From Capsicum annuum (lineage: Eukaryota; Streptophyta; Magnoliopsida; Solanales; Solanaceae), in NCBI RefSeq assembly GCF_002878395.1, contig NC_061115.1, forward strand, positions 158,027,160 through 158,091,159: a stretch of 64,000 bases of DNA, written 5' to 3'. Both the position numbers and the translations under genes were made by a program. The notes under the pieces were generated by a model. That model worked only from the letters and a program-made list of their open reading frames with translations, had not been told where the DNA came from and did not search any database. Shown piece by piece: positions 1 through 64,000 of the stretch (positions are counted from its first letter, which is position 1; every line of letters begins with the position of its first letter).

Positions 1-680
1 GAGTTGGATCACTATGGTCCCAAATGAGAAGAATGATTTGGTGCCTATGAGACTAATAATGAGATAAAGAGGCTGAAAGCTAAATACTTGGATGTTGAGG
101 AACATCTTTCTATGGCATTTATGTATTAGATGTTAGACCATCTTGTTCGTAGAGGATGGTATTATTTTCTTGATAGTTATTTAGGGTATAATCAAATTTC
201 TATTTCCCGCGAAGACCAAGAGAAGACCCTTTTTACATGTCCATATGGTATGTTTGCATTCAAGAGGATGCCTTTCGGATTTTATAATGGTCCCTCCACC
301 TTTCAGCATTGTAGAATGTCTATATTTTCTGATATGGTGGAGGACACTATAGAGGTCTTCATGAACGATTTCACAGTCGTGGTGATTTTTTTATGAATGT
401 TTAGCCTATTTGGCTAATTCACTTTAAGGATATGAGGAGTGCAACTTGGTATTGAATTGGGAGAAGTGTCAGTTTATGGTGAAAGAGGGTATAGTCTTGG
501 GGAACAAGATTTCGAAGAAGGGTATAGAGTTTTATTAGGTGAAGATGAGGTGATCAAAAAATTGCCTTCACCTATTTTTGTCTAAGGTATTTGGAGCTTT
601 TTGGGTTATGCAGGGTTCTATAGATGGTTCATCAAGGAATTCTCTAAAATTGCAAATCCATTGCTCAAGTTATTGGAGAA
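1..680 (+). pseudogene. Athila-like reverse transcriptase remnant (host element E)
   Basis: Broken Ty3/gypsy reverse transcriptase, which in an intact element copies the genomic RNA into cDNA in the virus-like particle. The first bases read VVPNEKNDLVPMR. After a short internal loss near 50-120 the frame from 130 reads through the typical Athila/Tat block (FLDSYLGYNQI, then EDQEKTLFTCPYG, then KRMPFGF) up to about 396. The catalytic box reads FMNDF where this lineage has FMDDF, so one metal-binding aspartate is Asn. A frameshift follows, and the thumb/connection part (NWEKCQFMVKEGIV, then LGYAGFYRWFIKEFSKIANP) continues in other frames to about 680. The 5' part of the element lies outside the window. 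Lineage assignment rests on remembered motifs; confidence in RT identity is high. Confidence 0.9.
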
Positions 681-1150
681 AGAGGTGAAGTTTGTGTTTG
701 ATGATGCATGTCTCAAGGACTTTGAGTGAAAAGATAAGTTGATTTCTGCTTATATGATTGTGTCTCTAGACTGTTCTCTTCTGTTTGAGATGATGTACGA
801 TGCCAGTGATATGTCCTTAGGAGTTGTCCTAGGCAAAAGAAGCCAGAAAATACTTCATCCCATATACAATGCCAACAAAGCACTCAACCCCTCACAGAAA
901 AATTATACCGTGACTGGAAAGGAATACTTGAGGTAGCATTATCTTTTGATAAATTTGGTGTAATTTGATTGGGACCAATGTCATTGTGCATACTGATGAC
1001 ACAACTTTGAGGTACTTAATGGTGAAGAGGGATATGAAAGCTAGGTTGATTAAGTTGGTACTATTGCAGTAGGAGTTTGATTTTGAGCTCAAGGACAAAA
1101 AGGGTACAGAGAATCAGGTTGCAGATTATCTATCCCGCCTAGAAAAAAAG
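681..1150 (+). pseudogene. Athila-like RNase H remnant (element E)
   Basis: Continuation of the E polyprotein. The segment reads FEMMYDASDMSLGVVLG, then KILHPIYNANKALNPSQKNY and TVTGKEYL, the classical start of the Ty3/gypsy RNase H that removes RNA from RNA-DNA hybrids. After a stop at about 936 the frame shifts; VIVHTDD-like and RYLMVKRDMKARLIK-like stretches follow, then the end motif ENQVADYLSRLE at about 1110-1145. The first catalytic Asp is present (DAS) but several stops and shifts make it non-functional. It directly continues the RT and leads into the integrase zinc domain. Confidence 0.88.
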
Positions 1151-1577
1151 GCAATGCTCAAATTGGGGATGAGCTTGATATTGATGATACTTTTCAAAAT
1201 GAGCGGGTCTTGGAAGCATCACAAGACCTAATCCCCTAGTTTACTGATTTTGCCAACTATTTGGCAAGTGACCTCATCTTGGAAGACTTATTGTTTCAGC
1301 AGAAAAAATGGTTTATACATGAGGTGCACAAGTTTTTCTGGAATGAGTCATTCTTATTTTGGGTGTGTGTGGATGTTATGATTTTGAGATGTATTTTCTA
1401 AGTTAAGATGATACATATTCTTGAGGCATGTCACTCGTATCTAGTTGGGGGTCACCATGATTGTACTCGCATTGCCCATAAAATCTTATAGTGTGGTTAT
1501 TATTGGCCAACAATTTAAAAAGATGCGCATGACTATGCTCATGCCTGTTATCACTGCTAGTGCCAAGGAAATATCTC
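1151..1577 (+). pseudogene. Athila-like integrase N-terminal zinc domain, split by element A
   Basis: Linker plus the HHCC zinc-binding domain of the E integrase, which joins cDNA ends to the target. At about 1410-1577 it reads EACHSYLVGGHHDCTRIAH, then GYYWPTI, a stop, and a CYHC-like pair. Histidines and cysteines are recognisable although stops interrupt them. The reading breaks exactly at 1577 where element A begins (ATCTC before TGTAACACCC) and resumes at 11080 with the same ATCTC, so this gene and the piece at 11080-11719 were once contiguous. Confidence 0.87.
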
Positions 1578-2014
1578 TGTAACACCCTAATTTTTTCTGA
1601 ATCAGAATGCTATACGGTGCTCATGACCCCGAAGGACCACAAGCTAACCCATGATTGATATCTGTACCTGTATACTGCATAATATACATAAAATATTGAA
1701 ACATGAACATGAAAGGCCATAAGGTTCGAACTGAATAAACGTCTGATAACAAAATGTCTGAAAAAGATATAATAATACCAAAAACAAGTCATAAATATTG
1801 AAAATACTGAGATCTGAATATCTAATCTGACATCTAGTCTGAAAGCCTCTAACTGAACTGAATAAGGAGTTGAAGGAACATGTCTCCAACTAACTCCATC
1901 TAGCAATTAAATAGTAAATATAGCAATAATCATATCGTCCTTGAATGAGAAGGACTCACTACAAACTCTGAACACTGGAATACTACTGCTGATCTGGAGC
2001 TCGTGCCTCTGAAC

Positions 2015-2045
2015 CTATGGTGTACTATAAGAGAAAGCACCATAG
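2015..2045 (-). other. Conserved LTR hairpin 2 (element A copy)
   Basis: CTATGGTG at 2015-2022 pairs perfectly with CACCATAG at 2038-2045 around a 15-nt loop. The element C copy at 20211-20241 keeps the same stem. The equivalent place in D, G, F, H, I and B has a shorter hairpin with loop GTCTCAT and a different stem, so pairing is kept while bases change. Right copy in A (8229 area) retains only the inner six pairs. Confidence 0.6.
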
Positions 2046-2629
2046 CTCAAATGCGTTAGTACGTCTGAATGTACTGAGTATACGAGTGAGGTAGACTAAA
2101 TGCAAAGGGTTATATGCATGAACAATGCTGACCACTATGAACGTGAGAATATATATATGCATACATAACTTTGACTGAACTCGTGGAGATACTGACTACT
2201 GATCTGAATACTGACAACATGAGTGTACTGATAGTGAGATACTGAATAGATGAACGACTATTTTTGAAAGTTTGAATTAAGAAGAAATGGTCTGATTGAC
2301 TGTGTCTAATAATCATGAAATTGAGTACTATAGTATAAGTTCTGAGATCAGGTAATAATGATAACATGAGTGACTGTATCTGACAATCCTGAATCTGATA
2401 GAACTATCTGAGTCCCGTACTGTATCTGAGTTGACTGTATCTGAAAGTCCTGATATACTGAAAACTGAAGGACTATCTGAGTTCTTTACTGAGATTGGGT
2501 GACTGTAGCTGACAGTCCTAAAATTTGTAACTGAAAAAATGGGAAGTAGTTGTTTAACCGACATTCCCCATATGTGCCATTATGTCTAAGATGGGGTCCA
2601 ATCTCTGCCCTGAATAGAAGGGTGTCAAT

Positions 2630-2870
2630 ACCGCACCACTGGTAAGGACAACATGTGAGCAACCCTCATATAATAGGTAACTCTAGTGAGAATGGTGGGA
2701 ACCCTCATATAACAGGTTAAGCCACCTCATCTACCCTCATATAATAGGCTACGGCGTCTTAACCTGTGCTGGCTACATAGTTCTGGAACTTAGGGATTGC
2801 TTCAAAGGATCTCAGTCCTAATCTAGCGGGTGAGTCCCCATCCTTAGGATCACTCGGTGCTGAATCCTAC
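2630..2870 (-). repeat. Hairpin-module cluster in A 3' LTR
   Basis: The core ACCCTCATATAAYAGGT occurs at about 2661, 2700 and 2734, with different flanks that often pair: GAG/CTC around the first, GTGG/CCAC around the second. At about 2808-2845 a related module, CTCAGTCCTAATCTAGCGGG then TGAG, matches the modules of element C. The right LTR has the same cluster at about 8870-9060. Constant loop with variable complementary stems is seen directly; function is unknown. Confidence 0.55.
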
Positions 2871-3039
2871 TCCCATCTGAAAGACACTGAACTAAATAAC
2901 TGGGCTGAACTGAACTGATTAGTTGAACTATACTGATTAACTAGATTGATACTCGTGGTATTTTTTAGCAGAGCTAAACTAAGTTTACTGGATTCTAATG
3001 ACTGACAAAAAGTACTGAGTTCTAAGGACTGGTTGAGAG

Positions 3040-3180
3040 TACTGAAGTTACTGAGATTGACTTTGAATACTGAGGTTACAGATATTACAGAGTACTGAGA
3101 TCACTGAGATTACTGAACTACTGAGATTACTGAGCATTGAGATTACTGAGAATACTGAACTACTAAGATTACTAAGTTTC
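3040..3180 (-). repeat. Degenerate ACTGAGATT microsatellite-like array (A 3' LTR)
   Basis: A run of ACTGAGATT, ACTGAACT and ACTGAGG units with irregular 8-11 base spacing. The same array is in the right LTR (about 9260-9420) and in both LTRs of element C (21345-21490 and 25320-25475), so it was part of the common ancestral LTR and did not arise locally. Confidence 0.7.
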
Positions 3181-3948
3181 TCTGAGTCACATGACTGACT
3201 GAATTATATAGATCATGGCTTGACTGAGAGTATCGTGAAAACATGACATGGCTCTAGGCACACAACTATAAATTTTCAGGTACAAGTACCCCCAGGACTC
3301 GATGGAAGGAAACTGTCACACATGACTGACTTAATCATAAGAGTAGAGTCCATAATCCACAATTTCATAAATAAGGGATTTCATACTAAGCATGGTTCTC
3401 AACAATCTATTTCATGGAAGGGAATTTCATACAACATGTCTATACTTGCATAACTTTCAATATCATGCTCATTACATAGTACAACCACAATCCATAATAT
3501 CATAACTTGGGGAATTTCATGAAATACATGGGTATTCTACATCTTGTACATGAGTAGGTTTTGCAAGTAAGCATAGCAATATTCAATAATACTAGTTCAT
3601 TAGTAATCCAATAGTGTTCATAAGACACATTATCAACATGTATGACATTGAATCATAGAGGCCTATCATGAATTCTTTCCTTAGTCACAATTTAGCTATA
3701 ACACATGATTTCTAGTCTCTTAGGTATTTTATCAAACACTTTACATGCACAATTTAGGCATAGGAGTATATCATACAATTACTCATCATAAATGATCAAA
3801 CTTACATGTTTTAAACTCATATGATGTCACAGATTCATAATAATGCATAAAGATTCTATCTTGGCATCATTCAACATATAAACATGATCAACAATCCATT
3901 CATAACATGAACATCATATTATATAGTTTTAGAAAAGGGTTCTTGAAC

Positions 3949-3993
3949 TTCATGGACGAAAAGAGTCCATGAATGAAGACACGCATACCTTAG
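3949..3993 (-). other. Conserved hairpin 1 with donor-like motif (A 3' LTR)
   Basis: TTCATGGAC (3949-3957) and GTCCATGAA (3965-3973) form a perfect 9-bp stem around a loop that reads TCTTTTC on the minus strand. Eleven bases away on the transcribed-strand upstream side lies CTAAGGTATG (reverse of 3984-3993), a good match to a plant 5' splice site AG/GTATG. The same pair of signals occurs in the LTRs of B, C, D, F, H and I. Confidence 0.65.
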
Positions 3994-4261
3994 AAAGAAA
4001 ACCTTGATGATTTGCTGGAGAGTTCTTGAATTGGGAAACTTAATTCTTAATTATCTTGAAAAAAGGCTTGAATCTCACTTTTGAGAGATGAGTTTGATGG
4101 AAACCCTAATCTTGTGGTTGAGAGTGTATGAGAGAGGATTTTGAGATGTTTAACTAAAAAGAATGGAAGATAATGCGTACCTTGAGGGTTATAAGTCATG
4201 GGAAGTTAAGGAAAAAGACCAAAATACCCTTATGAAATAAATTCCCAGTTGCTAAAAATCA

Positions 4262-4496
4262 TAGATGACGACATTTGTGACAAGGCATCAAAAATGTGGT
4301 AAGCTACCACGATGTCGTCACACAGAAGCTGGTTTCTGCCTAAGGCTGATGACCTTCGTGGTAAGGCGTCACAAATGTGGTAAGCTACCATGAATATCAT
4401 CACTTAGGATCTGGTTTCTGCCTAAGGCTGACGACCTTCATGGTAGGGCATCACAAATGTGGTAAGCTACCACAAATGTCATCACACAGTTTCCAG
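4262..4496 (-). repeat. Three 82-bp tandem repeats with internal hairpins (A 3' LTR)
   Basis: Units start near 4267, 4349 and 4430 (period 81-82). Each contains a GACGACaTTtGTGgtA arm and a TACCACgAAtGTCGTC-like arm around AAGGCATCACAAATGTGG, so each unit can fold into a stem of about 14-16 pairs. The right LTR carries the same three units at 10502-10735. They are much richer in GC than the surrounding sequence. Confidence 0.75.
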
Positions 4497-4840
4497 CCTA
4501 ACATGCTGGAATAAAATAGGAATAACTCTTTGCTCCAATATCGTATTTAGGCAAAATTGATATTGTTGGTAAGCTAATTAAATTATATATCTATTTATAG
4601 GTCCTGAGCTAAAAAATTCTAAGTATAATGAGAGATGTGCCCATTCAAATTTGACTATACCAATATCTTTCTCAAGAATTCAATCGATAAGGAATGTTTT
4701 GATTCGTCTGGTAGCTGGGAGTTGTTTGAAGCCTTAATATACATCTAAATTAATCATAAAACTATAAAATAACCATGATGTACTATGCATGAGCTTGGTA
4801 CATGGCTCTAATATTGGTTTGGATTTTTTAGGGTATTGTA

Positions 4841-4853
4841 ATATCTCCCCCTT
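4841..4853 (-). other. Polypurine tract of element A
   Basis: On the minus strand AAGGGGGAGATAT directly precedes the 3' LTR. This is the primer for plus-strand DNA synthesis and fixes the orientation of the element. The preceding ATTCGAGGACGAATG is the same block that precedes the tract in H (39020-39036) and, decayed, in B (19265-19275). Confidence 0.85.
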
Positions 4854-5597
4854 GAAAACATTCGTCCTCGAATGATGATTGCTTGAGAGGGGAGAAAACA
4901 TGAAACAACTCATATATAGCATGAATGACTGATCATGATTCCATGGCTGACATGACTGAAAACTGCGCATATCATACTGTACATGTAAATCTGATGCATG
5001 GGTAGCTGATTTATGAATGTAGGACTGAGTGTTACAATAAACTGAGTTTCTCAAACGGAGAATGCATATATGATGCATAACTAATAAGCTGAACCCATGC
5101 ATATCTGATGCATAATTATATGACTGATATAATACATGAATGCATGATAAAAAGTACTGATAAGCTGATCATGCATATCTGACGTGTGAATACATAACTA
5201 AACTAACTTATGAACATGTAAGGGTAAAGATACCAAGTTTGATCTGAAAACTGAGCATGGAACTAAATACCAAGTTTGGTACTGAAATCAGAACATGAGA
5301 ATGAGTAAGATCAAAGAAGACTGCTACTATGAACTGAAAATAATGATGAGTCTGAGATTGATTTCTCAATATGCATGAGCGGAAACATAAGAACATAACT
5401 GAATTTGGAACTTGATTCATGTACTGAACTGATCCTGTAATGCATGACATGGATAGAGTATCGTATCGTGGACTAAACTGAGCTATTGAATACATGGCTT
5501 ACTACTAATTTTTGGAGCTAGACGGTCAGCTTATAAGTGACACTTCCTCCAAGATAAATTCATCAAAGAAAATGGCACGTTTAAATCATGAAAGGTT

Positions 5598-5622
5598 GGG
5601 GGCTATAATGTATCTCCCCCTT
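5598..5622 (-). other. Internal duplicate of purine tract / LTR junction (A)
   Basis: GGGGGCTATAATG followed by TATCTCCCCCTT repeats the arrangement of the true LTR end (GGGCTATTACA) plus tract about 770 bases further inside. Element C has a matching internal tract at 23357-23368. It could be a central purine tract or a fossil of an older 3' end. Confidence 0.55.
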
Positions 5623-7639
5623 AGGACACTATGTCCGTTGAAAGATACTGGACTGACCTTGCTGAGATATTAAGGAAGTCGAGGTGATGCACAAGGCACC
5701 TAAGTATGAAATCATGATTGATTATCTGAGATCTAAAACTAAAGCATGATTCACAAATGCATAGACATACTGACTTATCTGATTAACTGAGTAAATGGTA
5801 ACTAAACGCTGGGTATGCAAAACTAAATTGCACTTAATCTGAGTAGTTGGGTTGAGGCCATAAAGTATTATGCATATAATAAGGGACTGACTGGGTAACA
5901 TAAGGTAACTAATCATGGATTTCATGAAAGCTCTATTGTCTAAAAATACAGGACCAAATATATTACATAATTTGAAAACATTCCATAGACTGAGGTATTG
6001 GAATACCTATAACTGAGTAGCTAATAACCGTATTCTATGGTCAAGCAAATCTAAAACTGAACTGAATTTCTGAGCTAAATACTGATCTAAAGCTGACACT
6101 ATAACTTAAGACTGTAACGGGGATCCATATTGGATCTAACTGTTGGGTCCTGATAACTGAATACTAAAACTGAGGTTTAAACTGATACTAAAGTGCTTAA
6201 TTCTAAGACCAAACACTAATTACTGAGTACTAAACTGTAACTGAGAAAGAAACTAAGTTGTGATAGTTGCACAATAAAGGTTGACATAAGTCAAGGTTCT
6301 GGATATACATTCACACTCTGAACTTTCCAAATTTCTAAATATTACCTCTTTCTAGTCCATTGTTTACATACTAACAGGATATTCAAGCCTATCTTCGTAT
6401 CTACACCCTCGTATAAAACATGCATGCAGGAATCTACTCTTAACATAAAATATTAACTCTCTCCCATCTAAGCAATTTATCAACACTATACTATTATCAT
6501 AAAGAGAGCTCATGAAGGGTTAAATCAGGAAAACCTAAAACATGAATGGATACTGACTGAACTTGACACATGACTGAAACCTAAGGAATAGAATATCAAC
6601 AACATGGATTTACCAAATAGGTCTGAACTGAGTATATACATGATATAGTCTGAATTTATCTGATCAGTGAGGGCATATCATGAGTCATGGAAACTGACTA
6701 TACTGGGGAGCATGATACGTGTACATGAGTCATAAGCTGCATGACCTAAGACTAGAATTTCTGAGATTATGGAACATGATTTATAACACTGAGTGATCTA
6801 GAAATGAACTCCCTATACTGGGAACTGAAAGCACAAATTCTATGGTATGCGTGTGAACATAAGCTATATCCATGGAATCTGAGACATGAAGCATACATAG
6901 GCACTATGCTGACTGAAGTACGGAGCTTTATGCTGAGATAAGGATGGGTTGGGAATCATCTTCCCTAACTAATTTTCTGGACATACTGGAACTACTACTG
7001 GAATCTGAGAGCCTGACTTGGTTACTTAATCTATCATATCTCCCTTAGCTTAAAGCCATCATCATAAGTCTGCGAGTACTAAACTAATCGCTGAACTGAA
7101 ATGTAATCATCATCACATACTTACACTTCGATTAACACATGCTTGCCTTACTAAATACATCATCTGCCCCTATTTCCCTCACATACTACTAGTATCATAT
7201 TCATACCTTCATGCTTAATTTTGAGTCAATAAACTTAAATTTCTAACTCACACTATTCAAGCCTACTAATTCATTCTGGCATAACTATCCCCATGAATAC
7301 ATAGTCTATTCAATTTGGATATAATTATCCCAGCTCTACTACTGCTAAACTCCTGGGTTCATGCTTCTAACTCTAGTCATATGCTATCATAAGATTTTGA
7401 GAAGGGATCTGCTGGTATATCTAAATCTGGGTTTGAGAATGAGTTCTCATGATCATGAATAAGATCCGTACAACTTTGGAACATAACTTAACTGATGGGA
7501 TACTATCTGAGAAAGCCCTATCTTTAGGACTTAAGATTCACTATTTTTGTTACCTTGAAAGTAAGGTGGAGTTGGCATGAGTGAGGTATGATGAGAATCT
7601 ACATGACTTTTCTTAGAGAACCTATCTATAGCACGATCT

Positions 7640-7690
7640 AAGACATGAAAGAAGAGAAACTATTTCTAAAATATCTCATAGCCTCCTACA
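7640..7690 (-). promoter_or_regulatory. Leader block with GAGGCTA (candidate packaging signal), element A
   Basis: On the minus strand GAGGCTATGAGATATTTTAG is followed by a pyrimidine-rich TCTCTTCTTTC. GAGGCTA (7679-7685) lies 106 bases inside the 5' LTR boundary. The same block at nearly the same distance occurs in B, C, H and I although only B codes for proteins, as expected of a cis signal needed for packaging or dimerisation (inference). Confidence 0.5.
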
Positions 7691-7773
7691 CATAAGTGTG
7701 GTACATAACACATACATGTATAAGACTCTACTGGATACAGCTTTCAGACTTCCTAGGACTCTATTTAACCTTA

Positions 7774-7786
7774 GGCTCTGATACCA
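7774..7786 (-). other. Primer binding site of element A (initiator Met tRNA type)
   Basis: The minus strand reads TGGTATCAGAGCC, complementary to the 3' end of plant initiator methionine tRNA, four bases after the 5' LTR end at 7791. An exact match despite the age of the element. Confidence 0.9.
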
Positions 7787-10184
7787 AGTTTGTAACACCC
7801 CAATTTTTTCTGAATTGGAATGCTACATGGTGCTCATAACCTCAAAGGACCACAAGCTAACCCATGACTGATATCTGTATCTGTATACTGTATAATATAC
7901 ATAAAATTTAGAAACATGAACATGAAAGGCCATAAGGTTCAAACTGAATAAATGTCTGATAACAAAATGTCTGAAAAAGGTATAACAATACAAAAAATAA
8001 GTCATAAATACTGAAAATAATGAGATCTGAATATCTAATCTGAATCTAGTCTGAAAACCTCAAACTGAACTGAATAAGGAGTTGAAGGAACATGTCTCTA
8101 ACTAACTCCATCTAGCAACTGAATAGTAAATGTAGCAATAATCATATCATCCTCAAATGAGAAGGACTCACTGCAAAATCTGAACACTGGAATGCTACTG
8201 CTGATTTAAAGCTCATGCCTCTGAACCTATGGTGTAAAATAAGAGAAATAACCATAGCGTAAATGTGTCAGTACGTTTGAATATACTGAGTATACGAGTG
8301 AGGTAGGCTAAATGCAAAAGGTTATATGCATGAACAATGCTGACTAATATGAAAGTGAGAATATATACATTCATAAATAACTGTGACTAAACTCGTGGAG
8401 ATACTGGCTACTGGGTCTGAATACTGACAACATGAGTGTACTGATACTGAGATACTGAATAGCTGAACGACAATTTTTAATAGTTTGAATTATGAAGAAC
8501 TGGTCTGATTGACTGTGTCTAACAGTCGTGAAACTGAGTACTGATAGTATAAGTTCTAAGAACTGGTAATAATGATAACATGAGTGACTATATCCGACAA
8601 TTTTGAATTTGGTGGAACTATGTGAGTCCCTTACTATATCTAAGTTGATTGTATCTGACAATCCTGATATACTGAAAACTGAAGGACTATCTAAGTTCTT
8701 TACTAAGATTGGGTGACTGTAGCTGACAATCCTGAAATCTATAACTGAAACTGTGGGAAGTAGTTGTTTAATCGACATGCCCCATATGTGCCATTATAGA
8801 TAATATGAGGTCCAATCTCTGCCCTGACTGGAAGGGTGTCAATACCGCGCCACTGGTAAGGACAATATTTAAGCAACCCTCATATAATAGGTAACTCTAG
8901 TGAGAATGTGGGAACCCTCATATAACAGGTCAAGCCACCTCATATTCCCTCATATAACAGGCTGTGATATCTTAAACTATGCTAGCTACATAGTTCTGGA
9001 ACTTAGGGATTGCTTCTCAAGATGTCAGTCCTAATCTAGCAGGTGAGTCCCCATCCTTAGGATCACTCGATGCTGAATCCTACTCCCATCTGAAAGACAC
9101 TGAACTAAATAACTGGGCTGAACTGAATAACTAAACTGAACTAATTAGCTAAACTGATACTGATTAACTAGATTGATACTAGTGGTATTGTTTAATGGAG
9201 CTAAACTAAGTTTACTGGATTTTGATGAATGACGAAAAGTGCTGAGTTCTGAGAATTGGTTGAGAGTGCTAAAGTTACTGAGATTGACTTTGAATACTGA
9301 GGTTACAGATATTACAGTGTATTGAGATCACTGAGATTACTGAACTACTGAGATTACTGAGGTTACTGAGCATTGAGATTACTAAGAATCCTGAACTACT
9401 GAGATTACTGAGTTTTCCTGAGTCATATGACTGACTGAATTCTATAGATCATGGCTTGACTGAGAGTATCATGAAAACATGACATGGCTCTAGGCACACA
9501 ACTATAAATTTTCATGTACAAGTACCCCCAGGACTCGATAGAAGGAAACTGACACACATAACTGACTTGATCATAAGAGTAGAGTCCATAATCCACAATA
9601 TCATAAATAAGGGATTTCATACTAAGCATGGTTCTCAACAATCTATTTCATGGAAGGGAATTTCATACAACATGTATATACTTGCATAGCTTTCAATATC
9701 ATGCTCATTACATATTACAACCACAATCCTTAATATCATAACTTGGGGAATTTCATGAAGTATATGGGTATTCTACATCTTGTACATGAGTGGGTTTTGA
9801 AATTAAGCATAGCATAATTCTATAATACTAGTTCATGAGTACTCCAACAGTGTTCACAAGACACATTATCAACATGGATGACATTGAATCATAGAGGCCT
9901 ATCATGAATCATTCCCTTAGTCACAATTTAGCTATAATTCATGATTTATAGTCTCTTAGGTATTTTATCAAACACCTTACATGCACAACTTAGGCATAGG
10001 TATAAATCATACAATTACTCATCATAAATAATCAAACTTACATGTTTTAAACTCATATGATGTCACAGATTCATAATAACACATTAAGATTCTATCTTGG
10101 CATCATTCAACACATAAACATGATCAATAATCCATTCATAACATGAAAACCATAATATATAGTTTTAGAAAAGGGTTCTTGAAC

Positions 10185-10229
10185 TTCATGGACGAAAGGA
10201 GTCCATGAATGAAGACATGCATACCTTAG
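10185..10229 (-). other. Conserved hairpin 1 with donor-like motif (A 5' LTR)
   Basis: TTCATGGAC (10185-10193) pairs without mismatch with GTCCATGAA (10201-10209); the loop on the minus strand is TCCTTTC. The donor-like CTAAGGTATG is the reverse of 10220-10229. Both A LTRs keep all nine pairs although the flanking sequence has diverged. Confidence 0.65.
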
Positions 10230-10501
10230 AAAGAAAACCTTGATGATTTGCTGGAGAGTTCTTTGATTGGGAAACTTAATTCTTGACTATCTTGGAAAAA
10301 AAGGCTTGAATCTTGCTTTTGAAAGATGAATTTGATAGAAACCCTAATCTTGTGGTTGAGAGTGTATGAGATAGCTTTTTGAGATGTTTAACTAAAGAGA
10401 ATGGAATATAATACGTTCCTTGAGGGTTATAAGTCGTGGGAAGTAAAGAAAAAAGACCAAAATACCCTTATAAAATAAATTCCCAGTTGCTGAACATCAT
10501 A

Positions 10502-10735
10502 GCTGACGATATTTGTGACAAGACATCAAAAATGTGGTAAACTACCACGAATATCATTACACACAAGCTTGTTTCTACCTAAGGATAATGACCTTCGTGG
10601 TAAGGCATCACAAATGTGGTAAGCTACCATGAATGTCGTCTCTTAGGTGATGGTTTCTACCTAAGGCTGACGACCTTTGTGGTAAGGCATCACAAATGTG
10701 GTAAGCTACCACGAATGTCGTCACACAGTTTCCAG
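10502..10735 (-). repeat. Three tandem hairpin repeats (A 5' LTR)
   Basis: Same 81-82 base units as at 4262-4496. The last unit is the best preserved: GACGACCTTTGTGGTA and TACCACGAATGTCGTC pair in 14 of 16 positions around AAGGCATCACAAATGTGG. Confidence 0.72.
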
Positions 10736-11079
10736 CCTAACATGCTGGAGTAAAATAGGAATAACTCTTTGCTTCGATATCGGATTTAGGCAAAGTTGGT
10801 ATCGTTGGAAATATAATTCAATTATATATCTGTTGATTGATCATGATCTCAAAAATTCCAAGTATAATGAGAGATATCCCTATTTGAATTTGACTATACT
10901 AATATCCTTCTCAAGAATTCATTTGGTAAGGAATGTTTTGATTCGTCTGATAGCTGGGAGTTATTTGAAGCCTTAATATAAATCTAACTTAATGGTAAAA
11001 CTATAAAAGAACCATGATGTACTGTGCATGAGATTGGTACATGGCTCTAATATTTTTTTGAATTTTTTGGGCTATTACA

Positions 11080-11719
11080 ATCTCGCAGAAGCATGAGTTT
11101 CTCATGACACCTATTCTTGAGTTAGAGTTGTTTGATGTATGGGGTATTGATTTCATGGGTCCATTTGTGAGTTCTTATGACATAAAGTATATATTGATGG
11201 CATTTGACTATATTTCCAAATGGGATAAAGTGGTTGCACTTTCTAATAATAAGGGTCGCAGTGTCATGACATTTTTTTAAAAAATATATTCTTTTAGTTT
11301 GGTACTCCACATGTTATCATTAGTGATGGTGGGTCTCATTTTTGTAAGGCCCTGTTTGAGAAGTATGGGGTGAAACATAAGGTGGCAATACCTTACCATT
11401 CACAAACAAGTAGGCAGGTTGAGGTCTTCAATCATGAGATCAAGTTCATATTGGTGAAGACTGTGAATGCTAATCGGACTAATTGATCAAGAAAGCTAGA
11501 TGATACACTTTAGGATTATCGGATAACTTCTAAAACTCCCATGGGTGCTTCTCCATAACAGCTTGTGTATGGAAAGGGATCCCATATGTCGGTTGAACTT
11601 GAGCCCAAGGCACTATAGGCATTGAAGAAGTTGAATTTTGAGTGGAGCAATGCTGCAAATCTGAGAATAAGTAACGTAATGAGTTGGATGAATTCTGGCT
11701 ACGATCTTATAAGAGTTTA
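11080..11719 (+). pseudogene. Athila-like integrase catalytic core (element E), between A and B
   Basis: Resumes the E integrase after element A. It reads [20 protein letters not shown], then [20 protein letters not shown]. After a frameshift in a run of A/T near 11270 it continues FGTPHVIISDGGSHFCKALF, KYGVKHKVAIPYHSQ, EVFNHEIKFILVKTVNANRT and KLDDTL. The three catalytic acidic residues are still visible (D of IDF, D of ISDGG, E of FNHEIK), but stops and the frameshift make it a pseudogene. The frame stops at 11719 in a KSLYKEK-like stretch where element B begins and picks up again at 28535. Confidence 0.92.
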
Positions 11720-11994
11720 TATAATACCCCATACCTTTTCTACTTAGAATCCATCCCTAGAATATTAAGGGATTTCTTCCAAGATGAATATTATTTATTT
11801 CGTGTTGAATTCTTTAGATTTGGACTTTTCATGATGTAGAAAATTAAATTAGCTTTCCAACGATAAAAGATTCGCCTAAATTTGATAATCGGGTAAGAAG
11901 TTATGGCTATTTTAAGTTATAGTCATAAAAACACCGTCATTTGGACCCTTAGTGCATCACGTAGAAGCGTAATATCGCAATTGTCAATTTTCAG

Positions 11995-12200
11995 TGAAAC
12001 TCCGTGATCTTGGCGTATTGTGGAGAGGCCCAATTTCCCATTTGGCAATTTTCAGTAACACCTCGCGATGCTGGTGTGTCGCGCCAGTGGTCAAAATGAC
12101 AAACATAAGGGCTCCGCAATTGTGGCGCATCGTGGAGGGAGCCCATTTCCCATTCATCCAGATTCCAGTGAGCACCGCGATTGTGGCGTATCGCGGTGGC
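11995..12200 (+). repeat. Four-unit hairpin array in B 5' LTR
   Basis: Four GC-rich units about 50-60 bases apart. The best is CACCGCGAT (12173-12181) and ATCGCGGTG (12190-12198), nine perfect pairs around TGTGGCGT. The others use the related central TGTGGCGC, CTTGGCGT and GCTGGTGT with different arms (CTCCGCAAT/ATCGTGGAG, CTCCGTGAT/ATTGTGGAG, CTCGCGAT/GTCGCG). So the centre is nearly constant while the arms vary. The 3' LTR has the same array, decayed, at about 19550-19745. Confidence 0.7.
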
Positions 12201-12294
12201 CACCAAGCTCACAAAACATTGCATTTTTTAGTTTCAGTTGGGGGTTTAAAGAGGGCATTTTGGTCATTCTCCCAACTCCCAATCCGTCTAAAAA

Positions 12295-12300
12295 TATAAG
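12295..12300 (+). promoter_or_regulatory. Probable TATA box of element B LTR
   Basis: TATAAG inside AAAAATATAAGAC, about 575 bases into the LTR, followed about 60 bases later by the leader-like AAAACCCTAGTTCATC. This would place the R region start near 12325. Position and sequence fit; no experimental support. Confidence 0.5.
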
Positions 12301-12518
12301 ACTAAGCATATTTCAAAGCACATTATGCTTTATTCATCATTCCCTCTCAAAGCAAAACCCTAGTTCATCAACTTCCTCCTTAAGAAATCCAAGATACCTC
12401 CATTAATTCTCCAAGATAATTCAAGATTGAGATTTCCCAATACAAGAGCACTAAGAAATCATCCCCTAAGGGTTAATAGGAATCCAAGATCCAAGTTTTC
12501 CTCAAAGATCATCAAATT

Positions 12519-12563
12519 AAGGTATGTGGGGTTGTGAACAAGGACAATCCTTTCGTCCTTGTT
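12519..12563 (+). other. Conserved hairpin 1 with donor-like motif (B 5' LTR)
   Basis: TAAGGTATGTGGGG at 12518-12531, then AACAAGGAC (12537-12545) pairing perfectly with GTCCTTGTT (12555-12563) around AATCCTTTC. The loop ends in the same CTTTC as other families; the stem sequence is different from those of A, C and D. In the 3' LTR the same hairpin stands at 27290-27314. Confidence 0.68.
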
Positions 12564-13728
12564 ACTAAAACTATGTTTTTAAGTTAAATTCACGTGATTT
12601 GCAATTAGGGTTCATATCCAATTTTTATTATTTGAAGATTATGAGATTTCAAGTGATTGAATGTTGAATTGCATGACTATTTTCATATGATTATGCGTAT
12701 AATACGATTTTTCAGATTTTCCCAATTGAGTTTAAGTATGATATTGAGATTCTTGATTTTATTATTTTGATATTGTTGAAGTATTTTCAAGAAACATATT
12801 GAGCATGATGTTTTGCTATGAATTTTACATGAGTTTGAAGCATGGGTCAGTAAGCCCTAATGAGAATTTTTATTTCAATATTGATTGTGCTATGAGCACT
12901 TTATGACTAGATTCTTTTTAGATTATTGATAAATATTTGACCTTTTGATCTCAAATAAATATGAAATGAACTTTACATATTCAGAATACAGATTTAGCTT
13001 TACAGATATATAGTTGATTTTCATTATAAACCATCATACTATTTTTAAAGTGGATTTTCAATAGGATGAGCGTAGCAAATAAAAAGGGAGTAGTATTTAG
13101 CAGCGAGTGGGAAGTGTGGGTTTAGCGCATCCTACTTCCACAGAACTACATAGCCAACGTAGGAACAGATTATTATATTATTCCCATTTATATATGGATG
13201 ACAGACTTAGCTTGTGATCAATCACATGGAAAACAGGTTATACTCCCTGGCAAGAGTATGACACCTCTCCCCAACATGAGGTTTCCTCCTTAGAAGGTCA
13301 AGATGTTGGACTCCATGTAGCTCACATGGTTTATATCGGTTAAGAGAATATCCTGGATACAAAATGATATACAGTTTTTCAGATAAAGTATTTTCCTTAA
13401 AGTTTGACAGCCTAATAGTAAGGATTTTCAGAATAGTTTTAAAAGTACCATCTCTACAGTATAACAGTTAAGAATATATTCCCTAAAGCTGTGAAAGAAT
13501 CCCCTTCCAGTATGAGTTTTCAGATATGATTTAAGAATAAGAATAAAATATAGATTTCAGAATTAAGTGTATTGACTCACAAGATTTAGACTATATGCCT
13601 TGTTATTCATGATTTTGACTTTCAGATTTTAGATTTACTCAAGCTTGTGTGAGTTATTTACATTTAGCATGCATGATTTTATAAACTATGATGATATTGG
13701 TTACTTATTGCATGCACCCCCATATACT

Positions 13729-13790
13729 CAGTACATCATCAAAGTACTGATCCACATATATGTCTATATGCTATATTGTCTCATAATGTT
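13729..13790 (+). other. Paired short hairpins near the end of B 5' LTR
   Basis: CAGTAC (13729-13734) can pair with GTACTG (13744-13749). About 20 bases on, CTATATT-GTCTCAT-AATGTTG is hairpin 2; in the 3' LTR copy (28065-28085) it is CTATATT with AATGTAG, all paired if G-U is allowed. The GTCTCAT loop is shared with D, F, G, H and I. Confidence 0.55.
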
Positions 13791-14244
13791 GGTTCAGGTG
13801 CTCAGTCTCAGTAACGATAGTAATATTTGTGCATCTCATCTACATCCCTACAGTTGGTGAGTCCTCATAGTTCGATGACTTAGCTATTCATGTTTTAGTT
13901 TATTAGTGATGTCCCTTTATTTATTTCAGATAGTTTGAGTCAGCTGGGGCATTTCCTAGTGACTCTCTAGATTCATATAGTAGAGGCTTATCGGACTACC
14001 AGATTCAGTCTTAGATCTCAGTTGTCTTATTTAAACTTTTCAGCATTTGTTTAATCAGATTGATGAGATTAGTACATTTTGATATATTTAGATAGTTTTC
14101 CATATTTTATCATGATTTTATACCTACATTTCCCTATGATGAGATTCAGATATGTTAGAAGGCAGCCAGGGTTAGCTCAGGACTACTTATAGTTTGGAGC
14201 ACCATATGGCATCCCGGGAACTAGATTTTGGGGTGTTACAAACT

Positions 14245-14257
14245 TGGTGTCAGAGCC
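14245..14257 (+). other. Primer binding site of element B
   Basis: TGGTGTCAGAGCC, one base (A to G) off the canonical initiator-Met complement TGGTATCAGAGCC, four bases after the LTR. Sets plus orientation for B. Confidence 0.85.
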
Positions 14258-14342
14258 TAAGGTTTTGAGATTCCTAGGGAGTCAGACAATCCGCATTACA
14301 TAAAGTCTTGATCATCAGTATAAAGCGCGCCACATCTATATG

Positions 14343-14390
14343 TAAGAGGCTATGGAGCATTTTAGGAAAATCCTCTCTTTCTTGCATAAT
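14343..14390 (+). promoter_or_regulatory. Leader block with GAGGCTA (candidate packaging signal), element B
   Basis: GAGGCTATGGAGCATTTTAG, then a TCCTCTCTTTCTT tract, with GAGGCTA (14346-14352) 106 bases after the LTR. It stands between the primer site and the gag start at 14449, the usual place of a retroelement packaging signal. Shared with the non-coding elements A, C, H and I. Confidence 0.5.
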
Positions 14391-14448
14391 CCATCATGCT
14401 TACAGCTGTCTCTATCTGATATTAACTCATGCTCTTTTATGATAGAAA

Positions 14449-15640
14449 ATGCCTCCTCATTAAGCTAATGCCCTCAGAAAAAATAACGAGCAACCTCAGC
14501 CCATAAATTCTTTGAATGAGAATGTGTCACATGCAGAGTTTTGAGCAGTTTTTTAGGCACTAGCCTAAGCTATGACTGCTAATGTTTAAGATAATTGTCA
14601 GATTATAGTCTTACCTCAGCAGGATGGGGATTTAGCCACAGCCAAAATTTGAGACTTTATGTGAATAAACCCACCAGAATTCTTTGGGTTGAAGGCAGGT
14701 GAGGACCCATAACATATCTTGATGAGGTGAAGAAGATCACCCAAATTATGCATATTTTTGAAGAAAAAATTATAGAATTTGCATCCTATAGGCTGAAGGA
14801 TCTTGCCTATGACTTGGTGGTGATTGGAAGAAGAGTAGATGGGAGAAACATGGGTGGTGACTTGGAAGATATTTTAGGATACGTTCCAAGATAAATTCTT
14901 CCCACTTAAGATAAGGGAAGCTATGATAGAAGATTTTATAAAACCGAGGTAGGCTCCATGACAATGAAGAAGTATTATCTCAAGTTCAACCAGTTGTCTA
15001 AGTATGCCCTTAATCAGATGGCTGACTGTAGGTCAAGCATGAGTTTGTGACCGATGTGTCTGGGTTAGTGGTTAAGGAGTGTACGACTGCTATGCTCAAT
15101 AGAAACATGGATCTTTCTAGATTGATATTGCATGCTCAGTAGATTGAGGTAGAAAAAATGAAGGAAAGAGAGAGAGTAAATAAGAGGGCTAGAATAGGGT
15201 AGTTTCATCATGGTCAGAATAGGTCTGGAGGAGGAAATCATTCGCAGTTTTAGGATCGTTTATCTATGCTTGCACCTTCTTCAGCCAGTGCTCCTGCACC
15301 CATAAAAAGGTAAGAATAGTGGGGTAAGTCTTCTATGTCAAGATCTCAAAATAATATGAGTAGTAGGCCCAATTATCCTCAGTGTGCTAGGTATGGCAAG
15401 AATTATCCTGGTGAGTATTTAGCGAGATGAAGAGATTGTTATGGGTATGGCCATCCAGGTCATAAAATCAAAGAGTGCCCGTATGATAGACAGTGAAATA
15501 AGGATGTTCGTCCTCAGACTCAGGCTAACAGTGCACCAGCTCTTCTAGGTCACTCATCTCCTCCTCAGGGCTCATCATCCAGTACTGCTAGCAGTCAATG
15601 CCATAATTGATTTTATACTTTACCCTCATGCTAGGAGCAG
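14449..15640 (+). pseudogene. Element B gag (capsid and nucleocapsid), decayed
   Basis: Begins ATG with MPPH, as in Tekay-type gag, and forms the capsid and RNA-binding nucleocapsid of the particle. Recognisable pieces in shifting frames are INPPEFFGLKAGEDP, then FFPLKIREA, MKKYYLKFNQLSKYALNQ and ECTTAMLNRNMDLSRL-like sequence. Two zinc knuckles follow at about 15383-15480. In the first all key positions have changed (CARYGKNYPGEY for C-x2-C-x4-H-x4-C); the second reads CYGYGHPGHKIKEC, with one Cys changed to Tyr. Many in-frame stops, mostly TAG at expected Gln codons. Not functional. Confidence 0.85.
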
Positions 15641-16130
15641 GAAGATTCCCTAGATGTTGTTACTGGTATTCTTCGTGTCTTCCATTTTGATGTCTATGTG
15701 TTGTTAGACCCTGGGTCAAGTTTTTCTTATATGACCCCGTTAGTTGCTATGAATTTTGAGATAAGTTCTGAAAAGATTCCTGAGCTTTTCTTGATTTCTA
15801 CCCCAGTAAGTGAGTCAGTTATTGCTAAGCAAATCTATAAAAAGTGTCCTATCACTGTCCTTCAAAAAGTCATGTTAGCAGACTTGATAGAGTTAGATAT
15901 GGTTGATTTTGATCTTATTCTTGAAATGGATAGGCTCCATTCCTATTATGCTTCTATAGATTGTCGCACCCGAGTGGTAAAGTTTCAGTTTCTAGATAAG
16001 CCAACCTTTGAGTGGTTTGGTAATTCAGTGTCGCCCAAGAGTCATTTTATATCTTATATTAAGTCCAGAAATTTGATATCCAAAGTTTGCATTTATCATC
16101 TAGTTTGAGTTAAAGACACTAAGTCTGAGA
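15641..16130 (+). pseudogene. Element B aspartic protease domain
   Basis: Retropepsin-like protease that would cleave the Gag-Pol polyprotein. The open frame from 15698 to 16105 has the active-site region VLLDPGSSFSYMTPL, then STPVSESVIAKQIYKKCPIT and the family block LDMVDFDLILEMDRLHSYYA. The DPGS form in place of D[ST]G is usual in this lineage as I remember it. The frame closes at a TGA just after IYHLV, where relatives read on into the RT linker. This is the longest clean stretch of B. Confidence 0.88.
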
Positions 16131-16960
16131 CCCCAACAGTTCAGTCAGTCAATGTAGTAAATAAGTTTCCAGATGTTTTTCAGAAGACCTCCCAGAGGTA
16201 CCTCCCGATAGAGAGATAGAATTAAGTGTTGAACTTCTCCCAGATACTCATCCTATTTCTATTCAACCATATCATATGGCTCCCAAAGAGCTTAAAGAGT
16301 TGAAAGAGCAACTCAAATATCTTTTAGATAAAGGTTTCATAAGGCCTAGTATTTCTCCATGGGGCACTCCCGTCCTATTCGTGCGAAAGAAGGATGGTTT
16401 TTTCCATATGTACATTGACTATCATCAGCTAAATAAGGTCACAGTTAAGAACAAATATCCTCTTCCTAGAATTGACAACTTGTTATATAAATTGCAAGGT
16501 TCTAGTTATTTCTCAAAGATAGGCCTTAGATCCGGCTATCATCAACTTAAAGTAAGGGAATGTGATATTCCAAAGACTTTTTTTAGAATCTGCTATGGTC
16601 ATTTTGAGTTTCTAGTTATGTCTTTTGGGCTAACCAATGCCCCCAACAGCTTTTACGGAGATCATGAATCGAGTGTTTGAATAGTATCTAGATATTTTTG
16701 TCATAGTATTCATAGATGACATCTTTGTGTACTCCTATAGTGAGGATGATCATACAGACCATCTTAGAATTGTCTTGCAGACTCTTAGAGATCATCAATT
16801 ATTTGCTAAATTCACTAAGTGTGAATTTTGGCTAAGATCAGTAGCCTTTCTTGGTCATATTATTTCAACCGATGGCATTAGAGTTGATCCCCAAAATACA
16901 AAAGCTGTAAAAAAATAGCCTAGACCTATATCTTCATCAGATATTGGGAGTTTCTTGGTT
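16131..16960 (+). pseudogene. Element B reverse transcriptase
   Basis: RT linker and palm/fingers. Reads [74 protein letters not shown] and [15 protein letters not shown] one-base insertion near 16645 shifts the frame; after the shift [12 protein letters not shown], a TAG in place of Gln, then [13 protein letters not shown] with the catalytic FIDD box intact (about 16710-16720). The thumb continues as [20 protein letters not shown] and [17 protein letters not shown]. Stops at 16680 and 16918 replace Gln and Trp. In sequence it closely parallels the RT of element D. Confidence 0.93.
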
Positions 16961-17540
16961 TTATCTAGCTATTACCATTATTTTGTTAAAGGTTTCTCTT
17001 CTATTACAACACCTATGTCTAGATTGACCCCAAAGAAAGTTAAGTTCCTGTGGTCATATTCCTGCGAGAAGAATTTTTAGGAGTTGAAGACTTGACTCAC
17101 TTTAACCCCAGTGTTAGCATTACCTAATGGTACCGATGGTTTTGTGGTGTATTGTGATGGCTCTAGAGTTGGTTTGGGTTATGTGTTGATAGAGAGTGGT
17201 AAGGTAATAGGCTATGCCTCTAGACAGTTGAAGCCTCATGTAAAGAATTACCCAACCCATGATATGGAATTAGATGCAGTTGTATTTGCTTTAAAAATCT
17301 GGAGGCACTATCTGTATGGTGTTTATGTTGATGTATTCATAGACCACAAAATCTTACAATATGTGTTTACTTAGAGGGATTTGAATCTCCATCCGAGAAG
17401 GTAGTTAGAGTTGTTGAAGGATTATGACATGAGTGTGTTGTACCATCCGGGGAAGGCCAATGTAGTGGTGACGCCCTTAGCAGGTTGTCTATGGGCAGTG
17501 TCACTCATATAGATAATGGTAAGAAAAAATTAGCTTAAGA
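16961..17540 (+). pseudogene. Element B RNase H
   Basis: Includes the RT-RNase H connection (SYYHYFVKGFSSITTP-like) and the RNase H core [40 protein letters not shown] and [18 protein letters not shown]. The family sequence has CDAS and FTDHKSLQY; here these read CDGS and [12 protein letters not shown] stops stand at the expected Gln (17372) and Trp (17402) codons. The end motif ADALSRLSMGS is disrupted by a frameshift near 17470. Confidence 0.9.
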
Positions 17541-18885
17541 AGTTCATCGTTTGGCTAGATTGGGTATTAGGTTGGTTGATTCAGCTGAAGGGAATGTTTA
17601 GGTTCAGAGCAGTTCTGAATCTTCCTTAGTTTCAGAAGTAAAGAAAAAGCAAGATATGAATTCTAGTTTGATCAAACTGAAGGAGTTAGTCAAAGACAAA
17701 AAGGTAGAGGTTTTCTCCCAAGGGGGAGATGGTGTGTTGAGATACCAAAGTAGACTATCTATTCCTTGTGTTGATGATTTGAGGAAGATAATTATGGCTG
17801 ATGCTTATGGTGTGCATTATTATATTCATCCCGGTGCTACCAGGATGTACCACGATTTGCAGGAAATCTATTGGCAAAGTAGTATGAAGAAAGATATAGC
17901 AGAGTTTGTAGCAAAGTGTACAACTTGTCAGTAGGTTAAGGTAAAGTATCAAAGACCTGGTGGTACGTTGCAAGAGTTTGGTATCCCTTCTTAGAAGTGG
18001 GAGAGGTGAATATGGATTTTATGACTGGTTTACCCCAATTGTGTTGTCATTATGATTCGATTTGGGTTATTATAGACAAGTTGAATAAGTCAGTTCATTT
18101 CTTTCCAGTTCACAGGTCTTATACAGCTGAGGATTATGCTAAATTATATATCCAAGATTTAGTCAGATTGCATGGAGTTTCCTTGTCTATCATTTCAGAT
18201 AGGAGTGCTCAGTTCACCTCTCAGTTTTGGAAAGATTTTCAGAAGGGTCTTGGTACCTAAGTTCTTCTTAGTTCAGTTTTTTATTTGTAGAAAGATGGTC
18301 AGGCAGAGAGGAACATTCGAACTTTAGAAGATATGTTGAGCGCATGTGCTCTTGATTTCAAGAGAAGTTGGGATGAGCATTTGTCATTGATTGAATTCAC
18401 TTATAATAACAGTTATCATGCTAGCATTCAGATGGCTCCTTTTGAAGCTCTTTATGGGAGAAGATGTAGATCACCCATAGGTTTCTTTGGAGTAGGTGAG
18501 TCCATTTTGCTTAGGCCTGATTCAGTGTTTGAAGCTATGGAGAAAGTCAAGCTGATTATAGAGATATTGAAAACAGCCCAGAGTCGTCAGAAATCCTATG
18601 CAGATATGAGAAGAAGGGACCTCGAGTTTGAAGTTGGTAATTTGGTGTATTTAAATTTTCACCCATAAAAGGGGTAAAGAGGTTTGGCAAGAAGGGGAAG
18701 ATTAGTCCCTGGTATGTTGGCCCTTATAGAATTTTGAGTCGTGTGGGGAAAGTAGCTTATGAGCTTGAGTTGCCCGCAGACTTGTTATCCGTTCTTTCTA
18801 TATTCCACATTTTTATGCTTTAGAAGTGCATCGGCGACTCTAACATTGTAGTTCCTTTAGAAAGCTCATAAATTCAAAACAACCT
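17541..18885 (+). pseudogene. Element B integrase
   Basis: Zinc domain HYYIHPGATRMYHDL ... CTTCQ with both His and both Cys present (17810-17934). The core has all three catalytic acids: D in VNMDFMTGL, D in IISDRSAQF and E in GQAERN. Then SWDEHLSLIEFTYNNSYHAS and FEALYGRRCRSPIGFF, the chromovirus hallmark, and the C-terminal RRRDLEFEVGNLVYLNF block. Stops and shifts lie between the three open segments 17656-17934, 17997-18260 and 18333-18668. It would integrate B, and perhaps in trans the non-coding elements (inference). Confidence 0.93.
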
Positions 18886-19085
18886 TTCATACAAAGAGAT
18901 TCTAGTTGAGATTTTAGATCATCATATCTGTAGACTAAGATAAAAAGAAGTTCCCTTGGTCAAAGTTCTTTGGATGAATCAATCCATTGAGGGTGCTACT
19001 TAGGAGGCAGAAGCAGACATGTGAGCCAAGTACCCTCACCTCTTCTCTACAACCTCAGATTTATCCGAAGGTAATACTCTTCCTT
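18886..19085 (+). pseudogene. Element B integrase-linked chromodomain
   Basis: Reads EILDHHICRLR, stop, KEVPLVKVLWMNQSIEGAT, stop, EAEADM, stop, AKYPHLFSTTSDLSEGNTLP and stop at about 19087. The aromatic/acidic pattern (VKVLW...AT[W]EAEADM...YPHLF) is the chromodomain that directs chromovirus insertion to heterochromatin. The codon replaced by the second TAG is the expected Trp. Its last 16 residues match the fossil tail left in element H. Confidence 0.85.
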
Positions 19086-19295
19086 GATTTAATTCTTTTC
19101 TAATTATATATTCAGCTATATAGTTTTCCTCATATAAGTTCATGCACTCACAGAGTTACTCAGAAGGTCAGGATGATTTAGATTTAGTTATTCAGCTCAC
19201 TTCAGTTGTGCATGCTATCTAATATTCTTAGATTCCTTAGAAATTTCTACTTAAATAGCCATATTCGAGGACAAATATTTCCAAGGGGGAGATAT
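19086..19295 (+). other. Element B 3' UTR and polypurine tract
   Basis: About 200 bases after the stop, ending CAAGGGGGAGATAT directly before the 3' LTR. The preceding ATATTCGAGGACAAATATT is a decayed form of the ATTCGAGGACGAATGTT block found in H and A, so this approach to the tract is conserved across families. Confidence 0.85.
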
Positions 19296-19800
19296 TGTAA
19301 CACCCCATACCTTTTCTAGCAAGAATCCATCCCTAGAATATTGAGGGATAGGTTACAAGATGAATATTATTTATTTTGTGTGGAATTCTATAGATTTGGA
19401 CTTTCCATGACATAGGAAATTGAATTAGCTTTCTAACAATATAAGATTCGCCTAAATTTGATAATCGGGTAAGATGTTATGACTATTTTAAGTTTCAGTC
19501 ATAAAAATTCCGTCATTTGGGCCCTAATTTTCAATTTTTAGTAAGGCCCTATTATCTTGGCACGTCTCAGAGATAGGCATCCCATTTGGCAATTTCTAGT
19601 GAGACCTTCCAAGACTGGTGCATCACGCCGTGGTCAAAATGACAAACATAAGGGCTCCGTGATTATGGCGCATCACGGAGGGAGCCCATTTCCCGTTCAT
19701 CCAGATTCCAGTGAGACACCGTAATTATGGTGTGTCACGGTGGTCACCCATTTTGCAAAATATTGTGTTGTTAAGTTTAGTTTGGGGGTTTAAAGAGGGA
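19296..19800 (+). repeat. Element B 3' LTR, first part
   Basis: Starts TGTAACACCCCATACC and aligns with 11720-12255. It contains the decayed hairpin array (about 19550-19745). It stops at TTTAAAGAGGGA, where element C joins. Compared with the 5' LTR, about 16 bases of B and the first roughly 10 bases of the C LTR are missing at this joint. Confidence 0.88.
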
Positions 19801-20210
19801 CGATTTTCTAAACTAGAATGCTACACGGTGCTCATGACCCTAAAGGACCACAAGCTAACCCATGACTGATATCTGTACCTGTAACTGCATAATATAATAA
19901 TAAAAATGCGGAAACATGAACTAAAAGTCCATAAGGTTCAATCTTGAACAATAAAATGTCTGAATAAGGTGGTATCACAGTACCAAAATAAACTGAAAAT
20001 ACAAATGTCTGAATCTAAAAAATCTGTAATTATCTGAAAGCTCCTAAACTGTCTAAATAAGGAGTTGAAGGAACATGTCTCCAACTAACTCCTTAAACTA
20101 AAAATAAACTAAAATACTGGAATAATAATTTTAATGATCATGTCCTCGAAAGATGAGGACTCGCTGCTAACTGAACTGCTATTGCTGGTCTGGAATCTGT
20201 GCCTTAGAAC

Positions 20211-20241
20211 CTATGGTGTAATATAAAAGAAAGCACCATAG
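20211..20241 (-). other. Conserved LTR hairpin 2 (element C copy)
   Basis: CTATGGTG (20211-20218) pairs perfectly with CACCATAG (20234-20241), the same stem as in A, at the same relative place as the GTCTCAT-loop hairpins of B, D, F, G, H and I. Confidence 0.6.
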
Positions 20242-20529
20242 TGCAAATACGTCAGTATAACTAAAGTACTGAGCATACGTGGGGATAGGCTAAATGCATG
20301 GGGTTTATATGTATGAACATACTGACTAATATGAATGTGAGAATACATACATACATACGTAACTGCTACTGAACTCATAGAGATACTGACTACTGAGGTT
20401 GAACTCTGACAACATGAGTTTCATGATACTAAGATACTGAATGACTGATAACATGGATGACTGTATCTAACAGTCCTAATTCTGGGGGGAACTATCTGAG
20501 TTCCAAACTGTACCTGAATATCAAAGTAT

Positions 20530-21225
20530 GAGATCTGTCCTAGCTAACGAGTGATCTTTGAAACTGATAATGAGAATGCTCAACTGAATCTGAGATTGAG
20601 ATCAAGCCTATCTGCCGGGTGATCTCTATATCTAATAATAAGCATCTGAATATGAGACCGAGCCTATTTGATGGGATGGTCCCTGAAGCAATGGAACTAT
20701 TAGAGTTCCTCACTGTATCTGAGTATCTGAATCTAAGATCAGTCCTAGCTAATGGGTGATCTTTGAATGCACTGATAAATAAGAATGACTTACCTTAGTC
20801 TGAGATCAGTCCTACCTAATGGGTAATCTCTAAATCTGATAATACTGATAAGAATTCACTGTGTCTAACGGTCCTGATTCTATACTACTGAGCTGAGTTG
20901 ACAGTATCTGACAGTCCTGATTTCTATAACTGAAACTGTGGGATATATTCATCCAACTGACATGCCCCATGCTAAGCTGACTGTGGTCCAATATCTGCCC
21001 TAACTGGAAGGGTGCCAGTACCGCGCTACCAGTAAAGACAACTGTTGTGGAGTCAGTCCTAATCTAGCGGGTGACTCCTGGGATTAGTCCTATACATATA
21101 AATATGCAAATGGGTGATCCCTAAGTATGTCAGTCCTATCTAACGGGTGACATCTCATACCTACGCTAGCTACGTAGAACTAAGGGATTTCTTCTAAGGA
21201 TCTCATTCCTCACTGGCGGGTGAGT
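20530..21225 (-). repeat. Array of eight constant-loop / variable-stem hairpin modules
   Basis: Each module is a short inverted repeat around a centre close to GTCCTANCTAACGGG. Perfect stems include GAGATCA/TGATCTC (20598-20604, 20620-20626), AAGATCA/TGATCTT (20735-20741, 20757-20763), GGAGTCA/TGACTCC (21049-21055, 21072-21078) and ATGTCA/TGACAT (21127-21132, 21148-21153). Others have one mismatch or wobble: 20531-20557, 20654-20683, 20802-20830, 21080-21121. A last CTCA/TGAG module is at 21202-21224. The right LTR holds the same set at about 24490-25200. Confidence 0.75.
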
Positions 21226-22311
21226 CCCCATCCCTAGGCTCGCTCGGTGCTGAATCTTACTCCTATCTGAAAGACACTGAACTGAACTGATTAACTGAAC
21301 TTACTGAGTTCCATGGTTGATGGAATACTACTTAGTTCTTGAGATTACTGAGAGTACTAACTTTCTGAGATTACTGAGATTAACTGAGCGTAATTGAGAT
21401 TACTAAGATTAACTGAGTATAACTAAGATTACTGAGATAAACTGAGCATAACTGAGATTACTGAGCTACTGAGACTACTGAGAATTCTGAGTCACATGAG
21501 TAACTGAATTCTATAGATCATGGCTTGACTAAGAGTATCGTGACAACATGTCATGGCTCTAGGCACACAACTATATTTTTCGGGTACAAGTACCCCCAGG
21601 ACTCGATGGTAGGAAACTGACACAACTTGACTTTCTTGAGTACATGACCATCAATAACAATTCATAATACATGAGTGAGGGATTTCATGAAGTAAATGGC
21701 CATCATAATATCTAACATGAATAGGAATGCTTATGATCAAGTCATAAATATCATATTCTAATATCATGGGTATTCCGACAATATATACTATTCATAACAA
21801 TGGCATAGAAACTATTAACCATAAGGGAATAGCAAACATGTAACATTTAGTTCATATTGTAATAATTTGGAGATAACTCATGTGATACTTCAAAATCATG
21901 ATCTTGTTCCTAGCATAGAAGACATATAGACACACTATAAATCCATTCCCCAATCATCATGTATATTCCATTAACACATATATTGCACAACAATGACAAG
22001 TGAGCTCTTTGAACATAATACACTATCATGAATTTATCATATAGTTCACCCCTAAGTTATAATACAAGATTTTTATCATTCTAGGCATTTTATCAAACAC
22101 CTTACATGCATAATATTGAGCATAGGTGTACTTAACAAACTTAGAAATCTTGAACCACCCAAAGTCATGGGTTTCCAACTAACATGCCCATACACTTCTT
22201 GTAAACACATTTAGATACCTTATTGAAACACAATTGACAACCATCAATATGAACATAATCACACAACAACATAAAGATCATAATTTATTATTTAAAACAT
22301 GGTTCTTGAGC

Positions 22312-22357
22312 TCCACGGATGAAAGGGATCCATGGATGAACACTACGCATACCTTAG
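22312..22357 (-). other. Conserved hairpin 1 with donor-like motif (C 3' LTR)
   Basis: TCCACGGAT (22312-22320) and ATCCATGGA (22328-22336), nine pairs with one C-A mismatch on the plus strand that becomes a G-U pair on the transcribed minus strand. Loop on that strand is CCCTTTC. Donor-like CTAAGGTATG is the reverse of 22348-22357. The right LTR copy is at 26293-26338. Confidence 0.66.
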
Positions 22358-22559
22358 AAGGAAGATTCTTGATGATTGACGGAGGAATTTCCTTGAACTT
22401 GAATCTTCTATAAAAACCCTACCTTGTGTTCTTGATAGGATTTTGAGAGAAAGAATATGTTTTGGTGAAATAAGGGCTTAATTCTATGTTTAGGCATTAT
22501 ATAGGGGTGGAAAAAGGACTATTTTACCACAAAAATGGACTATTTAAGTCACCTGGACA

Positions 22560-22660
22560 CCCACATGTGTGGCACACACTTTATCACACATATTAGGGTT
22601 TGCATCGCACATCTTATTGCACATATTAGGGTGTGCGTCGCACACCTTATGTCAGGCCAC
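22560..22660 (-). repeat. GC-rich palindrome and CACACCTTAT/ATATTAGGG repeats (C 3' LTR)
   Basis: GGTGTGCG, T, CGCACACC is a perfect 17-base palindrome at 22630-22646, within two or three repeats of CACATATTAGGGTRTGC. The right LTR keeps it at 26611-26627. It sits where A has the 82-bp hairpin units and B the four-unit array. Confidence 0.7.
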
Positions 22661-22740
22661 GTACTCCACTTTGCAAAGTCATAACTTCTTTCTTAGGTAT
22701 CGAATTTGGATAAAATTGGTATCGTTGGAAAGATAATTCA

Positions 22741-23747
22741 AATATCTCCCATTTGGGAACATTCATCCTCGAATAAGACTAACTGATAGGGGAGAAAGAC
22801 TACTGATGTGAGTACTGAACATGAACGACTGAACATGATTACATGACTGACATGACTGAAAACTGATCATATCATACTATACATACATATCTGATGCTGG
22901 GTAGCTAATTTATGAATGTAGGATTGAGTTTTTTGACAAACTGAGTTTCTCAAACTTTGAATGCATATCTGATGCTGAACTAATAAGTTGAATCCATGCA
23001 TATCTGATGCATGATTATATGACTGACATGATACGTGAATGCATGACTGAAAGTACTGATAAGCTCACCACGCATATCTGATGTGTGAATACATAATTGA
23101 ACTGACTCATGAACATGCGATTGAACATGCAATGGTAAAGGCACTAAGATTGAACTGAAACATAAGAACATAACTGATTCTGCTATGTGACATATGGACT
23201 GAACATTATGAACTGAACTGAACCTCTGAATACTTGACTTACAGCTGAGGTCTAACTTGAAGGTCAACTTATGAGTACCCTCTATTCTAGACTGAATTCA
23301 TTATGCAAGGAGAAATTGAAGGATCTAAGGCATGTGAGCATTAAGAGAAAGTGGGGTATCTCCCCCTTGGGATGCTATGTCCCTCTAAGAATTCTTACCT
23401 TACGGAGATACTGGGTGATGCACAGGGCATCTACGAACTAGATTATAACTAAACTTCGGGGGTCTGAAACTAATGCATGATATGGATTGATCTTGCAATT
23501 ACTAGGAGGTTCTACCTTGAAATAGTTACATTCTCTAAGATTTTGGATAGGATGAATATATGCAAGGATGAAAAAAAAAGCTATACAAAGTTGACTGCTC
23601 ACTAGCACGACATGAATACTAAAAGAAGAGAGACTGCACCTAAAACATCTTGTAGCCTCTTGTACATAAATATGGCGTGCAACACAACCATGCACAAGAC
23701 TCTACTAGATGCGGCTTTCATACTTCCTAGGACTTTATTGAACCTTA
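22741..23747 (-). other. Non-coding interior of element C
   Basis: Starts (on the plus strand) with the decayed purine tract ATATCTCCCATTTGGG and ATTCATCCTCGAAT. 22850-22980 aligns with 4950-5100 of A. An internal duplicate tract TATCTCCCCCTTGGG is at 23357-23368, like A at 5611. The leader block, with TAGCCTC at 23653-23659, is 106 bases from the LTR. No protein motif; the open frames at 22980-23267 and 23438-23695 look accidental. Confidence 0.7.
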
Positions 23748-23760
23748 GGCTCTAATACCA
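23748..23760 (-). other. Primer binding site of element C
   Basis: Minus strand TGGTATTAGAGCC, one C-to-T change from the initiator-Met complement, four bases from the 5' LTR boundary at 23765. Confidence 0.85.
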
Positions 23761-23764
23761 AGTT

Positions 23765-26700
23765 TGTAATGCCCCGATTTTATAAATCGGAATGCTACAC
23801 GATGCTCATGACTCCGAAGAACCACAAGCTAACCCATGACTGATATCTGTACCTATAACTGCATAATATACATATAAAAATGCGTAACCATAAACTAAAA
23901 AGCCATAAGGTTCAATATTGAACAATAAAATTTCTGAATAGGTGGTATCACAGTACCAAAACAAAATAAAAATACAAAAGTCTGAATCTGAAAACTCTGT
24001 AATCATTTGAAAGCCCTTAAACTGTCTGAATAAGAAGTTGAATGAACATGTCTCCAACTAACTCCTTAAACTGAAAATAAACTAAAATACTAGAATAATA
24101 ATTGTAATGATCATGTCCTCAAAAGATGAGGACTCACTGCTAACTGAACTGCTACTGCTGGTCTGGAATCTATGCCTTAGAACCTATGGTGTAACATAAA
24201 AGAAAGCACCATATCACAAATGCGTCAGTACAACTGAGTATACATGGGGGTAGGCTAAATGCATGGGGTGTATATGCATAAACATGTTGACTAATATGAA
24301 TGTGAGAATACATACATACATACGTAACTGCTACTGAACTCGTGGAGATACTGACTACTGAGGTTGAACTCTGACAACATGAGTTTTATGATACTGAGAT
24401 ACTGAATGACTGATAACATGGATGACGGTATCTAACAGTCCTAATTCTGGGGGAACTATCTGAGTTCCAAACTGTACCTGAATATCTAAGTCTGAGATGA
24501 GTCCTAGCTAATGGGTGACCTTTGAAACTAATAATGAGAATGCTCAACTGAATTTGAGATTGAGATCAAGCCTATCTTTGGGGTGATCTCTATATCTAAT
24601 AATAAGCATTTGAATATAAGACCAATCCTATCTGACGAGATGGTCCTTGAATCAATGGAACTATTGGAGTTCCTCACTGTATCTGAGTATTTGAATCTAA
24701 GATCAGTCCTAGCTAACGGGTGATATCTGAATACACTGATAAATAAGAATGACTTACCTTAGTCTGAGATCAATCCTACCTAATGGGTGATCTCTAAATA
24801 TGATAATACTGATAAGAATTCATCGTGTCGAACGGTCCTGAGTCTGTACTACTGAGCTGAGTTGATTGTATCTGGTAGTCCTGATTTATATAACTGAAAC
24901 TGTGGGATATATTTATCTAACTGACATACCCCATGCTAAGCTGACTGGGGTCTAATATCTGCCCTAACTGGAAGGGTGTCATTACCGCACTATGAGTAAA
25001 GACAACTGCTGTGGAGTCAGTCTTAATCTAACGGTTGACTCCTGAGATCAGTCCTATACATATAAATATGCTAATGGGTGATCCCTGAGTATGTCAGTCC
25101 TATCTAACGGGTGACATCTCATACATACACTGGCTACGTAGTTCTGGAACTTAGGGATTTATTCTAAGGATCTCAGTCCTCATTAGCGGGTGAGTCCCCA
25201 TCCCTAGGCTCGCTCGGTGCTGAATCCTACTCCCATCTGAAAGACACTGAACTGACCTGATTAAATGAAGTTACTAAGTTTCATGACTGATGAAATACTA
25301 CTGAGCTCATGAGATTTCTGAGAGTACTAACTTTCTGAGATTACTGAGATTAACTGAGCATAATTGAGATTACTAAGATTAACTGAGCATAACTGACATT
25401 ACTGAGATTAAGTAAGCATAACTGAGCATAACTGAGATTACTGAGACTACTGAGACTACTGAGATTTCTAAGTCACATGAGTAACTGAATTCTATAGATC
25501 ATGGATTGACTAAGAGTATCATGACAACATGTCATGGCTCTAGGCACACAACAATATTTTTTGGGTACAAGTACCCCCAGGACTAGATGGAAGAAAACTG
25601 ACACAACTTGACTTTCTTGAGTACATGACCATCAATAACAATCCATAATACATGAGTGAGGGATTTCATGAAGTAAATGGTCATCATAATATCTAACTTG
25701 AATAATAATGCTTATGATCGAGTCATAAATATCATATTCTAATATCATGGGCATTTCAACAACATATACTATTCATAACAATGGCATGAAAACTATTTAA
25801 CCATAAGGGAATGGCAAACATGTAACATTTAGTTCATATTATAATAATTTGCGGATAACTTATGTGATACTTCAAAATCATGATCTTGTTCATAGCATGG
25901 AAGACATATAGACACACTATAAATCCATTCCCCAATCATCATGTACATTCCATTAACACATATATTGCACAACAATGACAAGTGAGCTCTTTGAACATAA
26001 TAGACTAGCATAAATTTATCATATAGTTCACCCCTAAGTTATAATACATGATTTTTATATTCTAGGTATTTTATCAAACACCTTACATGTATAATATTGA
26101 GCATAGGTGTGCTTAACAAATTTAGAAATCTTGAACCACCCAAATTCATGGGTTTCCAACTAACATGCCCATACACTTCTTGTAAACACATTTAGATACC
26201 TTCTTTTAACACAATTAACAACCATCAACATGAACATAATCACACAACAACATAAAGATCATAATTTATTATTTAAAATATGGTTCTTGAGCTCCACGGA
26301 TGAAAGGGATCCATGGATGAACACTACGCATACCTTAGAAGGAAGATTTTTGATGATTGACGGAGGAATTTCCTTGAACTTGAATCTACTATAAAAACCC
26401 TAGCTTGTATTCTTGATAGGATTTTGATAGAAAGAATATGTTTTGGTGAAATAAGGGCTTAATTCCGTGTTTAGGCATTATATAGGGGTGGGAAAAGGAC
26501 CATTTTACCCCAAAAATAGACTATTTAAGTCACCTGGACACCAACATGTGCGGCGCAGACTTTATTGCATATATTAGGGTATACATCGCACATCTTATCG
26601 TACATATTAGGGTGTGCGTCGCACACCTTATCGCACACCTTATGTCAGGCGACGTACTCCACTTTGTAAAGTCTTAACTTCTTGCTCGGGTGTTGGATTT

Positions 26701-27020
26701 GGACGAAATTAGTATCGTTGGAAAAATAATTCAAAGATATTTCATTTGATATATAGTAAGCCCTCTAATTCAATATAGATAAGGAGTTATGATCGAGTGA
26801 ATTTTACCCAAGTTTTGATGCTCACTAAAACTTGAAGATAGGAAAGCTTTCAAATTGTACTTGATTTAGGGAACGTCTATAATCTAAACTCATGCTCAAA
26901 TAGATTTACACACTGCATAATTGATTAACACACTAAATTTAGATAGGATTTGAGGCTTTTGAAAGGTCTACGCATAGAAATGACGGACTTTCATTCTGGT
27001 CTAAAATATGGGATATTACA
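23765..27020 (-). repeat. Element C 5' LTR (right, complete)
   Basis: TGTAATGCCCCGATTTTA to GGATATTACA, 3256 bases. Carries the hairpin modules at 24490-25200, ACTGAGATT array 25320-25475, hairpin 1 at 26293-26338 and the palindrome at 26611-26627. Its terminal 285 bases (26736-27020), missing from the left copy, end in a typical TTACA. Confidence 0.88.
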
Positions 27021-28534
27021 TCTCCCAACCCCCAATCCATCTAAAATAGAAGTTTAAGCATATTTCAAAGCACATTATGCTGTATTTATCATTTCCTCTC
27101 AAATAAAAACCCTATTTCATCAACTTCTTCCCTAAGAAATCTAAGATTCCTCCATTAATTCTCCAAGACAATTCAAGATTGAGATTTCCCAATACAAGAG
27201 TACTAAGAAATCATCCCCTAAGCATCAATAGGAATCCAAGATCCAAGTTTTCATCAAAGATCATCAACTTAAGGTTTGTGGGGTTGTGAACAAGGACAAT
27301 CCTTTCGTCCTTGTGTTAAAAACTATCTTTTTTAAGTTAAATTCACATGATTTGCAATTAGGGTTCATACCCAATTTTTATTATTTGAAGATTATTAGAT
27401 TTCAAGTGATTGAATGTTGAATTGCATGACTATTTTCATATAATTATGTGTATAATGCGATTTTCAGATTTTCCCAATTGAGTTTAAGCATGATATTGAG
27501 ATTCTTGATTTTATTATTTTGATATTGTTAAAGTATTTTCAAGAAGAATATTGAGCATGATGTTTTTCTATGAGGTTTCCTCCTTAGGAGGTCAAGACAT
27601 TAGACTCCATCTAGCTCACATGGTTTAGGTCGGTTAAGAGAAAGTCCCTGCTACAAAAAGATATACAACTTTTCAGATAAAGTATTTTCCCTAAAGTTTG
27701 ACATCCTAACAGTAAGGATTTTCAGAATAGTTTTAAAAGTACCATCTCTACAGTATAACAGTTAAGAATATATTCCCTAAAGCTTTGAAAGAATCCCCTT
27801 GCAAAATAAGTTTTCAGATATGATCTAAGAATAAGAACAGAATACAGATTTCAGAACTAAGTGTAATTACTCACAAAATTTCGACTATATGCCTTGTTAT
27901 TCATTATTTTGACTTTCAAATTTCAGATTTACTCAAACTTATGTGAGTAATTTACATTTAGCATACATGATTTTATAAACTATGATGATATTAGTTACTT
28001 ATTGCATGCACTCCCATATACTCAGTACATCATCAAAGTACTGATCCACATATATGTCTATATGCTATATTGTCTCATAATGTAGGTTCAGGTGCTCAGT
28101 CTTAGCAGCGATAGTGATTTTTTAGCATCTCATCTATGTCCTTGCAGATGGTAATTCCTCATAGTTCGAGGACTTAACTATTCATGTTTCAATTTATTAG
28201 TAGATGTCCTTTTATTTATTTCAGACAGTTTGAGTCAGCTGGGGCCTATCCTAGTGACTTTCTATATTCATATAGTAGAGGCTTGTCGAACTACCAGATT
28301 CAATCTTAGATCTCAGTTGTTTTATTCAGACTTTTCAATATTTTTTTAATCAGATTGATGATATTAGTACTTTTAGATATATTCATATAGTTTTTCGTAT
28401 TTAATCATGATTTTATACCTATATTTCCCTATGAGAGATTCAGATATGTTTGAAGGCAGCTAGGGTTAGCTCAGGATTACTTGTAGTTCAGAGCACCATG
28501 TGGCATCCCGAGAACTAGATTTCAGGGTGTTACA
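27021..28534 (+). repeat. Element B 3' LTR, second part, with a 458-base deletion
   Basis: Resumes TCTCCCAACCCCCAATCC and runs to GGGTGTTACA. Relative to the 5' LTR it lacks about 12822-13279; the joint near 27570 falls on ATGA, which flanks the lost segment in the 5' LTR, so microhomology-mediated loss is likely. Hairpin 1 (27290-27314) and hairpin 2 (28065-28085) remain; the donor-like motif has become AAGGTTTGTGG. Confidence 0.9.
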
Positions 28535-28834
28535 TTTTTTCTTTGTAAAAGGAGAAGATGAAGTTGTATCTTAAACAAAGATTAAGTAAGGGGTATTCCA
28601 TCTTGGTGATATAGTTTTGCTGTATAATTCAAGGCTTCATTTGTTTCATAAAAAGTTGAAGTCTAGGTGTTATGGACCAGTCACTATGGTTAGAATATTC
28701 TTGCATGGTGCAATTGAGTTGAAACGAGATGGAGAAGCCCCATTCAAGGTGAACTGTCAATGTGTGAAGCACTATATGGGAAATATTGAGGACTTAAAGG
28801 TTTGTGTTGATGTGAGACTTGCCGAAGTCTGAGT
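28535..28834 (+). pseudogene. Athila-like integrase C-terminal part (element E), after B
   Basis: Last part of the E integrase. After a decayed stretch (KLCK-like, 28543-28600) an open frame reads DIVLLYNSRLHLFHKKLKSR, CYGPVTMVRIFLHGAIELKR and EAPFKVNCQCVKHYMGN, which matches the Athila/Tat integrase C-terminal domain (LLFNSRLKLFPGKLKSRW-type) as I know it. It joins logically to the KSLY frame ending at 11719. It ends at about 28830, followed by the duplicated 3' motif. Confidence 0.9.
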
Positions 28835-28985
28835 ATCCAAGACAACTAAGTCACATTGCGATGTTAAATCAAGCACTTCATAGGAGGAAACCTATGGTCT
28901 TGTTGGTGAAGTTTGAGTATCCAACATAGTCGCATCATGTAGCGACATTAAATCAAATTTTGCATGGAAGGCAGCTCATATTTTG
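28825..28985 (+). repeat. Two tandem copies of a post-integrase motif (element E)
   Basis: GAAGTCTGAGTATCCAAG and GAAGTTTGAGTATCCAAC begin two units of about 80 bases. Each contains a form of GCGATGTTAAATCAA and ends in an AGGAGGAAACC/GGAAGGCAGCTC-like purine block. A similar TTAAATCAAGC...GGAGGCAACCC block follows integrase in related plant elements as I remember; its duplication here is unusual. Confidence 0.6.
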
Positions 28986-30316
28986 TACTTATTATGTTAT
29001 AAGGTAACTTGTGTGTTGAGTGTCTAGGGCTAAAAGATGTTGGAAAAGACCAGAAAAATTTCTGGTGCCCAGGTCCTCTTGACGGACCGAACGAGTTTTA
29101 CGGACTCACTATGACTCATCACCAGACCCGTCAAAAGAAGCACAAGTGACATCTTTCCAATAAATAGTCTCTGGAGTCTTACGACTCTCAAAACAATTTA
29201 TTGTCAATGAAAATAAGTCGTCGGCTTGAGTCGTCATGTTTGGAGACCCAGGTAAGAAGCAACTATAAATAGAGAGAGTCAAAAACTCATAGCAACTGAC
29301 TATGAATCTTTTCCAATAGTCATCGTCAGATCCAATATCACAGACCCAACCTGTTGACCCCGACCCGATTTAAGCAGAATAAAAGGGAATTAGACCCCAA
29401 ATGGTTCCATTCCCTTTGTGAACATCTAAACTCTCTCCACATTCCATAATTGGCTCCCTTAACTTAAATATACTCCAAATTATCCATAAACACCCTATTC
29501 AAGTTCTAAATTACTCCAATTACTCCAAAAAGGATTGATAATTTTATCTCAAGACCAAGGCCAAAATATTAACTAAGGAATCGAAGCAGTGTTCTAAAAT
29601 TCAAAGTGAACTACTCCTATTACAAATTCATGAGTTATGTTTGATGTAATATGCCAACTTTGCTTTGTATTCTAAGTTAATTATGTTCCTAGAGTTAAAA
29701 TTAATGATGCGGTTGTTGAGAAACTTAAATTGTTTAGAAAATAGAGTAGAACTTTATGTGGGGGATGAATTAAGGAATAAATTAGTTGTAGGATTTAAGG
29801 GGGGAGTTTGAATACCCCTTGGAAAACTTGAATACAAGAAGACCATCCCTCACCATTCATGTCCCAGTCACGACAAGGCTCTTAACGACTTGTAGGGTAA
29901 CCCAATGAGTCATTGAGAAAATCGTAGCCCCTAGTAACATGAGGTAGCTAAGGGTGAAAGTTCCATGGTCAGACTATGACTCACCCTATGAGTCATTGTC
30001 TCACCTAACGACTCGAAGGCTGATGCGTACTGACTGCGCATAAATGGGTCCCAAATGATTATCTTCTGGTCATACTAAAAGTCACCTAACGAGTCATTGG
30101 GTGACCCAACGAATCATTGGGTGGAGTTGTAAGGTGACCAGTACCCAGGGTCCTTTATGATATGCTACCTTACGAGTGTCAGGATGAATTATAGCGCTAG
30201 GAAACAAGTCATAGCCTGACTTGTAGGGTGCCCAACCACTGTAAAGATTCTTAGTTTTTTCTTTGATTTTTTTCCTTTTCCTAATTATAACTAATTTGTG
30301 TCTTTCATCAAGTACA
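28986..30316 (+). promoter_or_regulatory. E spacer between integrase and envelope-like ORF, with promoter-like part
   Basis: About 1.3 kb without coding signal. AACTATAAATA (TATA at 29264-29271) is shared with the E 3' LTR (58610-58620), and both are preceded by CGAGTCGTC/GACTCAT-type motifs. Many copies of ACGACTC/GAGTCAT words occur at 29070-29240 and 29870-30220. Before the next ORF there is a branch-like CTAAT, a long pyrimidine-rich tract (30250-30285) and AG at 30311, five bases before ATG. It may hold a second promoter or a splice acceptor for the downstream ORF (inference). Confidence 0.45.
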
Positions 30317-30590
30317 ATGTCCCCTAGGAACGACTCCGCAAAGAGCACCAAGCAAACACCAAAGAAGCAGGCTCGTCCTACTACTTATCACCTTAGGGAT
30401 GAGCCCACTGACGATAATTTTAGTGGTCCTATATAGGAACATCCTATTGCATAATTGATGGAACCAAGGAGAAGCTTATCCCCGATCATAAAGACTATAT
30501 ATGCATCTGGGCCAGTCACCTCCATAGGCTAGGCCTAGAATGAAGAACCCAAGTCAATCACCACCATACTACCTCCCTATCTTAAGAGGG
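30317..30590 (+). pseudogene. Envelope-like / plant-transposon-protein ORF, N-terminal part (element E)
   Basis: Starts MSPRNDSAKSTKQTPKKQ, a basic Ser/Lys/Pro-rich beginning typical, from memory, of the ORF after integrase in Solanaceae Athila-like elements (named envelope-like or putative plant transposon protein). Stops appear at 30434 and 30452. The reading is broken at about 30590 by element I and seems to resume at 45399. Molecular function of this family is not established. It could also be a gag-like ORF of a neighbour, but position after integrase argues against that. Confidence 0.5.
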
Positions 30591-32700
30591 AGAGAAGTAT
30601 AAGTCAGGACTCGAGTGTGAAATGACTAACTTCGAACTCTTACTATAGATTCACTAGTGCATATTCCATTCCTCCACTTTCATCCCAACATGACATTCAA
30701 GCCTAAAATTATAACCACATATGAACTTTAAGGCAACAACCATAAAGACATACTTCTCTTATTCGCTAAACCTCTATCAACAACAACTTTCTTGTACTAT
30801 GCTTAAGATGACATACCCAGAATTCTCAACTAACTATGACATATACCAAATAGTTACCTCAATATTCCTTCATCCTTTAGCCTTCAATAGCAAAGCATAA
30901 ATAATCTTGCTTAATGAGGGTCATCAAGTCCCTCTCATCTAAACCACTGCTTATCTATTATCATTACCACTATCTCAACATAGGAGAGATCATCGAAGGG
31001 CTAACGCATAAGGACCTGAAGCACAAAATAATACTATACATAACTTTGACACTTAACTAAGTCCTGAGGAATAGAATGTCAAAGACATGGATTCATTAAA
31101 GAGATCTAAACTAAGGACTTACATGCTACGACGTGAATTTCACTAGGATCATGAGTTTTGAGAACTGATCATACTCTGAAACATGAGTTCGCACTTATTA
31201 TAACCTATTCAACATAAGACTGGAGTTTCATAAATTTATGAGGGATAACTCGAATCATAGAGTGAAGCTATTACTTACTTACTAGAAGTTGAGAATGGAC
31301 TTGAATATGCATGAAGTGTATAAGCACTAGCCTTTGGCATGGATCTATCACGCAAGACATAAATTTAGTATGATAATGACTAAAATCCAAGGAACACGCT
31401 AGAGTAAGAAGGTATCACTATCTCATCACAACTCTTACTAACATGTATCACAATTTAATTCTCAAAACTTGATTCGGTTCTTGACTCTACCATTTTCCCC
31501 TTAGATCAAAGCTGACATTCTAAGCTTATGGTTCTACTCTATTTTCTTGAGACTGAACCATAATTTCTTTGCTCTAACGGTCTACACATGAGTGTTTACT
31601 CGCTTGAATAAACTATATGTAAATAATATTAACTTCATTCTTGGTCACTCTCTTAGTACATACCACCCTTATCTTCTTTTATCTTCAATAGTCATCATCA
31701 TAGACTTACACTCTATTACCTCAACAAACATACCTACCTCACTAAACATATAATCTATCTCACTAACTTAAATCACACCAAAAGGCTCAGCATTCTCTAT
31801 CCCTATCTCCTTAACATATCCATCAAGAATACCATATACTATATAACTAGCCTTATTCACACTTAGAAACTTACAGGCATTATCTAAGCACATGTGATAC
31901 TTAATAATCTTAGAAAATAATTCAATCCCCATATCACCTTGGGTACACCTCCATATCATACCTATAAATCATACTTAATTATGAATAAATGAACTTAAAC
32001 TCTTGCATACACTGTTCTAGCCTACTAGATCACTTTCATATAATTAGCATCACTAACTAAGTAATCATTATTTCCACCTTTATGATCATCCATTGTTCAA
32101 ACTTAGTGTATAGTGCTAGACATTATTAACCACATCTTCATACACCATTCTTACATGTCAAAACATCAGGAAATACTAGTCCACTAGAATCTTATAATAA
32201 TGATATTTGATCATAATCTTACAGTCTATCTAATTACAGTCCATAAGTGCATCCCTCTTCCACATATCTCTAGTACTTATCCATCCATATATTTGAATTA
32301 TCTCCCTAGATCTACAAACCTCAACCAATTTATTTTTCATAACCACATGAGGAACCCTACATTAACAATCCTTAATAACCTAATACCTTAATTAATGACC
32401 TATACTTTTATAACACCATAACATACTATCCAGATCTCTTATCCTACTTTAGGCTGACCATAATTCACCATAACTAATAACTCTTTCTTACCCTTCCTCC
32501 AGGAAAATAGTACTACATTCGTTACCCCTAAGCTCACACAAAAGGACGTATTACCTTAACACAAACTCAATAGAATTCATAGATTCATCTATATACTTTC
32601 GATCAATTGACATTTCCACCTTTTCTTTCACTACACTTCTAAACCCATCTCCAACTATAATAAGGTTCTACTACTTATAAATCATAATACTCTAGGTTGC
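30591..32700 (-). other. Interior of element I, distal part
   Basis: Aligns in pieces with the interior of A: 30940-31090 (CATCTAA...GAAGGGYTAA, then AAGGAATAGAATRTCAA and CATGGATTYA) with 6450-6610, and 31470-31510 with 7020-7060. The longest frame (31768-31959, minus, 63 codons) has no recognisable motif. It ends at 32700, before the AATAT duplication of H. Confidence 0.6.
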
Positions 32701-33491
32701 AATATTGTAATACTCCAAGAATTCCAACTGATAATAGAACCATGCTTCAAACTCATGAGAAATAAATTTTAGTGATTTGGTAGTTTTAGGATCAAGTTTG
32801 ATGTGTATTAAGTCCTCAAATATGTCCTAACTATTAGGCGAATCAAAACATCCCTTACCAATTGAATTCTTGATAAGGATATTGGTACAGTTAACTTAAA
32901 ATTAGCATATATTTCGTTATACTAAGAATTTCTGACCTCCCGACACACCAAAAGATAGATAATTGAATTATCTTTCCAACGATATAAATTGTGCCAAATT
33001 CTGTTATCAGGGTGAAAATTTATGGTCATTTTATAGTGAGCTATTTGGACTGCCAAAGTGCAATAGAAAGGCCGATGGACCATGCGCCAGCGATGAAACG
33101 TCGCCCAAACCATTGCAACTGAGGCAGTAAACCCATTTTCTGGCCATAAAATGATGGTTTGAGGGGTGGTCCATCCCTGGGGTGGCAGGTCATCGCCCAA
33201 ACTATCCCGTACCTCTGTTTAGCGATTAAAAGCCTTTTTTAAAGGGATTTTTGGGCCTTTTCTACCCTGTTTAACACCTAATTACATCAAATCAAAGCAC
33301 ATAACTTCATATTCATACATAGAATCAAAAATTAGGGTTCCTTTCAAGATTAAACCTCAAGAACAAGGTTCAAACCCTTTTTAAGAAAACTCAAGAATCA
33401 AAACATCACCATTCAAGAACCTTCAAGAAAAGCCTCCAAGAATATTATCAAGGCTTCAAAAGTCAACTTGTTCCACTGAATCAAGCCAAAT

Positions 33492-33534
33492 AAGGTATGT
33501 GGGATTTGAACGAGAACAATTCTTTCATTCTTGT
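33492..33534 (+). other. Conserved hairpin 1 with donor-like motif (H 5' LTR)
   Basis: AAGGTATGTGGG, then ACGAGAAC (33510-33517), loop AATTCTTTC, ATTCTTGT (33527-33534): six normal pairs and one G-U. In the 3' LTR (39799-39840) the arms are AAGAAC and GTTCTT. Together they suggest an ancestral ACAAGAAC/GTTCTTGT stem, one step from the ACAAGGAC/GTCCTTGT stem of B. Confidence 0.6.
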
Positions 33535-34723
33535 GCCCAAAGATTAGATTTTTATTAAAGAATTTCATGTTTTTCAAAGTAAGGATTATGCCCAATATAC
33601 TTGTTTTCAATTTATGAAATTATAAGTTATTCAAGTCTTGAAATTGCATGTTATTTCACTTATTTATGTTTGAATTTGAGAATTTATTCCATGAATTGCA
33701 CATCCCTATGATGATTTGATAATGCCAAGTGTTTCTAAGATAAATGTCAAGATTTAAGCTTTATTATGAAGTTGTGGTCATTTGAGTATATATTTATATA
33801 TGAGTTTAAGACTCAAGTAAGAATTTTGATGTTTCATGAAGAGTATGTTGCTGGTATACGTTAACAAATAAGTATCTCGATTTTTTTAAAGAAAGATTGA
33901 TCATTGATCCTAAGCTAAAATAGGAATCTACATTATTTTGATATAAGGAAAAGAGAGGAAAATTTGTCTACTATTATACATTATTGTACTAATCAAGGTC
34001 GATTTTCCTAAAATTTCTAAGCCTAAGTATGGAAGTAGTATTGAGTACTAAGTTGGGTATGATTCCAAGGCCCATGCCTCAGAATTACGAGCCACTATAG
34101 GATTATAATTTACCCCAAGTGGGTTAAGATAGTGATCACTAAATTAATGATTCTATTCCGATTGCAAGGGTAGTACAGCTTTCCCCAACGTGGGCAAGAT
34201 GTTGGACTCCATGCCAGCTCATATTGTTTATGTCGGTTAGAAGAAACTCCAAAAGTTCTATAATCCCTAAGTTTCAAAAGAAGTCCCCTATTCTTCTTAA
34301 GATGAATGTATATGTTTTGAAAGCTATTGTTTTAAGATTTTCCAAGTTCCTAGAGTCTCCAAGTCTCCAAAGTTTCATAGTCCTAAAGTTCTCAAGTCCT
34401 TGTATTTCCAAAATCCTATCCTCCTCAAGATAAAAGCATAAGTTTTAAAAGTTATTGTTTTAAGATTACTTTTTGCTTACAAGCTTTGAGAATAAGAGGA
34501 GAATACAGATTTTAGAACTAAGTATAATGACTCGTGAGATTTATGCTACATGTTTCATTATTCATGATTTATGAGATTTAGATTTCAGATTTATTCAAGT
34601 TATGTGAGTCATTTATATCAGCATGCATGGTTTTATAATGAGTAATGATATTTTTGACTTAATGCATACACCACCATATCTTATTACATCTTCAAAGTAC
34701 TGATCGACATATATGTCTATGTG

Positions 34724-34744
34724 CTACATTGTCTCATAATGTAG
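34724..34744 (+). other. Conserved LTR hairpin 2 (H 5' LTR)
   Basis: CTACATT (34724-34730), loop GTCTCAT, AATGTAG (34738-34744): seven perfect pairs. The 3' LTR has the identical hairpin at 41953-41973. A CAGTAC...GTACTG-type pair lies about 25-40 bases upstream in the 3' LTR. Confidence 0.65.
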
Positions 34745-35184
34745 GTACAAGATCTAGTAGGAACATTCAGACTCAGACAGTTGCAGATTCTAGCCAGCAA
34801 GGTGATGAGTTCTCCTATTTTGAGGACTTTAGTTAGATTTATTTATGTTGTGTCTTTTCTTATTCATATGTATTGATTAGCAATAGTTGGAGTAGCTTCC
34901 CAACTATTTATAGTCAGTACAATAGAGGCTTCAAAAATGTCAGTTAGAGTCAGTATTGTAATTCTAGTCCCTCTCTTCAGACTTTATTAGTATGTAAAAG
35001 TTGTATCAGTATTGTGTTTTACAGTTTTTAGCATTTCTTTATGTTTCCACACAGTAAACACCGCTATTCATTCATAGTTAATCAGTTGCTTAGTAGTATG
35101 CCATTAGAAGGGTTAGCTTTGGATCACTTTTGGTTCTAAGCATCGTGTGACGTCTTGTAATAGATTTTTGGGGAGTTACAAACT

Positions 35185-35196
35185 TGGTATCAGAGC
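35185..35196 (+). other. Primer binding site of element H
   Basis: TGGTATCAGAGC, exact for the initiator-Met tRNA 3' end over 12 bases, four bases after the 5' LTR. Confidence 0.9.
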
Positions 35197-35282
35197 ATAG
35201 ATTTCAATTGTTCTAGGGTGTCTATGAAGTCATGTCTAGTATAGTCTTGTGGAATGGTATGGAGACATCTGTACTTTTTTTT

Positions 35283-35325
35283 GAGAGGCTACAAGACATT
35301 TAAGAAATATCTCCATTCTTTCAAG
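35283..35325 (+). promoter_or_regulatory. Leader block with GAGGCTA (candidate packaging signal), element H
   Basis: GAGAGGCTACAAGACATTTA, then AGAAATATCTCCATTCTTTC. GAGGCTA (35285-35291) is 105 bases after the LTR. Nearly identical to the block of I on the minus strand at 42783-42822. Confidence 0.5.
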
Positions 35326-38300
35326 TCTCAGATCGTGCTATAGAAAGGTTCTATAAGAAACATAAAAAACTTCTCATCCTATTCTATTCAGGCCATCTCT
35401 GCCTCATTTTTAAGGTACCATAAATAGTCAAGCTTAATTCTCCATGGAGAGCTATAGGATTATAAGAAGGCTAAAATGTATCCAATCAGTGTTTTTGAGT
35501 TTTGAAGACTGAGATGCTTTATCATGTTCAGAAAAAAATCATGCACTAAGCCCAAGTTAGATGTGCTTTTAGATTCCTCCTCAGAATCTATAATGTTAAT
35601 CTATAATTCTCTATCTATGTAATGTTTTAGAGATAACATGATCGGCAAGTTCTAATTTCCTCTCCTGATAATGCTCTCAAATTTCCTAGTAAGATGTTTT
35701 AGAATGTACCCAAAGAGTTTGAGAGGAGCTCTTTAGTGTGTCATAAGTCCCTCAAGCTAAAAGTTATGTCCTCATTCTTATGAGTTATTCAGTTGATGCA
35801 GAATTGGATATGTATTCAGACTACTCATTGACCCTTTTAATATAGATAATGCTCATGAGAGGAGATAATATGAACCTAGACTGTTAAGTGTAGTGTGCAT
35901 TCAAGGGATATTATGAACTTCAGTATTATGATTTATGAATACTAGAACCTTATTATAGTTGGAAGTATGGGTATAAAAATATAGTGTTAAGAAGATGTGG
36001 GAATGACGATTGGTAGGAAGAGTAGATGTAAGCTTATGCATGTTATTGAGATGCATTAAGGTGATATGTCCTTGTGTGTTAGTTTAGTGGAAGGTAGAGA
36101 CGGAGTTATTAGTAAGGTGAATTATTGTTGCTTGAAGTATTAGAAGAGTTATTGATAGTATTTATTGAGTTTGAAAAATATAGGATATTACTAAAGCATC
36201 TGGTGGTCTAGTGGCATTAATTTAGGTTTCCCTTGAGGCGCCAATAAAGGTGTTTAGTTGAGACTTATAGAGCTATGATAGTAATTTAGATGCATAAAAG
36301 GGTAAATAATAATAAGGTGTAGAAGGAGGATGTGTTAATGGATTATGATAAGATAGGCCGTATGATTTTGATCGATTATTGTTGCTCAAAAGTTCTAATG
36401 GAATAGTGTTTCTTGATGTTACATTTTATAGTTTCCGAGGGAGAATTGTATATAAGGTGAGTTGTCAAATCTTGCTTGACACTAGACATTAACTTTGAAC
36501 AGTGGATGGTTACCAAGGTGGGTGTAATGATTCCTTGGTTAGTGTGGCTAATTACATAGGAGTGATTTTGTAGGCTTGAACCATATATGAAATAGTTTGA
36601 GTTTAGTTAGTCGTCATTAAGTATGGTGTTGCAAGTATAATGTGCAACTGTATGCTCAAGGTAATATAGTGTTACTTTGTCCTTCTAAGGTTATTACGTG
36701 CTATGTATGGTTGGTAATTCCCTTGAGTTGATAAGTATGAATGAGGTTGTGTAATAGATGGTGTTCTTGTCAGTTAACATATGGGTTACAGGTTGGTGAT
36801 ATGGTAAGTTAGAGATGTGATATTAGCAGAGTATGAGGGAAGTTTAGCAAAGGTTTAGAGATATTGATGTATAGTGTTAGAATCTAACTTAGCAAGTGTT
36901 TAAGTTGTTATATGATGGCTTATGGGCCTATAGAAATCTAAGAGTTGAATCTTAGAAGGAGGTGTTAACATTGGGTGTTATACGTGAAGATACATGCCTT
37001 CAGGGTAAGTTTAGTTTTATATGTATTGATTTTATCCCAGACTCTAGAATAAAGTGATTGCGGTTTAGATTAAAGTTTATATAATGGTTCACAGACTGAG
37101 TGTAATGGATTAAGTCTAAGGGGGAGATGACAGAAGGAGTAACCAAATCAGACTTCTAGATTTTTGTTGAAATGTCTTTGTAGTGTAGAAAACCCGTAAG
37201 AGAGGATGATGCCCGACCTATTCTTATTTTAGTATTTCCAGTTATCCCAATACCTACTCATGCCTTACATTTTAGTTCCATGATCATATTTTATGTTCAT
37301 GCATATGATAGAGAATCATGTACCCTCTTAGTTCCCAAAATGGGGAGTTCCAATTCTTTCAGCAGTTGGAATCACATTCCATAAGTGATGAACTCCAAAT
37401 TTTGGTCATGCAGCTCATGACTCATGTACTCAAGATTTAGAGTATGTTCAATTCAAATACTCAAGTAATACTTTTAATGATCAGCCAAAATTGGATTTAT
37501 ATCATGCATGTCCTCAGATCATACCTCTTTGATCAGTTCATGATGTTAAATATTCTATTCTTCAAGCCTCAGTTGAGTGTCAAGTTATATACAATATACC
37601 TTCTTGTTTCAGATCCTCATGTTCTAACCTTTTATTACCTTTTCTTAGGTCAAGATAGTGATGACAAACTATTATCTGGATGGGAAAGAGCAAACATTTC
37701 TTGTTAATGAAAGATTGTTGTATGTTTATTTTGGCTAAGGCTATAAGTGTGAAGTAGGATTGAGGCCAAGTCGTTGATGCACGTCATGGTTAGTTAAATT
37801 TTTATATCCTATGTGTGAGTAGTTGAAATTTTATATATGTTTTCTTAAGAATAGTGCATGGAATTTATTCTTGATAGAGGTTTTTAGGATATGGCAAAGA
37901 TACTTTATGAGCGTTTGTTTAGAAGTGCATATGCGGTTATGAAAATAGGCCTGAATGTTATGTTTGTATACATGAGAAGGGATGCATTGAGCATTAGTGA
38001 ATATCTAGTACTAGGTGGATTGTAGTTGTTGGAGTGGTAATGAGGATTATTCTGGAGATAAAAAGTTGTGAAAAGTGCAGATGTTTGTGAATTCATGATT
38101 CTGACTGGTGTTATGTGTGATACCTTGTGATTTTGAGTTAGGCTTGACCATAACGAGAGAGTTAGATTCAGTTAGACTTTGGTAGATGGATTTGTCAACG
38201 GCCATGTGAGAATTATAAGTTGAGTCAATAAGTATGGTGTTTAAGGAGAAAGTTTAGTTGAGAGAGTATTTTAGAAGTGTGGCAAAGCTTTAAAGTGAGA

Positions 38301-38749
38301 AGTTGCATTGCTAGAGGCCTAGTACTTCTATCCCAACTTATGATTCACAGGTCTATGTTCCATGCTATATTTGGAGCAATGTTGTAATTCCTTATTCTGA
38401 GGTCTTTTTCAGATCATGCCCAGAGTCCCTTACTCCCTAATGGCCTTAGAAATTTTATCAGAAAGGTGTTGAAGAAATACCCTATTTGAGGGAGAGCATT
38501 CAGCATGATTCAGTCTGTGCAGCCAGAAATCCAGTTTACATCTTCCGATTTAGTCTAGTCTCATTACCTAAAAGTCTGTGAGTATGACCATTTCAAGAGA
38601 TAGTCTGTTTGCATCCAAGTAGATTGCAAATTTTAGTTCAGTACAGGCACCATGCATCAGTTTCAGATTTAGATATTAAGTCATGGTTCAGTCCGTAAGT
38701 ATCCTGTAAATCATCTTAGTCTTTTCTAGTATTTCAACCAAATTAGTTT
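35326..38749 (+). other. Non-coding interior of element H
   Basis: About 3.4 kb without a recognisable protein domain. Only short frames exist (for example 37444-37707). GTCATGCAGCTCATGACTCA at about 37407 is nearly identical to a block in A (minus strand near 6730), and surrounding words also align, so H and A share interior ancestry although their LTRs differ strongly. Confidence 0.65.
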
Positions 38750-38797
38750 CATTCGGGGATGAATGATCCCAAGGAGGGGGTGTCGTAATACCCCGAG
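38750..38797 (+). other. Internal duplicate of purine tract and LTR start (H)
   Basis: CATTCGGGGATGAATGATCC, AAGGAGGGGG, then TGTCGTAATACCCCGAG. This repeats the order of the true 3' end of the interior (CATTCGAGGACGAATGTTCC, AAGGGAGAGATAT, TGTAATACCCCGAG) about 270 bases upstream of it. The following sequence is chromovirus pol tail. Looks like a recombination scar. Confidence 0.7.
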
Positions 38798-38817
38798 TTT
38801 TAATGTCATAAACCTCT

Positions 38818-38868
38818 CATCTCTTCTCTGCGAACTCAGATCTAGCCGAAGGTGATAGTCTTCCTTAA
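38818..38868 (+). pseudogene. Fossil chromodomain tail in element H
   Basis: Reads HLFSANSDLAEGDSLP and a stop, against HLFSTTSDLSEGNTLP and a stop at the end of the B polyprotein (about 19037-19087). The following 3' UTR (GTTCTTTTCTAATCA, ATTCAGCTATATAG, AAGTTCATGCA) is also alignable with B. No other coding sequence survives, so the 3' end of H came from, or was exchanged with, an autonomous Tekay-type element. Confidence 0.8.
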
Positions 38869-39041
38869 TTCAGTTCTTTTCTAATCAAAGATTCAGCTAT
38901 ATAGCTATTCTTATTATAAGTTCATGCATTCCCAGAAGTACTCAAAGGATTAGAATTTTGTAGAATTAGTTTAGTAATTTATTTCAGCTATGCATCCTCA
39001 TTTTTTCAGCTAACCAACCTCATTCGAGGACGAATGTTCCC

Positions 39042-39054
39042 AAGGGAGAGATAT
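39042..39054 (+). other. Polypurine tract of element H
   Basis: AAGGGAGAGATAT directly before the 3' LTR start TGTAATACCCCGAG at 39055. Confidence 0.85.
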
Positions 39055-42000
39055 TGTAATACCCCGAGAATTCCAACCAATAATAGAACCATGCTTCAAA
39101 CTCATGAGAAACAAATTTTAGTGATTTGGTAGTTTTATGATCCAAGTTTGATGTGTATTAAGGCCTCAAATATGTCCTAGCTATTAGGCGAATCAAAACA
39201 TACCTTACCGATTGAATTCTTGAGAAGGATATTGGTATAGTCAACTTCAAATGAGTATATCTTTCGTTATACTATGAATATCTGAGCTCATGACACACCA
39301 ACAGATATATAATTGAATTATATTTTCAATAATTCCAATTTCTCCAAAATCCATTATCGGGGTAAAAATTTATGGCCATTTTACAGTGAGCAATCTGGAC
39401 TGCCAAAGTGCGACGAGAAGGCTGACTAAGGCAGTAAACCCATTTTCTGGCCATAAAGCAATGGTTTAAGGGATGGTCCATACCTGGGGCGATGAGGCGT
39501 CGCCCAAAGCATCCCGCACCTCCGTTTAGCGATTAAAAGCCTTTTTAAAGGAATTTTTGGGTATTTTTCACCCTTTTTAACATCTAATTACATCAAATCA
39601 AAGCACATAACTTCATATTCATCCATAGCATCAAAAATTAGGGCACCTTTCAAGATGAACCCTCAATAAAAAGGTTCAAACCCTTCTTCAAGAAAACTCA
39701 AGAATCAAAACATCACCATTCAAGAACTTTCAAGAAAAGCCTCCAAGAACATTTACAAGGCTTCAAAAGTCAAATTGTTCCATTGAATCAAGCCAAATAA
39801 GGTATGTGGGTTTGAAAAAGAACAATTCTTTTGTTCTTGTGCTCAAAGATTTAATTTTTATTAAAGAATTTCTTATTTTTCAAAGTGGAATAATGCCCAA
39901 TTTACTTGTTTTCAATTTATGAAATTATAATTTGTTGAAGTCTTTAAATTGCATGTCATTTCACTTATTTATGTTTAAATTTGAGAATTTATACCATGGA
40001 TTGCACATCCCTATGATGATTTGATATTGCCAAGTGTTTCAAAGATAAATGTCAAGATTTAAGCTTTATTATGAAGTTGTGGTCATTTGAGTATAAATTT
40101 ATATATGAGTTTAAGAATCAAGTAAGAATTTTGATGTACCATGAAGAGTATGTTGTTGGTATACTTTAACAAATAAGTATCTCAATCTTTTTTAAAGAAA
40201 TGTTGATCATTGATCCTAAGCTAAGATAGGAATCCACATTATTTCGATATAAGGCAAAGACAGGCAAAGTTGGCTACTATTATACATTATTGTACTAATT
40301 AAGGTGGATTTTCCTAGAAGTTCTGAGCTTAAGTATGGGAGCAGTATTAAGCACCGAGTTGGGTATGATTCCAAGGTCGCATACCCAAGAACTATGAGAC
40401 ATGGTAGGATTATAATTTACCCCATGTGAGTTAAGATAGTGATCACTAAAGTTAAGGTTCTATTCCGTTAGCAAGGGTAGAATAACTCTCCCCAATGTGG
40501 GCAACATGTTGGACTCCATGTCAGCTCACATGGTTTATATCGGTTAGAAGAAACTCCCAAAGTTCTATAATCCCTAAGTTTCAAAAGAAGTCCCCTATTC
40601 TCCTTAAAATGAATGTATTTGTTTTGAAAGCTATTGTTTTAAGATTTGCCAAGTTCCTAGAGTCTCCAAGTCTCCAAAGTTGCATAGTCCTAAAGTTCCC
40701 CAGTCCTTGTATTCCCAAAGTCCTATTCTCTTCAAGATAAAAGCATAAGTTTTGAATGTTATTGTTTTAAGATTCCTTTTTGCTTACAAGCTTTGAGAAT
40801 AAGGGTGTGTTTGGTATGATGGAAAATATTTTCCATGGAAAATGTTTTCTTGGAAAATGTTTTCTTGGAAAATAAGTTGGTTTTCTATTTATTTTCTCAT
40901 GTTTGGTTGGTGAATGGAAAATATTTTCCGAAAAATATTTTATGGTGTTTAGTTGGTGAGTAGAGAGTATTTTTTAGAAAAATATTTTCTAGTGTTCGAT
41001 TGATGAGTGAAAAAATATTTTTTTAGAAAATACTACTATCTATTAACTAGTATATCAGTGTCTCTAGCAACTCAACAATTTGTAAGAACTTATTTAAGCA
41101 TAACAAATAATATCAATATCGAATACTAAAATATTACACTCACTAAATTTAAGCAACTATTAATTAACAAATATAGGAGACACTTTTCAAAATTTTGTTA
41201 GGACAATCTCAAGATACTACAATTAATAGAAATATAACAGAACGACAAACTTATTCAACCTCGTGAAACAAGTTACATCGATAACAAAATGAAATATGCA
41301 ATTAACAAAAGTAACATAAGTCTTCCTCTATTCATATGAAAATAACAATATATTCAACAAATTGAAAATGAAAAAAATTCGGGCTTCATTATTTTTTATT
41401 TCAAACAGTGAAAAATTGAAGCAAAGCACAGCGAAAAACATTTCTGAGTAATGTAAATTTTTTAGAAATGTAAATTTTTTTAGTCATGTGAATATAAGTG
41501 TTGTTGGGGTGGGTATTTTTTTAGTCATGTGAGGTTAGAAGTCACATTTGTCATTTTCTGGAAAATGACTTCCCTTGGCCCATGAGGGACGTCATTTTCC
41601 ATCAAATGGTGGAAAATAAATTGTCTTGAAAAATATTTTCCTAAACTTTTGTTGCAACCAAACAAGGGAAAACCGGAAAATATTTTCTGAAAAATATTTT
41701 CCATCATACCAAACACACCCTAAGAGGAGAATATATATTTTAGAACTAAGTATAATGACTCAAGATATTTATACTACATGTTACATTATTCATGATTTAT
41801 TAGATTTAGAGTTCAGATTTATTCAAGCTATGTGAGTCATTTATATCAGCATGCATGGTTTTATAACGAGTAATGATATTGTTGACTTAATGCATACACC
41901 CTCATATACTCAGTACATCCTCAAAGTACTGATCCACGTATATTTATATATGCTACATTGTCTCATAATGTAGGTACAAGATCTAGTAGGCACATTCAGA

Positions 42001-42409
42001 CTCAGATAGTTGCAGATTCCAGCTAGCAAGGTGATGAGTCCTCCTACTTTAGGGACTTCAGTTGGATTTATTTATCTTGTATCTTTTCTTATTCATATGT
42101 ATTGATTAGCGATAGTTGGAGTAGCTTACCAACTATTTATAGTCAGTATAGTAGAGGCTTCACAGATGTCAGTTAGAGTCAGTATTGTAATTTTAGTCCT
42201 TCTCTTTAGACTTTATTAGAATGTAAAAGTGGTATCAGTATTGTGTTTTACAGATTTAAGCATTTCTCTATATTTTTGCGTAGTAAACTCCATCATTCAT
42301 TCATATTTAATCAATTTCTTCGTAGTATGCCAGTAAAAGGGTTAGCTTGGGATCACTTGTGGTCCTAAGCACCGTGTGATGTCTCGGGATAGCTTTTTGG
42401 GGCGTTACA
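39055..42409 (+). repeat. Element H 3' LTR, interrupted by a MITE
   Basis: TGTAATACCCCGAGAATTCC to GGCGTTACA. Without the MITE and its extra TAA it is about 2434 bases, close to the 2475 of the 5' copy. Includes a CCATGT/ACATGG inverted repeat near 40516-40532, which is decayed in the 5' LTR. Confidence 0.92.
40803..41720. mobile_element. Tourist/PIF-Harbinger-like MITE
   Basis: 918 bases with terminal inverted repeats of about 30 identical bases starting GGGTGTGTTTGGTATGATGG and a perfect TAA duplication (40800-40802 and 41721-41723). The TIR start and the 3-bp TAA duplication match the Tourist/PIF-Harbinger type from memory. Subterminal sequence is made of repeated GGAAAATNTTTTC words; the middle (41000-41500) is AT-rich and non-coding. 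No transposase. The empty site is visible in the 5' LTR (GAGAATAAGAGGAG, near 34487). Confidence 0.9.
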
Positions 42410-42897
42410 AATATCCCTTGAATGCAACCTTTATTTAACAAACGAGGTTCACACTATCTTTTCTCATGAGCACTATCTGTATTGAAGGGTTAACGAGGAA
42501 TCGAAATACATATCTTACTTTCTCTTAACTGAATAACTCATAAAGATAAGGAAATAACTTTCAACCCTAGGAACTTATAATACACTAGCGAGCTCTTGTC
42601 AAGCCTCTTGTGTGACTTCTAAAGTTACTGATAGTAAATCTAAGAGAATCATCTTAGGAGAAATTGGATCTTGCCAATCATGTTATTTCAAGAATAAGTC
42701 ATAGATGAAGGATTATGGAGTAACACACGAATCGAAAGAAGTTTTTGAGAGAACAACTTTACAGAATAATCTAGAGCATGAAGAAGAGAAATATTTCTTA
42801 AATTCCCTGTAGCCTCTCGAAGAAAAGTACAGACATCTCCGTACCGTTCCGCAGGAATCAACTAGACACAGCTTCACAGACACCCTAGGACACTTGA
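42410..42897 (-). other. Interior of element I, PBS-proximal part
   Basis: Starts with the second AATAT of H. On the minus strand the leader block GAGAGGCTACAGGGAATTTA with AGAAATATTTCTCTTCTT is at 42783-42822; its GAGGCTA is 98 bases from the LTR. No coding signal. Confidence 0.65.
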
Positions 42898-42910
42898 ACT
42901 CTGATACCGA
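42898..42910 (-). other. Primer binding site of element I
   Basis: Minus strand CGGTATCAGAGTT, two or three changes from the initiator-Met complement, next to the LTR boundary at 42914. Confidence 0.75.
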
Positions 42911-42913
42911 GTT

Positions 42914-45398
42914 TGTAATGCCCTAAGACTAGCCCCTATATGTCACACAGTGCTTAGGATCCCAAGTAATTCCAAGCTAACCCTTGTACTGGCATAACTC
43001 GTAAGCAACTAAATAAGTTACATAAATCTTAAAGAAATAAGCAGAAAAAAAGTCTTTAGCTAAACAACTTCAAAACAAAACTATTAAAATGATTACAACT
43101 CTAGTTATACAAAATAAAACTGAAATCAAATACAACAACTCTATTAACTGTCTATGAAGCCTCTACTAGTATTGACTATAGATAACCGGGACATGACCCC
43201 AGCTAACCCGAATCAATATGACTGAATAAACAAAAAATAGGATGCTATACAAACTATAAGAAAAAACAGGATGCTATACAAACTATAATTGACTCGAGCC
43301 CTTAAATCAAAAGGAGTCATCACCTGCTGATTGGAAGTTGGACACTGTCTGATTATGATGTGTGGGCTACAACTGGTACATACATTATGAGACAATGTAG
43401 CACATAGACATATATGTAGATCAGTACTTCTGGACTATACTGAGTATGTGGGGGTAAATGCATAAGTAAAACAACAACTCAATGTTCATATAAACTTGTA
43501 AAGAATGCAAACTAAGTGTAAATGACTCACCTTAAGCTTGAATAAAATAAAAGCTGTAAACTCATAAACATGAGTGATGAAGAATAAGTATGAACTTTGT
43601 GAGCCATGACACTTAGTTTCAAAAAGCTTTACTTTTATTTTTCTGTAGGTAGGTTCTTCTAACTTACATACACCATGTGAGCGATCATGGATTCCAGCAT
43701 CTTATCCACGAATGGAAGAGCTCACGCTGGGAAAAGTTGTCCTATCCTTGCCATCGGAATAGGACCTCAACTTAAGTGATCACTACACTTAACCTATATA
43801 AAAACTTTAGACCTACGGTGGCTCAAAGTTCTGGGGCATGATACCTTAGAATCATACCCAACTCGGTGCTAAATACTACTCCCATACTTATATGCTCAGA
43901 CTTTAGGAAATCCACCTTAAAATAGCATAAGGGTTTATAATGAAAACAACTTATGCTTTTCTTTGCTTTAAACTATAATCAGGATAAATAAATGTGGATT
44001 CCATCTCTTAGAAAAGGATAAAAAGATCAATTCTTTCTTTAATTCTTGGTAAACAATTATCAAAGAGGCTTAAGATCATAATCATCTTGAAATCTCAAAA
44101 ACTCATACTTGAAACTTAAACAATATGTACTTAAATTTCTAGAATTTCACAATAAATCTTCATTCTCAACAATCATCTTGAAATTATTCAACAATATCAA
44201 TTCACGTGAAGGAAGTGCAATTCGTGATATAAATCTTCAAGTCAAAGCATAAATAGGTGAGATAAACATACACTTTAATACTTAAATCACTTATAAACTC
44301 ATAAACTCAAAACAAGATAATTTGGGTATGAACCCTAATTTGCAAATCATGAAATCTTAACTTAAAAGCAAGTTTTGGGTACAAGGGTAAAAGAGTATCC
44401 TTATTCGTAACCCCACATACAATAATAGGCTTGATTTGATTAAGAAAGCTTAACCTTGAAAGCCTTGGAGATGATATTGAAAGCTTTTCTTGAGATTCTT
44501 GGATTAGGGAACTTAATTCTTGGTTTTTCTTGAAGAGGATGAATTGAATTTGATGTTCTTAGGATTAGGTTAGGGTTTCTTGGAGAGAAAGTGAAGTATA
44601 ACGGGAAAATATTGCTCAAACCGACATCTTAACTCATGTTTTTACAACTTGGATTAAGAGGAAAAGACTTAACTACCCCTTAGAAATTTAAATTTGTACC
44701 CGGATTGCATTTTGAAGGCTCATCGTGACACGGTCTAATCGCGGTGGATTATTGGTTCTGACGAAAATGATCATAACTTTTCGTTCAGGTATCGAATTAA
44801 GGAAAATTTGGTATCATTGGAAAGAGAACTAATTATCTACAATTTGGTGGGTCTTGAGCTTAAAAATTCCATATACATAAAAATTTATACACTTTCAAAG
44901 TTGCCCCTTGTAAAATCGAATACCAAACTTTCGACGAATCATACATTCTTATCTCAACTTGGCTCTAAGTGACTTCTATGAACTTTCTTCACCTAATAAG
45001 CACTTCACATGCTAAGATAAAGATCATGACATATGCACTCAAATTATAAATCAAGAACTAGATGAAATCACCTTCACCGCAATGCAGTGATATGCCCATC
45101 TCTATACCCACTGCGACGCACCACTATCGTGGTGAGGTTCTTGAATCAAAATCCAAAAGTGACCCAATCCTCATCCAAAAAATCCAAAAGTCCCTCGAGA
45201 TATACTTCTTACTTCCCTAGACATTAATTATCTCAAAAACTTACGTCTCGAGCTTGGGAAAACCAAATTAAAAGTCCTCAAAGTTAAGAGGAAAGAAATA
45301 TGACTAAGTCTCCAATACTTAGTGAAATTTTCATATTCAAAGCCTCCTATGCATGCACTAGGAGCTGAAATGAACTTCGAATAATACGGGGTATTATA
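42914..45398 (-). repeat. Element I 5' LTR
   Basis: TGTAATGCCCTAAGACTAGC to GGGGTATTATA (final CA decayed), 2485 bases. Same family as solo LTR F. Hairpin 2 is at 43381-43400 (TACATT, loop, AATGTA) and hairpin 1 at 44381-44404, with the donor motif decayed to TTGTATGTGGGG. GC-rich paired words CGTGACACGG and CCACTATCGTGG lie at 44725-45140. Confidence 0.85.
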
Positions 45399-46620
45399 GA
45401 AGACCCATTCATATAATGATAATTTGAGGTATTTGGGTGAACACTCAACTCAGACTATATCCTGATTTCTTCATGGACCAGAGTTCTAGCTCCCTGCAGA
45501 TACTTCTATGATTGATCACCGCATTGAGGAAATGTAGATGGTGAAAATAAAGTAGATCAAGTCAGATGATAAGTTTGTGCATTTTAGGTTGATCGCAAAT
45601 ATTATTGTTGTGGTGCAAGAGGAGGTGCCTTAGGTTGTGGGCACGTCCACGTAGATTACTAAGGTCAGCCTGAGTTTTGTAGCCAGGGCTTAGTGGACCT
45701 TAGTTAGGAATTAGTTGAGATAATGTATTTACCCCCGACAGGGATACTTTAGTCGCCAGTATTATAAAGGGAAATGATATTATTGTAGCCAAGATCCTTT
45801 CCAAGGAGATTCATGATTGGTCTATGAGTATGAATACTAACTTGGCTTTCCCATGCTTATTGACTCAGATATGCCTTGATGAGAGGGTGTCAGTAATCCC
45901 AAAGGTTGACTACTTTATGATGATCCATCAGACTATAGACTTGAGGTTGATACAAAATCATGCCAACCTAATATTGAAGGCCAAGGTTGGGAAAATACTT
46001 CTTTAGGAATCCTTCTAAGACATCAGACATATGGATATAGACACTCTGGGTTATGACAACCTTGGATATTCTTCTATAGAGTCTTCCCAAGTTGAGCCGC
46101 AAACTTCCACTGATGTTGCAGGATCCTTACATACCCTTACACATATACCTTTGTGACCGTCCAATCCCACCCACCCCCAGGTGGCTATGCTCTAGTCCAA
46201 CAGGAGTTTCTCACTAGTGTGCTGAAGAGACTTGGCACCCTCAATATGGGGTATATGGACCCGGTTTGATCATTTTGAGGGGCGAATAAACCAGAAACTG
46301 CCAGACATTTAGGACCTAAATTTGACGGACGTACATAAGGAGTTGGCCATACAATAGAATGTGATTGAGGACATAGTTGTGAGGTTGTTCCCTACTTACA
46401 CGATCATAAGGAAGATCTTTATTGAGAATATGCTAGAATGTCTTCATCCTTTGTTTTTACATTATAGTCATGCACTGGGGATAGTGAATGGTCTTTAAGC
46501 TAGAGGTGAGGGTATACCACAGCTGAGGGTTTTCTTACCATTCTTGTTTTCCCATCGACTGCATTATCTTAGTAGAACTGGCATGTTTTAGGTCTTATTG
46601 TGTTCTATTATATTCTATGA
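45399..46620 (+). pseudogene. Envelope-like / plant-transposon-protein ORF, C-terminal part (element E)
   Basis: Resumes after I. Several frames are needed; the best block, 45824-46003, includes NLAFPCLLTQICLDERV, the FP-x-L-x-T-x2-C motif also seen in J on the other strand. A Ser/Pro-rich stretch follows (SSQVEPQTSTDVAGS and beyond). This resembles the domain named putative plant transposon protein in Solanaceae databases (from memory), which in Athila-like elements lies after integrase. Multiple stops and shifts. Function unknown. Confidence 0.55.
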
Positions 46621-47994
46621 TTTTCCTTGTTTCTGTTTAAGTAGGAGAAAAGTAAGGAACTTAAGAGCAGTTAAAATTGTTTTGTGTTTTTGAAGTACTT
46701 TTAGAAAAACAAAAATAATGATACCCCTCCTAAAAAAATTTTGAACTGTGTGATGTATGATGTGTGACGTGAATATCTGTGTGACCATTGTGAATCTTGC
46801 CATGGCATCAGGATTCAAGATAGAATAATCATATCTTAGCATTTACATGAACTAGGTAGGTAGTAGTTGGTAATATAACCATGTACAATATGTGTGTAAG
46901 ATAATTACCTAGTTTCCTTTGCGTATTTAATCCAAAACCTGCTTGGTTAGTCTTGCCTAGGTTGTAGGATAGTTTAGGATATGATCATAAGCTATTTTTT
47001 ATTTAGTTCTCTCTAAGATTAAATAATCGTCCAAATGTAAATAAGTCAGCCTTGATCTCTAATTTGAACATACATAGACCTATTTTGTTGATTTTTACCT
47101 TTTCACCTTCATAAATTGATTAAAAATGAATTTGTTTTGGCCCTGGTCTCTCCTCGGACATTGTGTACCTCAATTTAGAAAATTACCTAAGTTGTGGGTG
47201 GCTATCATAGAGGTGTATAGTAAAGTTGGGTATGCAAAAGGGTGTGATGTAAAAGGAAAAGCAGGTAAGGTTAGGTGTAGTAAAGAAAAAAAGATTAAAA
47301 AAACTAATGAAAAACATGAAAAAGAAAAGAAAAAAAGAAAAATGAATAAATAAATAGAAAAAAAGCCACACTTAATCGAAAAACTCAATAAAGGAGAAAA
47401 AAAAGGAATGAAAGAGGAATGGTTGAGTAGTAGAACCAATATATAAGTGTAGTGTCAAGAAGGGTGAGTCTCTAGTTCCCAAATGTACCATACCAACCTC
47501 CAAGCCTACATTACAAACCAATTAAAGTCCTATAGTTATTTGAGTCCAACTCTCTTAAAAATTAAGGCATAGAAAATAAGGGCGAGTAAATGGTATTCTT
47601 TGCACATTGATTGAAACTTCTTTTGTGAGCGTGAGTGTTTTGATATAGTACATTGTAATGACATGATACTGAGAGAAATGGTATTTCATTGTTGGAAGGG
47701 TGCATGAGCTATCTTATTGGCCGCTTATATGTTAAGGAAGTAAAGATTGCTTATATTTTGGGTTGTTTGTTGCAAATGTAATATCATAATTTGGTTCCAT
47801 TATGTCATACTATTATTCTAAATAGACCCAAACAGTTGGTTTATAAAAGATAGCATTAGGAGGGAGTAAGAGATTTTTAGCTAAAATTGAGTTGACTGTC
47901 GTAGGTGTCTTAGGTTTTTCTTAGTTAAGCATCGTATTGTTGTGTTTGTTATGTGTTTGTTTCCTGATTACATGCAAATTTTCTAAATTTAGGA
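46621..47994 (+). other. E 3' UTR with A-rich purine stretch
   Basis: Non-coding. Notable is 47255-47415, almost pure A/G (AAAGAAAAAAAGATT, AAAAAGAAAAGAAAAAAAG). The frames across it give only Lys/Glu-rich or Phe-rich low-complexity peptides. The end AAATTTAGGA at 47985-47994 is a decayed purine tract directly before the LTR start TGTTGATG. Confidence 0.6.
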
Positions 47995-48004
47995 TGTTGA
48001 TGCG
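47995..48004 (+). repeat. E 3' LTR, first ten bases
   Basis: TGTTGATGCG. Element D was inserted here; ATGCG (48000-48004) is its left target duplication and ATGTG (57962-57966) the right one, differing by one C-to-T at a CpG. Confidence 0.7.
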
Positions 48005-49200
48005 TGTCACGACCCAAGGTCACCCCCTAGTCGCGATAATGGTACTTACGACCACAAGGCCACAAGCTAATCCATGAGCTGGTACCTACTATGAACATTG
48101 AGCAAAGTAGTAATATAATACATGAGCGGAAAATAAACTGACAAGTTACTATAAAACTGAATACTTAAAAATGCAATAAGAACATGTCTGAAATATCTGA
48201 TATAACATTGGGAATCAAACTATCTGTCTGAGCAACTGATAATACTGAAAGAACTGACTGACTGTCTAACTGATTGTCTGATTTTCTCAAAGCCTCTAAC
48301 TGCCTGAGGAGTTGATGGGACAAGCCCTCAACTAACTCTAAATAACTGAACGTAAAGAAATACTGAAATAATTGGGAAAAACATATCATGCCCTCAATGG
48401 ATGAGGACTGACCATTACTATTGCTGAGTAATGCTAAACTGTCTAAGAACAGTTGAGAAACTGTGCATCTGAACCTATGTTATGAGACAACATAGCGCAA
48501 AGAAAAATGTGCGGTTAGTACTTTGAATTTACTTGTATATATGGTAAGGACTGGCTGAAATGCATGGATAACTGAACTTGAATGAATGAACATGTAATAT
48601 CAGAGATGCAAGACCTAGTATAAATATGTTTCTAATAAAAATTTACAATTTGAAAGACTAAAATCTGTATAACTGATTAAATGATAATATGTACACTTGG
48701 TAAGCAAACCTGAACTGAGATACACTGAATTATTGACTGAAACTATAGGAGCTATCATGTAATTGACATAAACCAGTTGAACTATCATTGAGTCCAATGT
48801 CTGACCCATGTTGAGGAGAACTGGATGCAACAGCCCCACAATGATGCAGTCTTATTGTGATTATAGAATTCACTCACCATGATGCGGTCAGCATGAAGTT
48901 GATACTAGCTACCTCGATGCGGGCTTATCGCAGAGACTAACTATTTCTGTGATCCAAACATGCCCCAAACCTTGTCCAAAAATTACAAAACTCCTTCAAG
49001 ACATACTTCATACATCCCTACACATTAATTACCTCAAAAACCAATGTATCGAGGTTGGGAAGACCAAAATAAAAATCCTCAAAGTTTAGGGGTCTTGAAA
49101 ATGACTAAATCCCTAACACTTATTGAAAATTTCAAGCCTTAAGCCCTTTATGTATATAACTAGGAGTTGAATCGGGCTAAGAATATTATGGGGTATTACA
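48005..49200 (-). repeat. Element D 3' LTR with internal deletion
   Basis: TGTCACGACCCAAGGTCACC to GGGGTATTACA, 1196 bases. Relative to the right copy it has lost the segment equal to about 54264-55350; the joint is at TTGAGGAG/AACTGG near 48818, with AG microhomology. Hairpin 2 is perfect here: CTATGTT (48475-48481), AACATAG (48489-48495), loop GTCTCAT on the minus strand. The deletion removed hairpin 1. Confidence 0.9.
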
Positions 49201-49404
49201 TATCTCACCCTAGGGAACATTCGTCCTTAAATGAGGCTGGTTAGACTGAGAGTATTAAGGTAACTGAGATCTATTCTGAACATGCATAACTTGGAACATG
49301 ATTTCATAACTGAGTTTGAAGCATGATACATGAATTGAACTGATTTCATGAATGCATGTAATGACACGCGAATGGTTACATAGGTGAAACTGAGAATGAA
49401 AAAG
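49201..49404 (-). other. D 3' UTR and decayed purine tract
   Basis: TATCTCACCCTAGGG next to the LTR is the tract on the minus strand (CCCTAGGGTGAGATA), one purine broken by T. The chromodomain expected before it is missing. Confidence 0.7.
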
Positions 49405-50870
49405 AGTCAATCTAAGGACCTTAACCAAAGGAACTTCTTTATTCCTTAGCCTACGAATCTGACGATGAAGGATCTCAACTAGGACTTCCTCGAAGGAAAG
49501 GCTATCTTTAACATCCATATCTTCCAAATGAACCACTACATCTGAATCTCCAATACATTTCTTTAATAACAAAACATAGAACACCGGATGCACTAATGCC
49601 AAATCTACTGGCAACTCAAGCTCATAAGCTACCTTCCCAAAACGGTTCAAGATTATATAAGGGTTAACATATCGGGGACTCAGTTTCCCCTTCTTGCCAA
49701 CTCTCTTCACTCCCTTTATAGGCAAAATTTTCAAATAAACTAAATCACCAACTTCAAATTCAAGATCTCTTCTCCTCACCTCTGCATAAGATTTCTGACA
49801 ACTTTGGGCTATCTTCATCCTCTCTCGAATCAACTAAACCTTCTTCATTGCCTCAAACACTGAATTTGGCCCTATCACTTTAGCCTCACCTGGTTTAAAC
49901 CAACTAATAGAAGATCTACATCTCCTCCCATAGAGAGCCTTAAATGAAGCCATCTTAAAACTGAAGTGATAACTATTGTTGTGAGCAAACTCAATAAAAG
50001 GCAAGTGGTCATCCCAACTACCTTTAAAGTCAATAACACATGCTCTCAACATATTCTCTACGGTCTGAGTGGTCCTTTCTGCCTGACTATCTATTTGAGG
50101 ATGAAAAGCTGTGCTGAGATGAACTTGGGTACCAAAACCCTTCTGAAAATCCTTCCAAAAGTGAGAGGTAAATAGAGTACCTCTATCTAAAATGATAGAC
50201 AATGGAACCCAATGCAGTTAAACTAACTCTCAGATAGAGTCTAGAATAATCCTCAGTTGAATACGACGTATGAACTAGAAAGAAATAGGTTGACTTGGTC
50301 ATTCTAGCAACAATCACCCAAATCAAATTATGTTGACGACACGTACGAGGCAACCCTACCACAAAATCTATGTTTACTACTTCACACTTTGAAGTGGGGA
50401 TGCTGAACTCATGAAGTGAACCACTAGGCCTTTGGTTTTTAACCTTAACCTACTGAAAATTTGGGCACTTAGCCATAAACTCTGCAATAGCCTTCTTCAT
50501 ACCACTCCACAATCATGGTACATCTTAGTGGCTCCTTGATGGATAGAATATCGTACACCATGCACTTCTGCTAAGATCCGCTGCCTTAAACCATCAACAC
50601 ACGGGACATATAACCTACCCTAGAAATAAAGCACACCATCTCACTCTTGGGAGAAAACCTCTACCTTCTGATCTATAATTGTCTCCTTCAACTTAACCAA
50701 ACAAGAATCCCTATCTTGATTTTCTTTTATTTCAGCAACCAAGAAAGATTCCAAACTATTTTGAACGCATATACTACCCTCAATTGAATCAACCAACCGA
50801 ACACCTAATATAGAAAGATGATGAACCTCACTAAATAACTTTATTTTATCTCTCTCAACACGAGCAACAC
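49405..50870 (-). pseudogene. Element D integrase with truncated chromodomain
   Basis: On the minus strand the zinc domain GVRYSIHQGATKMYHD is at about 50520-50570. VNIDFVVGLPRTCRQHN carries the first catalytic Asp. MSIILDRGTLFTSHFWKDF (50202 down) carries the second and DSQAERTTQTVENML the catalytic Glu. Then SWDDHLPFIEFAHNNSYHF, YGRRCRSSISWF and a long clean segment 49833-49255 (RRRDLEFEVGDLVYLKILP, GKKGKLSPRYVNPYIILNRF). The chromodomain begins (EILHRQIRRLRNKEVPLVKV) but stops at VLR near 49412, where UTR sequence follows, so targeting by chromodomain was lost. Confidence 0.92.
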
Positions 50871-51486
50871 TACCCATAGACAATCTACTAAGGGCATCTT
50901 CCACTATATTAGCCTTGCCCGAATGATACAATACACTCATATCATAATCTTTTAACAACTCAAGCCATCTTCTCTAACGAAGATTCATATCTTTTTATGC
51001 GAACACGTACTATAAACTCTTATGATCAGTGAATATATCAACATGAACCCCATAAAAATAGTGACTCCAAATCTTCAAAGCAAAGACAACCACTGCTAAC
51101 TTAAGATCATGGGCAGGATAATTCTTCTCATGGGGTTTAAGTTGTCTATAGGCATAGGCTATGACCTTACCTGTTTACATTAATACACAAACAAGACCAA
51201 CTCTAGAAGTATCACAGTATACTATAAACCCATCTGAACCATCTGGTAAAGCCAAAACTAGGGCAGAAGTGAGTCGAGTCTTTAACTCCTGAAAACTCTT
51301 CTCACATAAATCTAACGACTGAAATTTAACTTTTTCTGAGTCAATCAAGACATGAAGGATAAAATAGAAAAAACCCCTTCAACAAATCGCCTATAAAAGC
51401 CAAGCCAAACCCAAGAAACTCCTGATAACTGATGGAGAGATGGGTCTAGGCTAGTTTCTCACTGCTTTGATTTTTTGAGGGTCAAC
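50641..51486 (-). pseudogene. Element D RNase H and linker
   Basis: Minus strand: [54 protein letters not shown], then LLKDYDMSVLYHSGKANIVE and DALSRLSMGSVARVE (open frame 50958-50641). The family CDAS is CDTS here; FTDH is intact. A few stops replace Gln. Continuous with RT on one side and integrase on the other, same order as in B. Confidence 0.9.
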
Positions 51487-52260
51487 TCAGATTCCATCAC
51501 CAGAAATAATATGGCTAAGGAAAGCTACTGATCTTATCCAAAATTTACACTTGCTAACTTTAGTGAACAACCGATGAGCTCTAAGGGTTTGCAGCATAAT
51601 TCTCAAATTATCTGCATAATTATTCTTACTATGAGAATACACGAGGATATCATCAATGAAGACTATAATGAACATGTCTAAGTACTGCTTAAACACTCTG
51701 TTCATCAAGTCCATAAAAGTTGCAGGGGCATTTGTTAGTCCAAAAGACGTAACTAGAAATTCAAAATGACCATACCGAGTTCTAAAAATTATCTTCGGAA
51801 TGTCATATTCTCTGACTCTAAGCTGATGATAGTCGGACCTGAGATCTATCTTAGAGAAATAACTGGCACCCTGAAGTTGGTCGAACAAGTTATCAATTCT
51901 TGGGAGAGGGTATTTATTCTTGACTATGACTTTGTTTAACTGACGATAATCGATGCACATTGTGAAAAAACCATCTTTCTTGCATAGGACTAATACTGGA
52001 GCACCCCATAGAGAAATACTAGGCCTGGTGAAACCCTTATTTAAGAGATCTTTTAGATGTTCTTTTAACTCTTTAAGCTTAGTTGGATCTATTTTGTAAG
52101 GGGGGAAAAAGATAGGATGGGTATCTAGAAGAGATCTATTTCGAAGTCAATTTCCCTTTTGGGAGAAACTCTGGGAAGATATTCAGGGAACACATCTAGA
52201 AACTCCCTTACTACTGGAACTGACTTGAGACTTGGGGTCTCAAAATTTGATTCTTTGACT
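51487..52260 (-). pseudogene. Element D reverse transcriptase
   Basis: Open from 51960 to 51487: [53 protein letters not shown], then [15 protein letters not shown] with the FIDD catalytic box intact, and [20 protein letters not shown]. The upstream fingers part ([16 protein letters not shown], GFTRP-like) is decayed between 51961 and 52260. One of the best-kept coding blocks of the window. Closely similar to B. Confidence 0.93.
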
Positions 52261-52735
52261 CAGACAAGATAATATACCCTTAGATATCATCTTTCTTGCT
52301 CTAATATAGGAAACAAACTAAAATCTAGGTACTGAAGTACTACCCCTCCATTTGAAGAGTGGTTCATTAGGAAACTAAAATCTACAATCAACTAAGTAAT
52401 AGCATGAGTGAAGCTAATAGATGCCGAGAATGTCGAAATCACTCATCTCTAACTCCACAAGATCAATAAGGTGATTTTCTGAGATACTATAACTAGGTTA
52501 TTTTTGTATACCCATCTGGCTATAATAGATTTACCCACTAGTAGACACTGAGAAAGTCTTTTCTAACGTTTCAGGACTAACACTGAAATCTATAGATAAA
52601 TAAGGATTCACAAAGAAAAGTGAAGCTCCGGGATCTAACAATACATAAAAATAAAAATAAAAAACCTGTAGTGTACCCGTAACTATATCAGGATAACTTT
52701 CTTGATCATGTTAAGTCTGGAGAGCATAAATCCTA
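52261..52735 (-). pseudogene. Element D protease region
   Basis: Decayed aspartic protease between gag and RT on the minus strand. Readable pieces: LLDPGASLFFVNPYLSIDF (active-site region, DPGA), then LSQCLLVGKSIIARWVYKN-like and IVDFSFLMNHSSNGGVV-like. The catalytic Asp is kept. Many stops. Confidence 0.75.
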
Positions 52736-52839
52736 TTCTGACGCTTCCCGTTGTGGCATTGGAAGTGGCACATACAGAGTCGAGCAACCTGCTGAGTTGA
52801 AAAATAATTGGACTGACCCTATTGACCATCATTGCTGCC

Positions 52840-53689
52840 CCTTTGCACAACTACCGGACACTCTTAGATCCTGTGGCCTAGCTTGCCACATCCAAAACTT
52901 ACATCAATACTAGATCTACACTCACCTTGGTAGTTCCTACCACATTTCCAACAAAGTGGATTAGTGCGACCACTATTCACACTGCCTTGGGACTTAGATC
53001 CTGGGGCTTTGTCTTGACTATTTTGCCTGAACTTAGGAAATAACACACTAGCTGAAGATAGAGATGGTGCTAAAAATTTTTGATAGAACTGAGAATGGTT
53101 ACCACTTTCTAACCTTGGCTAAGAAAAGTTGAAACTACCTATTCTATCCCTCTTGCTATCTCTATCTCTCTTCTTATATTTCTCCTTCTATATCTACTGA
53201 GCATGAACCATAAGTCTAGATAAGTCCATTTTCTCAATCAACATGGTAGTCCTACACTCCTTGACCATAATATCAGCTACACCAGATACAACCTTACTCA
53301 TTCTAGACCTATTATCCATCATCATAGAAGGAGCATACTTTGCCAATCGAGTGAACTTAAGTGAGTACTCCTTTACGCTTATATTACCTAACTTCAAATT
53401 AATAAACCCTTAAACCATAGCTTCCCTTAACTCTAAGGGAAAGAACCTATCTAAGAACGATATGGCAAACTTCTCCCACTCCACGCCTCTGCATCAACAC
53501 TATGGTCCTCCTTTTACTGCTTAAACCAAGTGTGAGCTATATCTTGCAACTAATATGCAGCCAACTCTGTATTTTCACTAGAGGTGATGCCCATGATATC
53601 TGTCACCTTCTGTACCATATCCAAAAACTCTAGTGGATCCTCCTCAGACTTAGATCCAAAAAATAGAGAAGGATTTATTCGGATGAACA
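52840..53689 (-). pseudogene. Element D gag, N-terminus deleted
   Basis: Minus strand from 53689: INPSLFFGSKSEEDPLEFLD, MVQKVTDIMGITSSEN, ELREAMV, then open 53397-53194 KLGNISVKEYSLKFTRLAKY, APSMMMDNRSRMSKVVSGV and KMDLSRLMVHAQ, typical of Tekay capsid. Zinc knuckles at about 52930-52864: CWKCGRNYQGEC (His to Tyr) and SFGCGKLGHRI (first Cys to Ser). The reading begins abruptly at the joint with LTR sequence at 53690. Confidence 0.9.
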
Positions 53690-55427
53690 GATAATACTAA
53701 AAGAACTGACTGACTGTCTAATTGATTGTCTGATTGTCTGAAAGCCTCTAACTACCTGAGGAGTTGATGGTACAATCCCTCAACTAACTCTGACTAACTA
53801 AACATAAATAAATATTTAAATAATATGGAAAAACATATCACGCTCTTGATGGATAAGGACTCACCACTATTGTTCCTGAGTAACGCTGAGCTGTCAAAGA
53901 ATGATCGAGAAACTATCATCTGAATCTATGTTATAAGACAACATAGCACAAAGAAAAGTATGGGGTTAGTACTTTGAATGTATTAGTATATGTGTTGAGG
54001 ACTGGCTGAAATGCATGGGTAACTGAACATGAATGCATGAACATGTAATATCTGAGAATGCAAGACCAAGTATAAACATGTTTTTAAGATAAATCTGTAA
54101 TTTGAAAGACTAAAATGTGTATAACTAATAATTTGTACACTTGGTCAAGCAAACCTGAACTGAGATACACTAAAATACTGATTGAAACTGTGGGATCTAT
54201 TATGTAAATGACATAAACCATGTGACCTATCATGGAGTCCAATGTCTGACTCATATTAAGGAGGGTTGTTCTATCCTTTCCTTTAGAGTAGAACCTAAAC
54301 TAGTGTGATCACTAAACTAAGCCCATATTAGGTAAAGGGAAACACTCTCTGATAAGGCCCCTAAATATAAACCTACGGTGGCATGTAGTTTCTGAGAAAG
54401 TAGGATGCACTAAACCCATACTTCCCCCTCGGTGCTAAATCCTACTCTCAACTGATAGACACTGAAATACTAACTGGTGCATGCACTGATAACTGATAAC
54501 TGATAAGCTCAGGTCTTGGTATTCTAAAAATAATAGTGCACACATTTTTTGAGGTAATTATAACATAAAAACTGATAATGATCAACATGATGATGATGTT
54601 TTTAATATGATATTAAAATCATGATTTGACTGACTTATTACTTGAAAAATAGAAATCATGTAAAACACATAGGTATCGAGAGTTCATAACCGTCAGCACT
54701 GAATGATTAAAAAGAAAATACAATATCAAACTTAAAATACTAAAGTATGTAATCATGGTTCAATGACCCAAAACATAGACATTTTATCAAACATGTAGGA
54801 AGCATGAATTTGAACATGAAAAGTACTAAACATGAGGAAACAACAGGATTACATGGCTAAATTTCATAGTTTGGGGATTTATCCTAAAATCAATTGAATA
54901 TGACATAGGAATTGCAACACTCAAAGCATGATATGACTCATTCCTCTTGAAAACACATATAACCATAACTTATAATTGAATTAATAAGAGATTCATGGAC
55001 TTATTTCATGTTGGACATGGATAAACTCATAAATTAAATCAAAAGAGGATTTTGGGGCTCCATGGGTGAAAGGGACCCATGGATGAACATCCCACATACC
55101 TTAAGCTTCCTAACTTGGGAAAGAAACCTATTATTAATGCTTTATTGAAGGTTCTTGAACTTGGGGAGCTTTAATTCTTGATTTCTTAGGAAAGAAAAAG
55201 TTGAATTTGTTCTTGGGGAAAGGGAAGGGTTTGCTTGAGAGTGATTTTGACAAGAAGGGTAATAATGCCCTAAAAATGCCCTAAGTTATGGTATAGACAA
55301 TTTGGGTTGAGGAATAAAAAACCCAATTGCCTTTTAATTATTTAAATCAGAACTAGATGCAACAACCTTAAAGTGATGTGGTCTATCACAATCGTAGAAT
55401 TCACACACCGTGACACGGTCAGCATGA
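53690..55427 (-). repeat. Element D 5' LTR, first part
   Basis: Begins within the LTR (matches 48238 onward) because the outer 233 bases and the primer site are gone. Hairpin 2: CTATGTT (53926-53932) and AACATAG (53940-53946). Hairpin 1 at 55059-55104. Palindrome ACCGTG-A-CACGGT at 55407-55419. The CATGA at 55423-55427 is the left duplication of F. Confidence 0.88.
55059..55104 (-). other. Conserved hairpin 1 with donor-like motif (D 5' LTR)
   Basis: TCCATGGGT (55059-55067) pairs perfectly with ACCCATGGA (55075-55083); loop on the minus strand is CCCTTTC. TTAAGGTATGTGGG is the reverse of 55091-55104, a strong donor-like match. The first half of the same hairpin is the last thing visible at 63988-64000 in G. 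Confidence 0.68.
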
Positions 55428-57652
55428 TGTAATGCCCCAAAATAGGTCCCGAGACATCACACGATACTTAGGACCACAAGTGATCCCAAGATAACCCTTA
55501 TACTGGCATAACTCATGAGAAACTAAATAAAATAAATAAGTTTGATAGAATAATGCAGAAGATAAATCTTTTCTAAACATAATACAAAACTATATTGAAA
55601 TAATTACAACTTTGATTATATAAAACAAGACTGGAATCTAATACATCAACTCTACTAACTTTCTATGAAGCCTCTATTAGTATTGACTATAGGTAGTCGG
55701 GACATGACCCCCAACTATGCCAAATCAATATGACTAAATAAAGAAAATAAGATACTACTCAAACTAAAGTTGAATCAAGTACTTGAATCAAAAGAACCTA
55801 TTATCTGCTGACTGGAAGCTGCAAGTTGTCTGATTATGATGTGTGCGCAAAAACTGATACCTACATTATGAGACAATATAGCACATAGACGTATATATGG
55901 ATCAGTACTTTTGGAATGTACTGAGCATGTGGAATAAGTGAAACAATAACTGAATATATTCATAAACTTTAAAATAATGCATGCTAAGTGTAAATGAATC
56001 ACCTTGTCTTGAATAAAACATGTACTGCGAAATAATAAAGCATAAGTATGTAAATAATAGATAATCTTTGTGAGTCATAACACTTAGTTCTAAAAGTTGT
56101 ACTTAACTCTTTCTATTGGGAGTTTCTTTTAACTGACATAAATCATGTGAGCTGTCATAGAGTCCAACGTCTTACCCACGTTGGTGAGAGCTATTCTACT
56201 CTTTCCATCGAAATAGAACTAATTATCTTAAGTGATCACAGTATTAGCCCACTATGAGCAATGTTAAACCTACGGTGGCGCATAGTTCTAGGGCATGAGA
56301 CCTTTGGAATCATATCCAAATTGGTGCTAAATGTTACTCTCATTCTTTTGCTCAGAATTTTAGGAAATCCACCTTAAAATAATACAAAGGTTTATAATGA
56401 AACCAATTATGCTTTTCTTTCTTTAATTATGATTAAAATGAGCAATGTGGATTCCTTAAGCGTAGGGTCAAAATATCAATTCTTTTCTTTAAATCTTGGT
56501 AAACAATTATCAAAGCAACTTAAGACCATAGTCTTCTTGAAATCTCAAACTCATTCTTTATATGGACTTATCAAATAAAATTTAAGAGCATGATCTTCTT
56601 AAAATCTCAATACTTAAACTGTGAGTTAAAAATTCATGCTTAAACTCATGACAATTCACAACAAAAATTCATGCTCAATGTCATTCTTGAAATCATTCAA
56701 CAATATCAATTCATGAGAGGAAAGTGCAATTCATGATATAAATCTTCAATTCAAAGAATAAGTAGGTAAGATGAGCATGCACTTCAATACTTAAATCACT
56801 TATAAATTCATAAACTCAAAACAAGATAATTTGGGTATGAACCCTAATATGAAATTCATGAAATCTTAACTTAAAATAAGTTTTAGGCACAAGAACGAAA
56901 GGAGTATCCTTGTTTATAACCCCACATACTTTAATAGGTTTGATTTGATGTAGAAAACTTGACTTTGAAACCCTTGGAGATGATCTTGAAAGCTTTTCTT
57001 GGGATTCTTAGATTAGGAAACTAAATTCTTACTTTTTCTTGAAGAGATGGTTGTAGAGTCTTAATGTTCTTGAATGGAGATTAGGGTTTGTTCTTGAGGG
57101 GGGCTTGGAGAGAAACTATGGATAAAGGGGCAAATAATGCTCCTTTGGGCTTTAATTATCTGTTATGGATGAGTTAGGGTAGAGTAAAAGACCCATTTGT
57201 CCTTAAAAATGTTAAAACAGAAACTAAAAATTTAGGGAGGGCGATGGTGCCCGCGTCACGGGCTAATCGCGCGACCTCACTGCCCCTCTCACGAAAATAA
57301 CTATAACTTTTTGACTCGGGTATCGGATTAAGGAAAAATTGGTATCGTTGGAAATCTAATTCAATTATATACAATTTGATAGGTCTTGGGATGCAAAATT
57401 CTATGTATATCAAAAGTTATACACATTAAATTAGATCCTTTTAGAATCGAATACTAAACTTTGAACGAATGAAAGGCTCTTAGCTCCACTTTGTTCTAAG
57501 TGGTTTCTATGATCATCTTTCACCCTCGAAAGCACTTCATAAGCTAGGATAATGATCATGAAACTTATATTCACATGGAAATTATTTGGATTAAAGTTTA
57601 CACACATAGGAATGACGATTAGAATTCTAGCGCAAAAATACGGGGTGTTACA
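55428..57652 (-). mobile_element. F: solo LTR of the element I family
   Basis: TGTAATGCCCCAAAATAGGT to GGGGTGTTACA, 2225 bases, with perfect CATGA duplications (55423-55427, 57653-57657) and no interior, so it is a solo LTR left by LTR-LTR recombination. It aligns with 42914-45398. Hairpin 2: CTACATT (55861-55867) and AATATAG (55875-55881). Hairpin 1: 56889-56913, with two mismatches that become G-U on the minus strand. Palindrome GCCCGCG-T-CACGGGC near 57250. Confidence 0.92.
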
Positions 57653-57657
57653 CATGA

Positions 57658-57961
57658 GGTCAGAACTAGCTACCGCGACGCGGGCTTATCGCAGAGACTA
57701 ACTATTTTTGTGATCCAAACATACTCCAAACCTTGTTTGAATAATCTGAAACTCCTCCGAAATATACTTCATACATCCCTAAACATGAATTAACTCAAAA
57801 ACCAATGTCTTGGGTTCGGAAAGATCAAAATAAAAATCCTCAAAGTTTAGGGGTCTTAAAAATGACAAAGTCTCCAACACTTAGTGAAAATTTCAAGCCT
57901 TAAGCCTGTTATATATGCCAGTAGGAGCTGAATCAAGCTAAGAATAATACGGGGTATTACA
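57658..57961 (-). repeat. Element D 5' LTR, last part
   Basis: Resumes GGTCAGAACTAGCTACC after the second CATGA and ends ACGGGGTATTACA; aligns with 48895-49200. Contains the palindrome CCGCG-A-CGCGG at 57673-57683. Confidence 0.9.
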
Positions 57962-59508
57962 ATGTGACTTGGTTTTATGGCACTTTTTATGCTTAAAATG
58001 ATGAATTATGCAGTACTTAGGTCTTTTTTGTTAGATGTGATGCGTTTTGTGTTTGTTTTATAGGAAAATAGGGTTGGAAGTGAGTGCAAGAAATAAAGAA
58101 AGAAATTCTCCAAAAACAATAAAGTCTTTTCTTGGATAACGAGTTGTTGGGTGACGCTATGACTCTTCGTCCAAGCCGTGGGGCGACCAGTGAAGGAATC
58201 TAAGTAGAATAATAACATGGACATTGTCTATGGCTCGTAGGATTTGACTATGAGTCGTAGGGAAGATCGTTCTGAAAAAAATATGAAAAATTCTTGAAAG
58301 ATTAAAATTTTGACCCCAGTGGAGATGAGATTATTGACGAGACATAGGATCTGACTATAACTCGTCATGATGACTATTCTAAGCAATTGGAGAAAAGATC
58401 TAAAAGTTTAAATCTTACTAAAGAGGAACCTAGTCTAGCTGATGACTCATAGGGGTACGTGATGAGCCATCCCCAAAGATCAAATAAGATAAATTACAAA
58501 TATAACAACGAGTCGTCGTTAGTCTAGATGACTCATTATTTGAGGTGTTACCACTGTCGACCTTATTTTCCTATTTTATTTTGGATAGTATTTTTAGGTT
58601 TTATTTTGTAACTATAAATACCTCTGGGATGTTTTTGTATTATATTATGTACTCTTTACAGTTACAACACTATATTGATTCTAATATACACTTTTGATCT
58701 TGGAATCCATTGTTCATGATTTTTAAGGTTGGATATTAATTTGAGATTCTGGTTTTCATTCTTCAATGATATTAAGATTATTCAGATGCTTTTTTTTTAT
58801 GAATTTAATGGATGTTCTTGAAAACATGATCAGCTAAAATACCTAACTAGGGTTGTGGGAACCCTGATGCAATAACAAAGTAGAGGAAGTGCAAAGTCAT
58901 TCTTGATTGATATTCGTGCATGTGTTGTGATTTTCTTTGATTCGATTGTTTTCTTAACAACTGTAGAATTTAAGAAACTGCCTATTTTTTATACCATCTC
59001 CATAAGAGAGGTTGAGATCGGGAAAATAAGATTACAATAGTAATTAGAAGTATCAACCTTCATCTAATTAACTTGACACCAAAAATTAATAGTTAATCTG
59101 GGATCCAAGACAAGGTTTAGTAAGGCAAAACTATAAGACTCAAAAGGTAAAGAGTGGAAATTTACCAAAAGAGTTCATAAGAAGGTTGGTGATATATGTC
59201 AGATTCTATATGCAAAGCATTAAAATAGTTCAACGAAGCACGATAATTCTACAGAGTTGGGAACTCGGGTGGAACAGTCCTAGTATTTATCTCATATTGA
59301 TTTCAACCTAAAGCAATCAGGATCTGTTACTACTGTTACTATTTTTAAAAAATCCCCCTATTTACTTTTTTGTATTTTCTGGCTACTTGAGCAAGTTCGT
59401 GATAAAGAATTATCCTATTCCCTATGGGTTCAACCCCAACCTTTGTTGGGTTATATATTTGAAAATGATCTTGTTATATTTCTCGGGGTGTAATCTTGGG
59501 TAATATCA
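57962..59508 (+). repeat. E 3' LTR, main part
   Basis: Continues the Athila-like LTR after D (ACTTGGTTTTATGGCAC ...), giving about 1.55 kb in total, to GGGTAATATCA. TATAAATA near 58612 in AACTATAAATACC is the likely promoter. Upstream (58140-58560) are repeated GACTC/GAGTCGT words such as ACGAGTCGTCG. The end block CTATTCCCTATGGGTTCAAC ... TTTGTTGGGTTATAT matches remembered Athila LTR ends. A small minus frame at 58006-58224 is not supported. Confidence 0.75.
58610..58620 (+). promoter_or_regulatory. Probable TATA box of element E LTR
   Basis: AACTATAAATA, the same 11 bases as at 29261-29271 in the E spacer. About 445 bases after the first GACTC-type motif of the LTR. Confidence 0.5.
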
Positions 59509-60760
59509 AGGGCATTTTGTTGGTGGCACTATCATCGAGGCATGAGGCTCGAGGCATTCGAACCTTTCTCATATATCCCATTCAGGAAAGAAAACTCTTC
59601 AGCATCTTTGTTGGTCATCTCTAGGAGCTTATCGGTGAGGGGGAATACTTAAACATCAATTGGACCGCCTTTTACATTCTCACAACCATACAATATCAAA
59701 GAGGCACTTTTTCATCTCTATATCTAGCTCACTTAGGAATTCAGTATAGGAACGATCCAGATTCACGGGGCAGTCGAGCTTAAAGGATCCAACCTGGGAG
59801 GGGGCAACTGAGTCCTCTCTAGGTAGACTCAAATGGCAGTAAGATCAACCTCCCAACCCCTCAAGAGATATGGAAGCATGAGTATAAGGGGTACCTGACT
59901 CCTCACCTAGTGGCCTAGTTATTCTCCCCTTTTTACCCCAATCTTTCTCTTTTCTTGCTCCTTCCTCGTATGCCCCTACCCCTCAATGGGTTGTTACACC
60001 ACCTCACACTCATCCATAGTATCTTGAATATCTTGAGGCATGTCCATCCTATTGCATAGTGTAGTGACCAATGAAGGAAAAAATATCTCTTGTCGACCAC
60101 TCTATAGCATAGAAATACTGCCACTCATTTACAATTTGCACATCCATTTTACCTCGATCCCCACAAGAGCATACGCCACCAATATAGCTAGATAAAAGGC
60201 CACTTTTGTAATATTTCCCAAATAAAAAATCCTATGGGAACTAATTGTAACCATACTCTAGCCTTGGGAAACCAATAAGAGCTCTTAGTCCCCCTGATGC
60301 TAGACCACTAGCTAGACTGTCTGATCCAAGACCCTGGCCACCCTCTTCAACTCAGATTCCTAAATTTTTACATTAAAAATGGAAATAGAAAGGTTCGGGA
60401 CCCCTAATGTATCACTGATGGTGCAACATCTACCAGAACCTTCTTTCCTTAGATGTGGATAGTAAGGAGAGGCACCGACCAGTCCACAATTGGGAAATTA
60501 GAATAAAACTCCCAAATAATCTCCATGTTATATTGTGAGACTAGCTCAATCAACATCTCTTACCCAAAAGCTTTCAACTGGTTGTAAAACCCTGGCAACT
60601 CCTCCTCCATATTCTTCATCACATACCCACTCAAGAAGGAAAATCCTACTATGCAACTATTTCTCATAGCAGTCACGATATTCGATGATGGAAAATTTAT
60701 GGTTATGGGGTTATTGGGACATGATGAACCAAAAAACACTAAAATCCCAGGTTAAAAACC
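59509..60760 (-). pseudogene. J: opposite-strand envelope-like / plant-transposon-protein ORF
   Basis: Minus-strand relative of the E ORF. From about 60720 downward it reads FPSSNIVTAMRNSCIVGFSF-like and FYSNFPIVDWSVPLLTIHI sequence, then a block with MSGSISML, a stop, and EIFFPSLVTTLCNRMDMPQD at 60030-60125, matching FP-x-L-x-T-x2-C of the E ORF. It continues to the joint with the E LTR at 59508. Stops and shifts throughout. E probably inserted into it; the other half would lie left of the window. Confidence 0.55.
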
Positions 60761-61683
60761 AAGACAGGCTACTAAGGAAGGGAAAATGATTTAAAATTGC
60801 AAAAATAAAATAAAAAGCTACTGCCCAGTACCACAACAATGGTTAATAACCATTGCAGCAATACTGTTATGGCGATACCACTATAGTGGTAAAAGTTACC
60901 GCTTTAGAAGTTCATTGTCCCCAACCTGTCAACCTCCCCCTCAATGGTGGGTTTTTAATTTTTCTGCATATTTTTTAGAATTAAGGGATTATAAGGCTTA
61001 GTGAAGTTTGTATGAACCTTTGACATTAAAATAGAAGTGTATAACACTCTTTACCCATAGTTCACTATTGGGTAAGGTAACCCTCCGCCGTTAACCCCTT
61101 CCATGGCCAAAATCCTCTATGAACTACGTCAATCTTACATCACAAACACTGTAAGAGCATTGAAAAGATAATAGAATCTAACATGTTTGTCCTTTCATTC
61201 AAGAACATTCCAAGTTTTGAACTCAAAGAGTTGCACAAAAATCACCTTGAATTTCTTAATTCTAATGAAATTTCTACAATTCTGCAATGAGAAATAATAA
61301 AACAAGTAGTAGAGGTGAAAAAATTATCTTAAGTTAGTCGTTGGAGGGAGATTTCACAGAGAGGATTGAGAAAGTTTTTGAGAATTGGAGTGAAAATAGG
61401 GAAAATGTTCATTCCCCCTATTTGAACTGCCGTGAACTGTTGTCGTGATTGGTTACTACTACATTGGTACCACTGAGTGATAACTAACCACTACAGCAGT
61501 AAAATCTTTTTAAGGTTAGTTTCGATCCAATCTTTCATGTGTTATGGTGTCGTACCATGTTTGGGTAATTATAGTAAATAGTGATCATGAGGATTAATTA
61601 TGTACACTTTCTCGGGGAACATAGGAATAATTGTAATTCCTAGGCTTTAGTGTAGAGATGTATGTAAATAAGATAGAAAGTAT
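60761..61683. other. J spacer with paired CCACT/AGTGG motifs
   Basis: No coding signal. ACCACTATAGTGGT, TAACCATTG/CAATGGTTA and GGTACCAC/ACCACTAC words at 60830-60920 and 61430-61505 are the counterpart of the GACTCGT motifs in the E spacer. A minus-strand pyrimidine-rich tract precedes the J ORF, as in E. Confidence 0.4.
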
Positions 61684-62278
61684 TGTAATATCCCTATTAA
61701 TGACATATTATAGCCAAAAATTCCTCGGAGCATGCAACCTCACCCTTAGATTGTCCAGGGATAAATGGTGGGTAAATTGATATCTAATATAATGATCCAA
61801 AATATTGTTACGTATGAAAATGCTCCAGAAATAATATATGATATATAATATGCTCAAATTGGATTTGAGAAAAATTAAATCATGAAGACAAAATGAAGTT
61901 CAAAGTGATTGGTCCAAAAGGACCAAAAGAAATTGGGTTTACTAACTACCTACCGCTACAGCGGTCTAATAACCACTGCAGTGGTAGCTGCAGTAGTCAA
62001 CGCAAAGAAAATTTAAAATCCTCTCCTTTATTATATTCCTAGGTTGACTCCTTCTCTTAAAAATACTCTAAGAAAACCCCCACTTTTCTAACCATGAGAT
62101 TATATAGACCAAGTTTATAAGGGCAGTTTTGAGTTACAACTGGAGGGAACCCAACATTGAAAGACATTTAGCACTCACAGAATAACTCTCTCCTCTAAAT
62201 AGCTTTATAGTTTGTCTACGAGGTAGGTTATGGTTTATTTATCATAGTAATTGGACTTAATTTAGATTCATATAGTTT
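61684..62278 (+). repeat. K: partial LTR of another gypsy element
   Basis: Starts TGTAATATCCCTATTAATGA in the style of the plus-oriented LTRs here. Contains TTGGTCC/GGACCAA (61911-61928) and the paired words ACCGCTACAGCGGT and CCACTGCAGTGG near 61952-61985. A donor-like GAGGTAGGTTATGG is at 62220. Cut by G at 62279; the rest lies beyond the window. Confidence 0.6.
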
Positions 62279-64000
62279 TGCCACGACCCGAAGCTACCCC
62301 TAGTTGCGACAACGGTGCTTACGACCACCTGAGCCACAAGTTAACCCATGAGATGGTACCTGATGTAAGCACTGAGTAATACTGTAATATAATACATGAG
62401 TGGAAGATGCATTGATAAGGTACTGTAAAACTGAATACTAGAATACAAAACAAAACATATCTAAAATATCTGATAAAATACTAAAAACCAAACTGTCTAT
62501 CTGAAACAATTGTTAATAATGAAATAACTGACTGACTGTCTAACTGATTGTGTCATTGTCTAAAACCCTCTAACTGCTTGAGGAGTTGATAGGACAAACC
62601 CTAACTAACTCTGACTGACTGAATATAAAGAAGTACTGAAATAACTGAGATAAATATATCATGTCCTCGATGGATAAGGAATCACCACTATTACTGTTGA
62701 GTAATATTGAGATGTCTAAGAATGGTCAAGAAATTGAGCATCCGAACCTATGTTATAAGACAACATAGCACAAAAAAATACTACGGTCAATATTTTGAAT
62801 AAACTAGTATATAAGATATGGACTGGCTGAAATACATGACATAATTGAGCATGAATGCATAAATATAAAATATCTGAGAATGCAAGACTAAGCATAAATA
62901 TGATTCTAAGATAATCTATTATCTGAAAGACTGAAATTTGTATAACTGAATAACTAAAAATCTGTATGCTTTTGTCAAGCAAACCTGAGCTGAGACATAT
63001 TGAATATTGATTAACTGGTATCTTTATACTGATTAATTGATATTTTAATACTGATCATGTAATACTGAATTAAACTTAGTCTGAATAACTAGACTGAAAC
63101 TGTGGGAGGTATCATGTAACCGACATGCCTAATCTGAGCTAATCGGGGTCGAACCTGTAACCCCAGTTGAAAGAGTGTCAGTACCGTGCCACGAGTACTA
63201 ACACTGGCTATGTGGATCCACTAAACTGGTGTCCCGAGGGACTAAGGAGTCACCCTCTACTGGTAGGTGCTCTCATGAGATATGTGTCAACCCTCAACTA
63301 GCAGGTAGACATCTCAAATCTACGCTGGCTATGTAATTCTATAACTCAAAGATTGCTACTAAGGGTCACACCCTCTACTAATAGGTAAGACCCCATCCCT
63401 GGGTTCGCTCGATGCTAAATCCTACTCCTAACTGAATTGACACTGTTACTGAACTAAACTGAATTCACTGAACATAACAACTGATATTACTTATCATGAT
63501 CATAACATCTAAGTAAATGGTAATATTCATGGTTTAACTAAAATTAGTACTTGAAAGATCTGAAGTCATGTAAAACACGTAGGTATGAAGTGTTCATAAC
63601 CCGCCAGCACTGAATGAACATAATTTACAGCAATAAGCATTTAAATTAATAATATGGGATCATGGTTCAAAAATCCAAAAGCATAGATATTTTGTCAAAG
63701 ATGTGAAAATCATAAACTTAAACATGGAAATGTCTTAAACATGGGAAATCAATATGATTACATGGCTAAACTCATAACCGGGGGATTTAACATAAAATTC
63801 ACTTGAATAAGACATGGGAAACTGAAATTTAAAGCATGAGGCAATCTAATCTTTCATAGGATTATACATGGGCTGAAATAAATTTGAATTACCAAGTAAA
63901 AACATGAATTAAGCCCATCTTGAACGTATAAAGTACCATAGTAAAGTAAAAACTCTATAATTTAATTAAGAGAGAAGGGTTTTGGGATCCATGGGTGAAA
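62279..64000 (-). repeat. G: D-family LTR running off the window
   Basis: TGCCACGACCCGAAGCTACC aligns with the D LTR start, but without the large deletion of 48005-49200. Hairpin 2 at 62748-62768 (CTATGTT/AACATAG). Hairpin modules at 63245-63395 with loop CCCTCWACTAGYAGG: TGTC-ACC/GGT-GACA and GGGTC/GACCC. The sequence ends inside hairpin 1. Cannot tell a solo LTR from a full element here. Confidence 0.8.

What the first reader, a model, noticed from the sequence alone, without database searches (positions are those of the whole stretch)
20530..21225. Array of eight hairpin modules with a constant 15-base loop and compensating stems
GAGATCA/TGATCTC, AAGATCA/TGATCTT, GGAGTCA/TGACTCC, ATGTCA/TGACAT and others surround a centre close to GTCCTANCTAACGGG. 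The arms are different sequences in each module but complementary within it. The right LTR keeps the array at 24490-25200, A has one such module (2808-2845), and G has relatives with CCCTCWACTAGYAGG. A tandem family in which the loop is fixed and the stems covary is strong evidence for selection on folded RNA, perhaps a multivalent protein-binding platform. I know no described equivalent.
Basis: partly seen in the sequence, partly recalled or inferred. Interest (0 to 1): 0.9.

Follow-up and report, generated by a model that had tools for sequence, protein, structure and literature searches.

The report
Covarying hairpin array in pepper retrotransposons
The long terminal repeats of some pepper-type mobile elements carry a row of small hairpins whose loops stay alike while their stems change on both sides, which points to a folded nucleic acid kept for a reason, most likely in the element's own RNA.

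Summary
LTR element B has nine hairpin modules per LTR (not eight); in the left LTR seven have 15-base loops, one 16, one 28. Arms pair with their own partners better than with swapped ones. With one copy from each of five element groups, 37 pattern-found candidates pair at -5.35 kcal/mol with their own arm and -3.39 with others' (0 of 100,000 permutations). The excess disappears when arms are taken 12-36 bases outward (one nominal p of 0.03 among six) and at the same motif elsewhere in the window. Other families have other self-complementary stems at matching places. So pairing, not a fixed sequence, is kept on the long time scale. Within family B, stems and loops vary as much as spacers, as expected of dead copies. 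My preferred reading is a multivalent protein-binding platform in that leader, perhaps a packaging signal used in trans by gene-less elements. RNA function is not shown. DNA-level palindromes and template-switch repair remain open.

The parts
19801..22755 (-). Left LTR of element B (3' LTR in the sense of the element)
   Evidence: 91% match to 23775-26748 over 2985 columns; ends approximate
23765..26748 (-). Right LTR of element B (5' LTR in the sense of the element); starts TGTAATGCCCC on +
23748..23760 (-). Primer binding site of B (its complement GGCTCTAATACCA reads on +), just outside the right LTR
   Evidence: that this sequence matches the initiator tRNA-Met is recalled
22493..22507 (-). 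TATA-box-like CCCCTATATAATGCC on the minus strand, left LTR
   Evidence: also seen in L061 and L062; not found in A, nor clearly in Z loci
26474..26488 (-). TATA-box-like CCCCTATATAATGCC on the minus strand, right LTR
20530..20558 (.). Module M1, left LTR
20598..20626 (.). Module M2, left LTR: GAGATCA / TGATCTC
20654..20683 (.). Module M3, left LTR: pairs with an offset (GACC / GGTC)
20735..20763 (.). Module M4, left LTR: AAGATCA / TGATCTT
20802..20830 (.). Module M5, left LTR: GAGATCA / TAATCTC
21049..21078 (.). Module M6, left LTR: GGAGTCA / TGACTCC, 16-base loop
21080..21121 (.). Module M7, left LTR: GGGATTA / TGATCCC, 28-base loop that holds its own small inverted repeat
21127..21153 (.). 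Module M8, left LTR: ATGTCA / TGACAT
21198..21227 (.). Module M9, left LTR: GGA(T)CTCA / TGAGTCC with a bulged base
24494..25197 (.). The same nine modules in the right LTR (loops at 24501, 24569, 24625, 24706, 24773, 25020, 25051, 25097, 25176)
2662..2839 (.). Element A, left LTR: modules near 2662, 2700 and 2733 (CCCTCATATAAYAGG loops; the third is weak) and 2806-2839 (B-type loop)
9019..9052 (.). Element A, right LTR: counterpart of 2806-2839, decayed (20.8 bits)
63245..63396 (.). [not shown]
21161..21177 (.). Further small hairpin between M8 and M9: CTACG CTAGCTA CGTAG here; CTGCG / CGCAG is the commonest stem in subfamily B2 (5 of 19)

Best explanation
The array is a set of short hairpins carried in the R/U5 part of the LTR and so, I infer, in the long 5' leader of the element's RNA. 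In the sense strand each hairpin of B is a lower stem of about 5-8 bp free to change sequence, a small internal loop, a short CC/GG upper stem, and usually an 8-9 base loop close to RYYAGNNRA. A protein reads the loop and upper stem and needs the lower stem only as a support, so stems drift in compensated pairs while loops stay similar. Several copies in a row give avidity. Because the B element here encodes nothing recognisable and must be moved by another element's proteins, the likeliest reader is the Gag of a coding relative, which would make the array a multi-site packaging (or dimer-forming) signal. Shown: modules, covariation, loop similarity, family differences, orientation of A and B, position of the B array after a TATA-like box. 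Inferred: transcription of the array, protein reading, packaging.
For: Own-arm pairing exceeds swapped pairing in both LTRs. Over 37 pattern-found candidates, one copy from each of five element groups (B1, B2, B3, A, Z), the result is -5.35 versus -3.39 on + and -6.42 versus -3.89 on the sense strand; none of 100,000 permutations reaches it. Over 16 distinct stems chosen partly by eye it is -7.06 versus -3.73 on + and -7.62 versus -3.90 on the sense strand (0 of 200,000), with the own partner ranking first in 7 of 16 (+) and 9 of 16 (sense). In one search the excess is gone with arms shifted by 12 and 24 bases (p 0.12 to 0.91), and at 84 and 88 occurrences of the same core outside the arrays (p 0.69 and 0.70); at a shift of 36 bases one strand gives p 0.26, the other p 0.03. 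Single modules fold better than dinucleotide shuffles: mean z on the sense strand -2.17 (left LTR, 9), -1.74 (right LTR, 9) and -1.22 (A and Z, 6), against -0.16 for 60 windows of the same LTR. Matching places hold other stems in other subfamilies, e.g. GGAGTCA/TGACTCC versus GGTCA/TGACC. Sense orientation: PBS on the minus strand for A and B and TATA-like box on the minus strand for B; a Tf2-1-like SH3 domain on the minus strand of a Z-family element. No Pfam domain in three minus-strand frames of the interiors of A and B.
Against: No transcript, protein or packaging evidence. The strand preference is slight. The whole 911-base region is not unusually stable. Within family B, loops and arms vary as much as spacers. 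In the M9 comparison the Z left arm pairs with the B1 right arm a little better (-6.70) than B1's own left arm does (-6.02), and the B2 stem (-4.06) is not clearly better than shuffled arms (-3.24). Z-M6 pairs poorly (9 and 11 of the other 15 right arms fit its left arm better). The TATA-like box was found in B only: not in A at up to 3 mismatches, and in Z loci only as weak matches in 2 of 6, so the leader position rests on B. No PBS was seen in the Z slice L067. A related LTR fragment at 53686-54931 shows no modules by eye, so the array is not needed by every relative.
Confidence: 0.4

Rival explanations
1. RNA structure in the leader, but for another job: translation past a long leader (shunting or internal entry), splicing control, RNA stability, or shielding from or feeding of small-RNA silencing.
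For: The same covariation and position evidence. Palindromic LTR regions of maize Sireviruses are small-RNA hotspots (passages in PMC5311732 and PMC10760457).
Against: Stems of about 5-8 bp are short for Dicer-like enzymes (general knowledge). Many like copies in a row suggest a multivalent ligand rather than one switch (inference).
Confidence: 0.25
2. DNA-level cis-regulatory palindromes, as proposed for the Sirevirus repeated motifs: sites for DNA-binding factors or silencing near the promoter.
For: Arrays of palindromes in LTRs are known (PMC2829016 passages). The U3 of B has its own repeats with inverted ends upstream of the TATA-like box.
Against: A DNA-binding factor would be expected to fix the half-site sequence. 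Here the half-sites change while their complementarity and the loop between them are kept. In B the array lies more than 1.2 kb downstream of the TATA-like box, whereas Sirevirus motifs lie upstream of it.
Confidence: 0.15
3. No selection on folding: template switching during reverse transcription or DNA replication repairs imperfect palindromes into perfect ones, so arms match by mutation alone.
For: Such quasipalindrome correction is established in general (recalled). Inside family B, arms show no constraint.
Against: It does not explain why loops are more alike than flanks among modules (0.70 versus 0.42), nor why a 7-bp stem followed by an unpaired eighth position recurs in M2, M4, M5, M6 and M7 of the left LTR (M5 with one A-C and M7 with one G-T inside).
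Confidence: 0.15
4. Chance plus shared ancestry: the ACTGA-rich LTR throws up inverted repeats, and duplication multiplied a few.
For: Plain counts of perfect hairpins in the array are only mildly raised (9 against 3.3 for stems of 6 or more, maximum of 60 shuffles 8, in the left array; 8 against 3.7, maximum 10, in the right). M1-M2 and M4-M5 are a duplicated block.
Against: Swap and shift controls.
Confidence: 0.05

Closest known systems
Sirevirus LTR repeated motifs (RM boxes)
   Same: Multi-copy inverted repeats in plant LTRs (PMC2829016 passages)
   Different: Ty1/copia elements; one consensus palindrome per element with, but for Tnd-1, a CGG-CCG core and short or no spacer in the examples seen; upstream of the TATA box. 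Here stems vary within one LTR, the loops are mostly 15 bases and alike, and the array is downstream of the TATA-like box.
LARD and TRIM elements (e.g. Cassandra)
   Same: LTR elements without protein genes, thought to be moved in trans; [quoted passage not shown] Cassandra carries 5S RNA sequences in its LTRs (PMC7215508 passages)
   Different: The structures in the passages seen are a 5S RNA and a fold of the whole element, not a row of constant-loop hairpins.
Retroviral leader hairpins with GACG tetraloops
   Same: Fixed loops on stems in the RNA of a reverse-transcribing element, involved in packaging and perhaps dimer stability (PMC516450 passages)
   Different: A four-base loop; here nine modules with an 8-9 base apical loop and a CC/GG collar; function unproven.
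Multi-site packaging signals of small RNA viruses (STNV, MS2)
   Same: Many hairpins that share a loop motif and vary in primary sequence (PMC3662417 passages)
   Different: Dispersed over a genome and tied to an icosahedral coat; here clustered in an LTR.

Membership tests
Sirevirus RM-type LTR palindromes | CGG-CCG core signature (all but one Sirevirus in the passage seen) | tested here: not met
   No such core pairs the arms of any of the nine modules
Sirevirus RM-type LTR palindromes | Located upstream of the TATA box | tested here: not met
   Array is 1264-1965 bases downstream of the TATA-like site in the left LTR
LARD (large non-coding LTR element) | LTR pair, PBS, no coding domain | tested here: met
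   LTR pair and PBS complement; no Pfam match at E 0.01 in 3 sense-strand frames of the interior of B
LARD (large non-coding LTR element) | Amplified as a family with the short interior | tested here: inconclusive
   Neighbouring hits lie 4.0-5.2 kb apart in several places; only L061 and L062 were fetched, as slices that hold an LTR repeat, a PBS complement and TATA-like sites; their interiors were not searched for genes
Retroviral-type packaging signal | In the transcribed leader of genomic RNA | tested here: inconclusive
   In B downstream of a TATA-like site and upstream of the PBS; no transcript data
Retroviral-type packaging signal | Binds Gag and drives packaging | not testable with these tools
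   none
Known RNA family (Rfam) | Covariance-model match | tested here: not met
   0 matches at gathering score in the window; only a chance-level TUG1_4 match in the array (26.1 bits, gathering 100, E 0.51)
Ty3/gypsy (Tekay/Del) lineage | Ty3-type pol or integrase domains in the same orientation | tested here: inconclusive
   One Tf2-1-like SH3 domain on the minus strand of a Z-family element; none in A or B; the Tekay/Del label rests on pepper literature (passages) and on recalled LTR ends

The most novel reading that the evidence does not exclude
Plant Ty3/gypsy elements carry a modular, multivalent RNA tag: rows of hairpins with a common loop and freely drifting stems in the leader, which lets gene-less families ride on the Gag proteins of coding relatives.
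Probability: 0.35. Interest if true: 0.8.

Novelty: new variant of a known kind. Interest (0 to 1): 0.6.

Why it matters
How gene-less LTR elements are chosen for packaging is, to my knowledge, largely open in plants. A short, countable hairpin with a near-constant loop turns that into a direct binding test. It would also be a clean natural case of stem covariation between paralogous modules within one repeat.

Tried and rejected
Counts of perfect hairpins against shuffles were too blunt. Whole-region folding energy did not separate. A search for a pentaloop class (ATCTR) gave a few good stems but small numbers. Assigning the strand by G-U against A-C mismatches failed: both occur in shared variants and both follow from C-to-T decay (read by eye). 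Rfam gave nothing. Viral contigs, prokaryote genomes, plasmids and phages hold no match to the one pattern or stretch that I sent. My first swap test used shifted coordinates for M7 (and for the A and Z modules it printed); corrected (one search kept as a first version). My first read of genome copies ignored orientation, corrected. One search failed with a script error and was rerun. For some searches: of 62 sequences, two of the 30 Z loci lacked the anchor and L033 was skipped, so 59 were used; I moved L018 and L024 by hand from B1 to B2. In one search I gave 34 of the 60 loci then held. The 16 stems were chosen partly by eye; the 37 were found by a pattern and include some that are clearly not modules.

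Full report
What was checked. The window is plant DNA, at G000:C5:158027160-158091159 of an assembly of 3.21 Gb whose large contigs listed so far run from about 174 to 271 Mb; pepper (Capsicum) is my inference from size and repeats. It is full of nested LTR elements. Elements used here: A (1578-4845 and 7791-11084), B (19801-22755 and 23775-26748), and the partial element Z (62279 to the window end). The finding lies in the left LTR of B and recurs in the right LTR at 24494-25197.

Observation. Nine modules, not eight, are present. In the left LTR seven have a 15-base loop, M6 has 16 and M7 has 28. Stems include GAGATCA/TGATCTC, AAGATCA/TGATCTT, GGAGTCA/TGACTCC, GGGATTA/TGATCCC and ATGTCA/TGACAT. 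M3 pairs only with an offset, and M9 as GGA(T)CTCA/TGAGTCC. In the left LTR, own arms form 5.67 of 7 Watson-Crick pairs against 4.07 with other modules' arms (p about 7e-5); right LTR 5.33 against 4.31 (p about 0.002); with one module per stem type (six) p is about 0.0015 and 0.003. On an alignment of 14 modules (M3 and M7 left out) the covariation score is about twice the shuffled mean and the best slid value, while two of the five measures of that tool are not exceptional. A covariance model from those 14 finds the held-out A module at 38.2 bits and its right-LTR counterpart at 20.8 bits, but not the Z modules on the + strand.

Wider test. From the same genome I took 30 B-type and 30 Z-type LTR copies (the window's own two B LTRs and its Z are among them) and four further B-type stretches. 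Read by eye, B copies fall into subfamilies that share the first half of the array and differ in the second half. There, at matching places, other stems stand: GGTCA/TGACC for GGAGTCA/TGACTCC; CGGTTC/GAA(A)CCG for GGA(T)CTCA/TGAGTCC; and, in L063 and L064, AGG(A)AGTCA/TGACTCCT around a loop that holds a second inverted repeat (other copies have AGGAAATCA, one pair worse). Z has GGGTCAC-type stems. With one copy from each of five element groups (B1, B2, B3, A, Z), a pattern on the loop core alone found 37 candidates; own arms pair at -5.35 kcal/mol and swapped arms at -3.39 on +, -6.42 and -3.89 on the minus strand, with no permutation of 100,000 as good. Arms taken 12 or 24 bases further out show no excess; at 36 bases one strand is at p 0.26 and the other at p 0.03. 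The same core elsewhere in the window shows none (84 and 88 cases). With 16 distinct stems, chosen partly by eye, the gap is larger. A further small hairpin between M8 and M9 with loop CTGGCTA was read in 66 loci: CTGCG/CGCAG is the commonest stem in subfamily B2, though only 5 of 19 copies, while the middle pair is A-T in nearly all printed rows of B1 (11 copies) and Z (rows for 15 of 30 copies were printed).

Results against. The entire 911-base region folds no better than many shuffles (z -1.2 and -1.4). In family B, 29 copies show diversity of 0.082 in arms, 0.104 in loops and 0.087 in spacers (M1-M5). So no constraint is visible among copies; most of that divergence should have arisen after insertion. 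The constraint is seen only among modules and element groups. In the M9 matrix (59 sequences) the Z left arm fits the B1 right arm slightly better than B1's own, and the B2 stem is weak. Z-M6 is poor. A related LTR fragment at 53686-54931 has the flanking conserved block but no modules that I can see. The TATA-like box was not found in A and only weakly in 2 of 6 Z loci.

Strand and place. The complement of the primer binding site stands just left of the right LTR of B and of A on the + strand. A TATA-like CCCCTATATAATGCC is on the minus strand in both LTRs of B and in two other copies, L061 and L062. A Z-family element has a Tf2-1-like SH3 domain on the minus strand; no primer site was in that slice. 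In the sense strand the left-LTR array begins 1264 bases and ends 1965 bases after the TATA-like site; the right-LTR array lies before the primer site. I infer that it is part of the RNA leader; no transcript data were available. On this strand the nine left-LTR modules fold to a lower stem of 5-8 bp, an internal loop (1 by 2 in five of nine), a 2-3 bp upper stem and a loop; M2 and M7 depart most from the rest. Of six A and Z modules folded, five have a 4-5 bp upper stem and the B-type one of A is like B; their lower stems are 3-8 bp.

Mechanism. A near-constant loop on freely changing but complementary stems is what one expects when a protein reads the loop. A DNA-binding factor would be expected to fix the half-sites. 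Template-switch repair could match arms but would not keep loops alike. Since the interiors of A and B hold no recognisable gene, such an element must be moved in trans, and the array is a natural candidate for the signal that a coding relative's Gag recognises. That last step is inference.

Comparison. Nearest in kind are Sirevirus LTR palindromes, LARD/TRIM RNAs, GACG-loop retroviral leader hairpins, and multi-site packaging signals of small RNA viruses (passages only were read). It is not a Sirevirus-type motif: core and position both fail. The nine searches of the open-access library that I ran listed no paper that, from the titles and abstract openings shown, describes such an array; five of those lists were cut (20 of 21, 10 of 25, 12 of 76, 12 of 52 and 10 of 21 papers shown). 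A pepper LTR survey has no mention of hairpins or secondary structure in its main text (PMC7076952, term counts and passages). Most subscription papers are not in that library, and Bousios et al. 2016 was not held.

Verdict. The RNA reading is likely but unproven. The packaging reading is the best single guess.

Noticed in passing
20465, 20494, 20906; also 2378, 2475, 2507, 8653: A second hairpin class with a five-base loop ATCTG, ATCTA or AGCTG and changing stems (GACTGT/ACAGTC, GGAACT/AGTTCC, AAGGACT/AGTTCTT) sits among and beside the modules.
   Followed up: partly
22575-22650 and 26554-26637: 33-base repeats with inverted ends (CACACC...GGTGTG) in the short U3 of B, upstream of the TATA-like site: closer in place to Sirevirus-type promoter palindromes.
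   Followed up: no
4266-4489 and 10520-10722: 82-base tandem repeats in the LTRs of element A.
   Followed up: no
40804-41720: An insertion of about 0.9 kb in the right LTR of element G; G-R as a whole has 55 perfect stems of 6 or more against a mean of 24.5 in 20 shuffles.
   Followed up: no
21232-21263, 25202-25233, 2842-2873, 9055-9086, 63397-63428: A linear block (CCYTRGGNTCRCTCGRTGCTRAATCYTACTCC) next to M9 is conserved in A, B and Z: conserved sequence that is not a module stem.
   Followed up: partly
L064, about 165-500: One copy has the M1-M3 block twice in a row at about 205 bases: arrays seem to grow by block duplication.
   Followed up: no
48005-54931: A pol remnant (reverse transcriptase and SH3 domains, minus strand, 49258-52146) lies between LTR fragments related to Z; the fragment at 53686-54931 shows no modules by eye.
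   Followed up: partly
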